In this document: positions 1-64,000 of the stretch, piece by piece
Layout: each line of letters opens with the position of its first letter
Position numbering within the stretch: the stretch's first letter is position 1
Program-made: the position numbers and the translations under genes
Source: Tribonema minus
Lineage: Eukaryota; Sar; Xanthophyceae; Tribonematales; Tribonemataceae
NCBI GenBank assembly: GCA_017506865.1
Contig: JAFCMP010000279.1
Span: 124,001 to 188,000 of the forward strand
Direction of reading: 5' to 3'
DNA length: 64,000 bases
The notes under the pieces: model-generated
What the model was told of the DNA's origin: nothing
The model's input: only the letters and a program-made list of their open reading frames with translations
Database searches by the model: none

Positions 1-186
1 ACAACAGTCATGCTGCACGTCATCCTCTGGAGTTTCATGGCGTGCGCTTTGTACGGACAGTGCGGTATCTGTCATGCAGCGTCATGTATGTGTCCAGCTG
101 CACATCTTACAATTAGCATGCCTGTCAGTCTGTACTGCCATTCACGGCACTTTTGGCTTTGATGCCCTCTTGTACATTGATGACAG

Positions 187-3100
187 ATTGCTCAGGCAGC
201 CCTCCGGTGTGGGGCATCATCGTCAGCACTGCTCTACATTGAATTTGGGCAAGAGGACCACCGAGGCATGGCAACAACAGCGCGCACAACTGCCGCTAGC
301 CGCGCTACCGGCAGCGTAGGTGGTGCACACGATGACAGGAGGGTGGAAGGCCTCTTGCTGCAGGTAATACTTATTTCAGTCAACTGGTACAGTACTGTTG
401 CTGCTGAACACGATGCTTGGATTTAGCAATATGCTGCTTAGGCAAGACATATATTACAAATGATAAATTGAGCACACATGTGACTTTTTTAGCCTTCGAC
501 GCAAAAGTGTCGTGTCGCCCTACAATAGGTGATGGACTGAGAAATTGTAGCGCTGAAGAATGATGTATTATTGGTTGATACAACTGGGTATTTGTTGGAG
601 TATTTGGTGTTTAGTCATTCCGACCCAGTTACACTCACAAAATGCTTGTGTAGACATATGTGCAGACCAAGTTGATGTCTTGCAAAATCATGGCAACTCT
701 GTCATCATGATGCACCTTGATGTGTCCCACATGTCAACCATTTCCCGGCATTTTTGTGTGAATGCAGGTGTACGCGGACCTCATGGACACTGACAGCTTG
801 CAAGGCGTGGCTCGGGGTGACAGCCTGGGATTGGAATCTCAGGTCAGTACCTAAGAGCTGACTGCAACTGGGTAAAGTGGTTTGTTCGCCTCTGAAGAGT
901 CACCGAGAATGGGTTTTATGTGTACATGAGGTTCACGAAGGCCGTGCTGGATGCTGTATGCTTCATCGAGCATGCATATGACTGGTAAGTGTGCGCTTTC
1001 ATCACGTATGCAGCACACGATTATCATGCGGCGGCAGCAGTACAATGCGGTGCAAGTGCTGTCGCTTTTCTCCTGGCCCCAGCTGTTTTCAGCAGATGGC
1101 ACTGAACGCTGTAACATTTTACACAATACCGCCTGGTTTCCATGCTGATGTATGCGTGCAGACATGTTTGCGTTTGCGCATTGAGGTATTCTGTGTTGTT
1201 CTGCTGGCAATGACCGGTGAACGATGGCACTTTTGCAGCTTCCCGGACCATAACATATGCAAAAGCCAACATCAGGTAGCCAGGCAAGGCAGGCTTGCTC
1301 TGCTCTCACTCTAAAAGTATGTGTCAGCCCTGAGGTGTATGAACCACATTTGAACCTCTCGTTTTTGTTCTAGCACGATGCCGCTCCTCATATGAAGCTA
1401 ATCTAGAAATGCGCATCTCCGCACCTCAGGTCGCAGATGTAACACGTGCAATGGCACAGGGCGAGGACTGCAACTGGCATAGTCTGCTGCCAACACTGGA
1501 CCTACTGCTGCAGGGCTCGCTTCGGCCGCTCGACCACACCCACAGCAGCGCTGCGGCAGCAGGGACAGGGACATGTGCACTACAGTCAAGCGTGGCCTTT
1601 TCACTGCGAAACATGGGGCTGGAGCACGTGCTGGGACGCTACTTGCTTGGAACTCAGGTCAGGGGCGGACCCACGCTGACGGCGGCACACGCAGGCACAG
1701 TTCCAGCACAGTTCCAGCATTGCTTGAAGACTGGAAACTGATGTGCAGCGGTCATGCCACATGTACTGCAATGGTCATTTGGTTACCATGACGACCACAT
1801 TCGTGTGCCACACGAGCATTACCCTGTTGCAGCAGACAAGGGCAAGTTGCACTATTATTTTTTAGGTAATGGCTCTGTTCACGTTATGGTGCAGATGAGT
1901 GCAGAGCCCGTCTCGTATTGCCGCACTCAGAAATGTGAGGGGCCGCAGATGCGTACATAGCAGGCGGTCCAGGTGACACCTCAATCATTGCAGTCTTGAG
2001 AGTCTTGCAGATCTTGTGCACATCGTGCACATATCACATAATGCAACCAAATAATTCTACGTCATGTGAGATGCTTGTTTGTCGGATCTTTTTGCAAACA
2101 TCTGGTGCAGACCATTGCACAGCTCTCCCTCTCTCTGCGCATTTGTAAACACGCTGCCCAATTCATTGCATGCATTTTTCATCTGTGTGCAGGCTGCAGC
2201 GGGAGGGGCAGCAGCTGTGGCGGTGCAGCAGCAGCATCAACTCCCTCCGCGAATGCGGGAGCTGCAGCATGAGAGTGCATGGCGCCTGCATCATTGGGAC
2301 TCAACCCTGCTGCGCTCTAGCGGTGGCGGCAGCGATCACGTGTCTGCTGCGGAGGTCACGTGTGCAAGCCTGGTGGACGCGGGGGCAGGTGGCACCACTT
2401 CACACTTCAACGAGTGTGTCCGGCATGCGCTGCAATCCCTGAGCGCTGGGCACAGGTATGGTGACAGCCATGTGTAAGAAAAACACGAGTGTAAATATAT
2501 ACTTACACTTCTCGCTTTTCATGATTTCATGGGCTGGAATTCAAAAGGGTCGCCAGACGTACCTGGCGATGTGTAAATTACTGTGTAATGTATAAATTAC
2601 GTTTTCGTCATTTCGACTGGCTGACAGGACCCTTGGTCACGGAACGCAGTAAGCCAAGGCTAAAGGTTGGTTGAGCAACAGAATGCATCACGAGCTGTTT
2701 TTCAAGGCAAGGGGTAAAAGGGGTCTGTGTGCAATCGTTGTAGCTTTTGTGTAACCTCGTAGTATGTCTATTCGCATTTTATGAACAGTACACGCAGGTG
2801 AAAACTTGTAGCCCTCTTTTTGCAACGGAATGCAACTTCCGCCTTCTCGCAGCTGATGGCGTGATGTTTGCCCTCGCCCGCAGGGAGAGTGGGGCGTTTG
2901 AGGGTGCACTCTGGCGCCTACGAGCTGACGTGCTGCGTGGACTGCTGGAGGGCTTGCAGTACGAAGGCGCAAACCGTGTGGCTCCCTGTATGGTGCAGCT
3001 GCAGTGTGCCTTGGAGCTGGAGGAAGCGCACGATATGTTTGCCAGTGCAGCCGCCACAGGAGGTGCGGTCATAATCAGTGTCACTCCCCTTGCACACACA

Positions 3101-6100
3101 TACTTGACGTAGCATGTGGAGGCACACATAAGCATGATACGTGCGCGTCATTGTGAATCTGATAGGTTCTTAGTTGCACGCCACGCTTCATGCACTTGCA
3201 AGCGTGATTTTAGTCCGTGGACGGCAGCGGAAGCTGCGCTGCTAGCTTTTCTGTTTGCTACTTTTGAGTGATTCGACAACGCGATGAAGTGAAGCTTCAC
3301 AAGACAATATAGTGATTTGTGCATTACTGAAAGAAGTATGATGGCATGGACCTTTGTCTGCTAAAATGGTCACTGACGCTACGAATGTTTTACAGGTGGA
3401 GTACCAGGCACCATCATGTCCAGCAGTCAGCTCAGACCAGCCAGGCTTGTGCAGCGGTGGAACAAGCGCCTTCCTCACCCAGAGGAAAACTTCAGCCTCA
3501 GCGAGCCCATCCTGGCGCTGCGGGAGGTGCTCTTGCGGGTGACGTGTGCTCATGACACAGGTGCTAGCAGCGACAGCAGTGGCGAAGGCAGTGCTCTGCA
3601 CCTGCTGCAGGACCATCTTCGAGCTACATCGATGGCAGCATGCAAGGCTGGGTCTCAGGTATATGCGGGCACACATGTAAACATGAAGCTGCTTGTGTAC
3701 TCTTTTTCATGTAGCTGACACCATACATGCCGGAGCCGACAGTGTGCTGCCCCATCAAGCATACGTGAGTCATTCTGCAAGCTTCAGGAAATGTTGATGT
3801 GGCACGAGCTGGTGCATCCTTGTTGTAAGCGGACATATGTCGATCTCACCTGCTCTGGGAATCATGCACCACCAGCAGGATCACAGCTGACCAGACACAC
3901 TTGCTCAGTGGCTCAGATGTCTACATCATTGTCATCAGGTGCTGGGTTACCTTACCGTACTGGACATAAGTCAACATGCATCCGCAACCTCAGATGTGCG
4001 CTCGTGCAGATCAAAGCTGCAACGCACATAGCTGATTATGCCCATTGTGCTAATAAAACTCAATCGTATTTCTGGGAGTTGGGATGCAGGCGGCGGCGGC
4101 TGCAGCGGCGCACAAGTCCTTGGAGCTGTGCCGCGCAATGACTGGAGTGGCAGGTGGTGCCCAGCAACACCTGCTGTCACAGCTGTCAAGCGCGCATGTT
4201 CTGTGGACCTCGGGGGCTCCTGATAGGGCAATTGCCACAGCAAAGGCTGTCTTGTCATGCCTTCCAGATGGTGATGATGGCAGTGGCCAGGAGCGGCGGT
4301 TGCTGGCTGAAGCGCTTCTCACCGTCGGTGACTGGGTGGGTGCCAGTCGAGGGGAGAGCTCTCGTGAAGTGCTGGACAGGTCAGCAATTCTTCCCAAAGT
4401 ACTGCACTCTTGCGCTTGTTGTCAACACGTACCTCTTATACCTGCCCATCCTTCAGTATGCTCTGGGTACCGATGCAGCTCTTTTCAAAGCACAGCACTA
4501 ACTGGTGTCACATATCACTCAGTAGCAGACAGTGATTTGATTGCAGGCACTCATTTTGTGGGCTTGTATGTTGTGTGCAGGTACCTGCGGCGAGCTGTGA
4601 CGCTGTCAAAAGACAATCCCGAGCAGCTGTCCACTGCTCACCGCAAGCTTGCAGACTATGTGTCCGTCCTGTATGAGAAGTTCAGACGACGCATGGAGAG
4701 CGCAGAGTGGAAGGCAGGCACTCGTGTGGCAGAATGCCGCAAGGCTGAGCTGGCCACCTGGCAGGCAGCCATGAAGAAGAGGGAGACGGAGATCAAGAAG
4801 CGGGGAGAAGACCCTCACAAGGATAAGGGCGTGAGGTAAGTCCTCAGCTTGACCTCTCTTTCTCTAAGAGCGGTACATCAGGGGCAGCATATGCCGCTCT
4901 TGCGGTTGATCTCACGGGCATCTGCGAACGGACGTGCTCAGTTTATGGCCCTGTCATGATATGGGACTTTCGCTTTCAAATGGACTTTGTGGCCTATGTA
5001 ATGGATTCACTCAAAAAGGAGCAACAGACTCCACGGTGCAGCTTGTAGTCCAGATGCAAGGACTTGTCCAAGGGCTCCGAGAAGAACAATGCGGCATCAC
5101 CCCTGCAATAGTCTCATTTCCGCCTCCATGCTTGTGTCGGCCAGGGAGATGATGAACTCAACAATCACCATCCAGAAGGAGATGGACATGGATCAGCAGG
5201 AGAGGCAGGCCATCAAGCAGGCCATGGAGTCATTCCTTCTTGAAGCCGTTGCCAACTACGAGGAGACCCTGGCATGCAGCACCGACCAAGATCTGGATGC
5301 TGTCTTTCACCTGGTCTCGCTGTGGCTCAGCAATCACGCCAACGCAGCAGTTAACAAGTCCATACTGGAGTTTGCTGCGGGGCGTGCTCCCTCCTACAAG
5401 TTCCTCCCGCTGACGTACCAGATCACCAGCCGCATAGGGTTCGGCACGCCTCTGTTCCACCAGGCTCTCCACGCTGTCGTCACCAAGGTTGCCATGGACC
5501 ACCCGCACCACACGCTGCTGCAGCTGTTTGCGCTGGCAAGGCCGCGAACTGAACGCAGCGTCGTTGCCGGCAGCGGCGGCACTGGCGGCAAGAAGACGGC
5601 AGCAGTGCGCACGTCCGCGGTGCAGTCCACACCGCCGTCGCACAAGACCCTGGCAGCACAGACAATTCTGACGGAGCTCAGGTGCAGTCTGCTGCCAAGC
5701 ATCTCAACAAAATTTCGGTCATGCGAGCAGAGCAAGCACTTGTTTGTGATTATATTTTGAGCATAACGATAACACGAGATGCCACATCTGCAGATTTTTG
5801 GTGTATGTCCATCATACGAATTGACGATTGGTATAATTAGTGCAGGGGTGACAGGGATTGTATTTTATTTTGCTGGGACGCATCAATGTGGGCAAAGCAC
5901 CACCGGCCATTTGCGATGTAGCATTGAGCTGCCGTCCACCATTGTGATACAAGTAGCATCATCATCCAACCAGGGACATGCTTAACAATAACATCATGAC
6001 AGCACGATGAATGCTCTTTCGTTTTCCTACTTCGAAGTACAAGTTTGCGCCATTGCTCACGGCGATAACTTCGGTGAGCTAAACGAACAGAACTCTAGTC

Positions 6101-9100
6101 ACATTAATGACCGGTCGATTTTGGCAGGAGCTTCAATTGTAAAGCATACGATTTATGGTATGCAATCCATGTGAGCACCGCAGGTACTGTGATATTTCAT
6201 GACTCCATTTTCAATAACTGGTGCAACACTCTCAGATTAAGCCAGTGAGTGCGCGGACGCATTTGCAGTCCTATCAACTCAAGCGTATTGCTGTGGTCAA
6301 CATGCCTGTGCAGGTGTACAGCAAACCTGCATCAGACCAGCTGAACTAAAATCACATGTGCAGCTTTCGCTATGAAAGTATATTCAAGTAGGCATTACTC
6401 TGAGGCAGGCGATGGTGTGCAGATGCAATTTCAGAGGCTTTGCTGCCATCATATGACACCGATGTCGACTAGATCCAACGGTGCCTTGCAAGTGCATTTT
6501 CTCATCCTCATCATTGTCTCAAGGGCTGTCTGCTCAATGCACTCCTAATGCACCATTTACCCTTGCATCAGCAATCATCACTTGTTGTGCTCACCACGCT
6601 CCTTTTGGAATTGCTCTGCAACTAGGTCCAAGGGTGGAAGCGCCGTGCCGGACCTCATTGCTGTCCTCGAGAGGGTCACAGAGGCATATGTCCATCTCTC
6701 CATGCTCAACGTCAAGGCCTTCCATGAACGAGCTGAGCCCATACCATACGCAGCTGTGCACAGTCGCGGGCTGCCCAGCCTTGAGAAGTGCTTGCAGCCA
6801 CTGGACGGACAGCCACTTCCTGTGCTGCCTGCGGTGCTGACTGCTCCACCGCCTGTAGACCCCACGGGCAAGTATGAGCACGTGGTGCGCGCAACTGGCT
6901 TTGGCACGACTTTCCAGGTACTACCACTAACAATGTGCAATCATGGCTGTACACATTGAGAAACGGTTTCAGTCACGGTGGTGAACACAATAAAAGAACG
7001 TTGAAGTACAGTACTAACGTAACCTCTTGAGGTTCATAGCTTGATGGCCTCGAAGTGCGGTGCTGACGATGACATTGGGCGTGGGTGATGAGATGAGCCT
7101 TGGGCTGAGACAAAAATTGTAATGAAGCAAAAGCTAATCAGTGACATATCATCATAAACATGATTCGCTTCAAACAAGGCTTAATTTGATGCTTTGCAGC
7201 AGTTCAATTATCGCTCATAAGCTTCAAGAATGTCCTCAGGCGGCTGAAGTTTGTATCACACTCTCGATGTTGCAATAACATAATTCAAGTAATCATTGAA
7301 ACTGGGTGGAGGATGTTATTTGTAGAGTGTGATAACGAATTATAAAACAACGCGTTGTTTTCGTTAGTTTTAGTTATTCGTTATGTAACGAACAACTAAC
7401 GAGAGCGCTCTACGCGAATTCGTTGTTTCACATTCTTTTGTAGATGCTCTGCAGCTCGTTTGTACGAGCTCTGCTGCACCGTGCGACGACGATGGCGGCA
7501 CGTATGAGATGCGCTGGTGTGCCAAACAGCGTACCGCCACTGCTGCCTGACCCTTTCACAAAGTTCTGCTTGCTTGCTCAAGGCGCCAAACAGCACGACA
7601 CACGGGGGGTAGCCGAGTGGTTGCACGGAGGCACACGTCGCGTGCTGGCTTGCACATTCAAGTGCTTGCTTTCAAACTAGTCGGCCGCCCATTCTGAGCT
7701 CCTCAGCTCGAGCACACACACTGCACCACACGTTTCCAGTTTCGGTTGAAGTTCAAGTTTTGGTTGAAGTTCAACATGAAGTTGAAACACCTCTCTGGGT
7801 ATTTTAATGCAAAGCTTAGCATTGAAGCAACTGCTTTAGAGCTAGAGGAAATCGTAACAGGGCGATTGAGATGCTTTGCAAGTCCGAGAGGGGAATGTAG
7901 CTCCTCTCGAACGCTACCTTATCCCAGGATGGTAGGCATAACTGGTAGTATACAGCAGCAACGATGAAATAACGAATATATATATAATAACGAATAACTA
8001 ATGAATAACTAACGAATGGTTGAGCAACAATACCGAATAACTAACTATAGCAATAGTTGTCACAATCTGGTTAATTGTAAGCGTATTGGCCTGACTGAAC
8101 AAATCCTCAAGCCAGTGGAATAGTCTTCAAGTACTTGTGCCACAATATCATTGTTTCGACTTTTTGGTGTGCCAGAAATTTGTCATGAAGTACATCTTTG
8201 TTGCGCTTGTTGAATAAGTGACAACACGAACATCGATGACGCACGTTGAGCATAGATCATGACTCCACGAGCATGTGGATTGTGACTTGACGTGCACACT
8301 TGATGCAACATCAGCAGTTTTGTCAATATGTGGATGTCTCAACTGGTATACGCTTTCACTGCCTTTGGTCAGGTCACTGCCAGCGGTCTTCACCGGCCCA
8401 AAATTGTGCGCTGCCTGGGCAGCAATGGCGTTTGGTACAGGCAGCTTGTCAAGGGGGAGGATGATATACGACAGGATGCTGTCATGATGCAGGTGAGGCA
8501 GCTGGCTTGACAAAGATGGCATGTTACACGACGCTCTGCCTGGATCACTGTCAAGCCACCATTTTGCAGTGCCCTCTCACATTCATCCCACGCATCATGA
8601 GCCCGCTTCTGATGCCCTCACTAAACTTACTGTATACATTTAGAAGTATCATTTCACACTACTAGGGGTCAGTACACGGTAGCATGTGCACTGATCATTT
8701 GCCTACTACTCAGCACTAAAATGCGCAGCTGCCCAACATGCCATGCAATCACATGAGTGGCACACGTCACGCTGCTATCTCCATGCTCATGCATGAGGCT
8801 GTTGAATACGGGCCTCTTGCTCGCCGTAAACGGCAAGCGATTATTGTGCCCAACCCGTCCTGCACTCAGACATTGCCTGCTGCTATGCTTGGCCGCTCCC
8901 GAAGGTGTTTGGGGCTGTAAACGGGTTCATGCGAGACAACGCTGCCACATTCAAGCGCCGACTTCACATCCGCACATACCACATCGTGCCGCTCTCACCC
9001 AACTCCGGCCTTCTGGAGTGGGTGGAGGACACGATGCCATTTGGCGCATACCTGCAGGCAAGGCACTTGAACTTGAAGCATGGAGCTGATAACGTGTGCT

Positions 9101-12100
9101 CTGGCCATGTGAAGGTTGAGGTCGGCCATAAAATGATTGTGCATGTCAGGAAGACCTTGAACAGGTCGCAGCGGGTTGTCATATGCTATGGTTGCACAAC
9201 ATTCATTCGCCTGAATGTTTATGCCACTTGCCACAGGCAGGCATCATCAAGTTGTGTCCAGCACATGCATGCCACTGCAGCAACTTGCAAAGCAGCTGGG
9301 CAGAGCGTCTGCTTGAATAATGCAGGATGAAAAAGCTTCAAGAATCTGGTTACTTGCTTGTCATCGCAACTAGCAACGAATAGAAATCGATAATGGACAC
9401 CGTGTTGTCTCATGACTTCTTGACATGATTGCTTCATCAAACTAGCATATGTATGGGCTTCAAAAGCAACACACTTTCAATGTTGACATGCTTAAAGTGT
9501 TACCAGTACATAGTTAAATGGTGCTAGAAGGCCAAGGCCAGTGCCCTCTGGATCAGGTCATCATCAGCTGAAGCAGCGTGCATGCATGCACTGGTGTGAC
9601 GTGCTGCTGCTCTTGGAAGCGGACACACATGTGGGCCATTGAGAGTGAGATCAGAACTAAGCAGTCCTCGTCAGAAAACTCACAAGTTTCTTCAAATCCG
9701 CTGCTTTCGCTGCACCTGCAACTGCTGGCGCCTTGATGAGCATCAAATAAGGCCAACCATGCTCTTGATAATGTTTGCACGAAGGGTTATTATAATGGAG
9801 TGACATGTAGGCTGATCTGCTTGAAATCATGCGAGTACTATTGCCAACCTCAAGGCCCTTGTCCCGCCAGTGGTCGATGTTGAGCTATGCCAATGTGTTT
9901 CAACAAGTACAAAATGTCTGCAAGGCCCTTTCTCATCAGTTGCCGAGGTGATGCTGTGCAAACGTGCAATGGTACAACTATTTTTCTTTTCATGCATCTA
10001 GCCACCAGCAACCTTTGAATGCAAGTTTTGAAGAGATGCTGCTGTCCGCCGCATGCGCCAAACAAAAGATTTTCGTGGTGCAGTGCAGGTGTATAACAGC
10101 GCAACAAGAAGGCGTAAGTACGCTGATAGCACCCAACATTGGCTACCGCTGCCGCGTTTCCTCAATGCAGGAGAAAAACACGGACAAGAATGCCCCACCA
10201 ATTGGCGCGCATGCTCGATACTACCCCAGCGACCTGCGCGACGCCGAGTGCCGCCGGCTGCTCCACAGTGCAGAGTCATTTGAAGAGAAACGAAAGGCCT
10301 TCGCACGCATGACAGAGCGGTTCCACCCAGCATTCCGCTTCTTCTTCCTGGAGTCGTTCACGGACCCGTTCACGTGGTACCACCGCAGACTGGACTACAC
10401 CAGGCTAGTGCACTTCACGTATGCCATTGCATGAGTGTTTGCTTACAAGCGAATGGAATGTTGGTGACATGCTGTCTTCATGGTAATGCGTCCAAAGTCG
10501 CAGCAATAACTGCCACATTCCAGGTCATGGGCAGTCATAGGGGAACTTTCTTCAGATTGTGCGACTCATGCTCGTGGCCAACAACACAGCACACTTTTTG
10601 CGCATCTTCACGCTCAGCAGCTCTGACAACAAACTGGCGCTCTGCATCAAAAGGTGGCACAGTGCCGCATGCTGTGTTCTTGTGCAGACAGCATCAAATC
10701 GATGGGCAATGAGCAGCCTCCTCGCCTTACGTACTGAAACAATATTTCCCCAGGGCAGGCATATTCTATGTGTGCCCACCCGCACATTTTCTTCACAGCA
10801 ACAAAACGGCATACTCGCACATCTGGGGTGATGTGCAGCTCAGTGCAGAGAGGCGACAGGCAGCATGGGCATGGATTAACACCTGCACATATACAATTGA
10901 TGCATGGTTGAAGCTGCAGCAACTTGCTGGAGATAGAACATACAAACACACCCGTGACCTTATCATTCGACCATTTGCATCCCAACAGGAGCGTCGCTGT
11001 GAGCTCGATCGTGGGTTACATACTAGGCATTGGCGACCGTCACGCGCAGAACATATTGGTCGACGTCAAGACAGGCGAAGTCATACACATCGATTTCGGC
11101 ATCACGTTCGAGCAGGGCAAGGTGCTGCCCATACCCGAGAAAGTGCCGTTCCGCCTCACTCGGGATATTGTTGATGGCATGGGCATAACAGGCACGGAGG
11201 GGGTCTTCAGGAAGTCATGCGAGGCCAGCCTACAGGTAATTACTACGTCGATGTTATTTGCAAGCCTGGCAGGCTTGATTGCATCACATGCTGTTGGTAC
11301 ATATTGATGATCACCTGACATTTTGAGATTGAGGTGATGCAACAACGTGTCAGCAATGCATTTCTCATTCTTTATCCTGCAAGTGCTGTACAATGTTCTG
11401 GACAACCAATGAGGCCATTGGGGCGATTCTGTTGTTCTGCACTTCCACAACAGTAACCTTGCCGCTTGGAGCGGCGTTGACAACAAAATCTGAACGTGCG
11501 ATATTCCGTTCATGTGCCAGCAGCAGCAGCAGCAGCAGCAGCAGCACTAGCCTATCACCACCACCTGTAGGCATCAATTTCTTCGTGATCGACCTGGTGT
11601 GTTTGCAAATGCTGCCTCGGACTTTGCACATATACGTACATAACGAACGAACGTATACAGGCAAAGCGCAGAGGCATTCGCCGAGTGTTCACTTTGGATG
11701 CATTGGGAAGCAGCGCATTGTAGTCCTGTCATGCTGAAGCTCTGCACATTTGCTGGCTGCCAACAATTTCCGAAAGGTACATGAGTGATTTATCATGTTC
11801 CGTGGAGTATGTGTGTGCATTGATCCTACTTTTCTCTTGTCATGCATGCATTGATGCTGCAACAGACATCCTAGCTGCGTGTAGCCCCTTACAGAGGCAT
11901 TCGCCGAGTGCTGGATCAAAACAATGCTATTGGCAACTGCAGCATTAGCGCGCCGCAACGCCTGAACTTCATATGAGCACGACCCCCCCTACATTTCTGG
12001 TACCCCGCAATCCATCTTATACCTCAGCGATAGCGAAAATACTGGTGCAAACAAAGCAGGCACGACCACATCAAAACGACATTCTGCATCAATACTTCTA

Positions 12101-13163
12101 TGAAACGCCGAGGACTCCGAGGTATTTTTTTAATGCCAACTGATGAATGAATATTTGATGCAGTTAATGTACGAATCACGAATAGCCAACAGGTGTCACA
12201 TTAAAACACTGAGATCAAACACACAGAATTAAAGAGCACGCTTGTGGGCTATGGCATACTTGGATAAAACTATGTTTGGGTTGCAGTCAGGAGCGAAGGC
12301 ATCCATGAAAAAGAGTAGCAAGTAAGACTCAATACCATGTGCGCATTGCAATATGATTTGAACATTCTGCCAACACAGGAATGTGTCTAAGAGCTGCAAG
12401 TACAATCGAAGGGACTGTCCATGGTTCATAGAAGTACCTGTATCCCTGCATCAAGTCCAAAGGGTAGCAGGTTCCATCACGAATGTGTTCTTAAGGTTTA
12501 CCCCCTTGCAGTTCACCCTTACCTAGCGCCATGGTGATTCTTACAAAACGCATCCATCTCAATCTGGCATCGCCGACCGCACGTTTTGTTGTAGACGTAA
12601 AGCCACAACTCTGCTCTCACTCCTCCATCCCGCGTTTCCTTTACTGTACTTCCATTCCTGGCTTCAAACAAGTGTTTCATTGCAATTGTGTGTCACCAGT
12701 GTATGCCAGTGTCTCACCAAACCAAAGACTAGCTGTATTGGGAATGCTGACGCAAGCACCTGGACGCCCTCTTCTGCAGGTACTGCGTGAAAAGCAAGCT
12801 TCCCTGCTGACCATCCTCGACGTGCTCATCCACGACCCCATGTACAAATGGACCATCTCATCTACAAAAGCACTGCAGAAGCAGCGCGGAGGTGACAATG
12901 CCCAGCACTCAAATAGCGCAGGAATCACAGCTGGCAACGGCGGCGGCGCTGACAATGCAGATGGAGACGAGTCCGCAATCGGTGGCACACGGGTAGGTGC
13001 AGCTGAGCGAGCTCTGCTGAGGATCAGGCAGAAGCTGCAGGGCTACGAGGACCCCAATGGCGAGGCCATGAGCGTGTCTGGCCAAGTGAAGCTGCTCATC
13101 AATGAGGCACAGGACCCCGACAACTTGTGCAGCATCTACTGTGGATGGGCACCATGGCTGTAA
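187..13163 (+). CDS. ATM: ATM serine/threonine protein kinase, 3' part of the gene (FAT, kinase, FATC)
   Basis: ATM senses DNA double-strand breaks and phosphorylates checkpoint and repair proteins in the nucleus. Exons supported by splice sites and alignment to the known family: 187-363, 768-842, 1430-1657, 2193-2455, 2884-3062, 3396-3658, 3715-3741 (or to 3764; only the shorter form keeps frame), 4090-4379, 4581-4835, 5145-5681, 6626-6917, 8373-8492, 8905-9057, 10171-10403, 10989-11235, 12780-13163. Phases agree across all other joins, giving about 1240 codons. The FAT region runs to about 5681 and includes the conserved MDHPHHTL segment. The ATP-binding lobe is at 8373-8492 ([12 protein letters not shown]). 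The catalytic loop GDRHAQN and metal motif HIDFG are at 10989-11235. The FATC tail ends CGWAPWL then TAA. Introns after 9057 and 10403 begin with GC. The gene starts upstream of the window. Confidence 0.95.
7320..8060. repeat. AT-rich insertion in ATM intron with tRNA-like head
   Basis: Within the 1455-bp intron 6918-8372, both sides carry runs built from TTCGTTA/TAACGAA words: 7325-7425 and, in opposite orientation, 7970-8045. Between them, 7606-7632 has GGGGTAGCCGAGTGG, an excellent RNA polymerase III A box like that of Leu/Ser tRNAs, but no valid anticodon arm follows. This suggests a tRNA-derived short element inside an AT-rich insertion. No clear B box was found, so the call is tentative. 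Confidence 0.35.
9058..10170 (+). other. GC-AG intron of ATM
   Basis: The exon reads through GAYLQ at CTGCAG and the intron starts GCAAGG; it ends ATGCAG before codons for EKNTDKN. Protein alignment to ATM fixes both edges and phase 0. No GT donor nearby keeps the conserved frame. Confidence 0.8.
10404..10988 (+). other. second GC-AG intron of ATM
   Basis: The upstream exon ends ACACCAG and the intron starts GCTAGTG; it ends CAACAG. Joining gives the conserved [16 protein letters not shown] across a split Arg codon. A GT donor is not available at this place. Confidence 0.8.
10989..11235 (+). other. ATM: ATM kinase catalytic-core exon
   Basis: This exon holds the catalytic loop ([11 protein letters not shown]), the magnesium-binding HIDFG and the activation segment ending [16 protein letters not shown]. 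All essential residues are present, so the kinase should be active. The residue after HID is Phe, where animal ATM usually has Leu. Confidence 0.93.
11518..11544. repeat. (CAG)9 microsatellite in ATM intron
   Basis: Nine uninterrupted CAG units inside the intron 11236-12779. Not translated in the ATM model. Confidence 0.95.
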
Positions 13164-13263
13164 TGCAGCCACATTCACAAGTGGCAGTTGTGACATTGTG
13201 AGTTCCAACATGCAAGCAGAATGCATGGCACCTGTCCGCACCACCCACCTCTCTATTGCGCTG

Positions 13264-13474
13264 TCAATGTACTGACTTTGTTTGACGTGCCTGGCCTGGT
13301 ACATACTGATTCATTGCGTTGTTGTTAAAGCCAGAGGACGCCAGGATGAGGGCAACGTCTTGTTCGATGTCATCGACTGCGTCCAACATTTGCGGTACAA
13401 GAGTGACACTCAGTCCCCAACGCATGCTTGAGGCACCGTGTCGGCTTCTTTGACTGTTGGGGTTGAAAGGCAAT
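13264..13474 (-). CDS. candidate exon of an unidentified gene convergent with ATM
   Basis: Reading on the minus strand from an acceptor CTCTGCAG at 13475-13482, about 70 codons stay open with a protein-like composition (SMRWGLSVTLVPQMLDAVDD, then LILASSGFNNNAMNQ). The reading either stops at 13264 or leaves through a donor GTATGT at 13306-13301. No family recognised. It could be the last exon of a gene tail-to-tail with ATM or a mobile-element remnant. No further exons upstream on the minus strand were convincing. Confidence 0.4.
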
Positions 13475-14045
13475 CTGCAGAGAAGAGGAGTGATATAAGC
13501 ACTGCATTGTTTAGGTGACTTGTTCAATTTTTGGTAGTGTGGCAATTCCTATTTCATCTTGTGTCTAGGTTATACAGGCCAGCAGTTTCACAGCACGTTG
13601 TGGCCAGCAGGTTGCATGGCATGGTGTTGCCTGCATCCCATTTATGTCGCTTGCTACTGCGCTACCAGCCTCATGCTTAAGGTGTGTACGACTCATCGGT
13701 CATCAGATGTGGCCTTGGGCCCCAAGAGATGACCAAAAAGCAGTGTGTGTGCAACGAGCAGACCCCTGAGGGAGGTGACCATTAGCAGCTGCAACTCTCG
13801 TCGCTTAGCGCATCGCGCATACTCTCAAAGCCCGCCTACACGCCGAGTGGTGCTTCTTCGACGTCAAGCTCACCTCAAATTGAACATCATACTTGCCAGT
13901 AAGCATGCTGACAACTCGTCGCGCATGTGCTCTCAAGCTTGCACCTCTGCATGCACCGTTGCCACAGTGCCATGGTAATGTGCTGCAATTGATGGGGCGC
14001 AGGCTATTCTCTGTTGCCCACAAACAACGCGCTACTGAGTGAGGG
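13475..14045. other. stretch without recognisable genes
   Basis: I see only short, unsupported reading frames here; the right edge abuts repeat R. Confidence 0.5.
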
Positions 14046-14680
14046 ACACTTCAGGGCGCGAGCCTTCTTAAGTCATGGCGCGCGCAAGTCTACTGATGCA
14101 GCTGCCAGTGGGTGATGCCGAGCTTGCTGGTTCTTGCAGACTGGTATGCGTACGTGCGTATTGCTACAGCCGTTCACCAATCAGCGCGCTGGGGTCTAGT
14201 TGTCGCCGCAGATGTTGACATTGAGGGAAAACTCCCCCAAAAGAAGGTAGGTTTTGCCGGGGCACACAATGAGGTCTTGCAGTACAGTTGCCCTGTGTGA
14301 AGTTTCCCCGTGCACAGCTGTCACGGGTGCGGTCAGCGCGCCTGCTGCTATGCACGAGGCATGTCAGCTGGACTATTGGCGTCATGGTGCCTGTTCGCTG
14401 GTGTGTCACAGCACTGGCAACTGCCGGTGTTGAGGTTCGCTTGGCGGAGCGGCGCTCGTTGGGGGCAAGACCTACGTTATATATGCGATGTGGGACACGG
14501 CGTTGACACCTGGGGTACACCCCAATGGTAGACACGGATTCCATCGGATGGCGATGCGCAGGCCGTGCGGGAGGTGGAAGCCTTGGTTTTCAAAGAGGGC
14601 ATACAGCGCATGCCTGGCCTTGGCAGGAGCTACCTGAGGGCCATACTGGAATGCGATGACGCATTCCATTGGAAGTTTTC
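14046..14680. repeat. dispersed repeat R, intact copy (unfilled site)
   Basis: A 635-bp unit starting ACACTTCAGG and ending GGAAGTTTTC. A second copy exists as 30828-31042 plus 41393-41827, split by the Gypsy insertion. Differences are few: an insertion of about 9 bases near 14090, a 4-base gap near 14283 and scattered substitutions. Near the right end, 14647-14668 is a perfect 9-bp hairpin (TGGAATGCG, loop ATGA, CGCATTCCA). On the minus strand the right third has an open frame from about 14690 to 14472 (for example VAPAKARHALYALFENQG), of unknown meaning. Its class (solo LTR, Helitron-like or other) is not decided. Confidence 0.85.
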
Positions 14681-15023
14681 TGTTAATATAGTTATAATCA
14701 TACAACTTGTTCAAGTCAACGCAAGTCCAAGTGCGACACTTGAATAAAAAATCAAACAAAAATAACAACTGAAGGTTGAAACCGACACGTTTTTTCGAAT
14801 TGGAATGACGAGAGAAGCGCCAGGTTTTTGTTAGAGACAGAAAAATATCCGAGCAGAGCGACGACAGCGCTCCGCTGCACAAGGGCACAGGCCAAGAGCT
14901 TTGCGCATAGACCTGCACCAGCTGTAGTTTAGAGTGAACACACACTGCAGCAGCAGCATACGTTCATGCAAGTGCACATATCATACGCACGCATAGGGCG
15001 ACACACGCTCAGAGCACACTCAG
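14681..15023. other. stretch without recognisable genes
   Basis: AT-richer sequence between repeat R and the next coding-like fragment. Nothing supported. Confidence 0.5.
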
Positions 15024-15138
15024 GCTGCTGCCTACCACATGTGGAAGGACATGAGCAAGTTCGTAATGCAGCACAGCTATGGCATCCAGGAACACACGGT
15101 CCTGCAGAGGGTCTGGTCGGCGCACAGGAGGCATAGAG
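15024..15138 (+). CDS. candidate orphan exon, unknown protein
   Basis: Bounded by an acceptor CACTCAG and a donor GAG/GTAGCG. It reads 38 codons with coding-like content (MWKDMSKFVMQHSYGIQEH). No family recognised. It may belong with the open frame at 15325-15489 on the same strand; both sit in a repeat-rich stretch and may be remnants of a mobile or captured gene. Confidence 0.35.
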
Positions 15139-15324
15139 GTAGCGCAAGACCCCTTGACTTGTTGTGAGCGGCTGTGTTCCGCAGCATGCCCCTTTGCGTG
15201 CTGAAAGACCATAGAATTCTTGCGCACAGGCCGGCAACGTTAGCGGCACATTTCGCCGACAACAACTTGGTCAGCTCCCATTCGAGCTCACACGTGCCCT
15301 TTACAGCAACACATTACATTGCTC

Positions 15325-15489
15325 ATGGAGCCTGATAGTTCCGGCTATTGCGGATGGTCTGATTACAAGTCCAACATGCAAGTGACCGTCTACCATGATG
15401 TCGAGCTCCATGACGTCAACCAGCAGTTGAGACAGCAGAGCCTTTGGAACTGCAGAAAAGAAAGGATCGCGGCACTGGTGGTCATTTGA
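15325..15489 (+). CDS. small open reading frame, unknown (54 residues)
   Basis: ATG to TGA frame of 54 residues with coding-like composition (YKSNMQVTVYHDVELHDVNQ). A different frame just upstream (about 15189-15340) is also protein-like (LKDHRILAHRPATLAAHFAD), so the two may be one broken gene with a frame change. No homologue recognised. Confidence 0.3.
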   Translation: MEPDSSGYCGWSDYKSNMQVTVYHDVELHDVNQQLRQQSLWNCRKERIAALVVI

Positions 15490-15899
15490 TGCCATGAACT
15501 CGGATGGAACTTAGATGCATTCCACAAAGCATTCACATGCTACAGCAGCAGCACGCAGCCAACAACAAAGCAGAAAGACTTGCTGTGCAATAGGGTAGTC
15601 CAGCACCCACCGATTGCTTCAGTGAATTTCCTTCTCAAGTACGCAACGGACTGCATGTGGACTTGACTGACTAACATTTTCAGCATCATCGACGGGTTGA
15701 AATGGCGCCACAGGCCAGAGTGGTGTTGCCACTGTTTAGCTACACCAGCAGCAGCAGCAGCGGCATGACTGCAAGCCTGATAATTGAAGCGGTGTGGTGT
15801 ACCAGCCAATAGTAAATACATGGTCGGCTTGCCTGAGGTAAACGAGGCCCAGCCTCCTGCTGCCCTTTGCTCCCAGCAGCAGCTCCTGCCCACCAGCAA

Positions 15900-16610
15900 T
15901 CACACAGCAGCCTCCACAGAGGCGGCAGCGACGTCTGTCCACACGAGCTTGTCAACCGCCCAAGGGGCATTCGGATTTGACACATTGTTGCATATTTTAT
16001 ACTTCTGCATGAGGTCGTTGACCTCTGCGACGATGCCACGCTTCTCGTCCTAGGGAACGAGAACGCCAGGCAGCTCCTGTTGCCCACGCGCCCAGAGCTG
16101 AAAGCATTCGTGGCAGACCAGGGCGGTCGCCTTGATCTCGATGAAGTAGCACACCTTGACGTCCTTATCCTTCGCCATTGCGGCTTTGAGCTTCCTATAG
16201 AAGTGATGCGCGGGCATGCATCTGTCTCGGCCGATGTGCTAGGAGTGGCATTCTCTGCCTTAGCAGCAGTGCCTGGAGACACGCTAAGTGTGGCCGATGC
16301 GATCAAATGGCCAGACTTTGCGTGGGCAAGAGCTCGGCGGTACTCTGCGATTGCAATGGAGTCCTCCATCAACGCGCCGTCCATCTTGAAATAGAAAACC
16401 CTGACTTGGCCTTCGTCACGGACACTGTTTTCAAGCTTTAGCCAGTCGCCTTTGTAAGTGCACTTGGCGCACTCTCGAAGCGTTTCCCCGGCATGGCAGG
16501 TCAACTTGCGCATCACCTGCCCCATCTCTCTATTCTGCTGCAGTCCCGGCCGTGCGAACATAACTTCAGACGTTGAACCATCGTTTATTCGCAGTCGGCT
16601 TCTCTGAAAA
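15900..16610 (-). pseudogene. broken gene of unknown family with frameshift and in-frame TAG
   Basis: On the minus strand a protein-like frame runs from about 16610 (KLTCHAGETLRECAKCTYKG, then VRVFYFKMDGALMEDSIAIA). It changes frame at about 16215, continues (FYRKLKAAMAKDKDVKVCYF, then IEIKATALVCHECFQLWARG), meets TAG at 16050-16052, and resumes in the same frame (DEKRGIVAEVNDLMQKYKIC) to a TGA at 15900. Continued protein-like sequence past both breaks is the mark of a recent pseudogene. Two segments share a VRVFYF/VKVCYF pattern and two Cys pairs occur. The family is unknown to me. Confidence 0.5.
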
Positions 16611-16639
16611 TGGGAGCGGCGTGGTGCAGCGGCAGCAGC

Positions 16640-18267
16640 AAGGACAACAGCAGCCAAAGTGGGCAGAGAACAACATGGCCTGGAGTCATTACTCACTCCT
16701 ACAAGGACGGCCGTATCACAACAGTGTTTCAGGCCGCCATCCAGAGGTCGCTGGGCTATTCCAAGCCTATAGAGGCTTACAGGGTAAATGACATGATGGG
16801 CTTTTTCATCGATTACCTGAAGCCTCTGGAACCGGACGACATGGTGAACACATGGAAACGCATGGCCGGGAGGGCGAATCAGCGGCTTTTGATGGATCAA
16901 GTGGGCCTCAGGCTGCTCCGCTGCATCAGCGCCAAGCTTCAGGTACGACAGTCACGTCATGCTCAAATCAACGAATCATACAGCTACCTTTCTTTCAAAA
17001 AAATCGAGGTCTAAACTTCCCTCTTGCGAACCCCCCCCCCCCCCCGCATCGCACACTGTAGCATGAGAACCCCATGTCTCCCAAGGGAGTTGTTGTGTGC
17101 ATGCAAGATCGGGGGTCTGCTACATGAGGTAGATCCGATCAAAGCACGTGTTCGTACAAGGCCGGGGTTTGTAGGCGAAAGTCACTCGAACTCTAAGTCT
17201 TGCTCGGTAGAATTCAGGCGAGATAAGCGTGTGCTACAGCGCGTAAACAGGTGGTGCAAGCTGCATTGCTGCAAAATCCTCTGCAGCCGTGAGTTTGCGG
17301 TGCTAAGGAGGTGTTTGAACCACGCGTGCTTGGGCTGGATCTGCAGAGCGTCCACTTGTGCGTGCTGCAGTATTCGTTGTGCGATGTATGTGACTGCAGT
17401 ATACCCATGTGCGTGCAAAAGGGGCGCACATTGTATAAGACCCCCCCCCCTCAAATAAGAGCTCCCGTTCCCCACCATGGGCCTTGCAGCGCGACTAGAC
17501 GCGGGGGTTATACCTCGTGATTTACGGTCAAATTACCGGCGACGGTGTACATCTAACATCTACTGCTGGTGACACCACCAGCTGTGCATCTCGAGCTCTA
17601 AGTGGTACAAAGACAGTGCCAACCACAATTTTTATGGTTGCAGAGAGACAGCAGGCCTCGTGTGCGGCCCTTTATATGAGACCACAAGTACACAGCCTTT
17701 GAGTGTATTACATTGCATGCAGATTCCACAACATCATGTTGTAGTGCAATGCACGTCCAACTGTCTGCTATGCGTCTGCCACGCGCCGCCCTCCAGTTGT
17801 GTGAAGCGATACATATGGTAGCGCCGTAAGTGCGCTGCGCCTCAAGCGCTTAGGGCACTTACACCCTCATCAGTCGTGAGTTCTATCTGAGCGCACTTGG
17901 TGCGCAGGCTCCAGTCACTTTTACCACGGGACCGAGATAAATGTTAAAACCACCTGTCAAACTTGGCAAAAACAGCAACATACTACATCCACTAATGCAC
18001 AATGCCTACTTCGAAGTAGGTTGTACATGTATTTGCCTTGCCCATGGTCACACTGACCACGCGTACCACCAACCCTGGCCATGCTTGTTGTGTGTGCTTG
18101 TGCAGCACCGGCAGGATGGCTTTCTGGGCTGGTTCACACAGGACGGGACTTTGGAGCGTGATGCTCTGCTGAGCTTTATCAGAGAGCACAACACCTCTGA
18201 GCCAGAGCTGGCGCTGGCGTTACAGCGACTGTTAAACCTGGTGGACGACCCAGAGGACCCACTGCAG
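16640..18267 (+). CDS. two linked exons of an unidentified gene
   Basis: Exon one is about 16640-16942 (left edge uncertain) and reads THSYKDGRITTVFQAAIQRS, then NDMMGFFIDYLKPLEPDD, ending at donor CAG/GTACGA. Exon two, 18106-18267, follows acceptor TTGTGCAG, reads LGWFTQDGTLERDALLSFIR, and ends CAG/GTGAAT. Both junctions are phase 0, supporting one transcript. The intron (16943-18105) includes long C runs at about 17030-17045 and 17440-17451. I do not recognise the protein. The first exon's left end overlaps the minus-strand pseudogene, so a mobile-element origin is possible. Confidence 0.45.
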
Positions 18268-18402
18268 GTGAATGTGCTTTGCAAGAATGCGCGCTCAGCA
18301 GGGCGAGTGTACGGGGATTATTGAGAGTAACGGGGATTAAACAATTTACTATACAAACACAATAATTGTTGTATTGTATTTGTATTGACTTCGTTGCACT
18401 CA

Positions 18403-18488
18403 TTACGAGGGCATGCTGCCGCAGGCTGCAAACAGCAGATTGCCCTTGACCAGCGCAGACGTCGCGACGTCCGTTTGGTACTCAAGTT
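18403..18488 (-). repeat. 86-bp foldable block, lone copy
   Basis: Same length as the block at 22941-23026, no gaps, 5 differences in 86. On the minus strand it contains the 14-base palindrome GACGTCGCGACGTC and the stem GCTG-TTTG-CAGC. No Fanzor coding sequence lies next to this copy, so it behaves like a dispersed element end or small non-autonomous element. Confidence 0.85.
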
Positions 18489-18879
18489 GCACAAAAGGGA
18501 GGTTAGAAATTTGTGAGGATCTGCGCTGATCAGTGAACACGAATACGCGAATTGTATGCAAACATCCTTCAATGAATGCAGCTGAAAGGAGGAGTTGTGT
18601 ACGTGCGTTCATGCGTACGTACTCTAGAGATTTGCACAGTCGCATGGTGCATAGGGTTTCCGCCCCTCAAGAAGAAGTAAATGAAGGACACGCATGTTGA
18701 AACATTCAATGTTGGCGGACCCCGAAGAAGTGACAAGAAGGCCACAACACTAGCTCATGCGTGCAGTCGGAGCACAGTGCAGCTGCAAGCAACTGGGTTA
18801 TGTGCTTAATGAAAGTGCGTGTTATGCTGCTGGTTAACGCATCAATCAACACAGCATACATTCTTCACGTTGCGCGCAG

Positions 18880-19001
18880 ACAAAGTTCTGCATGCAGTGG
18901 TTGGAAAGCCCATCGGGGCAGCATGCTATGTGGCACACATGTGGCATGTGCACTACAACCTGTGGTCGCTGGCGTCAAGGAGGTCTCAGGCCCTCAAGTG
19001 A
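18880..19001 (+). CDS. candidate terminal exon, unknown protein
   Basis: Following an acceptor GCGCGCAG, about 40 codons read VLHAVVGKPIGAACYVAHMW, then HVHYNLWSLASRRSQALK and a TGA. The phase does not join directly to the exon ending at 18267, so a missing exon or a separate gene is implied. No family recognised. Confidence 0.35.
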
Positions 19002-20036
19002 ACACTTCTTCAAATTAAACTCCACAGCTGGCACGCTGCTTCACAGTAGGCTGCCATCCACATCATACAAAAGCTGCTTCAACACGAAATCCACAAACAC
19101 AAATACGATGATGATCATCCAATGATGTACCACTGCACCAAGAGCCAGATGTGTGCATGACCTTCAATGTCGCTGCAAGTCCACTCAATCATCACTGCAG
19201 GAAGATAAAGCCGGTTTGCCGCCTTGACAAACGGCACATTGCTCAATCAAGCACACAGCGTTCCCATCCCAAACACTGCGTACTGAGTATTTCTGTTGCT
19301 CGAAGCGTCAGATATTGTTCAGCACATAGTAAGCACGCAGAAATACTGTACTAGGCGATCTAACATGTTGAAGGTCGTGTCGAAGCGAAATTTGCATCTT
19401 TGAACCTCCTAGCTCCACACACGTCTTACTGTCCACATCTTCCTCAGCAGAAACAGTTGGCAGGCCCAGCAACGAGTTCCCCGTAATGGTCACATGGTTG
19501 CAACGCCTACTGGCCTACTGGATTTTATACTATTGAATGCCTGCTTTGAAGCTCAGGCACGTCGCGAGCATTAGCATTTTGTTTTTGTTGCTTACTACTA
19601 GGAGATTTGGGCATAGCCCACACCACTCCATGAGAAGCTTAAGCACATCGCTAGCAGATTGTTTTTGCTGCTTTTATGACACTGTTGTGGAGTACAGCCC
19701 GCGCCACTCCATGACCCCCCGACTGCAGAGCAAATGGCCACGGGTCGCATGACATCTGCTTCAACATTGCATGTATGCTTCTGCTTCCTGCTAACGCATA
19801 CATCCGTCTCTCACATGCTTGGCTTTCTGCAAACATCAGTTCAGTGTCTCACCTTCTCACCTACGCCTGGCATTCATTATCACCAACCACAGTTCATGAT
19901 GATCTGCCTTCCCTGCCGTCTGCGCACAGGAGCTGACTAAAGCTGGAGGTGCCGGCATCATGTGCTGGTTCGCTGCCGCACACTCCGACCTGTACCTGAC
20001 TGAGACAAACCAGCACTTTGTAGTACCGGTTTATAT
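19002..20036. other. stretch without recognisable genes
   Basis: Short frames only; two similar words (CACCACTCCATGA / CGCCACTCCATGA) about 100 bp apart near 19620 and 19700 hint at an old local duplication. Confidence 0.4.
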
Positions 20037-20405
20037 GTGCTACGCTGGGGCGTATGCGGAAAAGCAAAGATTAACAGTCTGCTGTCTGCGCAATTGGACA
20101 CCGCTGTCGTGCAGAATGGCAGCAATTTCACTGGCGCAGTGACTGAGCTACGGTTGCGCATGGGGGCGATTAAGTGGCTCTTTGACAATTGCGTGTCGGA
20201 AGCAGACTTATTTGCCTGGGTGACGCTCGTTGGGCGGGTCTTTGTGCGTCCCGAGGACAATATATCAAGTGGCTACCCTGAATTGTCGTCGACTTGCGCT
20301 GAGTGGGGGTTTGAGCTGGTGGTCGAGAGTAAAGCACTGCTACGCCACACGCAAAAGGCGGGCAATTGTGCGCCTCGAGGGCGATGCATCAAGTGGCAGC
20401 CCTAA
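20037..20405 (+). CDS. candidate coding stretch with internal duplication, unknown
   Basis: An open frame with coding-like residues (VTELRLRMGAIKWLFDNCVS, then EADLFAWVTLVGRVFVRPED) ending in a segment SSGYPELSST...ELVVESKALLRH that is repeated in another frame just downstream. No family recognised. It may be an exon of the same unknown plus-strand gene as 16640-18267 or a remnant. Confidence 0.3.
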   Translation: MLRWGVCGKAKINSLLSAQLDTAVVQNGSNFTGAVTELRLRMGAIKWLFDNCVSEADLFAWVTLVGRVFVRPEDNISSGYPELSSTCAEWGFELVVESKALLRHTQKAGNCAPRGRCIKWQP

Positions 20406-20472
20406 AATGTTGTCGACTCACATTGAACCAGGGTGTGAGCTGGAGGTCGAGAGTTCAGCTCTGCTACGCCAT
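20264..20472. repeat. imperfect tandem duplication, 124-bp period
   Basis: Two 85-bp segments, 20264-20348 and 20388-20472, share ATCAAGTGGC...GTTTGAGCTGG-like text and end CTGCTACGCCA. Both translate to SSG(Y/S)P...ELxVES(K/S)ALLRH, but in different frames. Confidence 0.7.
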
Positions 20473-20785
20473 GGACTTTTGTGCGAATTTGTTAATGTTC
20501 AATGTGGCCAGGCCTCTTCCGTAGGCTGCCGATGTTGCACAGCAAGGCAGCAAGGTTGCGCCTACCTGGCACCTGGCGTACCCAGATGCACTGTTGTAAG
20601 CGCAGTTGCCACATTGTGCTGGTCGTGCTTGTCAGTGCATCAAAGCAAGTAACCCTCTGCTGAAAGCGCACTGACTCAACGCACGTCGTGGGCCTGCATC
20701 TGGCGTTGAGTACATCTGCCTTCACATAACACACTAGCCGTTTTGAGCACAAAGAATGGGATCCACCCCTCAGGGTACTTCGCTG

Positions 20786-20790
<5 letters not shown>

Positions 20791-20823
<33 letters not shown>
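20791..20823. repeat. (CTG)11 microsatellite
   Basis: Eleven CTG units. In one minus-strand frame this is a polyalanine run, but no gene is supported there. Confidence 0.95.
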
Positions 20824-20824
<1 letters not shown>

Positions 20825-20880
20825 AATTTCACTCAGATCACTGCTTGTGCTGAAATCCTTGTCTCGTACACACACCTGCT

Positions 20881-20956
20881 CTCCAGGTGTGTCTTGCGCC
20901 TTGCCTAGACGTTCTGCTCTCCAGATTTGTCTTGCGCCTTGCCTAGATGTTCTGCC
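20881..20956. repeat. tandem duplication, 38-bp unit
   Basis: Two adjacent 38-bp units sharing TCTTGCGCCTTGCCTAGA with three differences. Confidence 0.9.
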
Positions 20957-21764
20957 TTCTTAGTGTTCTGAGACTATGTAGGAGTAGACTACCATAGTGC
21001 AGACTATGTAGGCTAGACTGTCGCGTTGTCATACTGTTCAGCTGGCTTTTCGGCGGATCAGCCGGCCTTTTCGGCTATATGTCGTCGGCGATTAAAATCG
21101 GTTACGAAAACATGCATCCTTTATAGTTGTTGAGAAAACACCATCCGAAGTTCACAAACGCATGCATCACCTTTGAACAAGCAAAAGTCTGCCAGATTGT
21201 GGTGCAGATTGACGTAACATTGCATCCGAACCCTAAGTTCGAACTGCGGCAGGTCCTGGACATATTCGCGGCCGGTCAGCTACATTGCATCGTTTTTGTG
21301 CTTTGTTCTGCCCTTATTACCTGCTGGAAGAGCAGTGGACACTTGTCTACTTCCGCATTGTCCTCAGCACTGCTGCATCCCTAGGGCTGGCTGCCATCAT
21401 CATGTGCTGCCGGACATGCTGGGTGTGGCGTAGTGCAAGTGGTGTCATTGTGACATGACCGGAACTGAAGTTCAAGGCTCAGCTGAGTCAACGTGGCTTA
21501 TACTACATAGTAGGCTAGTAGGCTCCATATGCGTTCAAGACAAGTACTTGATTAGGCTTACCAGGCACATTCACACAAAACGCCGATTGGGCAAGCAGCC
21601 GGCTTTTTGTTTTTCCTCAGTTGATCAGCCTAGCCAACTTCGGCTCACCAAACGTCATTTTGTGCACCTGCCTCAGGTGAGCCGAGCCATGCTGATAGGT
21701 CGTGAGCGCCGTTGTAACCAGCTTGAGCTTGCGCACAGCTTCAGTGCAGGAACCATCGCAGCAC
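20957..21764. other. stretch without recognisable genes
   Basis: Contains CGGC/GCCG-rich short words around 21040-21090 (CCGGCCTTTTCGGC) and no supported reading frame. Confidence 0.5.
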
Positions 21765-21890
21765 GTGGCCGAATGATGTGGCATTTAAGTGTGGCAAAGG
21801 TTGCCGCATAAATGGCATTCAAGTGTGGCCGAATGAAATGGCATTTAAGTGTGGCAAAGGTTGCCGCATAAATGGCATTCAAGTGTGGCA
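21765..21890. repeat. tandem duplication, exact 60-bp period
   Basis: Units 21765-21824 and 21825-21884 are nearly identical (GTGGCATTTAAGTGTGGCAA versus ATGGCATTTAAGTGTGGCAA), and each unit itself holds two ATGGCATT-like words. Confidence 0.95.
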
Positions 21891-22592
21891 AGGAGGCCAC
21901 CTTGCTGCAAAGCGTTCATCTCCTTCCCCAGGCTGATGTTGAAGATATGAGACTATGGTTGCAAACACCAAGCATTTACAGAAATCGTTTGTTGGCAGAT
22001 TGTTGGGTTGTTGATCTTTCAAGCACGCGTGAATGCACAGGCCCAACAGCAGCACTGCTGAGCATGCCACAACTGTGTCACCCAGCTGACCAGCCTATTC
22101 TGTATATATACACAGGGTTGTCGATGACGCAACGACGCCAAATTGTGTCACACAAGTGCTTACAAACAAGTTGCTGCGAATTCCTGAAGTAAGGCTAATG
22201 ATGGCAGACCTCAATTTTAGTTTTGAAGTACATTTCAACACTAGCATTATTTTCCCCAGAGGGGCCGGAGGGGGCAGGTCCGGCCAGGCCGCCGCTGAGG
22301 GGTATATACTCGGAATTCCAGTAAGTTCCGAGAAAGGGCACCGTACTCCGTTTGCGCCAGACACTGAGCTGCAGTGGCCGGCGCTGGCTGATCACTTTAG
22401 CAGCAATATGGCTCAGCCTGCTACAGACAGACCTGTAGGCGCGGTGTGCGGGGCACAGCAAGGGGACTTGGCAGCAGTAGTAATGATGATGGGGTAGTGC
22501 AGCCGCATCACAGATGTCACCTGGGAGGTCATTCAGCAACATTTTGGTACAGGCATGGGTTCCCCCAAGATGCATGAGCCAATGAAAGTGGC

Positions 22593-22720
22593 CCACAGAT
22601 GGGGCACCAGTAGATGTGAAGGGCAGTGTGTCTCTGCTTGAAGATATTGCGACAGGCGATTGTGACATTGAGCAGGAAGATCAACATCAAGTTGACAAAA
22701 AAGTAGTCTATGATGTGCAG
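22593..22720 (+). CDS. candidate orphan exon, unknown protein
   Basis: About 42 codons read GAPVDVKGSVSLLEDIATGD, then CDIEQEDQHQVDKKVVYDVQ, ending at a good donor CAG/GTGGGT. The composition is acidic and coding-like. No acceptor can be fixed with confidence and no family is recognised. Confidence 0.35.
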
Positions 22721-22940
22721 GTGGGTAGGGCTGCGGTGCTGCGCAAAGAAAGATGCTGTGGCATGGTGAAGTGATAGGATGTGCGTGAACCCTCTGTTTG
22801 TGGTTCACGAGCGGCTCTGGAAAACACAGAGTGATACTTGACCTAGGCTGTCTGCCATCCGCCACGGTCGGGATTCAGTAAATCAGCAGACATTCTTCGA
22901 AGAAGCACCAGAAGTCAAGTGTGGGCAGATCATTTCATCC

Positions 22941-23026
22941 TTATGAGGGCATGCTGCCGCAGGCTGCGAACAGCAGATTGCCCTTGACCAGGGCAGACGT
23001 CGCGACGTCCGTTTAATACTCAAGTT
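22941..23026 (-). ncRNA. 86-bp structured block downstream of the Fanzor gene (candidate guide-RNA or element-end region)
   Basis: On the Fanzor strand this block lies about 260 bp past the Fanzor stop codon. Read that way it can form three consecutive stems: the palindrome GACGT-CGCG-ACGTC, then GCCC-TGGTCAA-GGGC, then GCTG-TTCG-CAGC, whose loop is a UUCG tetraloop. A copy of the same length occurs at 18403-18488 (5 of 86 bases differ). TnpB and Fanzor guide RNAs are known to come from the 3' side of the gene and the element's right end. Assigning that role here is inference from position and folding. Confidence 0.45.
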
Positions 23027-23282
23027 TCCTTGGTTGACCAAGGCCCGAAGGCACACCAGCCCAGAATTCTGGCGGGGGTAGAGCATTGTGCTACTGCCCG
23101 CCCGCCTGCAAACACAAATGTAGGATGTACACTACTTCTACCCTGTGTCTGCTGCTGTTGCAACCGTGGCTGGTGACATGTACTGCTGCAGCAGTCCCGC
23201 ACACCGCGTGACGAACCCCCCGTGCCTCCCCCCGCCCCCCTTCCCCCCGCCCCCCCCAGCTGCATGACCTCCATACTGCCCC

Positions 23283-26200
23283 TCATACCATTATGGCATC
23301 CTCCTCCTCGTCACCACCGCCGTCCCCGTCATCGACAGGACCCCCCCCCCCATCACCGCCCTCATCGCCGTCGCCGCCCTCCTCGCCATCCTCCTCCTCG
23401 TCGTCCTCCTCATCGCCGTCCTCCTCATCGTCGTCCTCCTCGTCGCTTTCCTCGTCTTCGGTGTCCTCCTCCTCTTCTTGATCCGCCGGGACATACCCCA
23501 GGATGCTGTCATTGACGCCGCACGTGGCATAGACGCCGCGCATGCCGAGGTTGGCACGCGCATTGGTGTCGCGGTCGATGACAGCAACCCCCCCCTCCGC
23601 CGCCTGAGCGAGAGGCGCAGTCCTCGTTCCAGCAAACCCTGTTTCTGTGCCCGAACTCATCGCCGCCGCCCCGCGTGGCCCCCCCCCACACACCAGGCAC
23701 GAGGCGGAACTGTACGGCTCTGGTGTGATGAGAGTAGGGCATCGGCATGCCAGCTGCGCCACCAGTTTCTTGATTGGAATGGCGGCGCGGCCGCCGGCGG
23801 GGAAGCGCGCACATGCGCCGAAGAAGATGATGCGACGGGGCCTCCTGTGCGTGTCGCGCCACCTCCTGTGCCTGCGCTTGCGGCATGGATACTCGCGGCC
23901 GCGGGACCGCACACGCTTCCATCCCGGCGGCCTGTGCTGCAGCCGAATTGGGGCCAGCTTTTCTGCCATCTTGGCAATGGCGGCCTGCTGCGCACGGAAG
24001 CGGCTGAACCTCTGATGCCGTCGTGCTGGGTGCAGCAGCTCTCCCCACATGGCATCTGCATGGTGCCCCCAAGTGGTGCAGTAGGCGCGCAGCACCTGCG
24101 ATGATGCAGCCACCAGGACGGGCACCGTGTGTACACAGAGCGGAATGAGTGGGGGCTACCATTACAGTGGGGGCAGGGGTAGAGTCACGTGAGGACCCAC
24201 CGCATCAGATTGTAGAGGACGTACTACCATCACGAAAGTCCCGAGGCTTCTCCCACTGTCAGAGCTCTGCACAGTGACTCACGATCATTGGCTCTACGCA
24301 ACGGTCATGCATCGTGTGCCACCAGACTGATTGAATGACAGGCCCTTGATGTGACATGCCATTGACCTTGAGAGCCCCAAGGCTTTTCAATGACAGCAAG
24401 GAACATACGAATGCACACATCACTCCAGACCTGCATTTCAAATTTTGATGCGCTGCTTCTGCTGTAACAGGCATGCGGCCCTTGCTGAGTCGACGACAAA
24501 TACGGTCACGTCCAACCGTCATGATGTCATGTGCTCGCTCCCATTGTGCATCGAGATAGACAGCAGTGGGCTCTTGCGCGTATTTGAACCAGTACAACAC
24601 AAGGCAAGAGCATCAAGAGCCTGCGGTTTTGGCTCAGACAACACAAGGACCGCTGCTGTTGCCCCGCAATTCTTACCTGATAGCGGCCCGTGCGCGTGTG
24701 CCTGTCCGCGAGCGCCGCGAGTGCATTGCTGTACGCCTGGTTGGCCCCGCGGCGTTGCGCCTCCCCCTGCTCATTGCGGACAGACAATGCCCATACGCGG
24801 TAATCCGCCCCTGACACCTCCTGTGCCGTTACGCACTCGCCCTCTGGGGGCGGATTTGCTACAAAATCCGCGGCGTTCTCGCGCCTCCAGCGCTGGCCAA
24901 GGGCAGTGACCGCACTGAAAGCCAGCACCTGGTCCGGGTCCACCCCAGTCACCACGACATGGTCCAGGGCGTGCAGCCGCTCCTGTGCAGCAGGGGTACC
25001 GTCCGCCACCGTAGCCGGCTCCGCCCCTATCTCCCTGTGCACACGCTGGAGGCGGAACACCCCATTGGGGCCTTCAGCCACCTCCCCCTCAGCACATCCC
25101 CCAGCTCCTCGTTGATGTACCCAACCTGTGACACAGAGGAGAATGCAATGAACATGAGTGGAGGGGGGGGGGCGTATCAGCAAGCTGTTGGGTGTACTAT
25201 TGTCAGTCTGCCCATGAGGCGTACGCTCTAGTACAGCGCTATGACAAACGGCGCCCTCCCTGATGCCATGCTGATGGCATGCTGGAGTCACAAAGGTGAG
25301 GCTACACAGTGTCTGCATGCAGTCGACATTGAATTTCACATCACATCCAGACTGCGTTGGCACGCCATCGAGTCAGATTGCAAATGGGACTTCATGGCGC
25401 AAGTATGACATACTATCAATACCACAGTGGCAATGTTCATGATCGGCAAGAAATTTCTTAAGCTGTTGAATCAACTAATCAACCTATGATTGAATCAACG
25501 GACGCAACAGTTGTGACGCGCGCCCCGCACCAGGTTGCATCTGCAACTGCAACATACGTTGTAGAACTCCGAGCAGGTCCGCCTAATGCAGCATCCAACA
25601 TCAAGTCGCCGAGTAGAAGTACCTGATTGATGAGCATTACACAATGGATGATGATGACAGCAGACACTTTCTCTTTCAACCAGACATTCCTACGAGCTAT
25701 CAGTAAGCACAGTGCTTGGCACCTGGTAGCCCCTCCGCGGCAGTTTGGTCAGGCCATGGGGGCCTTGGTGCGAGTCGTGGCTGGTGACCGGCAGAAGCTT
25801 GAGCTGGTGCCCATCGGTCATGACCGTCCTGTCCACGAGCCACGGGGCCAGGATGCGGTACCCTGGTTGGCCGGCGCGCTCAATTGCCCGCATCACACCG
25901 CGCTCGCTCCGCGCATAATGGTTGGTGCGCTGCCGCATGGTGGTGATGTTGGCTGCCTTCGCCCATGGCTGCATGAACTTAGCACACCACCAGGGGCCCC
26001 GGCCGGCCATCCGCGCAGCAAGACCTGAAAACAGCTCGCCCATGCCGCTGCACATTAGAGGGGCAGCGCATGACACAGCGACAACAACAGCACATCATGG
26101 CGAGACACTGTGTCATGTCACGCTGCGATGCGATGGACGCATACTAAATGTATGCAAGCATGGAACCAACCAACCGGTTTGAGCATATGACAATCTCAAT

Positions 26201-28376
26201 CATCACATTTGCCTGTGACTGCCAGGTTTCAGCATATGATGCTGACTCAGACAGCCGCTCAGTGATCACAATTTCACGCGTATTAGAGTGATGAGACCAT
26301 GATTGTCACACCAAAAGCTGACAAAGTGACAGGTCAAGCGCGCTGACAGGACATCTGCAGTGTGCTACTACCAGCAGCTAAGCTAATAGGACATCTGTAT
26401 GTAGTGTTCTGCTACAGTACTAGCAGGCTAAGTGTGCTCATCCTGTCCACATGCGCTACGCAGCGGGGCTATGCCTGCAGCCCTAGAGCACCCATATGCA
26501 CGCGTATGCCGTGCCCCTGTCCACTTTGGTCAGTGAACTTCAAGCGACTTGAAGGGCGAAGGACCTGATAACCACAGCTATGAGACAGATGCGGCAGCGT
26601 GTTGGCAACTCACGTGCGGTTGATGCGGATGAATGCCGGCTGGGGCTTGAAGCGGGGGAGGGGAGCAGTGAGCTTTGGAGGGACCGGCAGCAGGCCCCAC
26701 ACAGCGTCCCTGTGCTCGCGGCGCGCTGTGGCATCATCAGGAAACTGCTCGAAAAGCCCCGACATCAGATCCTGGTAGTCTGTACGGTCGGTCTCCACAT
26801 AGAGCTGCTGCAGCTGTGCCAAAAGCCGGCGCTTGCTAGAGTCGCTGTCGCCGTCGGGCAGGTGGCGCACCGTCTCGCAGATGTCCAGGATCTTGAGGTG
26901 ATCGGCGCCCTCCTGCACGTCTCCGTCATCGTCCAGCTCTGCGCCCCTGAAGCCCAGCTGGTTGAGGCGTGCCTGCAGCCCCCCGTGCAAGTCGTTGCCG
27001 GCATAGGTGGTCACCAGCTCAGCCAAGTCATGTACAGCCCTGGGAGCATCACGTGCAATCAATTTGGCAAGGGGAAGTCCGTAAGTTGGGTGGCAAACAA
27101 GCACTGTCGCTCTGACTGTACTTGCAGGCCACATCCAAGCCTGGCTAGAAGGCCAAGTCAAGAACATCCAGACTGCGGGTTGATTATTCTGAGCAGGCCA
27201 TCACACATCAACTTTCTTGCATGTAGGGACAGAATAAGGCGCATACATGCAGCGTGTGGCTGAACCAACAAGTAAGGTTGAAGTTGTCCACTACCACTTT
27301 GCGCATTGGCAAAAACAGCTGCCTGCTGCCATCTCCACCTCTGCCATGCAGGGCTGGCGCAAGTGTGGATGCAGCCTGCACCCAGCCCTCTGTCCAGGTT
27401 ACATCACGCCGAACTTAGTGCACTACAAAAACAGCAGAATTGTGAGCCGCTGAGACACCGGGTCCCGCATCACTTGCACAAATGCCATAGTGCTGATGAG
27501 AGGATGCGAGCCGTTCCAGAAACTGCTTGCAAATGTATGCAAAGTGCACCTTGTGAATACAGGGCATTTAACTAGGCATTTGCCGCCCACCTGGTGAACG
27601 GGCGCACAGTCATGTCGACTTGGGTATCAGGGTCATCATCGTCGTTTGTGATGTGCGCCCGCAGGGCTTGGAACAGGGCCCAGTACGTGATGGCCAAGCG
27701 CCGCCGCTGGAAGTGCACCTCTATGTACGTTTTGGCAACCGTCGCCATGTCCTTGGCCACATAGAGGAAGACCTCATGCAGGCGCCAAGGCGCCCAGGGG
27801 GCCTGCAGGGCCTGCAGATTGCTGTTGTGGCGCAGGTCCTGGAATCGTTGATGCGTCGAGGCGGGCAACTGCGCAACAACAAGCACACGAGGAGCACGTG
27901 TCACTCCACATGAACGAGTTGACCCCCTCGCACTGGCTTCCATGTGTTGACTCGGCGCTGTAGCCAGAGTGCCAGCTGACAGTGTCATGATCGCAGATTG
28001 ATTGAGTTTTGCATTCTGGTCAATGCGAGTGTCAGGCGTTGGGGAAGGGCTGTCCGAGATGCAGCTTCCATGTGCAGATGTAGTTGGCCAGCAAGGAGGC
28101 CAGATGCCGCACCTTCCCCACGTAATCTGCAGCGTCCTGGAGTGTTTGGGTGATGTCAAGGCTAGGGTGCCGATGCAGGACCTTTGCAAGGCTGCAAGAG
28201 ACGGTGTTGTGCCTGAGCTGTACGCCTTGATCCGTTCCAAGGATGCGTCGCCTTCGCTCGAAGGTCCGCAACAGAGTCTCGTGCAGCCGGCGTGTGTGTG
28301 AGGGCTCGTGCCCCTGGGCAGTATTCACCGCCGCCTGCCCGAACCTGTTGATGAGCCTCTCGACCAGGTCCGCCAT
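23283..28376 (-). CDS. Fanzor, eukaryotic TnpB-like RNA-guided nuclease
   Basis: Minus-strand exons: 28376 to about 28034, 27868-27591, 27039-26614, 26024-25723, 25125-24677, 24095-23283. The exon 2-6 boundaries have AG acceptors and GT donors and agree in phase; the first donor is unresolved and may be GC. Exon 1 has the helical N-terminal segment (HNTVSCSLAKVLHRHPSLD). Exon 4 has VDRTVMTDGHQLKL, like the family's TDG motif. Exon 5 has the RuvC-I aspartate (VVVTGVDPDQVLAF). Exon 6 has HPARRHQRFSRFRAQQ, the RuvC-II glutamate (ITPEPYSSASCLVCGG), the zinc ribbon and RuvC-III (IDRDTNARANL). The last 60 or so residues are mostly Asp/Glu. Frame changes at three G runs (25084-25088, 23679-23687, 23588-23595) mean it is either a pseudogene or carries homopolymer errors. 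Fanzors cut DNA using an RNA transcribed beside the gene. Confidence 0.85.
23286..23480 (-). repeat. low-complexity acidic-tail coding sequence
   Basis: Purine-rich GAG/GAC/GAT repeats on the minus strand encode long Glu/Asp runs at the Fanzor C-terminus, followed by Gly/Asp and a stop at 23283. Such a tail is not part of the nuclease core. Confidence 0.85.
23588..23700 (-). other. split zinc ribbon of the Fanzor
   Basis: The first Cys pair (CLVC) is in the main frame. The second pair (VCWNEDC, after GHRNR) is in another frame between a 9-base and an 8-base G run, and the main frame resumes at AVIDRDTNA. In the main frame alone the second pair is absent. Confidence 0.8.
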
Positions 28377-29399
28377 AATGTGAAAATCGCTGCACCATGT
28401 GGAGGAGACAATACATAGAGACAGGCTGTGACTGATGGCGTGGGCACATAATTAGGCACAGGTGGTTTGATCCTGAGTCAAAGTGGTTGTCCTGGGCGCT
28501 TAAAACATGGTGTGCTGGGGCTGACAAGTGGAAATTGCCGCTTTCGAGATACGCCATGTCACTCATCACAAGGATCCGCAAATCCCATTGGATACTATGC
28601 GAAAAAGCGATGCTGAATGCTGCACTGGCGATGCAATAAGATGATGCAATGAGATGCGGATAGCGAAGAAGCCTTGCAAGCACGGCGACATGTCCACACT
28701 TGAAACGACGAGGGATACCGTCGGACACTGCAGCCATCATGAGACACAGCAGCCTCAGGAAATACAAAACATACTGTAGCGGCGAACACAGCACCGACAT
28801 GGTGCACGAAGAAAGCGGACGCCAGCACCGTCAGCAATATATGACCTCAGCGAGTGCACACCTGTCGTCTCTGCAGCAGCGCCGCACCTCCAGGGGTTCT
28901 GAACAACACACTTCCGGAACTGCGGAGAGTCACATCTTTTCAAGTTGAGGCTGCGGTGCGCGCGCACAGTGAGTGCATTGCCAACTCACCTTCGGCGCTA
29001 TTGGCACATTGTGTCATTCCTGGTGCAGCATACTGGAATTGATGTCAAGATTGCAAGCTGGAACAGCAAGACATTTACAAGCAGCAGCGCTCATGGGTCT
29101 CATTGCATGTCGCTTACGCTGGGAAGGCCGGGAAAAACTCAAGAAAGCAGGGTCTAGTCGTAGTACATGACGCAACAACGCCTGCCAGCGCATGTAATAA
29201 TTGCGCTCGACTCACGCCTGGGTTCTGCTGTACAAACACATGCTTGCAGCTATGCACCCGCCGGCGGATGTCTGTACATGCCAGTTGCAATATTTTTCAT
29301 GGACCCATTATCATCATGCTGCATGCGCCACCAAGTAAGTTTCCGCACTCATGGCTTATGGCGATGTGCTATAATGAAGTGCCCATCTGACACAGGCGA
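28377..29399. other. Fanzor upstream region, no supported gene
   Basis: Would hold the Fanzor promoter and, if present, the left end of its element. I found no inverted copy of the 86-bp block here and no convincing upstream exon. Confidence 0.45.
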
Positions 29400-30827
29400 G
29401 GAAAATGGGCTGTTGCTGGTTCAGGGTCAGCGCTCACACGTGTCTCAGCAGGAGCAGCTGCACTCTGAAGCGGCGCGAGTACCGCAGCGCAAAAACATGT
29501 TCTGGCTCGTTACGCTGACGCGCTAGCCTATGCATTCTGTCGCGCATGCCTTCGGCCATGAGCTTAGCAGCTCGTGCCTGAGAAGACGTTGTTCTCCCAC
29601 GTGCCATCAGAGTAGCGTACACGCCAGCGGGACTGCGCGAAGTCACGTACCTGGCCCCACAAGTAGTCAGTCGAGTTCGGCACATCATTGACTGGCCGGA
29701 CCACCTGTGTGCCGCAAGGGTACCGCAGCAATGCAGCATCTTTGGACAGCGTGCGATATTTGCGGGGAAGGTGACGCTCAGCATATGAAGGAACGTTGCC
29801 TTGGTGCTTGAGCTTATACAAAGCATGAAAAGTGTCCAGTACCCATGGTGGTATGAACAACAGTTCTACAAGCTCTTTCTCGCACACCCACTCTGAAGTA
29901 GTGCCATCGCGCGCTAGCCACTTGCATGACCAGCCGCTGTCTTCAACTCTGCGGTCTAGTATCTGGCACAATCGCTCAGGGTCCAGCTGGTCAGGGTCCA
30001 GCTCTTGCAGTTGCGCGGAGTCTAGGAGGGCATGCACTCCCTCGACTTCAAGTCGCGGGTCTGGGGTGATATGGCTTCATGTTTTCAACATGCACGGTGG
30101 TCTCGCGTATGCGTGTGCCCATGAGTTGGCATTGAAAAGAAAGCCCTGCGTCACCGTACGGAGCTACTAGCTTCCAGGGGCCAGTGACATGCTCCTCAAT
30201 GGCGCTTGCGCGGCCGCGTGATGGTGGCTTCTTGATCCACACATAGTCACCGACCTCCAAGTGCACAGTGCGTTGAATTTGGTCGTTGCGAGCTTGGATG
30301 CGTTCAGTACGTCGCTGCAGCGCCTCGCCGACCGCTTCCTCAGCAAGCTTGAGATTTTCTTGCAGACATTTCACCTCAGCATGTAGGTCTTGTGAACTTG
30401 CAATCTCAGAGGTCGAAGCGTCAAGAGGGAAACGTGCTTCGCGACCGTAAACACAGAAGAATGGGGTCAAACGTATACATGCCAGCGTGCCTGGTAGCGA
30501 GAACAGAGTGTAGCAAGCGCTCTCTTGAAGCGCCCCTTCATGTTTTCAACGACGCCGTTTGACTGGGGCGATATGCGCTGGTTTCAATCTTGTGCACTTT
30601 AAAGAAGGTGCAGAGCGTGGTTATCAGCGCACTCATGAACTCTGCGGCTCTGTCAGACACCAGCTCTTTCACAAGCGCGCCGCACTCAAGGAGCACTTTT
30701 GCTAGTAGGGGTGCGGCCTCAGCTGCCGATCATGTCTGTACAGGGACAAGCCAACAGTAGCCTGATCTAGCTTCGGTGATGATTGAGCAAGTATCGATGC
30801 CCTAGGACGCCGATCTGAGTGTAGTCT
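29400..30827 (-). mobile_element. degraded Gypsy fragment (integrase and C-terminal region)
   Basis: The minus strand encodes pieces closely similar to the intact element: GPWKLVAPYGDAGLSFQCQL, KWLARDGTTSEWVCEKELVE and WGQVRDFAQSRWRVRYSDGT. Positions 29500-30827 match 32100-33490 of the intact element with frameshifts and a missing stretch near 30475. Positions 29420-29490 match 34040-34110, which is out of order, so the copy is rearranged. It ends abruptly where repeat R begins. Confidence 0.85.
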
Positions 30828-31042
30828 ACACTTCAGGGCGCGAGCCTTCTTAAGTCATGGCGCGCGCAAGTCTCCGCACTACTGATGCGGCTGCCAGTGG
30901 GTGATGCCAAGCTTGCTGGTTCTTGCAGACTGGTATGCGTACGTGCGTATTGCTACAGCCGTTCACCAATCAGCGCGCTGGGGTCTAGTTGTCGCCGCAG
31001 ATGTTGACATTGAGGGAAAACTCCCCCAAAATAAGGTAGGTT
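30828..31042. repeat. repeat R, left part (split copy)
   Basis: Matches 14046-14251 of the intact copy, with an insertion of about 9 bases. It ends with GGTT at 31039-31042, the target duplication of the Gypsy insertion. Confidence 0.9.
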
Positions 31043-31403
31043 TGATACAGCAAAACGGCCTGGCTTTCATGCTGCCAAAGGCAGATGGGCTGTAGTGCTG
31101 CTGGCGAGACCAAGTTGCAGCCAACTTGCTGGACAATCATTAGCAAAGCAAGAGAAATGAGACACACCTCTGTGGACATGGACTGAAGGCCACTTGAATG
31201 GCTCAGCTCCAGAAAGGCTTGCTGTCTCCCAGCAGGATATCTTTCTTGCCCAGGGCCAGAACCAAGAGTGAGCAAAAGGGCCTTGTTCTCAAGTGCTGGC
31301 CAGGACTTGAAGTTGAAGAACGGTCCCAGGAATGGTCCGGTTCTAGAACAACTCCCCTGGTGCTCTGTACTGAACTAGCACAGAAAACAGAGAGCTTGTA
31401 TCA
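31043..31403 (-). repeat. Gypsy 3' LTR
   Basis: 361 bp, TGATACA...TGTATCA. It differs from the 5' LTR by four transitions (two T/C pairs and one T/C near 31305, one G/A near 31378) and one C/G near 31375. Confidence 0.95.
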
Positions 31404-31416
31404 TCCCTCTTCTTTG
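31404..31416 (-). promoter_or_regulatory. polypurine tract
   Basis: On the element strand CAAAGAAGAGGGA lies directly before the 3' LTR, the usual primer site for plus-strand DNA synthesis. Confidence 0.85.
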
Positions 31417-31728
31417 AAAAGGGCCGCCTTGCGCGGGCCGTCTGGCCGGCATGACACTTGATTTCAGCAAGACAAACTAGTTCTGTCGCATCACAGCCTG
31501 GGTTTCTGGTCTGGTCTGGTCTAGCGCGTGTCCCGTTCACCATTCCTTCGCGCCAAGTGCGCGAACTCAACATGGCTTCAAGAAGTTCTGGGCATAGTCG
31601 AGGTCTAGGATGCGTGTCATTCACCATTCCTTTGCGTTGGGTGCGCAAGCTCAACATGGTTTTCAGATATACGCATCAGTGCTCTGTCACTCCTTCGGCA
31701 CCGTGCGTGCGAGTTCAACGTGACATTG

Positions 31729-34700
31729 CTAACTCATGCGTGAGCGTTCGCTGGGTCTGGTGGCCTCCGCTCCAGTTGGCGGTTCCTCAGCAAGCTCACG
31801 TGCCAGTAACAAGTTCCAGGATGACTGCTCAGCATGAGCATCATCATGCTGGTATTCTGCTCTAAGCTTCAGGCGATCCTCTAGGGGCTTCTTTCCTCGC
31901 ATATTGGGAAACTTCACGTCAAATGTGAACTCCCCGCGGTCGCGCTTGGCGGAAACAAACCTGAGCAGAATGCCGCGGCTCCATCCAGAGGGAGACCGGT
32001 AGCGGAGCACTTGACCAACGTAGAGTGGTCCAAAATCACTTGGCATGCATGGACTCACAGTCACTCGTACGTTTGCAGGTAGGTCAGAGTCTGGGCTCAT
32101 GTCAAAGGCGGGTTCCGGCTGGTCACGCTGGCATGCGAGTCTGCGTAGTCTGTAACGCGTACTCTCAGCCAAGAGCTTGCCAGCGCGCACTTGCAATGAA
32201 GTCAAGTCTTCCCACGTCCCGTCCGTGTAGTACACACGCCAACGAGCTCGTGCAAAGTCACGTACTTGACCCCACAAGTAGGCAGTCGTGCCCGGCGTGT
32301 CTGTAACTTGCCGTACCGCTTGAGTGCCACAGGGGTATTGTTGTAATGCAGCATCTTTGGACAGCGTGCGATCCCCATGGGGGCTATGGCGCTCAGCGTA
32401 CGAGGGAATGTTGCCTTGGTGCTTGAGCTCGTACAGAGCGTGAAAGGTGTCCAGTGCCCAAGGTGGTATCAACAGCAATTCCACTAGCTCTTTCTCGCGC
32501 ACCCATTCCGAAGTGGCACCATCGCGTGCTAGCCACTTGTATGACCAGCTGCCGTCCTCCTCTGCCTTACGGTCTAGCAACTGGTACAGCTTCTGGTCGG
32601 GGTCTAGTTCTTGTAGCTGCGCGGGGTCTAGGAGGGCATGAACTCCCTCAACCTCAAGTCGGGTAGGTCTAGGGTGATAGGGCTTCATGTTCTCCACATG
32701 CGCGTCTGTCTCGCGTATGCGCGTGCCCATGAGTTGGCACTGAAAAGAGAGCCCAGAATCACCGTTGTGAGCAACTAGCTTCCACGGACCAGTGTAATGC
32801 TCTTCAATGGCACTTGCACGGCCGCGCGACGGTGGCTTCTTGATCAACACATAGTCACCGACTTCAAGGTGCAGAGTGCGTGAAATCTGGTCATTGCGAG
32901 TCTGGATGCGTTCAGCGCGGCGCTGCAACGCCTCGTCAATAACTTCTTTCGCCATTCTGAGGTTCTCCTGCAGACGCTGCACTTCTGCGCGCAGGTCTTG
33001 CGAGTTTCCAGCCTCAGAAGTGAAAGCGTCGAGGGGGAAGCGCGCCTCGCGGCCAAAAACACAGAAGAATGGGGTCAGGCCCGTCTCTTCCCTCGGCGTG
33101 TTCCTGAGCGCGAATTGCACAGCATCAAGGTTTTCGTGCCAGCGTGCCTGGTAGTGAGAACACAGTCTAGCGAGCGCCCTCTTGATGCGCCCGTTCAGGT
33201 TCTCAACAACGCCGTTAGATTGAGGATGGTATGTGCTGGTTTCAATCTTGCAAGCTGCAAAGAAGCGACATAAGCTGGTAATGAGCGAACTCATGAACTC
33301 AGCCGCCTGGTCGGACACCAGTTCTTCCACTAGCGCGCCGCACTCAAGGAGCACTTTCGCCAGCAGAGGAGCGGTCTCGGCTGCCGTTCGCGTCTTTACA
33401 GGAAAGATCCAGCAGTATCCAGATCGAGCTTCTGCAACGTCAAGCAGGTATCGGTGTCCTTCTAGGGAAAGGACGCCGGGTCCCGTGTAGTCAATATGCA
33501 GGCGTTGCCACATGCGTAGGGGTGGCATCAGGGCTTGTTTATACCTGGCAGTAGCTTGTGGTTTGGTTTGCTGGCAAGGTATGCACGAGCGTACATAGTC
33601 TCGGACGTCTGCACCCAAACCTCTCCAGTACATGCGCTCTAGCACCTTGGCGTGCGTAGCCGCAGTTGAGGGGTGCTGTGCACTGCCGTCGTCGTGACAA
33701 AGGCGAAGTGCAAGTGGCTTCAAAGCGTCGGGGACTACCCACTGGGTAATTAGGGAGCCCTTCTTGGACCGACTAGCCGTGAAATGCACAAGCAGGCCGT
33801 CAGGTTCAACTGTGAAAAACTCTTGATTTTGACTCGCGAATTTGGCAATGCTCGGGTCAAGGGTCTGGTCGTGTGTTTCTAGGTAGCGTTTCAAGGACGA
33901 GCAGAAGTGATCACGTTCCTGCCAACGCACAAAGTTCTTGCGTTCTAGCATGGCAGGTGAAGATTCCGGGCGTGAGTTGGTTTCTTCAGTCTGGGCAGAC
34001 ACAGCGTCATCTGAAGTGTCCATCTCAGCATCTTCAAGTTCTGGTTCGGGATCGGCACTCACATGTGTCTCAGCAGGAGTAGCTGCGCTCTGGAGCGGCG
34101 CGAGTGCCGCAGCGCAACTGTCCCACACATCTGGCGAGTACGTACTCGGTTGCAGGTTGCAAAGTACTGAAGCGAGGGGCGTGAGCTCTGGCTCTGTCAG
34201 CTCTTCACCTCCCTCTTCTTTGAAAAGTGCGGTGTCTCCGCATGCACTTTCACGCGCAGAGTCATACATGAGTTCATGGACTTCCTGGGGTCCTAGTGTA
34301 CTCATGCAACTAGTCAGGTTTGTCGAGATTAGCGCGAGCTTGTTGAACTTGAAGTTCGTGCCACCTGGATATGCAGCATAGGCGCCTATGCGGCCCACAC
34401 ATGCAGGTGATTCTTCAAGTTGTTCATCTTCAAATCGTACGCCGCTGGGAGGCGCAGTTCCAGCATCAGTGCAGTCTGGCCACTGCTCATCTGATTCAGC
34501 AGGTTCATAGCTTCGGGGCCCCAGTATTTCTGTCATTTGGGGCATGCGTGAGGGGCAGTCCGCATTGCCATTGTCTTTTCCAGGGCGGTGTACGACCATG
34601 ATGTCATACCGCTGAAGACGCATGGCCCAGTGCAGCAGTTTGCTATTATGATTGTTCCAGGTTAACAGCCAGCGTAACGCAGAGGCGTCGGTTACGACGG

Positions 34701-37700
34701 TTACAGGCCTGCCCCAGATGTAGTTACGGAAGTTGTTCAGCGCCAGCACTACAGCCAGACATTCCAGCGCAGTTGCACCAAGTTTTGCGTCCTGCACGGA
34801 ATTAATCTTGCTGAAAAATGCTACAACTACCTCTCTGGCAGGTCTACCATCGACCGTCTTGGCACGCCGTGTGCTTGCCCAAGGGAAGCCTTTGTGTCTT
34901 TCACGCAGCTTGTCAAGTGGTACAAACTGCGAGAGCACACCGGCCACGGCTTGCTTGCTTGCATCTGTGTGCACTACAAAAGGCAAGTCAAAGTCCGGGT
35001 GCATGATTACAGGAGCGTTTGACATGGCGTGCTTAAGTTTCGCAAGCGCTTCCTGGCGGCGCTTGTTCCACGACATGTCTGCGCCATCACGCGTACACTC
35101 GACCAGCGGAGCTGCAATATGCGCAAAACGATGTATGTAGCGCCTATAGTAGTTAAAGCAGCCTAGCAGGACCTGCATAAGGCGCCTGTCTACCTTCCCG
35201 TCCTTGCCAACGGGAGGCATCATGTCGACCATTGCCTTAACTTTGTCCTCACAGGGCTTGATGCCATACCTGCCCACCTTGTGGCCCAAGTACGTAACTT
35301 CGTCGGCAAAGAGCTGACACTTGTGCCTAGATACACTCATGCCGTACTCTTCCACACGACGGAGCACGTCGTCCAAGTGAGCAATATCATCTTCAAGCGT
35401 CTTGCTGTGCACGAGCACGTCGTCTACGTACACACATGCATGCGTTTGTCTGGCTGAGCCGAGCAGCTCATGCATGCATCTCGTGAATATACTGGGTAGG
35501 CACACTAGTCCAAACGGTGCAACCTTGTACACCCAGAGTGAGCCATCAGGTGCCCGGAATGCCGTTTTACAAGCTGAATCTTTGGTCATGGGAATTTGCC
35601 TATAACCAGATGCAAAGTCAAGCGCGGAGAATACGCGAGCACCAGAGCATTTTTGGACCAAGTCGTCCATATTGCCTAGCCCGTATTCGTCGCGGCGAGT
35701 GACTTTATTCAAGGGTCTGTAATCATCACAGAAGCGAACTTTGTCTTTCTGTGTTACCAGCACAGGATTACTGGCCCAGGGGCCGCTGGCAGGCCTAATC
35801 TGACCGCGTTTACGCTCATTTTCAACGGCCTTAAAGATGACTTTGGCCTCTCGCTCGGCCCACCTGCGTGCTTTGTCGGCAATCGGCGTTGCATCGCCAG
35901 CATCGATGTCAACGTCAAAGCGGTCCGTCACCTTGGGGTTCTTGGGGTCTTGCGCGAAGGCGCTGCGCCGGCGGCGGAGCACTTCCATGGCGCGCTCGTA
36001 GTAGGTGACGCCATGTTGATCGCGTTGCTTGAGAACGTCAAGCACCTTGCCGTCCTTGCATAGCACTTCATGTAACTCCTCATCTGTGCATGTGCCCAAG
36101 GTGGCATTATGCTCCTCTGCCACCTTGCGTCTGAACGCAGCTCTTTCTGCTTCAGCTTGTGTGACAGGGTCTGGCTCAGATGTATTGCGCTCTGGCGCGC
36201 AAGAGGAGACTGGCTGTCGTGCAGGTCCAGACCTGTTCACGGCAGGTGTGTCTTGGCCAAGATGCTTCAGCGCTATTCTAGTCAGGTTTGCAGTGAGTTC
36301 TTCCTTGCCAACGTCCATGTCGCAGATCATGTCAGGTGTTTCAATGACACCCACGATCGCGCCTTCTGGTATGAACACTGGCATGGTGGAGGTGTTCTCG
36401 GCTAGCAGCCCAAGCGGCTTGTGCGGTGACGCGAAATTCACCGTATCCATGAGCACAGTGCCTTGAGCAGCCAGCCTGTTCACTGTCACAGACGCCTGTG
36501 GCGCGTCAGCAGTGAGCAGCACTTCAACAGGTCCAGAGCACTGTACTGGCGGGTGTGACACAACCTCAATGGTTCTAGCGGTGTCAGCATTGATCACTTG
36601 ATCATGCGTTGCGCGCAAAAGGCATGTGCGCGCTAGCAAAGTGGGTTTCTGGGATGCTTGCACTCTGGCAGTGCCCACTTTGATCGAGTTTGCCGCGGGG
36701 GGGTCTAGAGTCCCCAACTTCGTATGCTCGCGCATAGGCACAACAGGTCCAGCAGAGCCAGCGGGATGGAAACGCATCCCGTGCTCATATGTGATGGATG
36801 AGCCAAACTTGCCAAAGAAGCTAGACCCTAGGATGGCCTCATAGGGCAAGTCCACCACATAGAAAGCATGTGTGAAAATGGTGTCCTTGAAGCGCACCTG
36901 GGCGTCCACAACACCAGTAATCGGCACAGATTTCTTGGCATCAGCTAGTTCAACACTGGTAAAGTCGCCATCAGAGAGCGGGCAAATCGAACCATGTGGC
37001 AGTTGTTGTGCGCGCTCAGTGTTGATGAACTCGGCCTCGGCGCCGTTGTCCACCAGCGCGTCAAGTACCAGCTCTTGTATGCCATCACCGACCTGTGTGC
37101 GCACTGGCATGCGCACAAAGCCGTTTTTCTTGGGTTTGCCAATCACATGTGCTCTCTGCAAGGTTTTAGGCGGCTTGTGACGTGCTTGCCATCTGGGCAT
37201 GGCTTTAAACCCGTCAGTAGCGACAGCGCTCAGGCCAGGTCGCTGAGCATCAGACTGCTGAGCACCTGAGTCGTTGTCTGTACCGCTCATGACGTCAAGT
37301 GGCACCTCAACAAGGCCTGTGTTCGACGTCTTGCCGGAATCAGAAGCAGCAGGCTCTTCTTCATCCTCGCCGTATACCCAGGCAGTTTTTGAAGTTAGCA
37401 CGTCACTTCCAGAAGTCAGCGTGGCAAGCAACATGCGCCCTGCATTGCGTGCGAACTGGTAGAAGCTTCTCACGCAAGCACCAGCTAGGCGCAGCACTGC
37501 AGGTTGCTCAAGACTGGACTCCACCAGCCATTCAGGAGGGGGAGAGGTGTGATCATGCACCACTACCTCACCCGGTGCGAGCTCGGTGGTATCCTTAGGA
37601 CTAGGCCATTCTGTAGGCAGGGATGCAACTGCATGTAAAGCAAGCATGATTGCAGCCACACAGTTGGGTTGCACTAGGTTTGCAGCCCAGCGTTTCTTCT

Positions 37701-38199
37701 GGGTAAGCGTTCCTTCAGGGTAAGGCTCGCTATAGCCAAGCAAGGACATGACTTGGTCAGGGCTCAACACAAGAGCTTTACTGGCCGGTCCCACATCTTT
37801 TTCACGCGGCTGGTAAGATGAGGAAGGGCCTCGTCCGGGTTGACGAGTAACAGGGCTAGGAAGCGGCATGTCAGTGAACAGCACGCCTGGTGTCGTGGGC
37901 TGCCTAGGGTCCCAGTAAAACGTGTCATGGGAGCAGCCAAGATGCTCGCGAACAGTGCTAGGCTTGCTGATGCGGAAGCGCTCATTGAGAATTGCATTCA
38001 GGCGTGCAAAGCGCTCAGGCAGTCGAGAAGTGTTCGGAGCAGACACATTGTAAACGCGCTCGCGTGAAGATGCACCATTTACGTCTGTGCCACGAAACTG
38101 CACCTCATAGGTGGAATACCCCTTTGTTCCCGTGATGCGGCAAAAGTCGCGCCACGAGTTGGATAGGAGCATCCTAGGCACGTTCTCGTTCACTATCAA
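31729..38199 (-). CDS. pol: Gypsy pol polyprotein (protease, RT, RNase H, integrase, reader-like C-terminus)
   Basis: A 2156-residue open frame. Aspartic protease at about 370-480, with active-site text ALVDNGAEAEF (DNG rather than the usual DSG/DTG). Reverse transcriptase at about 790-1000 with YVDD near 925. RNase H from about 1075 (VVHTDASKQA). Integrase zinc finger (H...H, CIPC) near 1540 and DDE triad in HIDYTGP, VSDQAAEF and GVVENLNG near 1570, 1630 and 1665. GPY/F-type segment near 1800. A chromodomain-like stretch (WSYKWLARDGATSEWVREKE) near 1885, and two tudor-like stretches near 1990 (RWRVYYTDGTWEDL) and 2075. The first 370 residues are not recognised. The start Met is uncertain, since gag-pol fusion or frameshift is usual. 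Confidence 0.93.
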   Translation of the reverse strand: MIVNENVPRMLLSNSWRDFCRITGTKGYSTYEVQFRGTDVNGASSRERVYNVSAPNTSRLPERFARLNAILNERFRISKPSTVREHLGCSHDTFYWDPRQPTTPGVLFTDMPLPSPVTRQPGRGPSSSYQPREKDVGPASKALVLSPDQVMSLLGYSEPYPEGTLTQKKRWAANLVQPNCVAAIMLALHAVASLPTEWPSPKDTTELAPGEVVVHDHTSPPPEWLVESSLEQPAVLRLAGACVRSFYQFARNAGRMLLATLTSGSDVLTSKTAWVYGEDEEEPAASDSGKTSNTGLVEVPLDVMSGTDNDSGAQQSDAQRPGLSAVATDGFKAMPRWQARHKPPKTLQRAHVIGKPKKNGFVRMPVRTQVGDGIQELVLDALVDNGAEAEFINTERAQQLPHGSICPLSDGDFTSVELADAKKSVPITGVVDAQVRFKDTIFTHAFYVVDLPYEAILGSSFFGKFGSSITYEHGMRFHPAGSAGPVVPMREHTKLGTLDPPAANSIKVGTARVQASQKPTLLARTCLLRATHDQVINADTARTIEVVSHPPVQCSGPVEVLLTADAPQASVTVNRLAAQGTVLMDTVNFASPHKPLGLLAENTSTMPVFIPEGAIVGVIETPDMICDMDVGKEELTANLTRIALKHLGQDTPAVNRSGPARQPVSSCAPERNTSEPDPVTQAEAERAAFRRKVAEEHNATLGTCTDEELHEVLCKDGKVLDVLKQRDQHGVTYYERAMEVLRRRRSAFAQDPKNPKVTDRFDVDIDAGDATPIADKARRWAEREAKVIFKAVENERKRGQIRPASGPWASNPVLVTQKDKVRFCDDYRPLNKVTRRDEYGLGNMDDLVQKCSGARVFSALDFASGYRQIPMTKDSACKTAFRAPDGSLWVYKVAPFGLVCLPSIFTRCMHELLGSARQTHACVYVDDVLVHSKTLEDDIAHLDDVLRRVEEYGMSVSRHKCQLFADEVTYLGHKVGRYGIKPCEDKVKAMVDMMPPVGKDGKVDRRLMQVLLGCFNYYRRYIHRFAHIAAPLVECTRDGADMSWNKRRQEALAKLKHAMSNAPVIMHPDFDLPFVVHTDASKQAVAGVLSQFVPLDKLRERHKGFPWASTRRAKTVDGRPAREVVVAFFSKINSVQDAKLGATALECLAVVLALNNFRNYIWGRPVTVVTDASALRWLLTWNNHNSKLLHWAMRLQRYDIMVVHRPGKDNGNADCPSRMPQMTEILGPRSYEPAESDEQWPDCTDAGTAPPSGVRFEDEQLEESPACVGRIGAYAAYPGGTNFKFNKLALISTNLTSCMSTLGPQEVHELMYDSARESACGDTALFKEEGGEELTEPELTPLASVLCNLQPSTYSPDVWDSCAAALAPLQSAATPAETHVSADPEPELEDAEMDTSDDAVSAQTEETNSRPESSPAMLERKNFVRWQERDHFCSSLKRYLETHDQTLDPSIAKFASQNQEFFTVEPDGLLVHFTASRSKKGSLITQWVVPDALKPLALRLCHDDGSAQHPSTAATHAKVLERMYWRGLGADVRDYVRSCIPCQQTKPQATARYKQALMPPLRMWQRLHIDYTGPGVLSLEGHRYLLDVAEARSGYCWIFPVKTRTAAETAPLLAKVLLECGALVEELVSDQAAEFMSSLITSLCRFFAACKIETSTYHPQSNGVVENLNGRIKRALARLCSHYQARWHENLDAVQFALRNTPREETGLTPFFCVFGREARFPLDAFTSEAGNSQDLRAEVQRLQENLRMAKEVIDEALQRRAERIQTRNDQISRTLHLEVGDYVLIKKPPSRGRASAIEEHYTGPWKLVAHNGDSGLSFQCQLMGTRIRETDAHVENMKPYHPRPTRLEVEGVHALLDPAQLQELDPDQKLYQLLDRKAEEDGSWSYKWLARDGATSEWVREKELVELLLIPPWALDTFHALYELKHQGNIPSYAERHSPHGDRTLSKDAALQQYPCGTQAVRQVTDTPGTTAYLWGQVRDFARARWRVYYTDGTWEDLTSLQVRAGKLLAESTRYRLRRLACQRDQPEPAFDMSPDSDLPANVRVTVSPCMPSDFGPLYVGQVLRYRSPSGWSRGILLRFVSAKRDRGEFTFDVKFPNMRGKKPLEDRLKLRAEYQHDDAHAEQSSWNLLLARELAEEPPTGAEATRPSERSRMS

Positions 38200-38551
38200 G
38201 GCTGGCAGGCAATCGACAGCGATCTGCGCTACATGTACGAGCGCGCGCGCTGCATCGCCTCAATCCCCTTTCCAGCTGGGGAAGTTCAACACACGAAGAT
38301 GTGTTCCAGATGATGTCTGGCTGGAGCTCCTTGAGCCGCTTGCGGACCTTAGAGCTAGCTACGTCTGCGAAATGACTTCCGTGCCTGGAAAGAGCTTCAT
38401 GTACTGCTCGCACGTAGACTTGCAACTATCCACCGCAAGTACTACCTGCACGTCTGCCTCTGCTGCACGTGCAAACTCCTGCAAACCCCTATGCACCCCC
38501 CTATGCCGCAACACAACTCTGCTACCCGCAGCTGCTTCCTGCCCGACGACG

Positions 38552-40250
38552 TCACGCCGGCATTCGGCACCTCCTTAGGCTGCGGACGCGGCACGGGCGA
38601 AGTGGCGAGAGAGATGGGGCCAGGGTTAGAATCAGGAGCTTTGTCTTACTTCTAGATGCGGTGTCTGGGTCGAGAGTGACATCTTGTGCAAGTGATGCAC
38701 AACCAGGCGTGTCACCAGTGTCCGGAGCAGTCACGTGTGCATCAAAGTCAGGCATGCACGCTGCTGATTCACTATGCGCGTACAAGACCGAGGCTAGCAT
38801 GTAAATGCCAACTGTCTTGTCAAGCACGCATGTGACCGGTGCGCTGGTCTTAACGGCCACTGGCTGCGCAGCTGGTACTTCAAACATGTCTTGCGTGGAG
38901 CTAATGAGATGTTTGACTAGCCCAAGCGGCTCTGGCGCGTCAACATCCACGGGTACACTAGGCAAGACACGAGAAGTGATTCCAGGTGACTCACTCGTCC
39001 GGTTGCGCTTTTGGGCGCAGAGCTCGTCACGTCTGGCTTCAAGCTGGTCACGGGGCCGCTTCTCCTTCTTCAGCTTCTCGATGCGCTGGTCGTACCAAGG
39101 GGCGCGCTGCACCTGGTGCTCGTGCAGCTTGCCGTCGCCGAGGAAATGCTTGTGGCAGCTTCTGGGGCTTGCCCGGGTCGGCTGACTTGTCAGGCTGCCT
39201 CTGGGGGGTCTTGGCGGCAGACATCGCGGCGGACTTGGCAGCGCCGCCGGCCGGGCTGGCGCCGCTGGAGCTAGTTGCGATAGCAGTGCCGCCGGTGATG
39301 CCGGCGAGGGCGTAGCTGGCGAGCTCTGCAGCCGACTTGAGGTTGTGCTTGAAGACTGCGAGCTCCTCGGGGCGCAGCGCCTTGTAGTAATCGGCGGCGC
39401 GCGCGCGGGGTCGAGAATATCGCCTGCGCCGACAGTCAGCCGCTGGTGTAGCTGAGTGTAGCTGGGTGCTGGCGCGAAGGGGTAGGCGCCCGTGCTCGGG
39501 GGTACTGCTGCTGAGCGCTGGGGTGTACTGGTAGCTGCTGAGCGCTGGGGGCAGCTGCTGAGCGCTGGGGGCAGTTGCTGAGCGCTGGGGGCAGTTGCTG
39601 GGCGCCAAAGAGCTCGTGGCGCGCGTGCTGGGCAGCGTCGGCAAAGAGCGCCGGCGCTGTTTCGATGACGAAGGGCTTGGACACCGCGGTGAGCTTCGTC
39701 GCGAGCGGCGGAGGCCAGCGCCAAGTTGCGCTCGATCTCTGCGTCAATGTCGCTCGCAGCGTTCTCAGTGCTCTCGCGGTTCATTGGAAGGGTCGAGTTT
39801 GCTAGGTGCGACGGCGGAAATAGTATTAGAGAAGCTCGACGGGTTGAAGAAAGGAGCGGGGGCGTGGCTCATGGTGGCGCGCATGCTCTCCGCGGCATGG
39901 CGCACAGCCGCGTCATCAACGCCCGGGAGGCGTTCCAGAGTTCCGGAGTCCCTGACAATTGTGTCAAGCTGCACAGACCCAGCACTGGGCGTCGGCACAG
40001 TCGCAGCGGACGTTGCAGCCGGCAGGTTTCCCAGCGTCACGGGGGTACCAGCAGCGGCGGCAGTTACAGCAGGCGGGGTGGTAGACATCGCGGGCGAGAC
40101 GATTGAGGTGACCGCGACCGACGTACCGACCTGTTCAGCTGGAGGCGCTGACACAGGCTGCGCAGAGCAAGGCTGCGCCTGGGTACCCGCACTACTGCTC
40201 CCACTTTCACCACTAGCTCCCGCAACTCCAGTTTCCCCTTAGGCCGCTTC
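38552..40250 (-). pseudogene. gag: Gypsy gag-like region, frame-disrupted
   Basis: Coding-like segments occur in all three minus frames in order: 40154-39765 (TVPTPSAGSVQLDTIVRD), about 39784-39700 (SDIDAEIERNLALASAARDE), about 39730-39600 (KPFVIETAPALFADAAQHAR), about 39400-39150 (YYKALRPEELAVFKHNLKSA), then 39150-38552 (EKLKKEKRPRDQLEARRDEL). The position before pol and the charged helical content suit gag, but I see no CCHC knuckle. A 20-bp minisatellite at 39506-39606 can alone change the frame. Confidence 0.6.
39506..39606. repeat. 20-bp minisatellite inside gag
   Basis: Three perfect or near-perfect units (39536-39555, 39556-39575, 39576-39595) of TGCTGAGCGCTGGGGGCAGY plus partial units on both sides. 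As 20 is not a multiple of 3, each unit gained or lost shifts the frame. Confidence 0.9.
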
Positions 40251-41011
40251 GCCGGCCGCAGGCTGCCCGGCGTTACCAGCGAGGTTTGCAGCGTCTCCCT
40301 GAAGCACGAGAACAGGGCAGCAACTCGCCACAGCGCGCACTTTGTGGCAAGCGGGCAAACGCTCAAAACATGCGCGTTGGCGGCGTGCTGGAGCACTCAA
40401 GATTTTCGCTCTAGGCAGCGCGGTCTGCTCAAAGGTTATGCAGCTCTGCTCAAAGGTTATGCAGAAGTCATCCCCCCTCCACTTAAAAAGTGCTGGAGGA
40501 TCCACGAGGTCTAATCCAGACAGCGTATAACAACTCCACATTGTTAACTCAATGCTTCGGGGTGATCAGTCCCGCAGCATGTGAGTTTCACGCTGTGTGC
40601 GATTTTGTGCCAGGAATCAAGTGCACTTCAGCCGGTGGTGCTCACACCGACTGATCGAAAACCGCTGTTTGCATAGTCGCACGTCTATGCTCACGGAATT
40701 CTACAAGCAGCTGCAGCATCTTGGTTTTATGCTCGGCGGCTGTTGTGCTTCAAGGGAGCGCGAGTCTAGTTTTTCGTTGCTAACTGTGTCGTCGTGTGCA
40801 GGGAAACACGACTTGCCATGACAAAATAGCAACTGATGGATCCTGACGCATCAGGTTATACCTCAGCATCCCTATGGCTTCCTTGATGCTGCCATCGCGA
40901 CAACATATTCGCGGACGCTGCATTTCGGAATACCCTTCGTGCCTAGCTGCACGGTTGCGGAGAGATTAGTTGGCGAGTTCTAGCTTGTTCTGGTGCCAAC
41001 GCTGTCGGTAG

Positions 41012-41029
41012 CAAGTTGGAGCTGAGCCA
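41012..41029 (-). promoter_or_regulatory. candidate primer binding site
   Basis: On the element strand TGGCTCAGCTCCAACTTG starts 2 bases after the 5' LTR, and TGG would pair with a tRNA CCA end. I could not assign the tRNA. Confidence 0.45.
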
Positions 41030-41031
41030 TC

Positions 41032-41392
41032 TGATACAGCAAAACGGCCTGGCTTCCATGCTGCCAAAGGCAGATGGGCTGTAGTGCTGCTGGCGAGACC
41101 AAGTTGCAGCCAACTTGCTGGACAATCATTAGCAAAGCAAGAGAAATGAGACACACCTCTGTGGACATGGACTGAAGGCCACTTGAATGGCTCAGCTCCA
41201 GAAAGGCTTGCTGTCTCCCAGCAGGATATCTCTCTTGCCCAGGGCCAGAACCAAGAGTGAGCAAAAGGGCCTTGTCCTCAAGTGCTGGCCAGGACTTGAA
41301 GTTGAAGAACGGTCCCAGGAATGGTCCGGTTCTAGAACAACTCCCCTGGTGCTCTGTACTGAAGTAACACAGAAAACAGAGAGCTTGTATCA
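41032..41392 (-). repeat. Gypsy 5' LTR
   Basis: 361 bp, TGATACA...TGTATCA, 5 differences from the 3' LTR. It should carry the promoter of the element, reading leftward. Confidence 0.95.
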
Positions 41393-41827
41393 GGTTTTGC
41401 CGGGGCACACAATGAGGTCTTGCAGTAAGTACAGTTGCCCTGTGTGAAGTTTCCCTGTGCACAGCTGTCACGGGTGCGGTCAGCGCGCCTGCTGCTATGT
41501 ACGAGGCATGTCTGCTGGACTATTGGCGTCATGGTGCCTGTTCGCTGGTGTGTCGCGGCACTGGCAACTGCCGGTGTTGAGGTTCGCTTGGCGGAGCGGC
41601 GCTCGTTGGGGGCAAGACCTACGTTATATATGCGATGTGGGACACGGCGTTGACACCTGGGGTACACCCCAATGGTAGACACGGATTCCATCGGATGGCG
41701 ATGCGCAGGCCGTGCGGGAGGTGGAAGCCTTGGTTTTCAAAGAGGGCATACAGCGCATGCCTGGCCTTGGCAGGAGCTACCTGAGGGCCATACTGGAATG
41801 CGATGACGCATTCCATTGGAAGTTTTC
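41393..41827. repeat. repeat R, right part (split copy)
   Basis: Begins with the second GGTT duplication and matches 14248-14680 of the intact copy, including the TGGAATGCG hairpin and the GGAAGTTTTC end. Confidence 0.92.
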
Positions 41828-43759
41828 CTGCGCTTGCAGTTTGATTGGCGGTCGTCACAAGGTTGGTGGGGGGGGTTGGAGAGGCCATTGGATGGAGGGG
41901 CCATTGCATGGTCACTGCGTTATCATTGCACGTGCACTGCGTTCAGCAAGTTTGGATTTGAAACCAAACGTTCTGCCTGCGGCAGCGGCGGTGTGCGTTG
42001 CAATACGTGTGAACTCTGCTGTCTACAAATTGGTCCGGGCAACGGTCCCCGTTCATGCGCGTGCTGCGCGCACCTTGGCAGCTGCACCTAGGCGGTGGAC
42101 CAGAAAGATTCACCCTAGCCGATGTATACGTATGTAGATGCCGTAGTTTGCTGTTAAAATGGCCAGCAAACAGGACAAGTGCATGAGGTTCAAGTCCTGG
42201 TGGGGCATTTGATGAGAGCGTCATATGCAATCGCCCAGGCAAGTGTTTTGTCAAGCGGACACAAGAAGTGACAAATTTCCCGTTTGAAAAGGATGCGGGG
42301 GCTCCTTTACGGTGCAAGTGTCACTGGATTTGTTGAGGGACATAGGTTTCTCGCAGTAGATGGTGGGTGACAGGCTCTGCGGCAGGGTGCTGTAAGCACC
42401 TAACAGCACGTTAGTGAAGTGCATGCACTAAAGCATTGAGTCGCCAAGCTGCATGGCATGACCATGCACATAATTCGGCCCATATTTCGGCACAACGCAG
42501 GCTACATGTGCACACAGCCTAAATACACGCAGCCTAAACGCAAACCCATAGCCACCCAGGGTCACAGAGAACCCTTGTGAAAACTTGCAGAGTAAAAAAA
42601 ATTTCACGCAACTGCGTTTGTCCTTGAGCCCAAGAAGTGTATTATCAAGTCATGACAGCAATCAAACCAAGGTCCGTGGCTGAACAAGAAGAAAGTCTTT
42701 ATTCCATAGAGTGATTGCGCTAAGGCGAAATTCGGCTTACGATTCGGCTTATCTGCGTGAATTCATTTTTTAAATACGCGATAAGCCTTGCCGGCTTATT
42801 GAGCTAAGCTTAACTCGGCCTTTCGGCCACTATAAGCTCAGTCCATTTTGGTGATTCGGCTTACGCTGCAGCAGGCGTGTGCAAGGCATACACACGCGCC
42901 GTGGAGCCACAACGGTGCAGGCATGCTATGTGGCACCATAGCTGCGTATCGCACACTAGCGCGCATGTCTCTGTGGTGTATAGCGCTCGTTGTTAGTGAT
43001 TCTCGCTGGCAGCAGCATGGTTTTGTGTCTGATACCGTGGTGACAGCGCCTGGCGGTGCATCGAAGAAGCAATAGCGATAGCACTAGTACGGCAAGCGCT
43101 GCAGTCATCGCACATGCGCATACAGTCCTGGGTGTGCGTGCTTGCTTTGGTGTGTCAGCAAACCTGCTTTGGCACTCGTGTGAGCACGTCTCCAACACCA
43201 CGGAGGCAGGCACGCTGTGTTAGTGGCCTACAGGCACTACGCGTCTACCTACAGCGCAAAGCTTTGTTTATACAACTGCGTTGTTGCCTACGGTGTGCAG
43301 TTTGGCTCGTCAGGTCCAACTCCAGCTTAGGCCATCTTTCATGGGGCACAAAAGTCCCATTCAAAACGGATCGGGCGTCGTCGCATTGAGCCTGCGCCAT
43401 GCAAACGTCAGCAGTTCTGCGCCTGTTCGTCTCGAAGAGTCCGTGCCCGATTTGCGTGGCCGTTCTGTTTGCCTCATTTTCACGCAAAAGTCCAGGTCAC
43501 TTTTCTTCGAAGCTGGCTTGGATTTAAAAGGGGCGTTTGGGCCCCTTTTCAAATCGCCCGATTCGATTGCCATAAAAGACGGCCTTAGCGCAACAAGATT
43601 GGTCTCGCAACAAGAGCCGGCTTAGAAATCGCAATTCACGTGAGTTTCGTAAGCCGTAAAAAAGTTGTGCAATCACACGATTCCATGTTTTAGGTGTTCA
43701 GTGATTATTATCCAGATGACATGCATGCAGCATTGCTCAGCGCGGCCCGCTGAGCATCC
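41828..43759. other. stretch without recognisable genes; possible inverted-repeat element
   Basis: 42734-42770 (CGGCTTACGATTCGGCTTAT...GCGTGAATTC) and, inverted, 43620-43660 (GCAATTCACGTGAGTTTCGTAAGCCG) resemble each other and could be ends of a DNA element of about 930 bp. 43525-43550 is a palindromic AAAGGGG...CCCCTTTT. No coding frame is supported. Confidence 0.3.
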
Positions 43760-43799
43760 ACTCCAGATCAGTCTCAACCTCAACTGAGTGTGTTGAACA

Positions 43800-44150
43800 A
43801 TGCACAATCTCAGCTTCATCACTTGCCAAAAAACTCAACCTCAACTTGAAGTTCAACTTCAACTTCAACTGTTGCCACAATGCTCAACATGCATTTTGCA
43901 CACTTCAGCACACCGCTGCCACGTACCCTCCCCCTGCATGGTGCTCTCTGCATCCATGCACAACCTGCAGCGGTACAAGCAATACGCATGTGCTGTGCCA
44001 TCACTGGATGTCCTCACATCACGTGCAAACAATTCGCTACACCTAGTACCTTGCTGCAAAACAGAAGCAGAAAACGCATACAACACGATGGCCGGTGCCC
44101 ACGCACTGCGCTCGCGCAAACGCACAAACAACACCCCCCCCATGTCCTAG
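43800..44150 (-). repeat. inverted copy of the terminal repeat of the 44-53 kb element
   Basis: The minus strand matches 50830-51180: the GATGCAGAGAGCACCATGCAGGG word, the GTGGCAGCGGTG word and the run of GTTGAAGTT/AACTTCAA words. Divergent in the middle. Confidence 0.75.
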
Positions 44151-44295
44151 GCTGAGGTGGCAGCCCACTTGTGTAGTCCGTCGCACCACGCTAAGGGTCG
44201 CGACCAACCTCTTGGTACCCCCAAACCCCGGTCTCGCTCCAGACGCTGAGCAACCAGCAGCCAGAGAATCCAGGCGTTAACTGCATGATGACGAC

Positions 44296-44641
44296 TGTGG
44301 CAGCGGTGCATGCAGAGGTGCAAGTGCGACAGCACATGTGTAGCGGTTGATGAGACGCACAACTCTGCATGCATTTGTTGAAGTTGTAAGTTCAACTTCA
44401 AGTTGAGGTTGATGTTCAACTTGAAGTTTAAGTAGGGTTGCTCCGCATGTTGGTTTAGGGTTAGCGTCATGCGCTGAGAAATGCTGCGCTGCTTGCAACT
44501 GCTAATAAAATCACTGGACACCTTGAACAAGCTGGAAGCTTCCCTCTCATGGATCTGGTCATTGTACATATGGCCCCCGCCTTGGAAATGCGTAATTTGT
44601 AGACACATCAAGGCCGCTAGGCCACATCTGGTGACCGGAGT
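44296..44641 (+). repeat. terminal repeat L1 of an unidentified retroelement-like unit
   Basis: 346 bp, starts TGTGGCAGCGG and ends GGTGACCGGAGT, about 90% identical to 51052-51383. Contains self-complementary GTTCAACTTCAAGTTGA tracts. It lacks a clean TG...CA border, so LTR identity is likely but unproven. Confidence 0.7.
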
Positions 44642-45695
44642 GCTCGAGCCGACACCTTCGCCTTTTCGAGCCAGCGAACGGAGAGCTCTGGACTGCTGTA
44701 CCGGCAAGTGCCGCGAGCGGACCATCTCCCTGTCAACTTAGAGCGGCCTGCCTTCAGCGCCAGCCCTTTCTCCGTCTCTTAGTTAGCGCTTACGTGTATA
44801 CGGGGCGCTCGCAGCTGATCTATCGGGCCGGGAAACCGAGCAGCAATTGATAGAGCTGTTTTTTCAGCAGGACTTGTGGCGGCATATCGGAGTGCAACGA
44901 CGTCAACTGGCCACCAGTTGTCGCGTCACGGTTGCGTCCGAGACCTGTGCTGGATTAGTGTCTACCACGGTCTGGCGGGCTCTGCAAGCGGGGGAAGAAG
45001 GCGACTTCAACTTGCGCGTGAAGTCCATCATTTGCAGGGGCGTGAGTGTCTACCACCGCGAGGGCCTGCAGTGAGAATCTTGGGGTTATCAGGGGGGTTA
45101 TTGCTGCTGGAGGAGTGGCTGGAGCGATTGGCAGCTCGGAATTTGCTTGGCGTGGCGTGCGCTGAGCTCGGCGTTTTCGGATTGATTTTTTTCCTGAGCG
45201 TGGGTGGCGCGCTCTTGCGATTGGCGGGAGTATTTGCGGCTGAAATTGGGTGAGTGGCTTGCGCTGCTGCCCAGTAGTCGTTTTGGCACGCTGGCGCTAG
45301 CTCGCCGGCTGTTCATTCAGTGCTCTCTCGCGATCGCTACTGCAGTGCTTTCTTGAGGCTCGTGTATTGCGTCGTTCATCGCGCAACTTGCGGCTTGGCG
45401 GCAGTCTGGCAATGTATGCAGTGTCAGTGACCCTATCAACAATTTACTGGCACGCTACATCCACCGGAGGGTCATGTTTTGAAGGACTTCGGGCGCAGTC
45501 ATCGGGGTTTGCTGCATATGCGTTTTCTCGGAGGGGGACGCCTGTATCTCCTGCACTGTCCTGTTTTGGGTGAGTGCTGGTGGTTGACAGTTGATTGACA
45601 CCCTCATGGCTCGCTGTGCAACCCTTCATCGCCTGCTTGGCGCTGGGGGGGGGGGTGGCTGCACAGCTCTCAGTTTCGTGCAGCACAGATAGGGT
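44642..45695. other. leader region of the 44-53 kb element
   Basis: No supported gene. A short hydrophobic frame near 45090-45252 (GVFGLIFFLSVGGALLRLAG) is probably chance. Confidence 0.35.
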
Positions 45696-48143
45696 GTGAT
45701 ATCAATCAGGAATTTTTTCTGGCAGCTGTCGACATGGATTCGCGTCAGCTTGGGGCAAAACACACTCTGCGCACGCAGCCTTCGGGAGGCTGCCTCAAAT
45801 CTTTGGGACTTTTCATCAGGCCTGGAGGCAGCGGGTACTTCGCTGCCGCAGCAGTCTGGTGTATCGGCGAGAGGTGCGTCAAGGGTGCCATCGGGCACCA
45901 CAAACTCAGCCGCAACGACTGATATGATAGTGCTTGCACACGATCAGCCTGTCTCACGTCGTCTTGTTCTACAGCCGTGGTCGCGAGGCGCGGCACTGGC
46001 TGGCCAGCATCCTGCAATTCGTCAGCAGCTAGCAGACATGCGTGCTGGTACGCCGTTCATGCGGCCCGGCGGGTTCTCTACTGACTTGCCAGACTTTCGT
46101 GCATACGGCTCTGGCTGCTTGGTGGGTCGCACCATGGTGGCGACGTTAGAACCACGCAACGAGGCGTCCGGCGATGTTTTTGAGCTGGGCGTCGCGGAAA
46201 GCACAGTGATCGAGGATTATAACGGCCTTGAACTTGTCGTATGGACAGTTCGCGACTGTCATGACGATGGGCGAATAAAACTGACGCGGGGTGGTGGCAG
46301 TACTGCCCAGGGACGCCCACGGCCAGACCGTCAGCTGAAGGCTGTTGAGGTGGATATGGGCTTTCATCAGGGGCTCCTTGCGCCATTCTCCCCACAGCTT
46401 GGCGAGCTCACGCTCATGTACTCGCGCAGCTCTGACGGCGAGAAACTGACGCCGCGCATTGTACAAGTCATTGACTACGGAGAGTCGGCATCTCAACCGC
46501 TTCTGCACGCCGACGACCACGTGTCTGTGTGGAATCCTCTTGGTCACAATGGCCATGGTAGTGAGTATGGGCTGAGTGCATGGCGTTTAGCACCGCTTCG
46601 ACTGCCTGCAAGGACCCGTGTCATTGCGCTTGTTCCCGCAAATGGGCCTGATGGCGGTGGCCCACTAATGGCCGTAGTGGCCATGTTGGCAACATGGTGT
46701 GATGCGCAGCTGCACTTATCACAGTCGCGCACAGGTGCCTTCAGAATTCAGGTTCGCCCCATCTTCAACGGACAGCCCTCGGCTCACGTGGTGTCCGTGA
46801 AGTGGACACACGTGCGTCTGATCGACATGGCGGTCACCACCTACTGCTCCCTGCCACCAATGGAGACAAGCAGGCCCGCCTACGCCGTCAACCCTCGCGA
46901 CCTGCGATCATGGGCTCAGCCGCTCGTGTACTTCTGCACAGATTACAGCATGCACTCGTACCCGCAGGCTGTGCGACCACTGCGTAGCTGCTCCTCCAAG
47001 CTTGCCTTTAGTAAGCGTTCGTTGAACGCGTCAAAGCTCGCCTGCGGCAACGGGGGCTCTGCAGACCTGTGCGGCGATGGAACCGCTCTTGTGGCGGGAT
47101 TGCCGTTCAGCCGACATGGTGTTCGTGTCACAACAGTCAGGGACAGCTGCTCTACTTCTAGCGCGGTGACGCACGCGGGAGCGCGGGGCAAAAAGGGTGT
47201 CTTGACAGCATTGGACGGCACAAGTGTCTTCACAGATCTGCGCACCGCATCATGCAGCCCCAGCAGCAGCAGCTGCCACAGCACGACACGGCTCAGCGGC
47301 GATGGCAGCGCCTTTGTGCCGCACGACTCAGCTGGCACTGGCACTGGCGATGGCGATTCAACAGTGCTCAACGGCGGTGATGGCGTTGCTGAGCAGTGCA
47401 GCGCATCGTGCAACAACATCCGCGAAGCATCAGTGCTCGGCAGCGATGGCAGCGCCTGCGTGCGGCACGAGTCAGCCGGCACTGGTGATGGCGTTCCAAC
47501 GGTGCTCAACTGCGTGCGGCACGAGTCAGCTGGCACTGGCGATGGCGATTCAACAGTGCTCAACGGCGGTGATGGCGTTGCTGAGCAGTGCAGCACATCG
47601 TGCAACAACATCTGCGAAGCATCGGTGCTCAGTAGCGATGGCAGCACCTGCGCGCGGCACGAGTCAGCTGGCACTGGCGATGGAGATCCAGCAGTGCTCA
47701 GCGGCGGTGATGGCGTTGCTGAGCAGTGCAGCGCATCGTGCAACAACATCTGCGAAACAGCAGCGCTCAGCAGTGATGGCAGCACATCTGTGCCGCGCAG
47801 CTTGGAAGGCAGCGATGTTGACCTCGCACCAGCGCCCTGCGACGTGATGCCTGCAGCCACCACGCACTCTGTCTGCAGTGAGGATATTTGTGCTGCCTTG
47901 GCAGCCAGCGCGGACATTTGCTCTGTGCTCTTAAAACCAGCAGGCGACAGTGGCGCAGGCACTGTGACACGACCTGGTGTCGATTGTAATGGTGTCGGTG
48001 GCGGTTCTGCTGGGGTTAGCATCGATACGGCGAGACCAGTCGAAACAAGGCGCCGGATCCCAACAGCAGCAGACCTGATGAGGAGGACAGCCCTGCAGTG
48101 CTCAACAGCAGTAGCGAAACCCATGCTGCGCCTACGGCACTGA
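45696..48143 (+). CDS. large unknown protein of the 44-53 kb element (up to 815 residues)
   Basis: The first 75 codons are of doubtful coding value; ATG at 45924 (MIVLAHDQPVSRRLVLQPWS) is a better start. Residues up to about 430 look globular (GELTLMYSRSSDGEKLTPRI, then WTHVRLIDMAVTTYCSLPP), followed by a Ser/Gly/Cys-rich region with tandem repeats. Near 48000 the coding signal moves to another frame (PDEEDSPAVLNSSSETHAAP) that leads toward a CCHC knuckle. Its place between terminal repeats, upstream of a knuckle, suggests a Gag-like structural protein. No reverse transcriptase, integrase or transposase is visible. I do not recognise the fold. Confidence 0.5.
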   Translation: MISIRNFFWQLSTWIRVSLGQNTLCARSLREAASNLWDFSSGLEAAGTSLPQQSGVSARGASRVPSGTTNSAATTDMIVLAHDQPVSRRLVLQPWSRGAALAGQHPAIRQQLADMRAGTPFMRPGGFSTDLPDFRAYGSGCLVGRTMVATLEPRNEASGDVFELGVAESTVIEDYNGLELVVWTVRDCHDDGRIKLTRGGGSTAQGRPRPDRQLKAVEVDMGFHQGLLAPFSPQLGELTLMYSRSSDGEKLTPRIVQVIDYGESASQPLLHADDHVSVWNPLGHNGHGSEYGLSAWRLAPLRLPARTRVIALVPANGPDGGGPLMAVVAMLATWCDAQLHLSQSRTGAFRIQVRPIFNGQPSAHVVSVKWTHVRLIDMAVTTYCSLPPMETSRPAYAVNPRDLRSWAQPLVYFCTDYSMHSYPQAVRPLRSCSSKLAFSKRSLNASKLACGNGGSADLCGDGTALVAGLPFSRHGVRVTTVRDSCSTSSAVTHAGARGKKGVLTALDGTSVFTDLRTASCSPSSSSCHSTTRLSGDGSAFVPHDSAGTGTGDGDSTVLNGGDGVAEQCSASCNNIREASVLGSDGSACVRHESAGTGDGVPTVLNCVRHESAGTGDGDSTVLNGGDGVAEQCSTSCNNICEASVLSSDGSTCARHESAGTGDGDPAVLSGGDGVAEQCSASCNNICETAALSSDGSTSVPRSLEGSDVDLAPAPCDVMPAATTHSVCSEDICAALAASADICSVLLKPAGDSGAGTVTRPGVDCNGVGGGSAGVSIDTARPVETRRRIPTAADLMRRTALQCSTAVAKPMLRLRH
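47290..47800 (+). repeat. coding tandem repeat, 138-bp unit
   Basis: About three units carrying GDGVAEQCSASCNNICEAS and RHESAGTGDGD, plus one extra 54-bp partial unit near 47500. All periods are multiples of 3, so the frame is kept. Each unit has two Cys pairs. Confidence 0.9.
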
Positions 48144-49422
48144 GCATGGTTAACCCCACATGCCTCAGCAACAATGGTGATGCTGGGACGCAGCAGGCTG
48201 CAGCTGGAAGTGGCCACGACATGGCAACTGGCGACCACAACTCTGGCACCGCACTCACTGCTGCAACGGAGCCATCGGTAGCTGGTGCGCCTCCACGTAC
48301 TTCAGTCGCAAAGGCACCCTCTGCTCGCAGCAATGGTGCCAGACACCCTAGCAGGCAGTGTACTCATGTGGGATGCTCGGACATTTGGTGGCCCGCTGCT
48401 GGAAGCTGCATCCCCAGTTGAAACGCAATTTGTCGCCTATAAAGGCGGCCTCAACAGCAATAGCGTCCCGAAAGCAGCCATCAGCGGCTCAGACTCCCGT
48501 GAAGCGTCGTGGTGGTGGTGGTGACAACACACACCGTCATGCTGGTGCGTGTCTACGTCCTATAGCTGGCTCAAAGAGTTCAGCAGGTGCCAGCAATACA
48601 GCCGGCACGGAGGAGCGTGCTTTGCGCAAGCAGGTGGCACGACTCAAACAGGATGCTGCTGTCTTGCGCGAACGCTTGGCGGGATTGGAGAGCCGGAGGA
48701 AGGAGTCCGCTGTTCCCGCAGATGCCCATGCGGCGCCCTGTTGCAGTGGGCAGCAGTCAACATCCTTCCGCGCTACGCTTCAAGCGATTGTGGAGCTGTG
48801 TCAGCAGCTGCTGGCAGATGCCGCAGATCCAACGTCAAAAGTGGTTTTGCTCAGCAGTGCGCTCGCGGACGGGAGCAGTGGCGTGACGGCACCAGCATGC
48901 GGCAGCAGTGGCAGCAACAGCACAGTGTGTGGTGGAGCCAAACCCAGCACCATCAACTCTGAGCACTGCAACACAGGTGCGCGCACGGCTGCTGGGAACA
49001 GCGGCCATGACATACGTGGAAGCTGCACTGGAGTCAAGTTGGTGATCAAGGCAAGTGTCGCGACGTCTGTGCGGAGAAAAGCGGCTGCTCCTCATCGCCG
49101 CACTGCAGCTGGTGCTAGCGTCAACATGGCTCAGCAAACGGTAGCTGCGCAGGCGTCTTCGAGGAAACCCGCAGCTACTGCTGGCTCCATGCATGCAGAT
49201 GACATGCTTCCTGCAGCTGTCGCACCGCCTTTGACAGCAAAGCACACAGGCGCTATCACACACAACGCGACAGCAACGGCTCCCGTGGCACCTCACGTGG
49301 CTCTGCGGTACGGCAGCCTCATTCACAACCAAGGGCCATGCGGACGGCTCAGCAGGCGGCTCGGTCTCAGCGTAAGCATGGAGTTATCAGTGCACCGCCT
49401 GCAACACGCAGTGCGCCCGTGA
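48098..49422 (+). pseudogene. CCHC zinc-knuckle and coiled-coil segment, copy A, with a frame break
   Basis: Coding signal enters in one frame to RHPSRQC at 48360, then continues in another frame from the next bases as YSCGMLGHLVARCWKLHP. Taken together this is a CX2CX4HX4C nucleic-acid-binding knuckle with a one-base loss between its first and second Cys. After it comes a Lys/Arg-rich stretch, a leucine-heptad coiled coil (LRKQVARLKQDAAVLRERLA, about 48620-48700) and a Ser/Thr/Ala-rich tail to 49422. Knuckle plus coiled coil is typical of retroelement Gag proteins. Copy B at 51.4-52.6 kb has the same break. Confidence 0.6.
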
Positions 49423-51051
49423 GTGCTGCATTGGCGCCAGCGGCAGCGAAGCTTGGTGGGCCACGCGATACCGGCGTATGCGAGCATGCCGTAATGGGCA
49501 GATCAGCACGCAAGGATTGAGGCGTGGCTGGGCTCCGCAACACCAGCAAACATGCCATGCCACAACGCTCAGCAGCACGGGAGACACCGCGACTTCGCGT
49601 TCTGCGGAGAACAGCAGCATGGCGCTGGCAGTTGGCACGATGGCGCTCTTCAACATCAGCCATGCCACTACGCTGCCGAGCGCAGTCAGTGCCTATACTG
49701 CAGTGTGCTGCGACGATGTCACTAGACCTTGCAGCCCCTGGATGTTATCGTGCTGGCGCAGCTACATGAGCACAGAACGGCGGTGCCTTCCAAAGCCTCC
49801 GTGGACGCAGGTGGACGTTGAAGAGCTGGGGGGGGACCAGCTTGGCCACAGCGGAGCAGCACGGCAGCGCCGGGATGTCAGGTACTGTCCGTCCAGGCCC
49901 CAACAGCACTCTGCCCCATGTTTGGACAGGGGTACATGATGGCAGCAACCAGCGTCTGGATCCTGGGGGGGGTATGTGGCATGTACCCCTTAATGCGTGC
50001 GGCTCGTAACGCAGTAGCGAGCCACATGGACGGGGTGCAGGCCACAAGTCCCGCCCACCCACCCTTTTAGTGCGCTGGCTGTGTGCATGTACGGCCCGGC
50101 CCGTACATGGGGGGGGAGGTCAGCGGCGCGCAAGCATATGCGAGCGTTGCAACCCTAGGGACAGATGGTGGCCATGTCGCAGTGGACATGCGGCGGCGGT
50201 ATCAGTGCAGGCTTAGGCGCTGTGCTGTTGGTGATCTACGCGCTCAGGCGGTCATGGCGGACGGTGGAGGTGCATCAGGGACAGGGCACAACACGGCGGG
50301 GCGCTTGAGGTTGCCACGCAGCAGAACAGGACCAGGAGCACGGCGGCAGTGGTCAGGGGCTAGAGAGGCGTGCTGCTTCCGCTGCGGCAAAAGGGCGTGT
50401 TCGGGTTAGCTGGTAGCAGCTACAGGCGGCGCAGGGGCGTGCGCGGAGGAGCTCTGGCGATTAGGAAATCAAGGGCCCCGGGTTGAGTCAATACCAAGTG
50501 TGTAATGGCGCAGTTCATACATGTAGCCATGATGACGGCCTTATGCCGACCTTTCAGAGCGCTGAGGTGCTAGAGCTGGAGAGCAAAGCCCATCTGATGC
50601 TGTAGCACTGCTGGCATGTTGCCTTCTGTTGTCACTTAGGGTGAGTCACCCTCGAGCAGGTCATTTGACCTGCCTATGCACATTATGCCGCGAGCAGTTT
50701 CGTACTGTATGCGGCAAGGGTACTTCAGACTATGCACTTAAGGCCGAGCAAGCGGATGTAGCAGCATTAGGTGTGGCCTCAAGAGGAGGAGACGCGCAGC
50801 GCGATAGTTCTTGCACCGGCTCAGCGATGGGGGGGGGTATGTTTTGCCGTCGCTGGGCAGTCTGTCACTGGCCTTAGTGTGTAGCTTTTGTGTGTGTGCG
50901 GCCTTGCACAATTTCTGCTGCATGTGGTGCCTGCTCTCGCGCAGTGATGGTTCATGCAGTTGTTCTGCACAGGCATGCACAAGGAAAAGGATAGCCATTG
51001 ACCGCTGCTGGTTGTCTGCATGGATGCAGAGAGCACCATGCAGGGTAGGTA
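49423..51051. other. 3' part of copy A
   Basis: 49500-50050 and 50650-50830 match parts of copy B, including CTLCREQFRTVCG at about 50680, a Cys-rich motif. 50500-50640 and the C/G-run stretches show nothing supported. Confidence 0.4.
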
Positions 51052-51383
51052 TGTGGCAGCGGTGCATGCAGAGGTGCAAGTGCGACAGCACATGTGTAGC
51101 GGTTGATGAGACGCACAACTCTGCATGCATTTGTTGAAGTTGTAAGTTCAACTTCAAGTTGAGGTTGATGTTCAACTTGAAGTTGAAGTAGGGTTGCTCC
51201 GCATGTTGGTTTAGGGTCAGCGTCATGCGCTGAGCAATGCTGCGCTGCTTGCAACTGCTAATAAATCACTGGACACCTTGAACAAGCTGGAAGCCTACCT
51301 CTCATGGACATATGGCCCCCGCCCTGAAAATGCGTAGTTGGTAGACACATCAAGGCCGCTAGGCCACATCTGGTGACCGGAGT
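51052..51383 (+). repeat. terminal repeat L2
   Basis: 332 bp, matches L1 (44296-44641). The similarity to the third copy extends left to about 50830 through a G run and GCATGCACAAG words. Confidence 0.75.
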
Positions 51384-53100
51384 CGTAACGCAGTAGCGAG
51401 CCACATGGACGGGGTGCAGGCCACACCCACATGCCTCAGCAACAGCAACAATGATGATGCTAGGACGCAGCAGGCTGCAGCTGGAAGCGGCCACGACATG
51501 GCAACTGGCGACCACAGCTCTGGCACTGCATTCACTGCCGAAACGAAGCCATCAGCAGCTGGTGCGCCTCCAAGTACGTCAGTCGCAAAGGCACCCTCTG
51601 CTCGCAGCAGTGGTGCCAGACACCCTAGCAGGCAGTGTACTCATGTGGGATGCTCGGACATTTGGTGGCCCGCTGCTGGAAGCTGCATCCCCAGTTGAGA
51701 CGCAATTTGTCGCCTATACAGGCGGCCTCAACAGCAATAGCGTCCCGAATGCAGTCATCAGCGGCTCACACTTCCGTGAAACGTCCTGGTGGTGACAACA
51801 CACACCGTCATGCTGGTGCGCATCTACGTCCTGTCCTATAGCTGGCTCGAAGAGTTCAGCAGGTGCCAGCAATACAGTCAGCAAGGAGTAGCGTGCTTTG
51901 CGCAAGCAGGTGGCACGACTCAAACAGAATACTGCTGTCTCGCGCGAACGCTTGGCAAGATTGGAGAGCCGGAGGAAGGAGTCCGCTGTTCCCGCAGATG
52001 CGCATGCGGCGTCCTGCTGCAGTGGGCAGCAGCCAACAGCCTTCCGCGCTGCGCTTCAAGCGATTGTGGAGCTGTGTCAGCAGCTGCTGGCAGATGCCGC
52101 AGATCCAACGTCAAAAGTGGTTTTGCTCAGCAGTGCGCTCGCGGACGGGAGCAGTGGCGTGACGGCACCAGCATGCGGCAGCAGTGGCAGCAACAGCACA
52201 GTGTGTGGTGGAGCCAAACCCAGCACCATCAACTCTGAGCACTGCAACACAGGTGCGCGCACGGCTGCTGGGAACAACGGCTATGACATACGCGGAAGCT
52301 GCACTGGAGGCAAGTCGGTGATCAAGGCAAGTGTCGCAACATCGTGCGGAGAACAGCGGCTGCTCCTCATCGCCGCACTGCAGCTGGTGCTGGCGTCAAC
52401 ATGGCTCAGCAAACGGTAGCTGGGCAGGCGTCTTCGAGGAAACCCGCAGCTGCTGCTGGCTCCATGCATGCAGATGACATGCTTCCTGCAGCTGTCACAC
52501 CGCCTTTGACAGCAAAGCTGCACACAGGCGCCATGGCAGACAATGCGGCAGAAACGGATCCTCTCGTGGCACTGCAGTAAGGCAGCCTCAGTCACAGCTA
52601 AGAGCCGTGCGGACGACTCAGCAGGGGGCTCGGTCTCAGCGTCAGCATGGAGTTGTCAGTGCACCGCTTGCAACACGCAGTGCGCCCGTGAGTGCTGCAT
52701 TGACGCACGCAGCGGCAGTGGAGCTTGGCGGGCAACGCAATAACGGCGTATGCGAACATCCCGTTGTGGCCAGATCAGCACGCGAGGATTGAGGCGTGGC
52801 TGGGCTCCGCAACACAAGCGATGCCGCTCCAAACTGCGAGCGTGCCGTTATCGGCATATCAGCACGCAGCGATGATAGAGGCCAATGCACATCATGCCGC
52901 AATCAGTATTTGGTGTGCGCCCAGGTGGTCAATGCAACGCATTTCGACCTGTACGACAATCGTACAGGTCGAAATGCGTTGCATTGACCACCTGGGCGCA
53001 CATTGGCAAGGGGTACTTCAGACTTTGCAGTAAAGACCGATTAAGCGGATGATGGAAGCATTAGGTGTGGCCTCACGAGGAGGAGATGCGCGCCGCGCGA
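51384..53100 (+). mobile_element. copy B, shortened and rearranged duplicate of the element interior
   Basis: 51383-51425 equals 50004-50046 (43 bp), then the sequence jumps to material equal to 48154 onward, including the knuckle (about 51630), the coiled coil (LRKQVARLKQNTAVSRERLA) and the tail to about 52800. From about 52850 it matches 50670 onward. It has stops that copy A lacks (for example TAG after KEE near 51890). The large upstream protein is missing from this copy. Confidence 0.8.
52914..53002. repeat. perfect fold-back, 42-bp arms, 5-base loop
   Basis: Arms 52914-52955 and 52961-53002 are exact reverse complements with loop ACAAT. The left arm continues the element's coding-like text (QYLVCAQVVNATHFDLYDN); the right arm is its copy on the other strand. 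Copy A lacks it. Confidence 0.97.
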
Positions 53101-53665
53101 TAGATCTTGCACCGGCTCAGCGGCGGGGGGTGGGGGGGATGTTTTGCCGTCTCTGGCAGTCTGTGACTAGCTATGGTGTCGTTCTGTGTGTGTGCCGTCT
53201 TGCAAATTGCTGCTGTGGTGCCTGTTCTCGCGCAGTGACGTTTGCCAGAGAGCGCTTTGCACACATGCACTTAATCTGTAGGCATGCACAAGAAAATGAT
53301 AGGAGGCATTGACCGCTGCAGCGGCCGGTTGTGTGCATGCTTGGATGCAGTGAGGGGTATGTGCAGCGGTGAATGTAGTGGTGCAAGAGCGATAGCAGTA
53401 ATGTCATGATTGTTGAGGATGCAATATCAGCTGTGATGTTGAAGTGAAAATCTCAATTTCAAATTGGGAGTAAAACTTGAAATTGAAGTAGTGTAGAAGT
53501 AGTGCAGAAGTAGTAGTGTAGGCTTGGGCGTTATGCGTGGTCATGCGCTGAGCGTGCACTGCTTGCAACTGCTAGTGTTTGAATCATTGGAAACCTTGAA
53601 ACAAGCTGGAAGCTCGATGTATATATGGCAGACGCTATGGAAGTGTGTAAGTTGTAGATATCCCA
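53100..53665 (+). repeat. terminal repeat L3, divergent
   Basis: Shares with L2 the G run, TGTTTTGCCGTC, GTGGTGCCTG(T/C)TCTCGCGCAGTG, the GTTGAAGT tracts, CTGCTTGCAACTGCTA and AACAAGCTGGAAGC. More diverged than L1 and L2 are from each other. Confidence 0.7.
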
Positions 53666-54145
53666 TGGTGATACAGAGTCCATGTCACCATGCAGTTCTC
53701 GTGCTGTGTACACCTTGACGGTACTGTACAAGCATACCTCAGGCCAGTTTCACTTGAGGACCGTTCCAAGGAATTTGCTCAGACTGTTCCGGGAACTTGT
53801 TTGCACAGAACACTCTGGGGCAGCATTCCTAGTGGCTTGCTCTGGCCTGTTGCCTCACTTGCTAGCCAGCTGTGGACAGCAGGGACTCGTTGGAGCTGAA
53901 CCATCACTGATACACAGAGGTATCACACAATAGATAGCAGTCCCTGAGAGCATAGCGTATGTTGCAGCCCCAGATGCTTCTTCAGCTTCTACAGCAAGAA
54001 AGAAACATGCTGCGTTGGCACGTGGTTGGGTCTAATTATGTTGTGGAGCCCGCAAAGAGCAGTAGCCAAGCACAGCAGTGGCTGAACATGGTCCTGTAAT
54101 CACTCGTACTTCTATATTTGTCACAAACCAAGGGGGCACGGGGAG
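53666..54145. other. stretch without recognisable genes
   Basis: A plus frame at 53690-53899 is open but has no further support. It is the 3' flank of the LRR gene. Confidence 0.4.
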
Positions 54146-57100
54146 CTAGTCCACAGTGTCACTCTGCATGCCAAAGCTTGGATCGTGGTCGACATCTGAG
54201 GCGTAGGCTTCCTGTAAATCCAGCCTGTGTGCCTGCAAGAGACGAAGATGTGAATGAGAGCATTTGTCATGGCTGCTGTTGACGCTTGGCAGCGCACATC
54301 TGCAATGCATCAAGAAAAGCTGAGGTCGGGCGTGTGTGAGCCGTGATAACCTATGCACATCCTCGCCTGCCACAGCAGACTAGATTTGGCTGTGCTGTGC
54401 AGCTCATTGTGCCTCTGGTGCGCTCTATGCGCTCCTGTACCAACATGTGTCCTGGTGAATTTGCTCAGGATATGACGCTACGCCAAGGCTACTGTACACG
54501 TGCAGCATGTCATCCTGACCTCCCTCGTCAGCATAGCGTCAAGTTTCTCATGGTTGCAAAAGTCACATCAAGCGCTATGTACATTGAAGTATACCTGATA
54601 CTTCGAAGTACGATGCCTAGCAACAAGTTTCTGGTGGTTGCAAACGTCACACCAAGCGCCATGTACATTATAGTATACCTGATACGATGCCCTTCTTGCA
54701 TTGACTTGTAGATGGCCCAGACAAAGAAACGAAGGCATGGATAACCACGCTGGTGAAGACTGACGTGACAGCGAGGTACGACCGCAAATTGATGCTTCAA
54801 AAACAGAAGAAGCTGCCAGACCTTGAGTGTAAACCCAAGAGACCAAATGCTCTACTCGACACCACAATGGTGGCCAAACCCTTCAGATTGAGGGCCACAT
54901 GCCACGTTGACCAAAAGCTTAGATGGCCCGGTTGATGATATTCATCCCAAATTCACGGCCGCTGTGGCAGCTGTGCAAGTCAGCTTACTACAAAGGTCAT
55001 CAACAGCAATCAAATGTTGATAAGTGAGGTACAACATGATGTATTTATTTGCACTCACTTGATATGCCTCTGCCACCGCCTCAATGCGATGCTGCCTGGT
55101 TTGAATCACTGCTGATTTGATGCTGTTTCTTTGTTCCTGTAAACATGGGCAAGCAGCGCATGAAAGCACTTTCTGGGGTTGTTGATATACATTGACGGCA
55201 TCAGACGTACATCACGGTGGCACCACATACATACAAGCAGATGGCGCCACATTCAAGTGGCTGATGCAGCTTGTGTGCCTCCGTTGCACAAGTGTTGACA
55301 ACACTTTCGCATTTTGCGGAGCGTCTGTTGACTTCTGAAGTTGCGGCCAAAGTTGGAGAGAGCACAACATGAAGTTGCAAGAAGAAGACCAACCTTGTGT
55401 GTGGTATATAGGTCTATATGCCACCCCTTTCTGTTTTCATGCAAATGCACGTGCTTGAACGGATACTAAATACTTCTTGAGCTGCTCAAAGGGCACCGCC
55501 AGTTATCGCCAGGTGGACCCAGGCTAAAGGTATTGCAGACAGAGGCAAGTGAACACCTGCAGTAAAGCACCAAGAGTGTGATTGCAAGCCCTGAATTCTT
55601 GATGATCGATGTTCACACCTCTTGAGGTTGCACTACTCACCGCGCAGTCGCGCCAAAGGGCAAGAGTGGATCATAACGTATTTGGTTGTGACCTGCTGCA
55701 TTAAGTAATGCTGATCTGTGCATGTGCAGTGCAATCCAAGGTGCAGAATTTGTCAAGTAGGTCAAGCACGCCGCAGAAAAACGGACCCAACAATACCCTC
55801 CGATCCCATTTGGCATCGCAATTGTGTTTACACATTGCTGCAGAGAAGGCACCATGGCTGGTGATTGCGCAGGCCAGGGACGCAGAACAATTTGATTCTA
55901 TCAGTACATACTTGGCAAACTTGATCATCCAGTACTCCGAAGCATCTGGGATTCTTCATGCCCTAGGCAAGAGTTGACAACAAGTACGTACCTGCTCATC
56001 CAGAGAAATCTGGGATGTGAGTGGCACAGAGCCTGTCGCCATGCTGGTCATGAAAAACCGAATGAGGTGCTTTTCGCACATGGGCTGTGATATCACTGCG
56101 CCGATTCCACGTGAGGTGCCGCTCAAAGCATGCGCGACAGCTGATATGAACTCCGTCATGTTAGCTCTACCGCTCAAATAGAACGCCGCCTGAGTGGGAG
56201 GCGCATATGCAAGAGCGCATCAGTTGCAGTCATGTTAGCTTTCTTGTCAAATGCTGATGGATAAGTGCACCTTTTATAATCCTCAAGTACTATCTCAAAG
56301 TTAAGGCTCCTCGGTAGCATTACAACGTCAAACAGGCATATGATTGTAGCAGCCACCTATGCACATACATACATACACACAGCGCCATGCCTCGGCCAAC
56401 ACTTCAAGACTTCAGCTTGTCCAAAGTCTAGTCCACGTCAACACCGTCATCGCATGCTGGCTTAGCCGAAGCCGGTCGCCTGAGCCAGTTTCGGCCCAGA
56501 ACACTACCGCTTGTCAAAACACCATCAGCTCTGGCATAATACATGGTTGGTCAAATAAGGATGAGGACAATGGCCAAACTGTTTCCGCAGAACCTATCAG
56601 CCATGAGGTTAGGTCTGTTGCTCCCCGGGCCTCATACATATGGGTTTCAAGCAGCCTTGCATTTTAATTGGACAGCATGCATGCCATACTTCTGTTTGTC
56701 AAAATAGTGACAAAACTCAAACCGGCATGCACCTTGCTGGTCCACTGGTGCTCAGCAGCGGAAAACACCTGCGGAAAGCAAAATGGCAGCAACATCGCAT
56801 GGTGTTGCATCATATTGTTAGCCTGCATGGCGTCTTCAAGAGTCTTGAGCAGCAGCAGGGCAGTGTGTGTCTAGCACTTGTGCTTTGTGTCCCATTTTGT
56901 TCAAACCCGCCGTATTATATGATCATAGCTGGATGATGGTTATTGGAAGGCTTACGCAGAGCGCACCTACGAGTCTGCATTCATGCCCTTTCTTGTACAA
57001 TGGCAGAACTCAAGCAAAGCGCTCATCAGATGACACCTAACGTTGGTGGGACCGCATGGGGTTGGTCAATTGCATGTTCTGGCCTGACTGGATACTGGTG

Positions 57101-60100
57101 GACTGCTTGTGAAATCAACACACAACGCTCAGCTAAGTCCACCTGTACATGTCAGGCGCTGTGAGAGCAACATTTGGTGCATGGGACCATTGCAAACACA
57201 GCATGCTTCCGAAGTATGACACATGGCGGACTTGCAGCAATGCTGGCAATCAGTGCTTCCTGACATAAAAACAGCATCACTAACATGAACACACTTGTGT
57301 GTTCGTCACAGCACACATCAACATGTGACATTTATGCCATGGCTACAAAGGTCCCTTGCCTTGTGTTCAACCTCAAGCCACTGCACCACTTCTTGTGGCG
57401 TGTAGCCCAGTGGTCCATTGCTGGGAAACGCCGCCTGTGGTGCTGTCCACTGACAGTGCCATTTGTCTGGAAGCATGTTCAATGGGTTGTTCTCTATGTC
57501 GCACAGCTCCAGCTGCGTCAGCATTTCGGTCATCTCGGGTGGCACAGCCTGCATAAGCAAGCATTTACGATGGCGGCCTCTGTCATAGCACGCTGCTATT
57601 GCTTGACGGTAGCATTCTGTGAGCAAGAAAGGTGCTGCTGATGATATGCAGCTAATGCTATACAGCGAGACTGTTTGAGGCACCATGGCAAGCACAACAT
57701 GGCCATACTCGATGGGCTTCAAAGGCTTGGGGATGTCAGCTGCATCACAGATGTTAAAGCAGCAACAGATAATAATGCAAAAATATGCAATTGACGAGCT
57801 GTTGGGATATCACTTTATACCCTGCACGTGATGCGATGTAGTGCTTGCGATCAGCAACCTGCTGATTGCGCTGCTTATCATGCATCAATTTTCACAACGG
57901 TCCGCTGTGACTCTGGATGGCTAACTTCACATGGGTTCAGATTCAGGTTGCGTGCATATGTAGCCTGCGCTGCGCCGGAAAATACGCCGAGTTTTCAATA
58001 ATGTGCATGGTCATGCCATGCAGCTTGGCGACTCAAGCTTCCATCATAATGTTTCAAGGATTTGCCGATTTTTCAAAGCATGACTATGGTCGGACTTCAT
58101 GATGCCAACCCAAGCAGCAGACACTGACGCAATTCCAGTTAATGTATAGACTACTGTGTTGAGTGTGTGCACCATGGAGCATATTGCTTATACAATTCAA
58201 GCAGTGCCCCCAATTACCTTGAGCATGTTCCTTCGCAAGTTGAGCCTCCTGAGCTGCACCAAGTTGATGATGGTCTTGGGTAGGAGTGACAATCTGTTGC
58301 AGCTCAAGTCCAGGTCCGTCAGCGCACCCTGTAACCGCATACAGAGCAAAGCATGATCGCTGATCAGCAGGTGAGTACCGATCCTTGCGTATGTACATAT
58401 AACATGAGATGAGAAACAATGCTGCTGATGAGCGCCCATGCAGTGAGAGCTCGCGCGCATCCAATCATGCGCCAAAGTCAAACAAAGCCTGTAACATGCA
58501 CGTATTATCTGCCTGTACGCCTCTCACATGAAGAGGTGCATTTGTGACAAGACCTGAACGGGGGGGGGTTACCAATACCGCAATCATCCCATCAGCCAGG
58601 CACACGCGGTACAGGCACATACACTTCAAGAAGCATTGAAAGGTGGCCCACGTGATGAGGTGGCATCGTCACAAGCTACATGGAAAAGGGGCCTAAACAC
58701 TATTCTTCTTGAATCTTGCCTGCATGGCTTCTGAAGTTACCGGAGTCTCGACTTTACAGTGGAAGCAGTGACTAGGGGGATGAGCAACCCCTTTTGAAAA
58801 ACTGTCCAGAGGTCCGCCTTCCCTGATTGTGTTCAGTAGCTCAGATTGTCGGGCTTGACGAGGCCTTTCGAATGCACCTATCCTCGAGTTGCACAACTTC
58901 AAACTTCAGAAGTTACAGGCAATAAGGTGATACATTTGTTGCTTGAAGTTGCTAGGGTTTGCACTAGGGCTTGGCCTGTCTCGGCGCCATCGACTTGGTG
59001 CGACCCGAGGACCTGGCCAATCAACGCCTTACACGTGGGGCTTTCCAATGGTGTCATCAAATTTTTCTGAGACAGCGGACCTCCGGCGCTGAATTCAAAG
59101 AGGAGCCGGCTTGCTGAAAGCTGAAATCGGCGATCTGCCACTGCAACCCCGCGGCCGCTGTTGTGACACCCAGCCGATGTAGACCTATCAAGCACCTTGT
59201 TCAATTGGAGAGAACACGAAGCACTCGCAGCCTTGCCTGCAATGTGTGTGTGTTCGCTGCTGCCGACGCAGCAGCAGCATTCGCTGTCAATTATTAATGC
59301 TGCTTGCCCTCCTAGACGCAAATGACCAGCAGCGTGGTAGTGACAGGTGCACATGTGCAGGAAGGCCTTGCTTCGAAGCCTGCAGATCACCTCGGCTTGT
59401 TTCAAGGCCATTTTCGCGGATTTGGGCGGTTACAGCCGATGGTAGTCGGCGATGGTCGAAAAACAGCCAGTTATATCCGATTTCTGGCGGTTAACGTCGA
59501 CTGAAGTCGGACATGCTTATCCACTATCCTACATCTCAACGTGGGAATTCTGGTCCGCATAATGTTATGAGCCACCCCCCTCACCATCAGGAGTTATCCC
59601 ATATCAACCCCCATCCCCCTAGTCACTGCTTCCACTGTAACAACAACCCCATCACCATCATTTTTGTCGGCTTCTAGAGTGCACTTGATTGCCAAGTCCT
59701 ACTCTAAAACATAGCATCATTCAAACCCGTCCTGTACAGCATGCCAAAGTACTCTCTGTTGTTGACAGTCCCTGATCCTTGGGGATGGCCAAGGCTTGCT
59801 GTCACAACGCTTCATGTCTGCGGGCGTTTGCTGTGTCATCAAATCAATTCGAGTTGCGCTCATAACATGGAGCACAGCGTGCAAGCAGCAGCCTGATCCG
59901 CTAGTAACCCTGATTGCAAGCATGCTAGCAGCACCTGGGTCTGATACATTCTGGTAGGACTGTGCAGGAGGTGCTCTTGGCTTCACAAGGTAGCTCATAG
60001 ACCCAACTGGCTATGTCAGCAGGCAGCAAGCACCTAGCATCCTGTGTGCACTGAACTAATCTACACCTGCACGGCATCTGCTCTTTGGAAGCGCGTGTAA

Positions 60101-63100
60101 GTCACAACAAAGCATCACTCTGGAGTGATTTGCTTTGCCTGAAAACACAGTCTCGACACCCTACTGGAAGAGGGGCTCTGAGAGGCGTGGAATAGGCCAG
60201 GCAAACAAGGCAGTCCCGTGTTGAAGCGTAGGACATTCACCGCAATATGTAAATGAAAGGAAATGCATATTTGTCACATGCCCTGTGCTTACCATAGTAC
60301 ACAGAAATTCGGGGACCTCGGCAAGGCTGTTGTGGCTTGCTTTGAGCACTTTGAGCGTCTTGGAGAGCAGCGCCAGATTCTGCAGGACAAGAAAATAGCA
60401 TGCGGTCATCTGTTCAACTTTGAGTTCATCAACCACAATTCAATTGCCATGTTGGGGTTTGAAGGCCGTTGGTTTCCTGCACCTCAGCACCTGCAGTCAC
60501 GGTCATGGCTGCGCCCTTCAGGGCTGATGCAAGCTTTGATGCATGTAAGGATACTTGCCGCATGTAATGTTGATGCATGGTTCCCACCCTCATTGCCTGC
60601 CTTGACTGGTGCTTTGAGATTCGCTCCTTCACACGTCCTGTATATTAGTTTCAGGCGATGCATGCTGTGGCCATCAGCACTTTGTGGTCAAAGATGCCAT
60701 GCGTTTGTTATACCTACCCGCAACTACTGCATGTCAAACCTCTCACTGGCTACAGACACAGTCTGTCATTGGTGTGGGTGACGTGCTCACGTCATCACAT
60801 AATCAACACTGGTCCATGGCAATTCAACTACTGGGCCAGAGGCATTTCCCCAAATGCAGGCATGTGCGTCCACTACCAGCACGTTTCTGTCAGCGATGCC
60901 ACGTGCTGCCAGAGACACATCCGCACTTGCCTGCGGTAGCTGTGTGATGCAATTGTGAGAGCAGTCGAGGCGTGTCAGTCCCTGCAGCGCTCCAATGGAT
61001 GGTGGAAGTCGTCCAAGGTTGTTGTTGCTCAGTTCAAGCGCCAGTAGCTGGCGCAGCAGTCCCACATGCTCCGACACAGCAGGGCCCACCTGGCGACAAG
61101 GAGCAGATACAACAACAACGCACCATACACCTGACTTTGGCATGCCCTCAAGCGGCACACACAGATCGTGTTCAGAGTATTTGCGGCATCTCAATCAACT
61201 CTTTATACTCAAATTACGTAGTGTACTCATGTCCTGCCTACAGCATGTAAAATACACAACTATGTCCTCATGACCACTGCATGTACAGTGGTAGCATGTA
61301 AAAAATTGCCGCAGGAGTGCCAAATGCACCACCAGCATCACAGGACGGCCTGTGGTGAAACTGCGCAGTATTGACAAAACCCAAACACGGCATGCTGCGC
61401 CATCATCTTGTCTTCATCTTGTCTTCAACGTAGGTAGAGCCACGCTATACCCAATGTTACCAGAAATCATACTTCTAAGGAGTGACAGCTGATGATAATA
61501 TTCAGAGTTTCATGATAATATTCAGAGTTTCATTCACCTCAATTCGCATATGTTGCTCCCAGTCATGTTCAATATGATTATGCAAGAAGCAAGTTGCAAT
61601 AGGTGCCTTAAAGTACAAGAACACGGGATCCGCACAAGCCAATCAGCACAAGTTTTTTTGTAATCTTGTGAGGATACCCGTGGCCTTGTTGTGCCTCACA
61701 TTGAAGTTATAGACTAGTGGTGGTCATCAGCACTGGCAAGGATGACTCGCTGGTGCTCAACATTTGAAACTCTCACAGATCATAATGCAATTGGTGCGTA
61801 TAACAAATTGAAGCAATATCATCTTCAGCATAGGGACAGTTCTGCGAACTAGTAATTGTGTAGCAACAACAGCGTTATGCAGTTCTGCAAAAGCTGCTGT
61901 TGCGCCAGAGCTGCGGTCGATGCATGAGTTTCCAGCGCAGTCCCTTTGCTAAAAGTTCGTGCTACATGTTGAAGTCTCCCATGTTGTTGCAAGCATCAAC
62001 TGCGAGAATCAGTACACAGCTTCACACGTGCTCACAGGAACTCTCACCTTGTTGTGGCCCAGATTCAGGTGATTGAGCAGTATCAGAGCTCCAACCTCAT
62101 CTGGAACTGCAAGCATCCTGTTGCATGATGCATCTAAATGGCGAATCTTTTTGCAGCAGCCCACATCCGGTGGCAATGATTGCAGCTGGTTGGAGGAGAT
62201 ATCGAGCCATTGAAGAGCTGTCCACTGGCCCATCTTATGACTGCAGCCAGCAAGCATAGGGACAAAATGCAGGCGACCACAATTACTTTGAAGAGTCTAG
62301 ACTAATCATCTTTGCAGCATGATCACTGCCACGTGCAAGTGGTACGTATGGACTTGTATTTATAAAGGCCCAAGGGAGGCCGGGTTGCCTATGCAATCGA
62401 AAAGCTTGCGTCAACGCAGCAGCCTAGTCTGCGCTGTGCCCTAGGAGTTTGGATACCGGCGCCGCAACACAGCCCAGCATTCGCGCTCCACGTGTGTATG
62501 CCATGACGCGCTCCGCCAACTCCCGGTGGTACATGTCCCTTGGGGCAAGGCAAGCGTGGTTGTGCCAACATGCACATACTGCAAGTGCTAGTGAGCGGTC
62601 ACACGTGTAAGCATGGGACATGCCTATCACCACCGGTGCTTCGTGTCAGCAGTTCTTGGCTCTACTGGTTTAGTAAGTGCTGTAAAATCAGAATGCCACA
62701 CAATAGTCAGGTGCTTTGTTCCACCCAACCTTGTGGCTGGTACTTCCAAGTGTAACCAAAAAGCCAGCTTTCCACAACATTTGACAACAAGCAGCTCTGG
62801 TCGACTTCCTTCTCCGGTGATGTCCGATGACCTGCCAAGCTGGCAATTGCAGGTGCACGGCCAAGTACAGGCATCGCATGTTGCACACACAGACTAGAAG
62901 CTGGCCTGTTGTTGAAATCTCTGTTGACCTGTTACAAGTGCCAACGCAGTTCTGCCGAGTGGATTACTGCTGTGCATGAACTCAGGACGCACACTTTGAA
63001 TATGGCCATTTGCAATCATGAAAACATGAAAACCCAGTGTTTGTGTATACAGCTGCTGCCCTCAAAGCTGGTGAAGCTTGCCTGACTTGCTGTATTTGAT

Positions 63101-63886
63101 TGGCGCGTACATCCAGCTCCACCAAAGCCGTCCAACCGGCCACCATCATTGTCAGCTGCGTCAGACAGTTCTGTGTGCGAGACCATGACAGCAGAGCATC
63201 AAGTTATCTGGTTGTACCCCTCGGTAATCTCCCTTGAGCCTTGGCAATTCACACCATCACGCGCACTTCTTGACATCACATGTCTGGCAGTCAATGTCAG
63301 GTAATAGTGTACTCAATATATGCCAACTCAGATTACCTCAATCAGGGATGTCAATGTCAAGGAGAGATGTCAATTGTCAAGCAGGGATGCCACCCTGGCC
63401 ACAGGGACTCATCAAACACGAGTCGTCGAGACGCACTTCACCATGCTGCGCATACGCACATGCTGCCGGCCGACAGGGGCATGCTAATCATGTCCGTTCT
63501 GCCGAAACACCATGGTTGATCACACCAGAAGCTGGCTTGCTGCTTTTTCAAGCTTTTACAGCCCACACAATCTTTTACTGAACGGCATATATGGCTAACG
63601 TTAACACTTCTTCAAGAAGATGGTATATTCATAAATGCGTATTGAAGCCATGAAAAGACCCAGGTGAGGATCGCAAAGCTGCGTACTTCAGGTATGACAG
63701 CATGCTCTTACCTGAGCTAGGTGCAGCACCTGAAGGTTGCAGAGAGCGCTCATTGATTCTGGAAGTGCGGAGAGCACATTCCCACCAGCCTCTAGACATT
63801 TTAAGCTGCACAGGTTGCCCATCTCAATCGGAAGCTGCTGCAGCCTGTTGTGCTGTATATCCAGATTTGTAAGGCTCGTCAGAACG
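54146..63886 (-). CDS. leucine-rich-repeat protein, 5' end beyond the window
   Basis: Minus-strand exons: 63886-63712, 62240-62048, 61089-60931, 60379-60293, 58328-58218, 57548-57372, 56166-55992, 55136-55059, 54232-54146 (stop TAG). The exons from 61089 to 57372 join in phase 0 and form a continuous LRR ladder (LLALELSNNNLGRLPPSIGA, LKVLKASHNSLAEVPEFLCT, LTDLDLSCNRLSLLPKTIIN). Earlier exons carry LTNLDIQHNRLQQLPIEMGN and LQWLDISSNQLQSLPPDVG. The repeats follow the 23-residue LxxLxxLxLxxNxLxxLP type of Ras-group and SHOC2-like proteins, usually protein-binding scaffolds. After the LRRs come GYTPQEVVQWLE and an unrecognised C-terminal region (ISAVAHALSGTSRGIGAVIS; IEAVAEAYQ; SFGMQSDTVD). A phase mismatch between the first two exons implies an unseen exon. 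The intron after 60931 starts GCAAGT. Confidence 0.85.
54538..54690. repeat. divergent tandem duplication in LRR-gene intron
   Basis: Two units of about 75-80 bp share AGTTTCT...GGTTGCAAA...GTCACA and GTATACCTGATAC. Confidence 0.85.
58757..59637. mobile_element. Tc1/mariner-type non-autonomous DNA transposon (881 bp)
   Basis: Perfect inverted repeats 58754-58782 and 59612-59640 (29 bp including flanks) start CAGTGGAAGCAGTGACTAGG. Taking CAGT...ACTG as the ends gives TA target duplications at 58755-58756 and 59638-59639, the hallmark of Tc1/mariner. No transposase frame is visible inside. It sits in the intron 58329-60292 of the LRR gene. Confidence 0.85.
60380..60930 (-). other. GC-AG intron of the LRR gene
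   Basis: Exon end CTACCGCAG is followed by GCAAGTGCGG, a consensus GC donor, and the intron ends TCCTGCAG. The join restores the LRR period (ITQLPQ to NLALLSKTLKVL). Confidence 0.8.
61491..61532. repeat. short tandem duplication, about 21-bp unit, in LRR-gene intron
   Basis: TGATAATATTCAGAGTTTCA occurs twice in a row. Confidence 0.9.
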
Positions 63887-64000
63887 CTGCGGCAATGTGT
63901 ACAACATGCGTGGCGGTGCGGCTGGTTAGTACCTTGGCCGCGGAGAAGTCATTGGACTGATCACTGAATTTCACGAGGTGTCACATCAGGCCAGTGAAGC

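Follow-up and report, generated by a model that had tools for sequence, protein, structure and literature searches.

A multicopy mobile element of Tribonema minus carrying a spliced, acidic-tailed Fanzor1-type gene, and a copy that has probably decayed

The locus studied here lies in the window, a 64,000-nucleotide stretch of the genome of Tribonema minus, and raises the question of whether a split gene with Fanzor-like motifs and a long acidic C-terminus encodes an RNA-guided nuclease, whether it belongs to a mobile element and whether it could still function. An earlier note, made from the sequence alone, had proposed a spliced Fanzor of six exons at 23283..28376. Our analysis makes it very probable that the locus is a decayed copy of a mobile element of T. 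minus, present in many copies and anchored at its 3' end, whose one recognised gene is split by five introns and encodes an RNA-guided nuclease of Fanzor1 type ending in an acidic tail. The direct basis for this reading is the gene structure derived by copy comparison, the many copies, their common 3' end, the lesions of the window copy and the relationship to Fanzors. The features are the following.

22938..28958, minus strand: mobile element, window copy, about 6.0 kb, 3' end at 22938 and 5' end near 28958
28036..28376, minus strand: remnant (341 nt) of exon 1, start codon ATG at 28376-28374; lacks its normal 3' part and its donor
28030..28040 (28035), minus strand: junction of a deletion of about 490 bp, removing the exon 1 end, the donor and part of intron 1
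27591..27868, minus strand: exon 2, AG/GT ends, frame kept in copies C71 and C224
26614..27039, minus strand: exon 3, from copy comparison
25723..26047, minus strand: exon 4, holding the TDG segment
25827-25804, minus strand: TDG segment, TVMTDGHQ
24677..25125, minus strand: exon 5, with a one-base frame break and with RuvC-I as VTGVDPD where relatives have DPG
24949-24929, minus strand: RuvC-I, TGVDPD
23283..24095, minus strand: exon 6, with RuvC-II, zinc ribbon, RuvC-III, acidic tail and stop codon
24032-24006, minus strand: HPARRHQRF
23688..23726, minus strand: alternative Glu of RuvC-II, six residues ahead of CLVC, and first Cys pair of the zinc ribbon, TPEPYSSASCLVC
23617..23649, minus strand: second Cys pair, HRNRVCWNEDC, in a frame different from its flanks, in frame in relatives
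23544..23576, minus strand: RuvC-III, DRDTNARANLG
23286..23477, minus strand: acidic tail, 64 residues, imperfect short tandem repeats
22938..23282, minus strand: 3' UTR to element end, candidate omega-RNA region, then flanking DNA (putative guide)
near 23010-22996 and 22984-22946, minus strand: predicted hairpins

The proposed six-exon gene stands in part: introns 2-5 (551, 566, 597 and 581 nt) have GT...AG ends, but exon 1 is truncated and exon 5 runs through two frames. Public annotation places an 824-residue protein, P0013, at the same locus. Where no deletion affects them, the five introns are 543-615 nt long, a near-uniformity of length that is an oddity. An origin from introners was rejected, as no convincing similarity joins the introns to one another (the best match is 32 nt, E 9e-4), nor any to the sequence with which they were compared. 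In nine of ten copy pairs, divergence is 0.022-0.027 at codon position 2 versus 0.056-0.080 in introns, and in the tenth 0.012 versus 0.036; contrary to constraint, position 1 is at least as divergent as position 3 in two of the ten pairs.

The order of motifs expected of a Fanzor (TDG, TGVDPD, HPARRHQRF, Glu with CLVC, DRDTNA) is found in full on the minus strand. The pattern E-x6-CxxC...[ND]RD occurs once in the six frames of the window and was absent both with the gene masked and from 60 first-order Markov randomisations. In a published fingerprint, Fanzors have DPG and a Glu placed six residues ahead of the CxxC of the zinc ribbon (PMC10711439); the near-intact copy C224 has both. Of 15 T. 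minus proteins taken, 14 hold the RuvC-I segment (P0024 does not), and 13 of these have DPG, the exception being P0013 of the window, so that RuvC-I is present there but departs from the family as DPD. The second pair, C-x4-C, and [ND]RD are conserved in 12/12 copies compared, unlike the window copy, in which the second Cys pair is out of frame.

Profile searches came close to counting against a Fanzor: Pfam gave no TnpB/Fanzor match, either with the window exons or with the protein joined from a near-intact copy, and the link is provided by relatives and by fold. The relative L045 scores 26.1 of 26.3 bits against PF07282, and 14 places in the genome lie above the cut-off of this profile, a match to which is described as one search criterion for Fanzors (PMC10711439). 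A sequence search of the PDB returned nothing below E 0.8 for the joined near-intact protein or 0.49 for L045. Seven Fanzor chains are the best PDB matches of the AlphaFold model of the relative P0002 (TM-scores 0.41-0.45 by query), in which RuvC-III falls in a low-confidence stretch. The model of the window protein is poor (mean pLDDT 47.5, pTM 0.35); Foldseek placed five Fanzor chains on top with TM-scores of 0.16-0.18 by query, and the best VIA Z, 7.0, is not clear of Cas12 rows. On the predicted model of the relative, a RuvC/Fanzor fold is present. The best structure matches and the fingerprint of C224 uphold the identification as a spliced Fanzor. PHROGs gave no match for P0002 or P0013, and none of 29 pattern matches to relatives in viral contigs was confirmed.

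The element extends beyond the span first noted, and its ends were placed where homology with other copies stops. Exon 4 has 68 matches in the genome, and the same 3' terminus, within a few bases, recurs at 29 of 39 places besides the query, the window included (40 of 97 candidates scored), unlike the 5' ends, which differ among copies. A 17-base direct repeat at both element ends was spotted by eye. Self-comparison of five copies for terminal inverted repeats listed no paired repeats separated by over 1.5 kb, but was too coarse to recover even this direct repeat. No target-site duplication was found, the empty site of the C40 copy showing the 3' side only, nor any autonomous partner with the same ends. 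Ten further ORFs of the element have no Pfam match that would point to a transposase, Pfam found no serine recombinase of the IS607 kind, as a Fanzor2/IS607 element would carry, in 16 ORF pieces from this copy, and no tRNA was found in the window. Helitron proteins are encoded elsewhere in the T. minus genome. With one fixed end, one variable end and a predicted terminal hairpin, the element may plausibly have been mobilised in trans by a Helitron.

Some copies are products of segmental duplication: L013 and L018 have a right flank in common at 98.7%, two copies on C525 lie 5.5 kb apart and upstream flanks are common to several copies. That the whole family arose mainly by segmental and tandem duplication of repeat-rich regions, and not by transposition, nevertheless appears doubtful. 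The DNA directly past the 3' terminus differs in the 15 copies compared, save for the pairs L013/L018 and L022/L040, and the 3' junction of the C40 copy interrupts a retroelement whose uninterrupted form lies within the window.

The residue six positions before CxxC is Gln in 11/16 copies and Glu in the window and four others; the RuvC-II Glu feature is therefore split within the spliced family. Bacterial nuclease-dead TnpB repressors exist, and the Gln copies might by analogy be nuclease-dead RNA-guided DNA binders. The frequency of Gln, also seen at 17 of 36 exact motif sites genome-wide, and the constraint kept between Gln-Gln pairs (pN/pS 0.39; 12 of 16 copies, without the window, L022, L023 and L040) favour this proposal, which we nonetheless consider unlikely: the constraint may be older than the Glu/Gln change, and the tree of 16 copies does not resolve a single Gln lineage. 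An amide need not abolish activity: SpuFz1 is described as more active when an Asp of the triad is exchanged for Asn (PMC11423790).

A possible third state is found in a related intronless Fanzor1 clade of four full-length T. minus ORFs and the metagenomic relatives P0002 and P0003, its motifs being read in L044, L050, L053 and, from the contig of the fourth ORF, P0004; RuvC-II typing covers part of the T. minus intronless ORFs. The Glu before the zinc ribbon is replaced by Ala or Cys in 7/7 aligned rows, which instead have a Glu at the end of the strand that bears it in TnpB/Cas12 (FEDG, versus FG in 16 other rows; the alignment is without L049, which is short, with Glu and FFG, and without L052, close to L043). 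A nuclease-dead reading of this clade was dropped because of this second Glu. Judged from dN/dS (L044 versus L050 0.135, versus L053 0.139, with synonymous sites near saturation), the clade is under purifying selection, and a further protein search gave no member outside T. minus. A moved catalytic glutamate distinguishes Fanzors from most other TnpB-like nucleases, and from the alignments it seems an even question whether the intronless clade reversed this hallmark rearrangement of the active site. If the FEDG Glu is catalytic, these would be natural Fanzors with a TnpB-like centre, and one genome would hold three RuvC-II states (Glu, Gln and relocated Glu). The glutamate move has been proposed as possibly lowering damaging collateral cleavage (PMC10711439), an idea for which T. 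minus Fanzors with Glu in the Fanzor place, Gln there or Glu in the TnpB place would provide a natural test.

The window copy itself is probably dead and without a working nuclease, judging by its lesions. Five other copies readable at 28035 (C71, C224, C40, C223 and C9:303k) have about 490 bp extra, and exon 1 measures 432 nt in C71, C224 and C40 and 431 in C223. Exon 5 has 449 nt versus 450 or 456 in four other aligned copies, part of exon 6 after CLVC lies in a frame different from that of relatives, and RuvC-I has changed from DPG to DPD. Both frame breaks occur in or near G runs, as would be expected if the copy were intact in the living alga and the lesions were assembly or consensus errors in G-rich tracts; P0013 provides no independent check, as it derives from the same assembly. 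Such errors are quite improbable as the explanation: the loss of about 490 bp with clean edges and the change to DPD are not homopolymer errors, and other copies too carry stops or frame breaks.

The C-terminal run of about 60 mostly acidic residues noted earlier is confirmed, with 41 Asp/Glu and 15 Gly and no Lys/Arg among its 64 residues. It extends the proteins of the family with low-complexity sequence: other copies have it too, with short-repeat indels changing its length, and the divergent P0022, also spliced, has an acidic tail as well. One may speculate that the tail helps nuclear import or tunes the binding of RNA or DNA. Its recurrence in these proteins and the constraint on the exons could suggest a host-domesticated Fanzor kept for regulation, with the tail as an activation or nucleic-acid-mimic domain, but the many copies at different places, their common element end, the several broken copies and the varying tail length make this very improbable.

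For the mobile-element reading, a mechanism can be outlined by analogy with known Fanzors. The terminal hairpin is predicted in four of five copies folded, the fifth sequence being incomplete. Comparison of the 3'-end fold (L019 left out) gave no two-sided change in 31 predicted pairs, so that covariation lends the omega RNA no support, and Rfam, at gathering thresholds, no match in the window, candidate omega-RNA region included. In near-intact copies, the spliced protein would bind an omega RNA from the element 3' end, reading into the flank beyond (...CTCATAATGA); as this RNA would run into flanking DNA, each insertion site may supply its own guide. The Fanzor would then open DNA beside a short motif, the RuvC D-E-D centre would cut, and cutting may favour persistence or spread of the element.

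Intronless Fanzor1 genes of T. minus lie beside a DDE transposase gene (PF01609: L044 E 1.7e-14, L043 2.2e-14, L053 2.1e-7), a profile that presumably fits IS4-type transposases. In this they resemble the IS4-type Fanzor1 transposons described from the Ectocarpus virus EsV-1 and endogenous viral elements (PMC3627910, PMC13236599). The window family differs from the EsV-1 elements in being spliced, and its Pfam-scanned ORFs gave no transposase of this kind. The solved Fanzors SpuFz1, GtFz1 and PpFz have 10-13% identity; SpuFz1 is described as using E541 (PMC11423790), which is likely to be the alternative Glu position, where the P0002 clade has Ala or Cys. TnpB and Cas12f have the RuvC core and zinc ribbon in common with the proteins described here, and the P0002 clade has Glu at their canonical strand position; the differences are the DPG motif and the predicted fold of P0002, which is nearer to Fanzors.

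A close parallel is provided by CRe-1, -2 and -3 of Chlamydomonas reinhardtii, likewise algal multicopy Fanzor1 elements with many introns, of Helitron2 type, for which 5 and 10 exons are given (PMC3627910). As described there, they share with the T. minus family non-autonomy, intact 3' ends, 5'-truncated copies and a hairpin near the 3' end, in T. minus a predicted one. Helitron2 elements are recognised by 5' and 3' ends in common with a Helitron that encodes RepHel and by asymmetric terminal inverted repeats; the Helitron likeness of the T. minus family consists of 3'-anchored copies, a predicted terminal hairpin and the Helitron proteins of the genome. The family differs from the CRe elements in its acidic tail and in the Gln/Glu split at RuvC-II. 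With the spliced, high-copy T. minus family, spliced Fanzor1 elements, described from a green alga, are now seen in a stramenopile too.

Every motif that the earlier note had assigned to a Fanzor nuclease at 23283..28376 was found on the minus strand in the order claimed. The combination E-x6-CxxC...[ND]RD occurs once in the window in a six-frame search, with no occurrence in the window once the gene was masked and none across 60 first-order Markov randomisations. The splice sites proposed for exons 2-6 were likewise borne out by the GT...AG ends of introns 2-5 (551, 566, 597 and 581 nt, within 27590-24096). All five introns are nearly equal in length (543-615 nt wherever the intron is free of deletions, intron 1 being taken from other copies), and their sequences are not clearly related to each other. 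Protein searches returned records from Tribonema minus, a yellow-green alga (Xanthophyceae), in which the locus is represented by the public model P0013 (824 aa), on the contig of the window (1,057,420 bases).

The six exons described previously form a full gene in an alignment with four other copies, but the window copy lacks about 490 bp at 28035, a loss that takes away the last part of exon 1 along with the splice donor and a portion of intron 1, and its exon 5 (449 nt) is read in two frames. P0013 spans this damage with a model intron that opens at a GT further up in exon 1, and it leaves out the start of exon 5. The stretch of exon 6 after CLVC is in a different frame from that of the relatives, so that the second cysteine pair is absent from the protein, and RuvC-I reads DPD where the relatives have DPG. 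The window copy most probably no longer encodes a functional nuclease. The C224 copy, the only one of five aligned copies to read through exons 1-6 to the tail, also shifts frame at the tail. That tail, noted earlier as a C-terminal run of about 60 mostly acidic residues, comprises 64 residues, 41 of them Asp or Glu; it is encoded within short tandem repeats, varies in length among copies and is seen again in P0022, a divergent spliced protein. As a guess, it might act in nuclear import or as a brake on nucleic-acid binding.

At the RuvC-II glutamate, 11 of 16 spliced copies carry Gln and five, including the window copy, Glu. A 15-base RuvC-II motif allowing either residue has 36 sites in the genome, 17 of the Gln form and, by subtraction, 19 of the Glu form, these being counted as DNA matches irrespective of reading frame. 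Several linked bases set the Gln haplotype apart, and the tree of the 16 spliced copies does not resolve a single origin for it. Between copies, substitutions are lowest at codon position 2 (0.012-0.027, against 0.036-0.080 in introns), with position 1 equal to or above position 3 in two of ten copy pairs; exon 6 has a pN/pS of 0.39 for Gln-Gln, 0.36 for Glu-Gln and 0.31 for the single Glu-Glu pair. These patterns indicate that coding constraint acted on the spliced family for some or all of its history.

A search with codons 1-200 of exon 6 gave 160 genome matches, distant relatives and pieces among them; 15 places (window counted) cover at least 181 of the 200 residues at 82-100% identity, two with an in-frame stop. 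Exon 4 has 68 matches. DNA homology between copies starts near 28958 and stops at 22938. When one 3' end served as query, 40 of 97 candidates were scored and 40 places listed; of the 39 non-query places (window counted), 29 share a terminus, ...GCATGCCCTCATAATGA, to within a few bases, eight stop 21 bases before it, including L013 and L042, where the terminal hairpin is shorter by 10 nt, and two stop elsewhere. There are 33 occurrences of the 17-base terminus with A or T, and none of its reversed control. The 5' ends differ, several copies running on upstream into common sequence, which in the C97 copy resembles the intron preceding the sixth exon of another, divergent spliced Fanzor. Fanzor copies occur in clusters on C9, C59, C224, C525 and other contigs, each bearing several, with tandem and segmental duplicates among them, and segmental duplication explains some copy pairs. 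The 3' junction of the C40 copy lies inside a retroelement whose uninterrupted form is present in the window, with the empty-site counterpart near 35538-35550 by eye and the aligned flank from 35579. Further features were:

31729-38199, minus strand, 2156-aa ORF with reverse transcriptase, RNase H and integrase domains (a retroelement, presumably Ty3/gypsy-like)
About 29416-30803, retroelement fragment, 74% similar, adjoining the Fanzor element
15740-16900, minus strand, long ORF, no Pfam match at E<=0.001
38552-39784, minus strand, long ORF, no Pfam match at E<=0.001
45696-48143, plus strand, long ORF, no Pfam match at E<=0.001
48358-49422, plus strand, long ORF, no Pfam match at E<=0.001
1699-3504 of locus L055 (C179:452k), minus strand, 601-aa TnpB/Fanzor2-like protein (PF07282, E 2.7e-12; HTH_OrfB_IS605)

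Fanzors studied so far work with an RNA that stems from the 3' end of the element and has the flanking sequence as guide, and they require a short motif next to the target (PMC10432273, PMC10711439). The T. minus family may similarly produce an omega RNA from its 3' end and use the flank as guide, which the sharply defined 3' end, flanks that differ from copy to copy and the predicted 3' hairpins would fit; because none of the 31 predicted pairs shows a two-sided change, this RNA is an inference. Neither the exon pieces nor ten further ORFs of the window copy contained a recognisable transposase. Movement by a Helitron in trans would fit an element whose 3' end is constant and whose 5' end varies, as described for the CRe-1 to -3 elements of Chlamydomonas (PMC3627910), and the T. 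minus genome encodes Helitron proteins (15 matches, 14 above the cut-off).

Among intronless relatives, the loci L044, L050 and L053 and the proteins P0001-P0004 have Ala or Cys six residues before the zinc-ribbon CxxC, where Fanzors have Glu, in all seven alignment rows (L053 and P0001 being the same gene, counted twice). These rows read FEDG where the other 16, with Glu (14) or Gln (2) at the Fanzor position, read FG. They form one clade (100/100) whose neighbours retain the Fanzor-position Glu; deeper nodes are weakly supported (bootstrap 57-81). P0001-P0004 lack the acidic tail. In the model of the metagenomic P0002, the DPG aspartate (534) and the new glutamate (680) end strands 528-534 and 674-680, a predicted placement as expected of a RuvC centre; RuvC-III sits in a low-confidence stretch, and for this reason no active-site distances can be claimed. 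The clade is under purifying selection, with dN/dS of 0.135 between L044 and L050, 0.139 between L044 and L053 (dS about 1.3) and 0.235 for the close pair L050-L053. DDE transposases (PF01609) adjoin L044, L053 and also L043, which keeps the Fanzor-position Glu; L050 has a similar pair of neighbouring ORFs, judged by ORF arrangement. Two further intronless Fanzor-like ORFs, L046 (C90:1048k) and L047 (C179:106k), have DSG in place of DPG at RuvC-I. The public gene model P0005 (C112) fuses the L044 Fanzor with downstream sequence that, by motif, we take to resemble an OTU-type protease.

Both spliced Fanzor1 elements from algae and Fanzor1 elements of the IS4 type were known before, and the pairing of an intronless Fanzor with a DDE transposase is the arrangement of Ectocarpus viruses (PMC3627910, PMC13236599). 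The passages of the latter, the one open-licence PMC paper matching Fanzor and Tribonema, do not describe the spliced T. minus family, and the titles and opening abstracts of the open-licence PMC papers retrieved did not mention any Fanzor clade whose glutamate had moved back. Fanzors with the canonical glutamate were judged in PMC10711439 to be apparently mis-annotated prokaryotic TnpBs. The FEDG clade differs from these, since its T. minus members sit on long contigs of an algal assembly, these fall among relatives carrying the Fanzor-position Glu, and the nearest solved folds are Fanzors.
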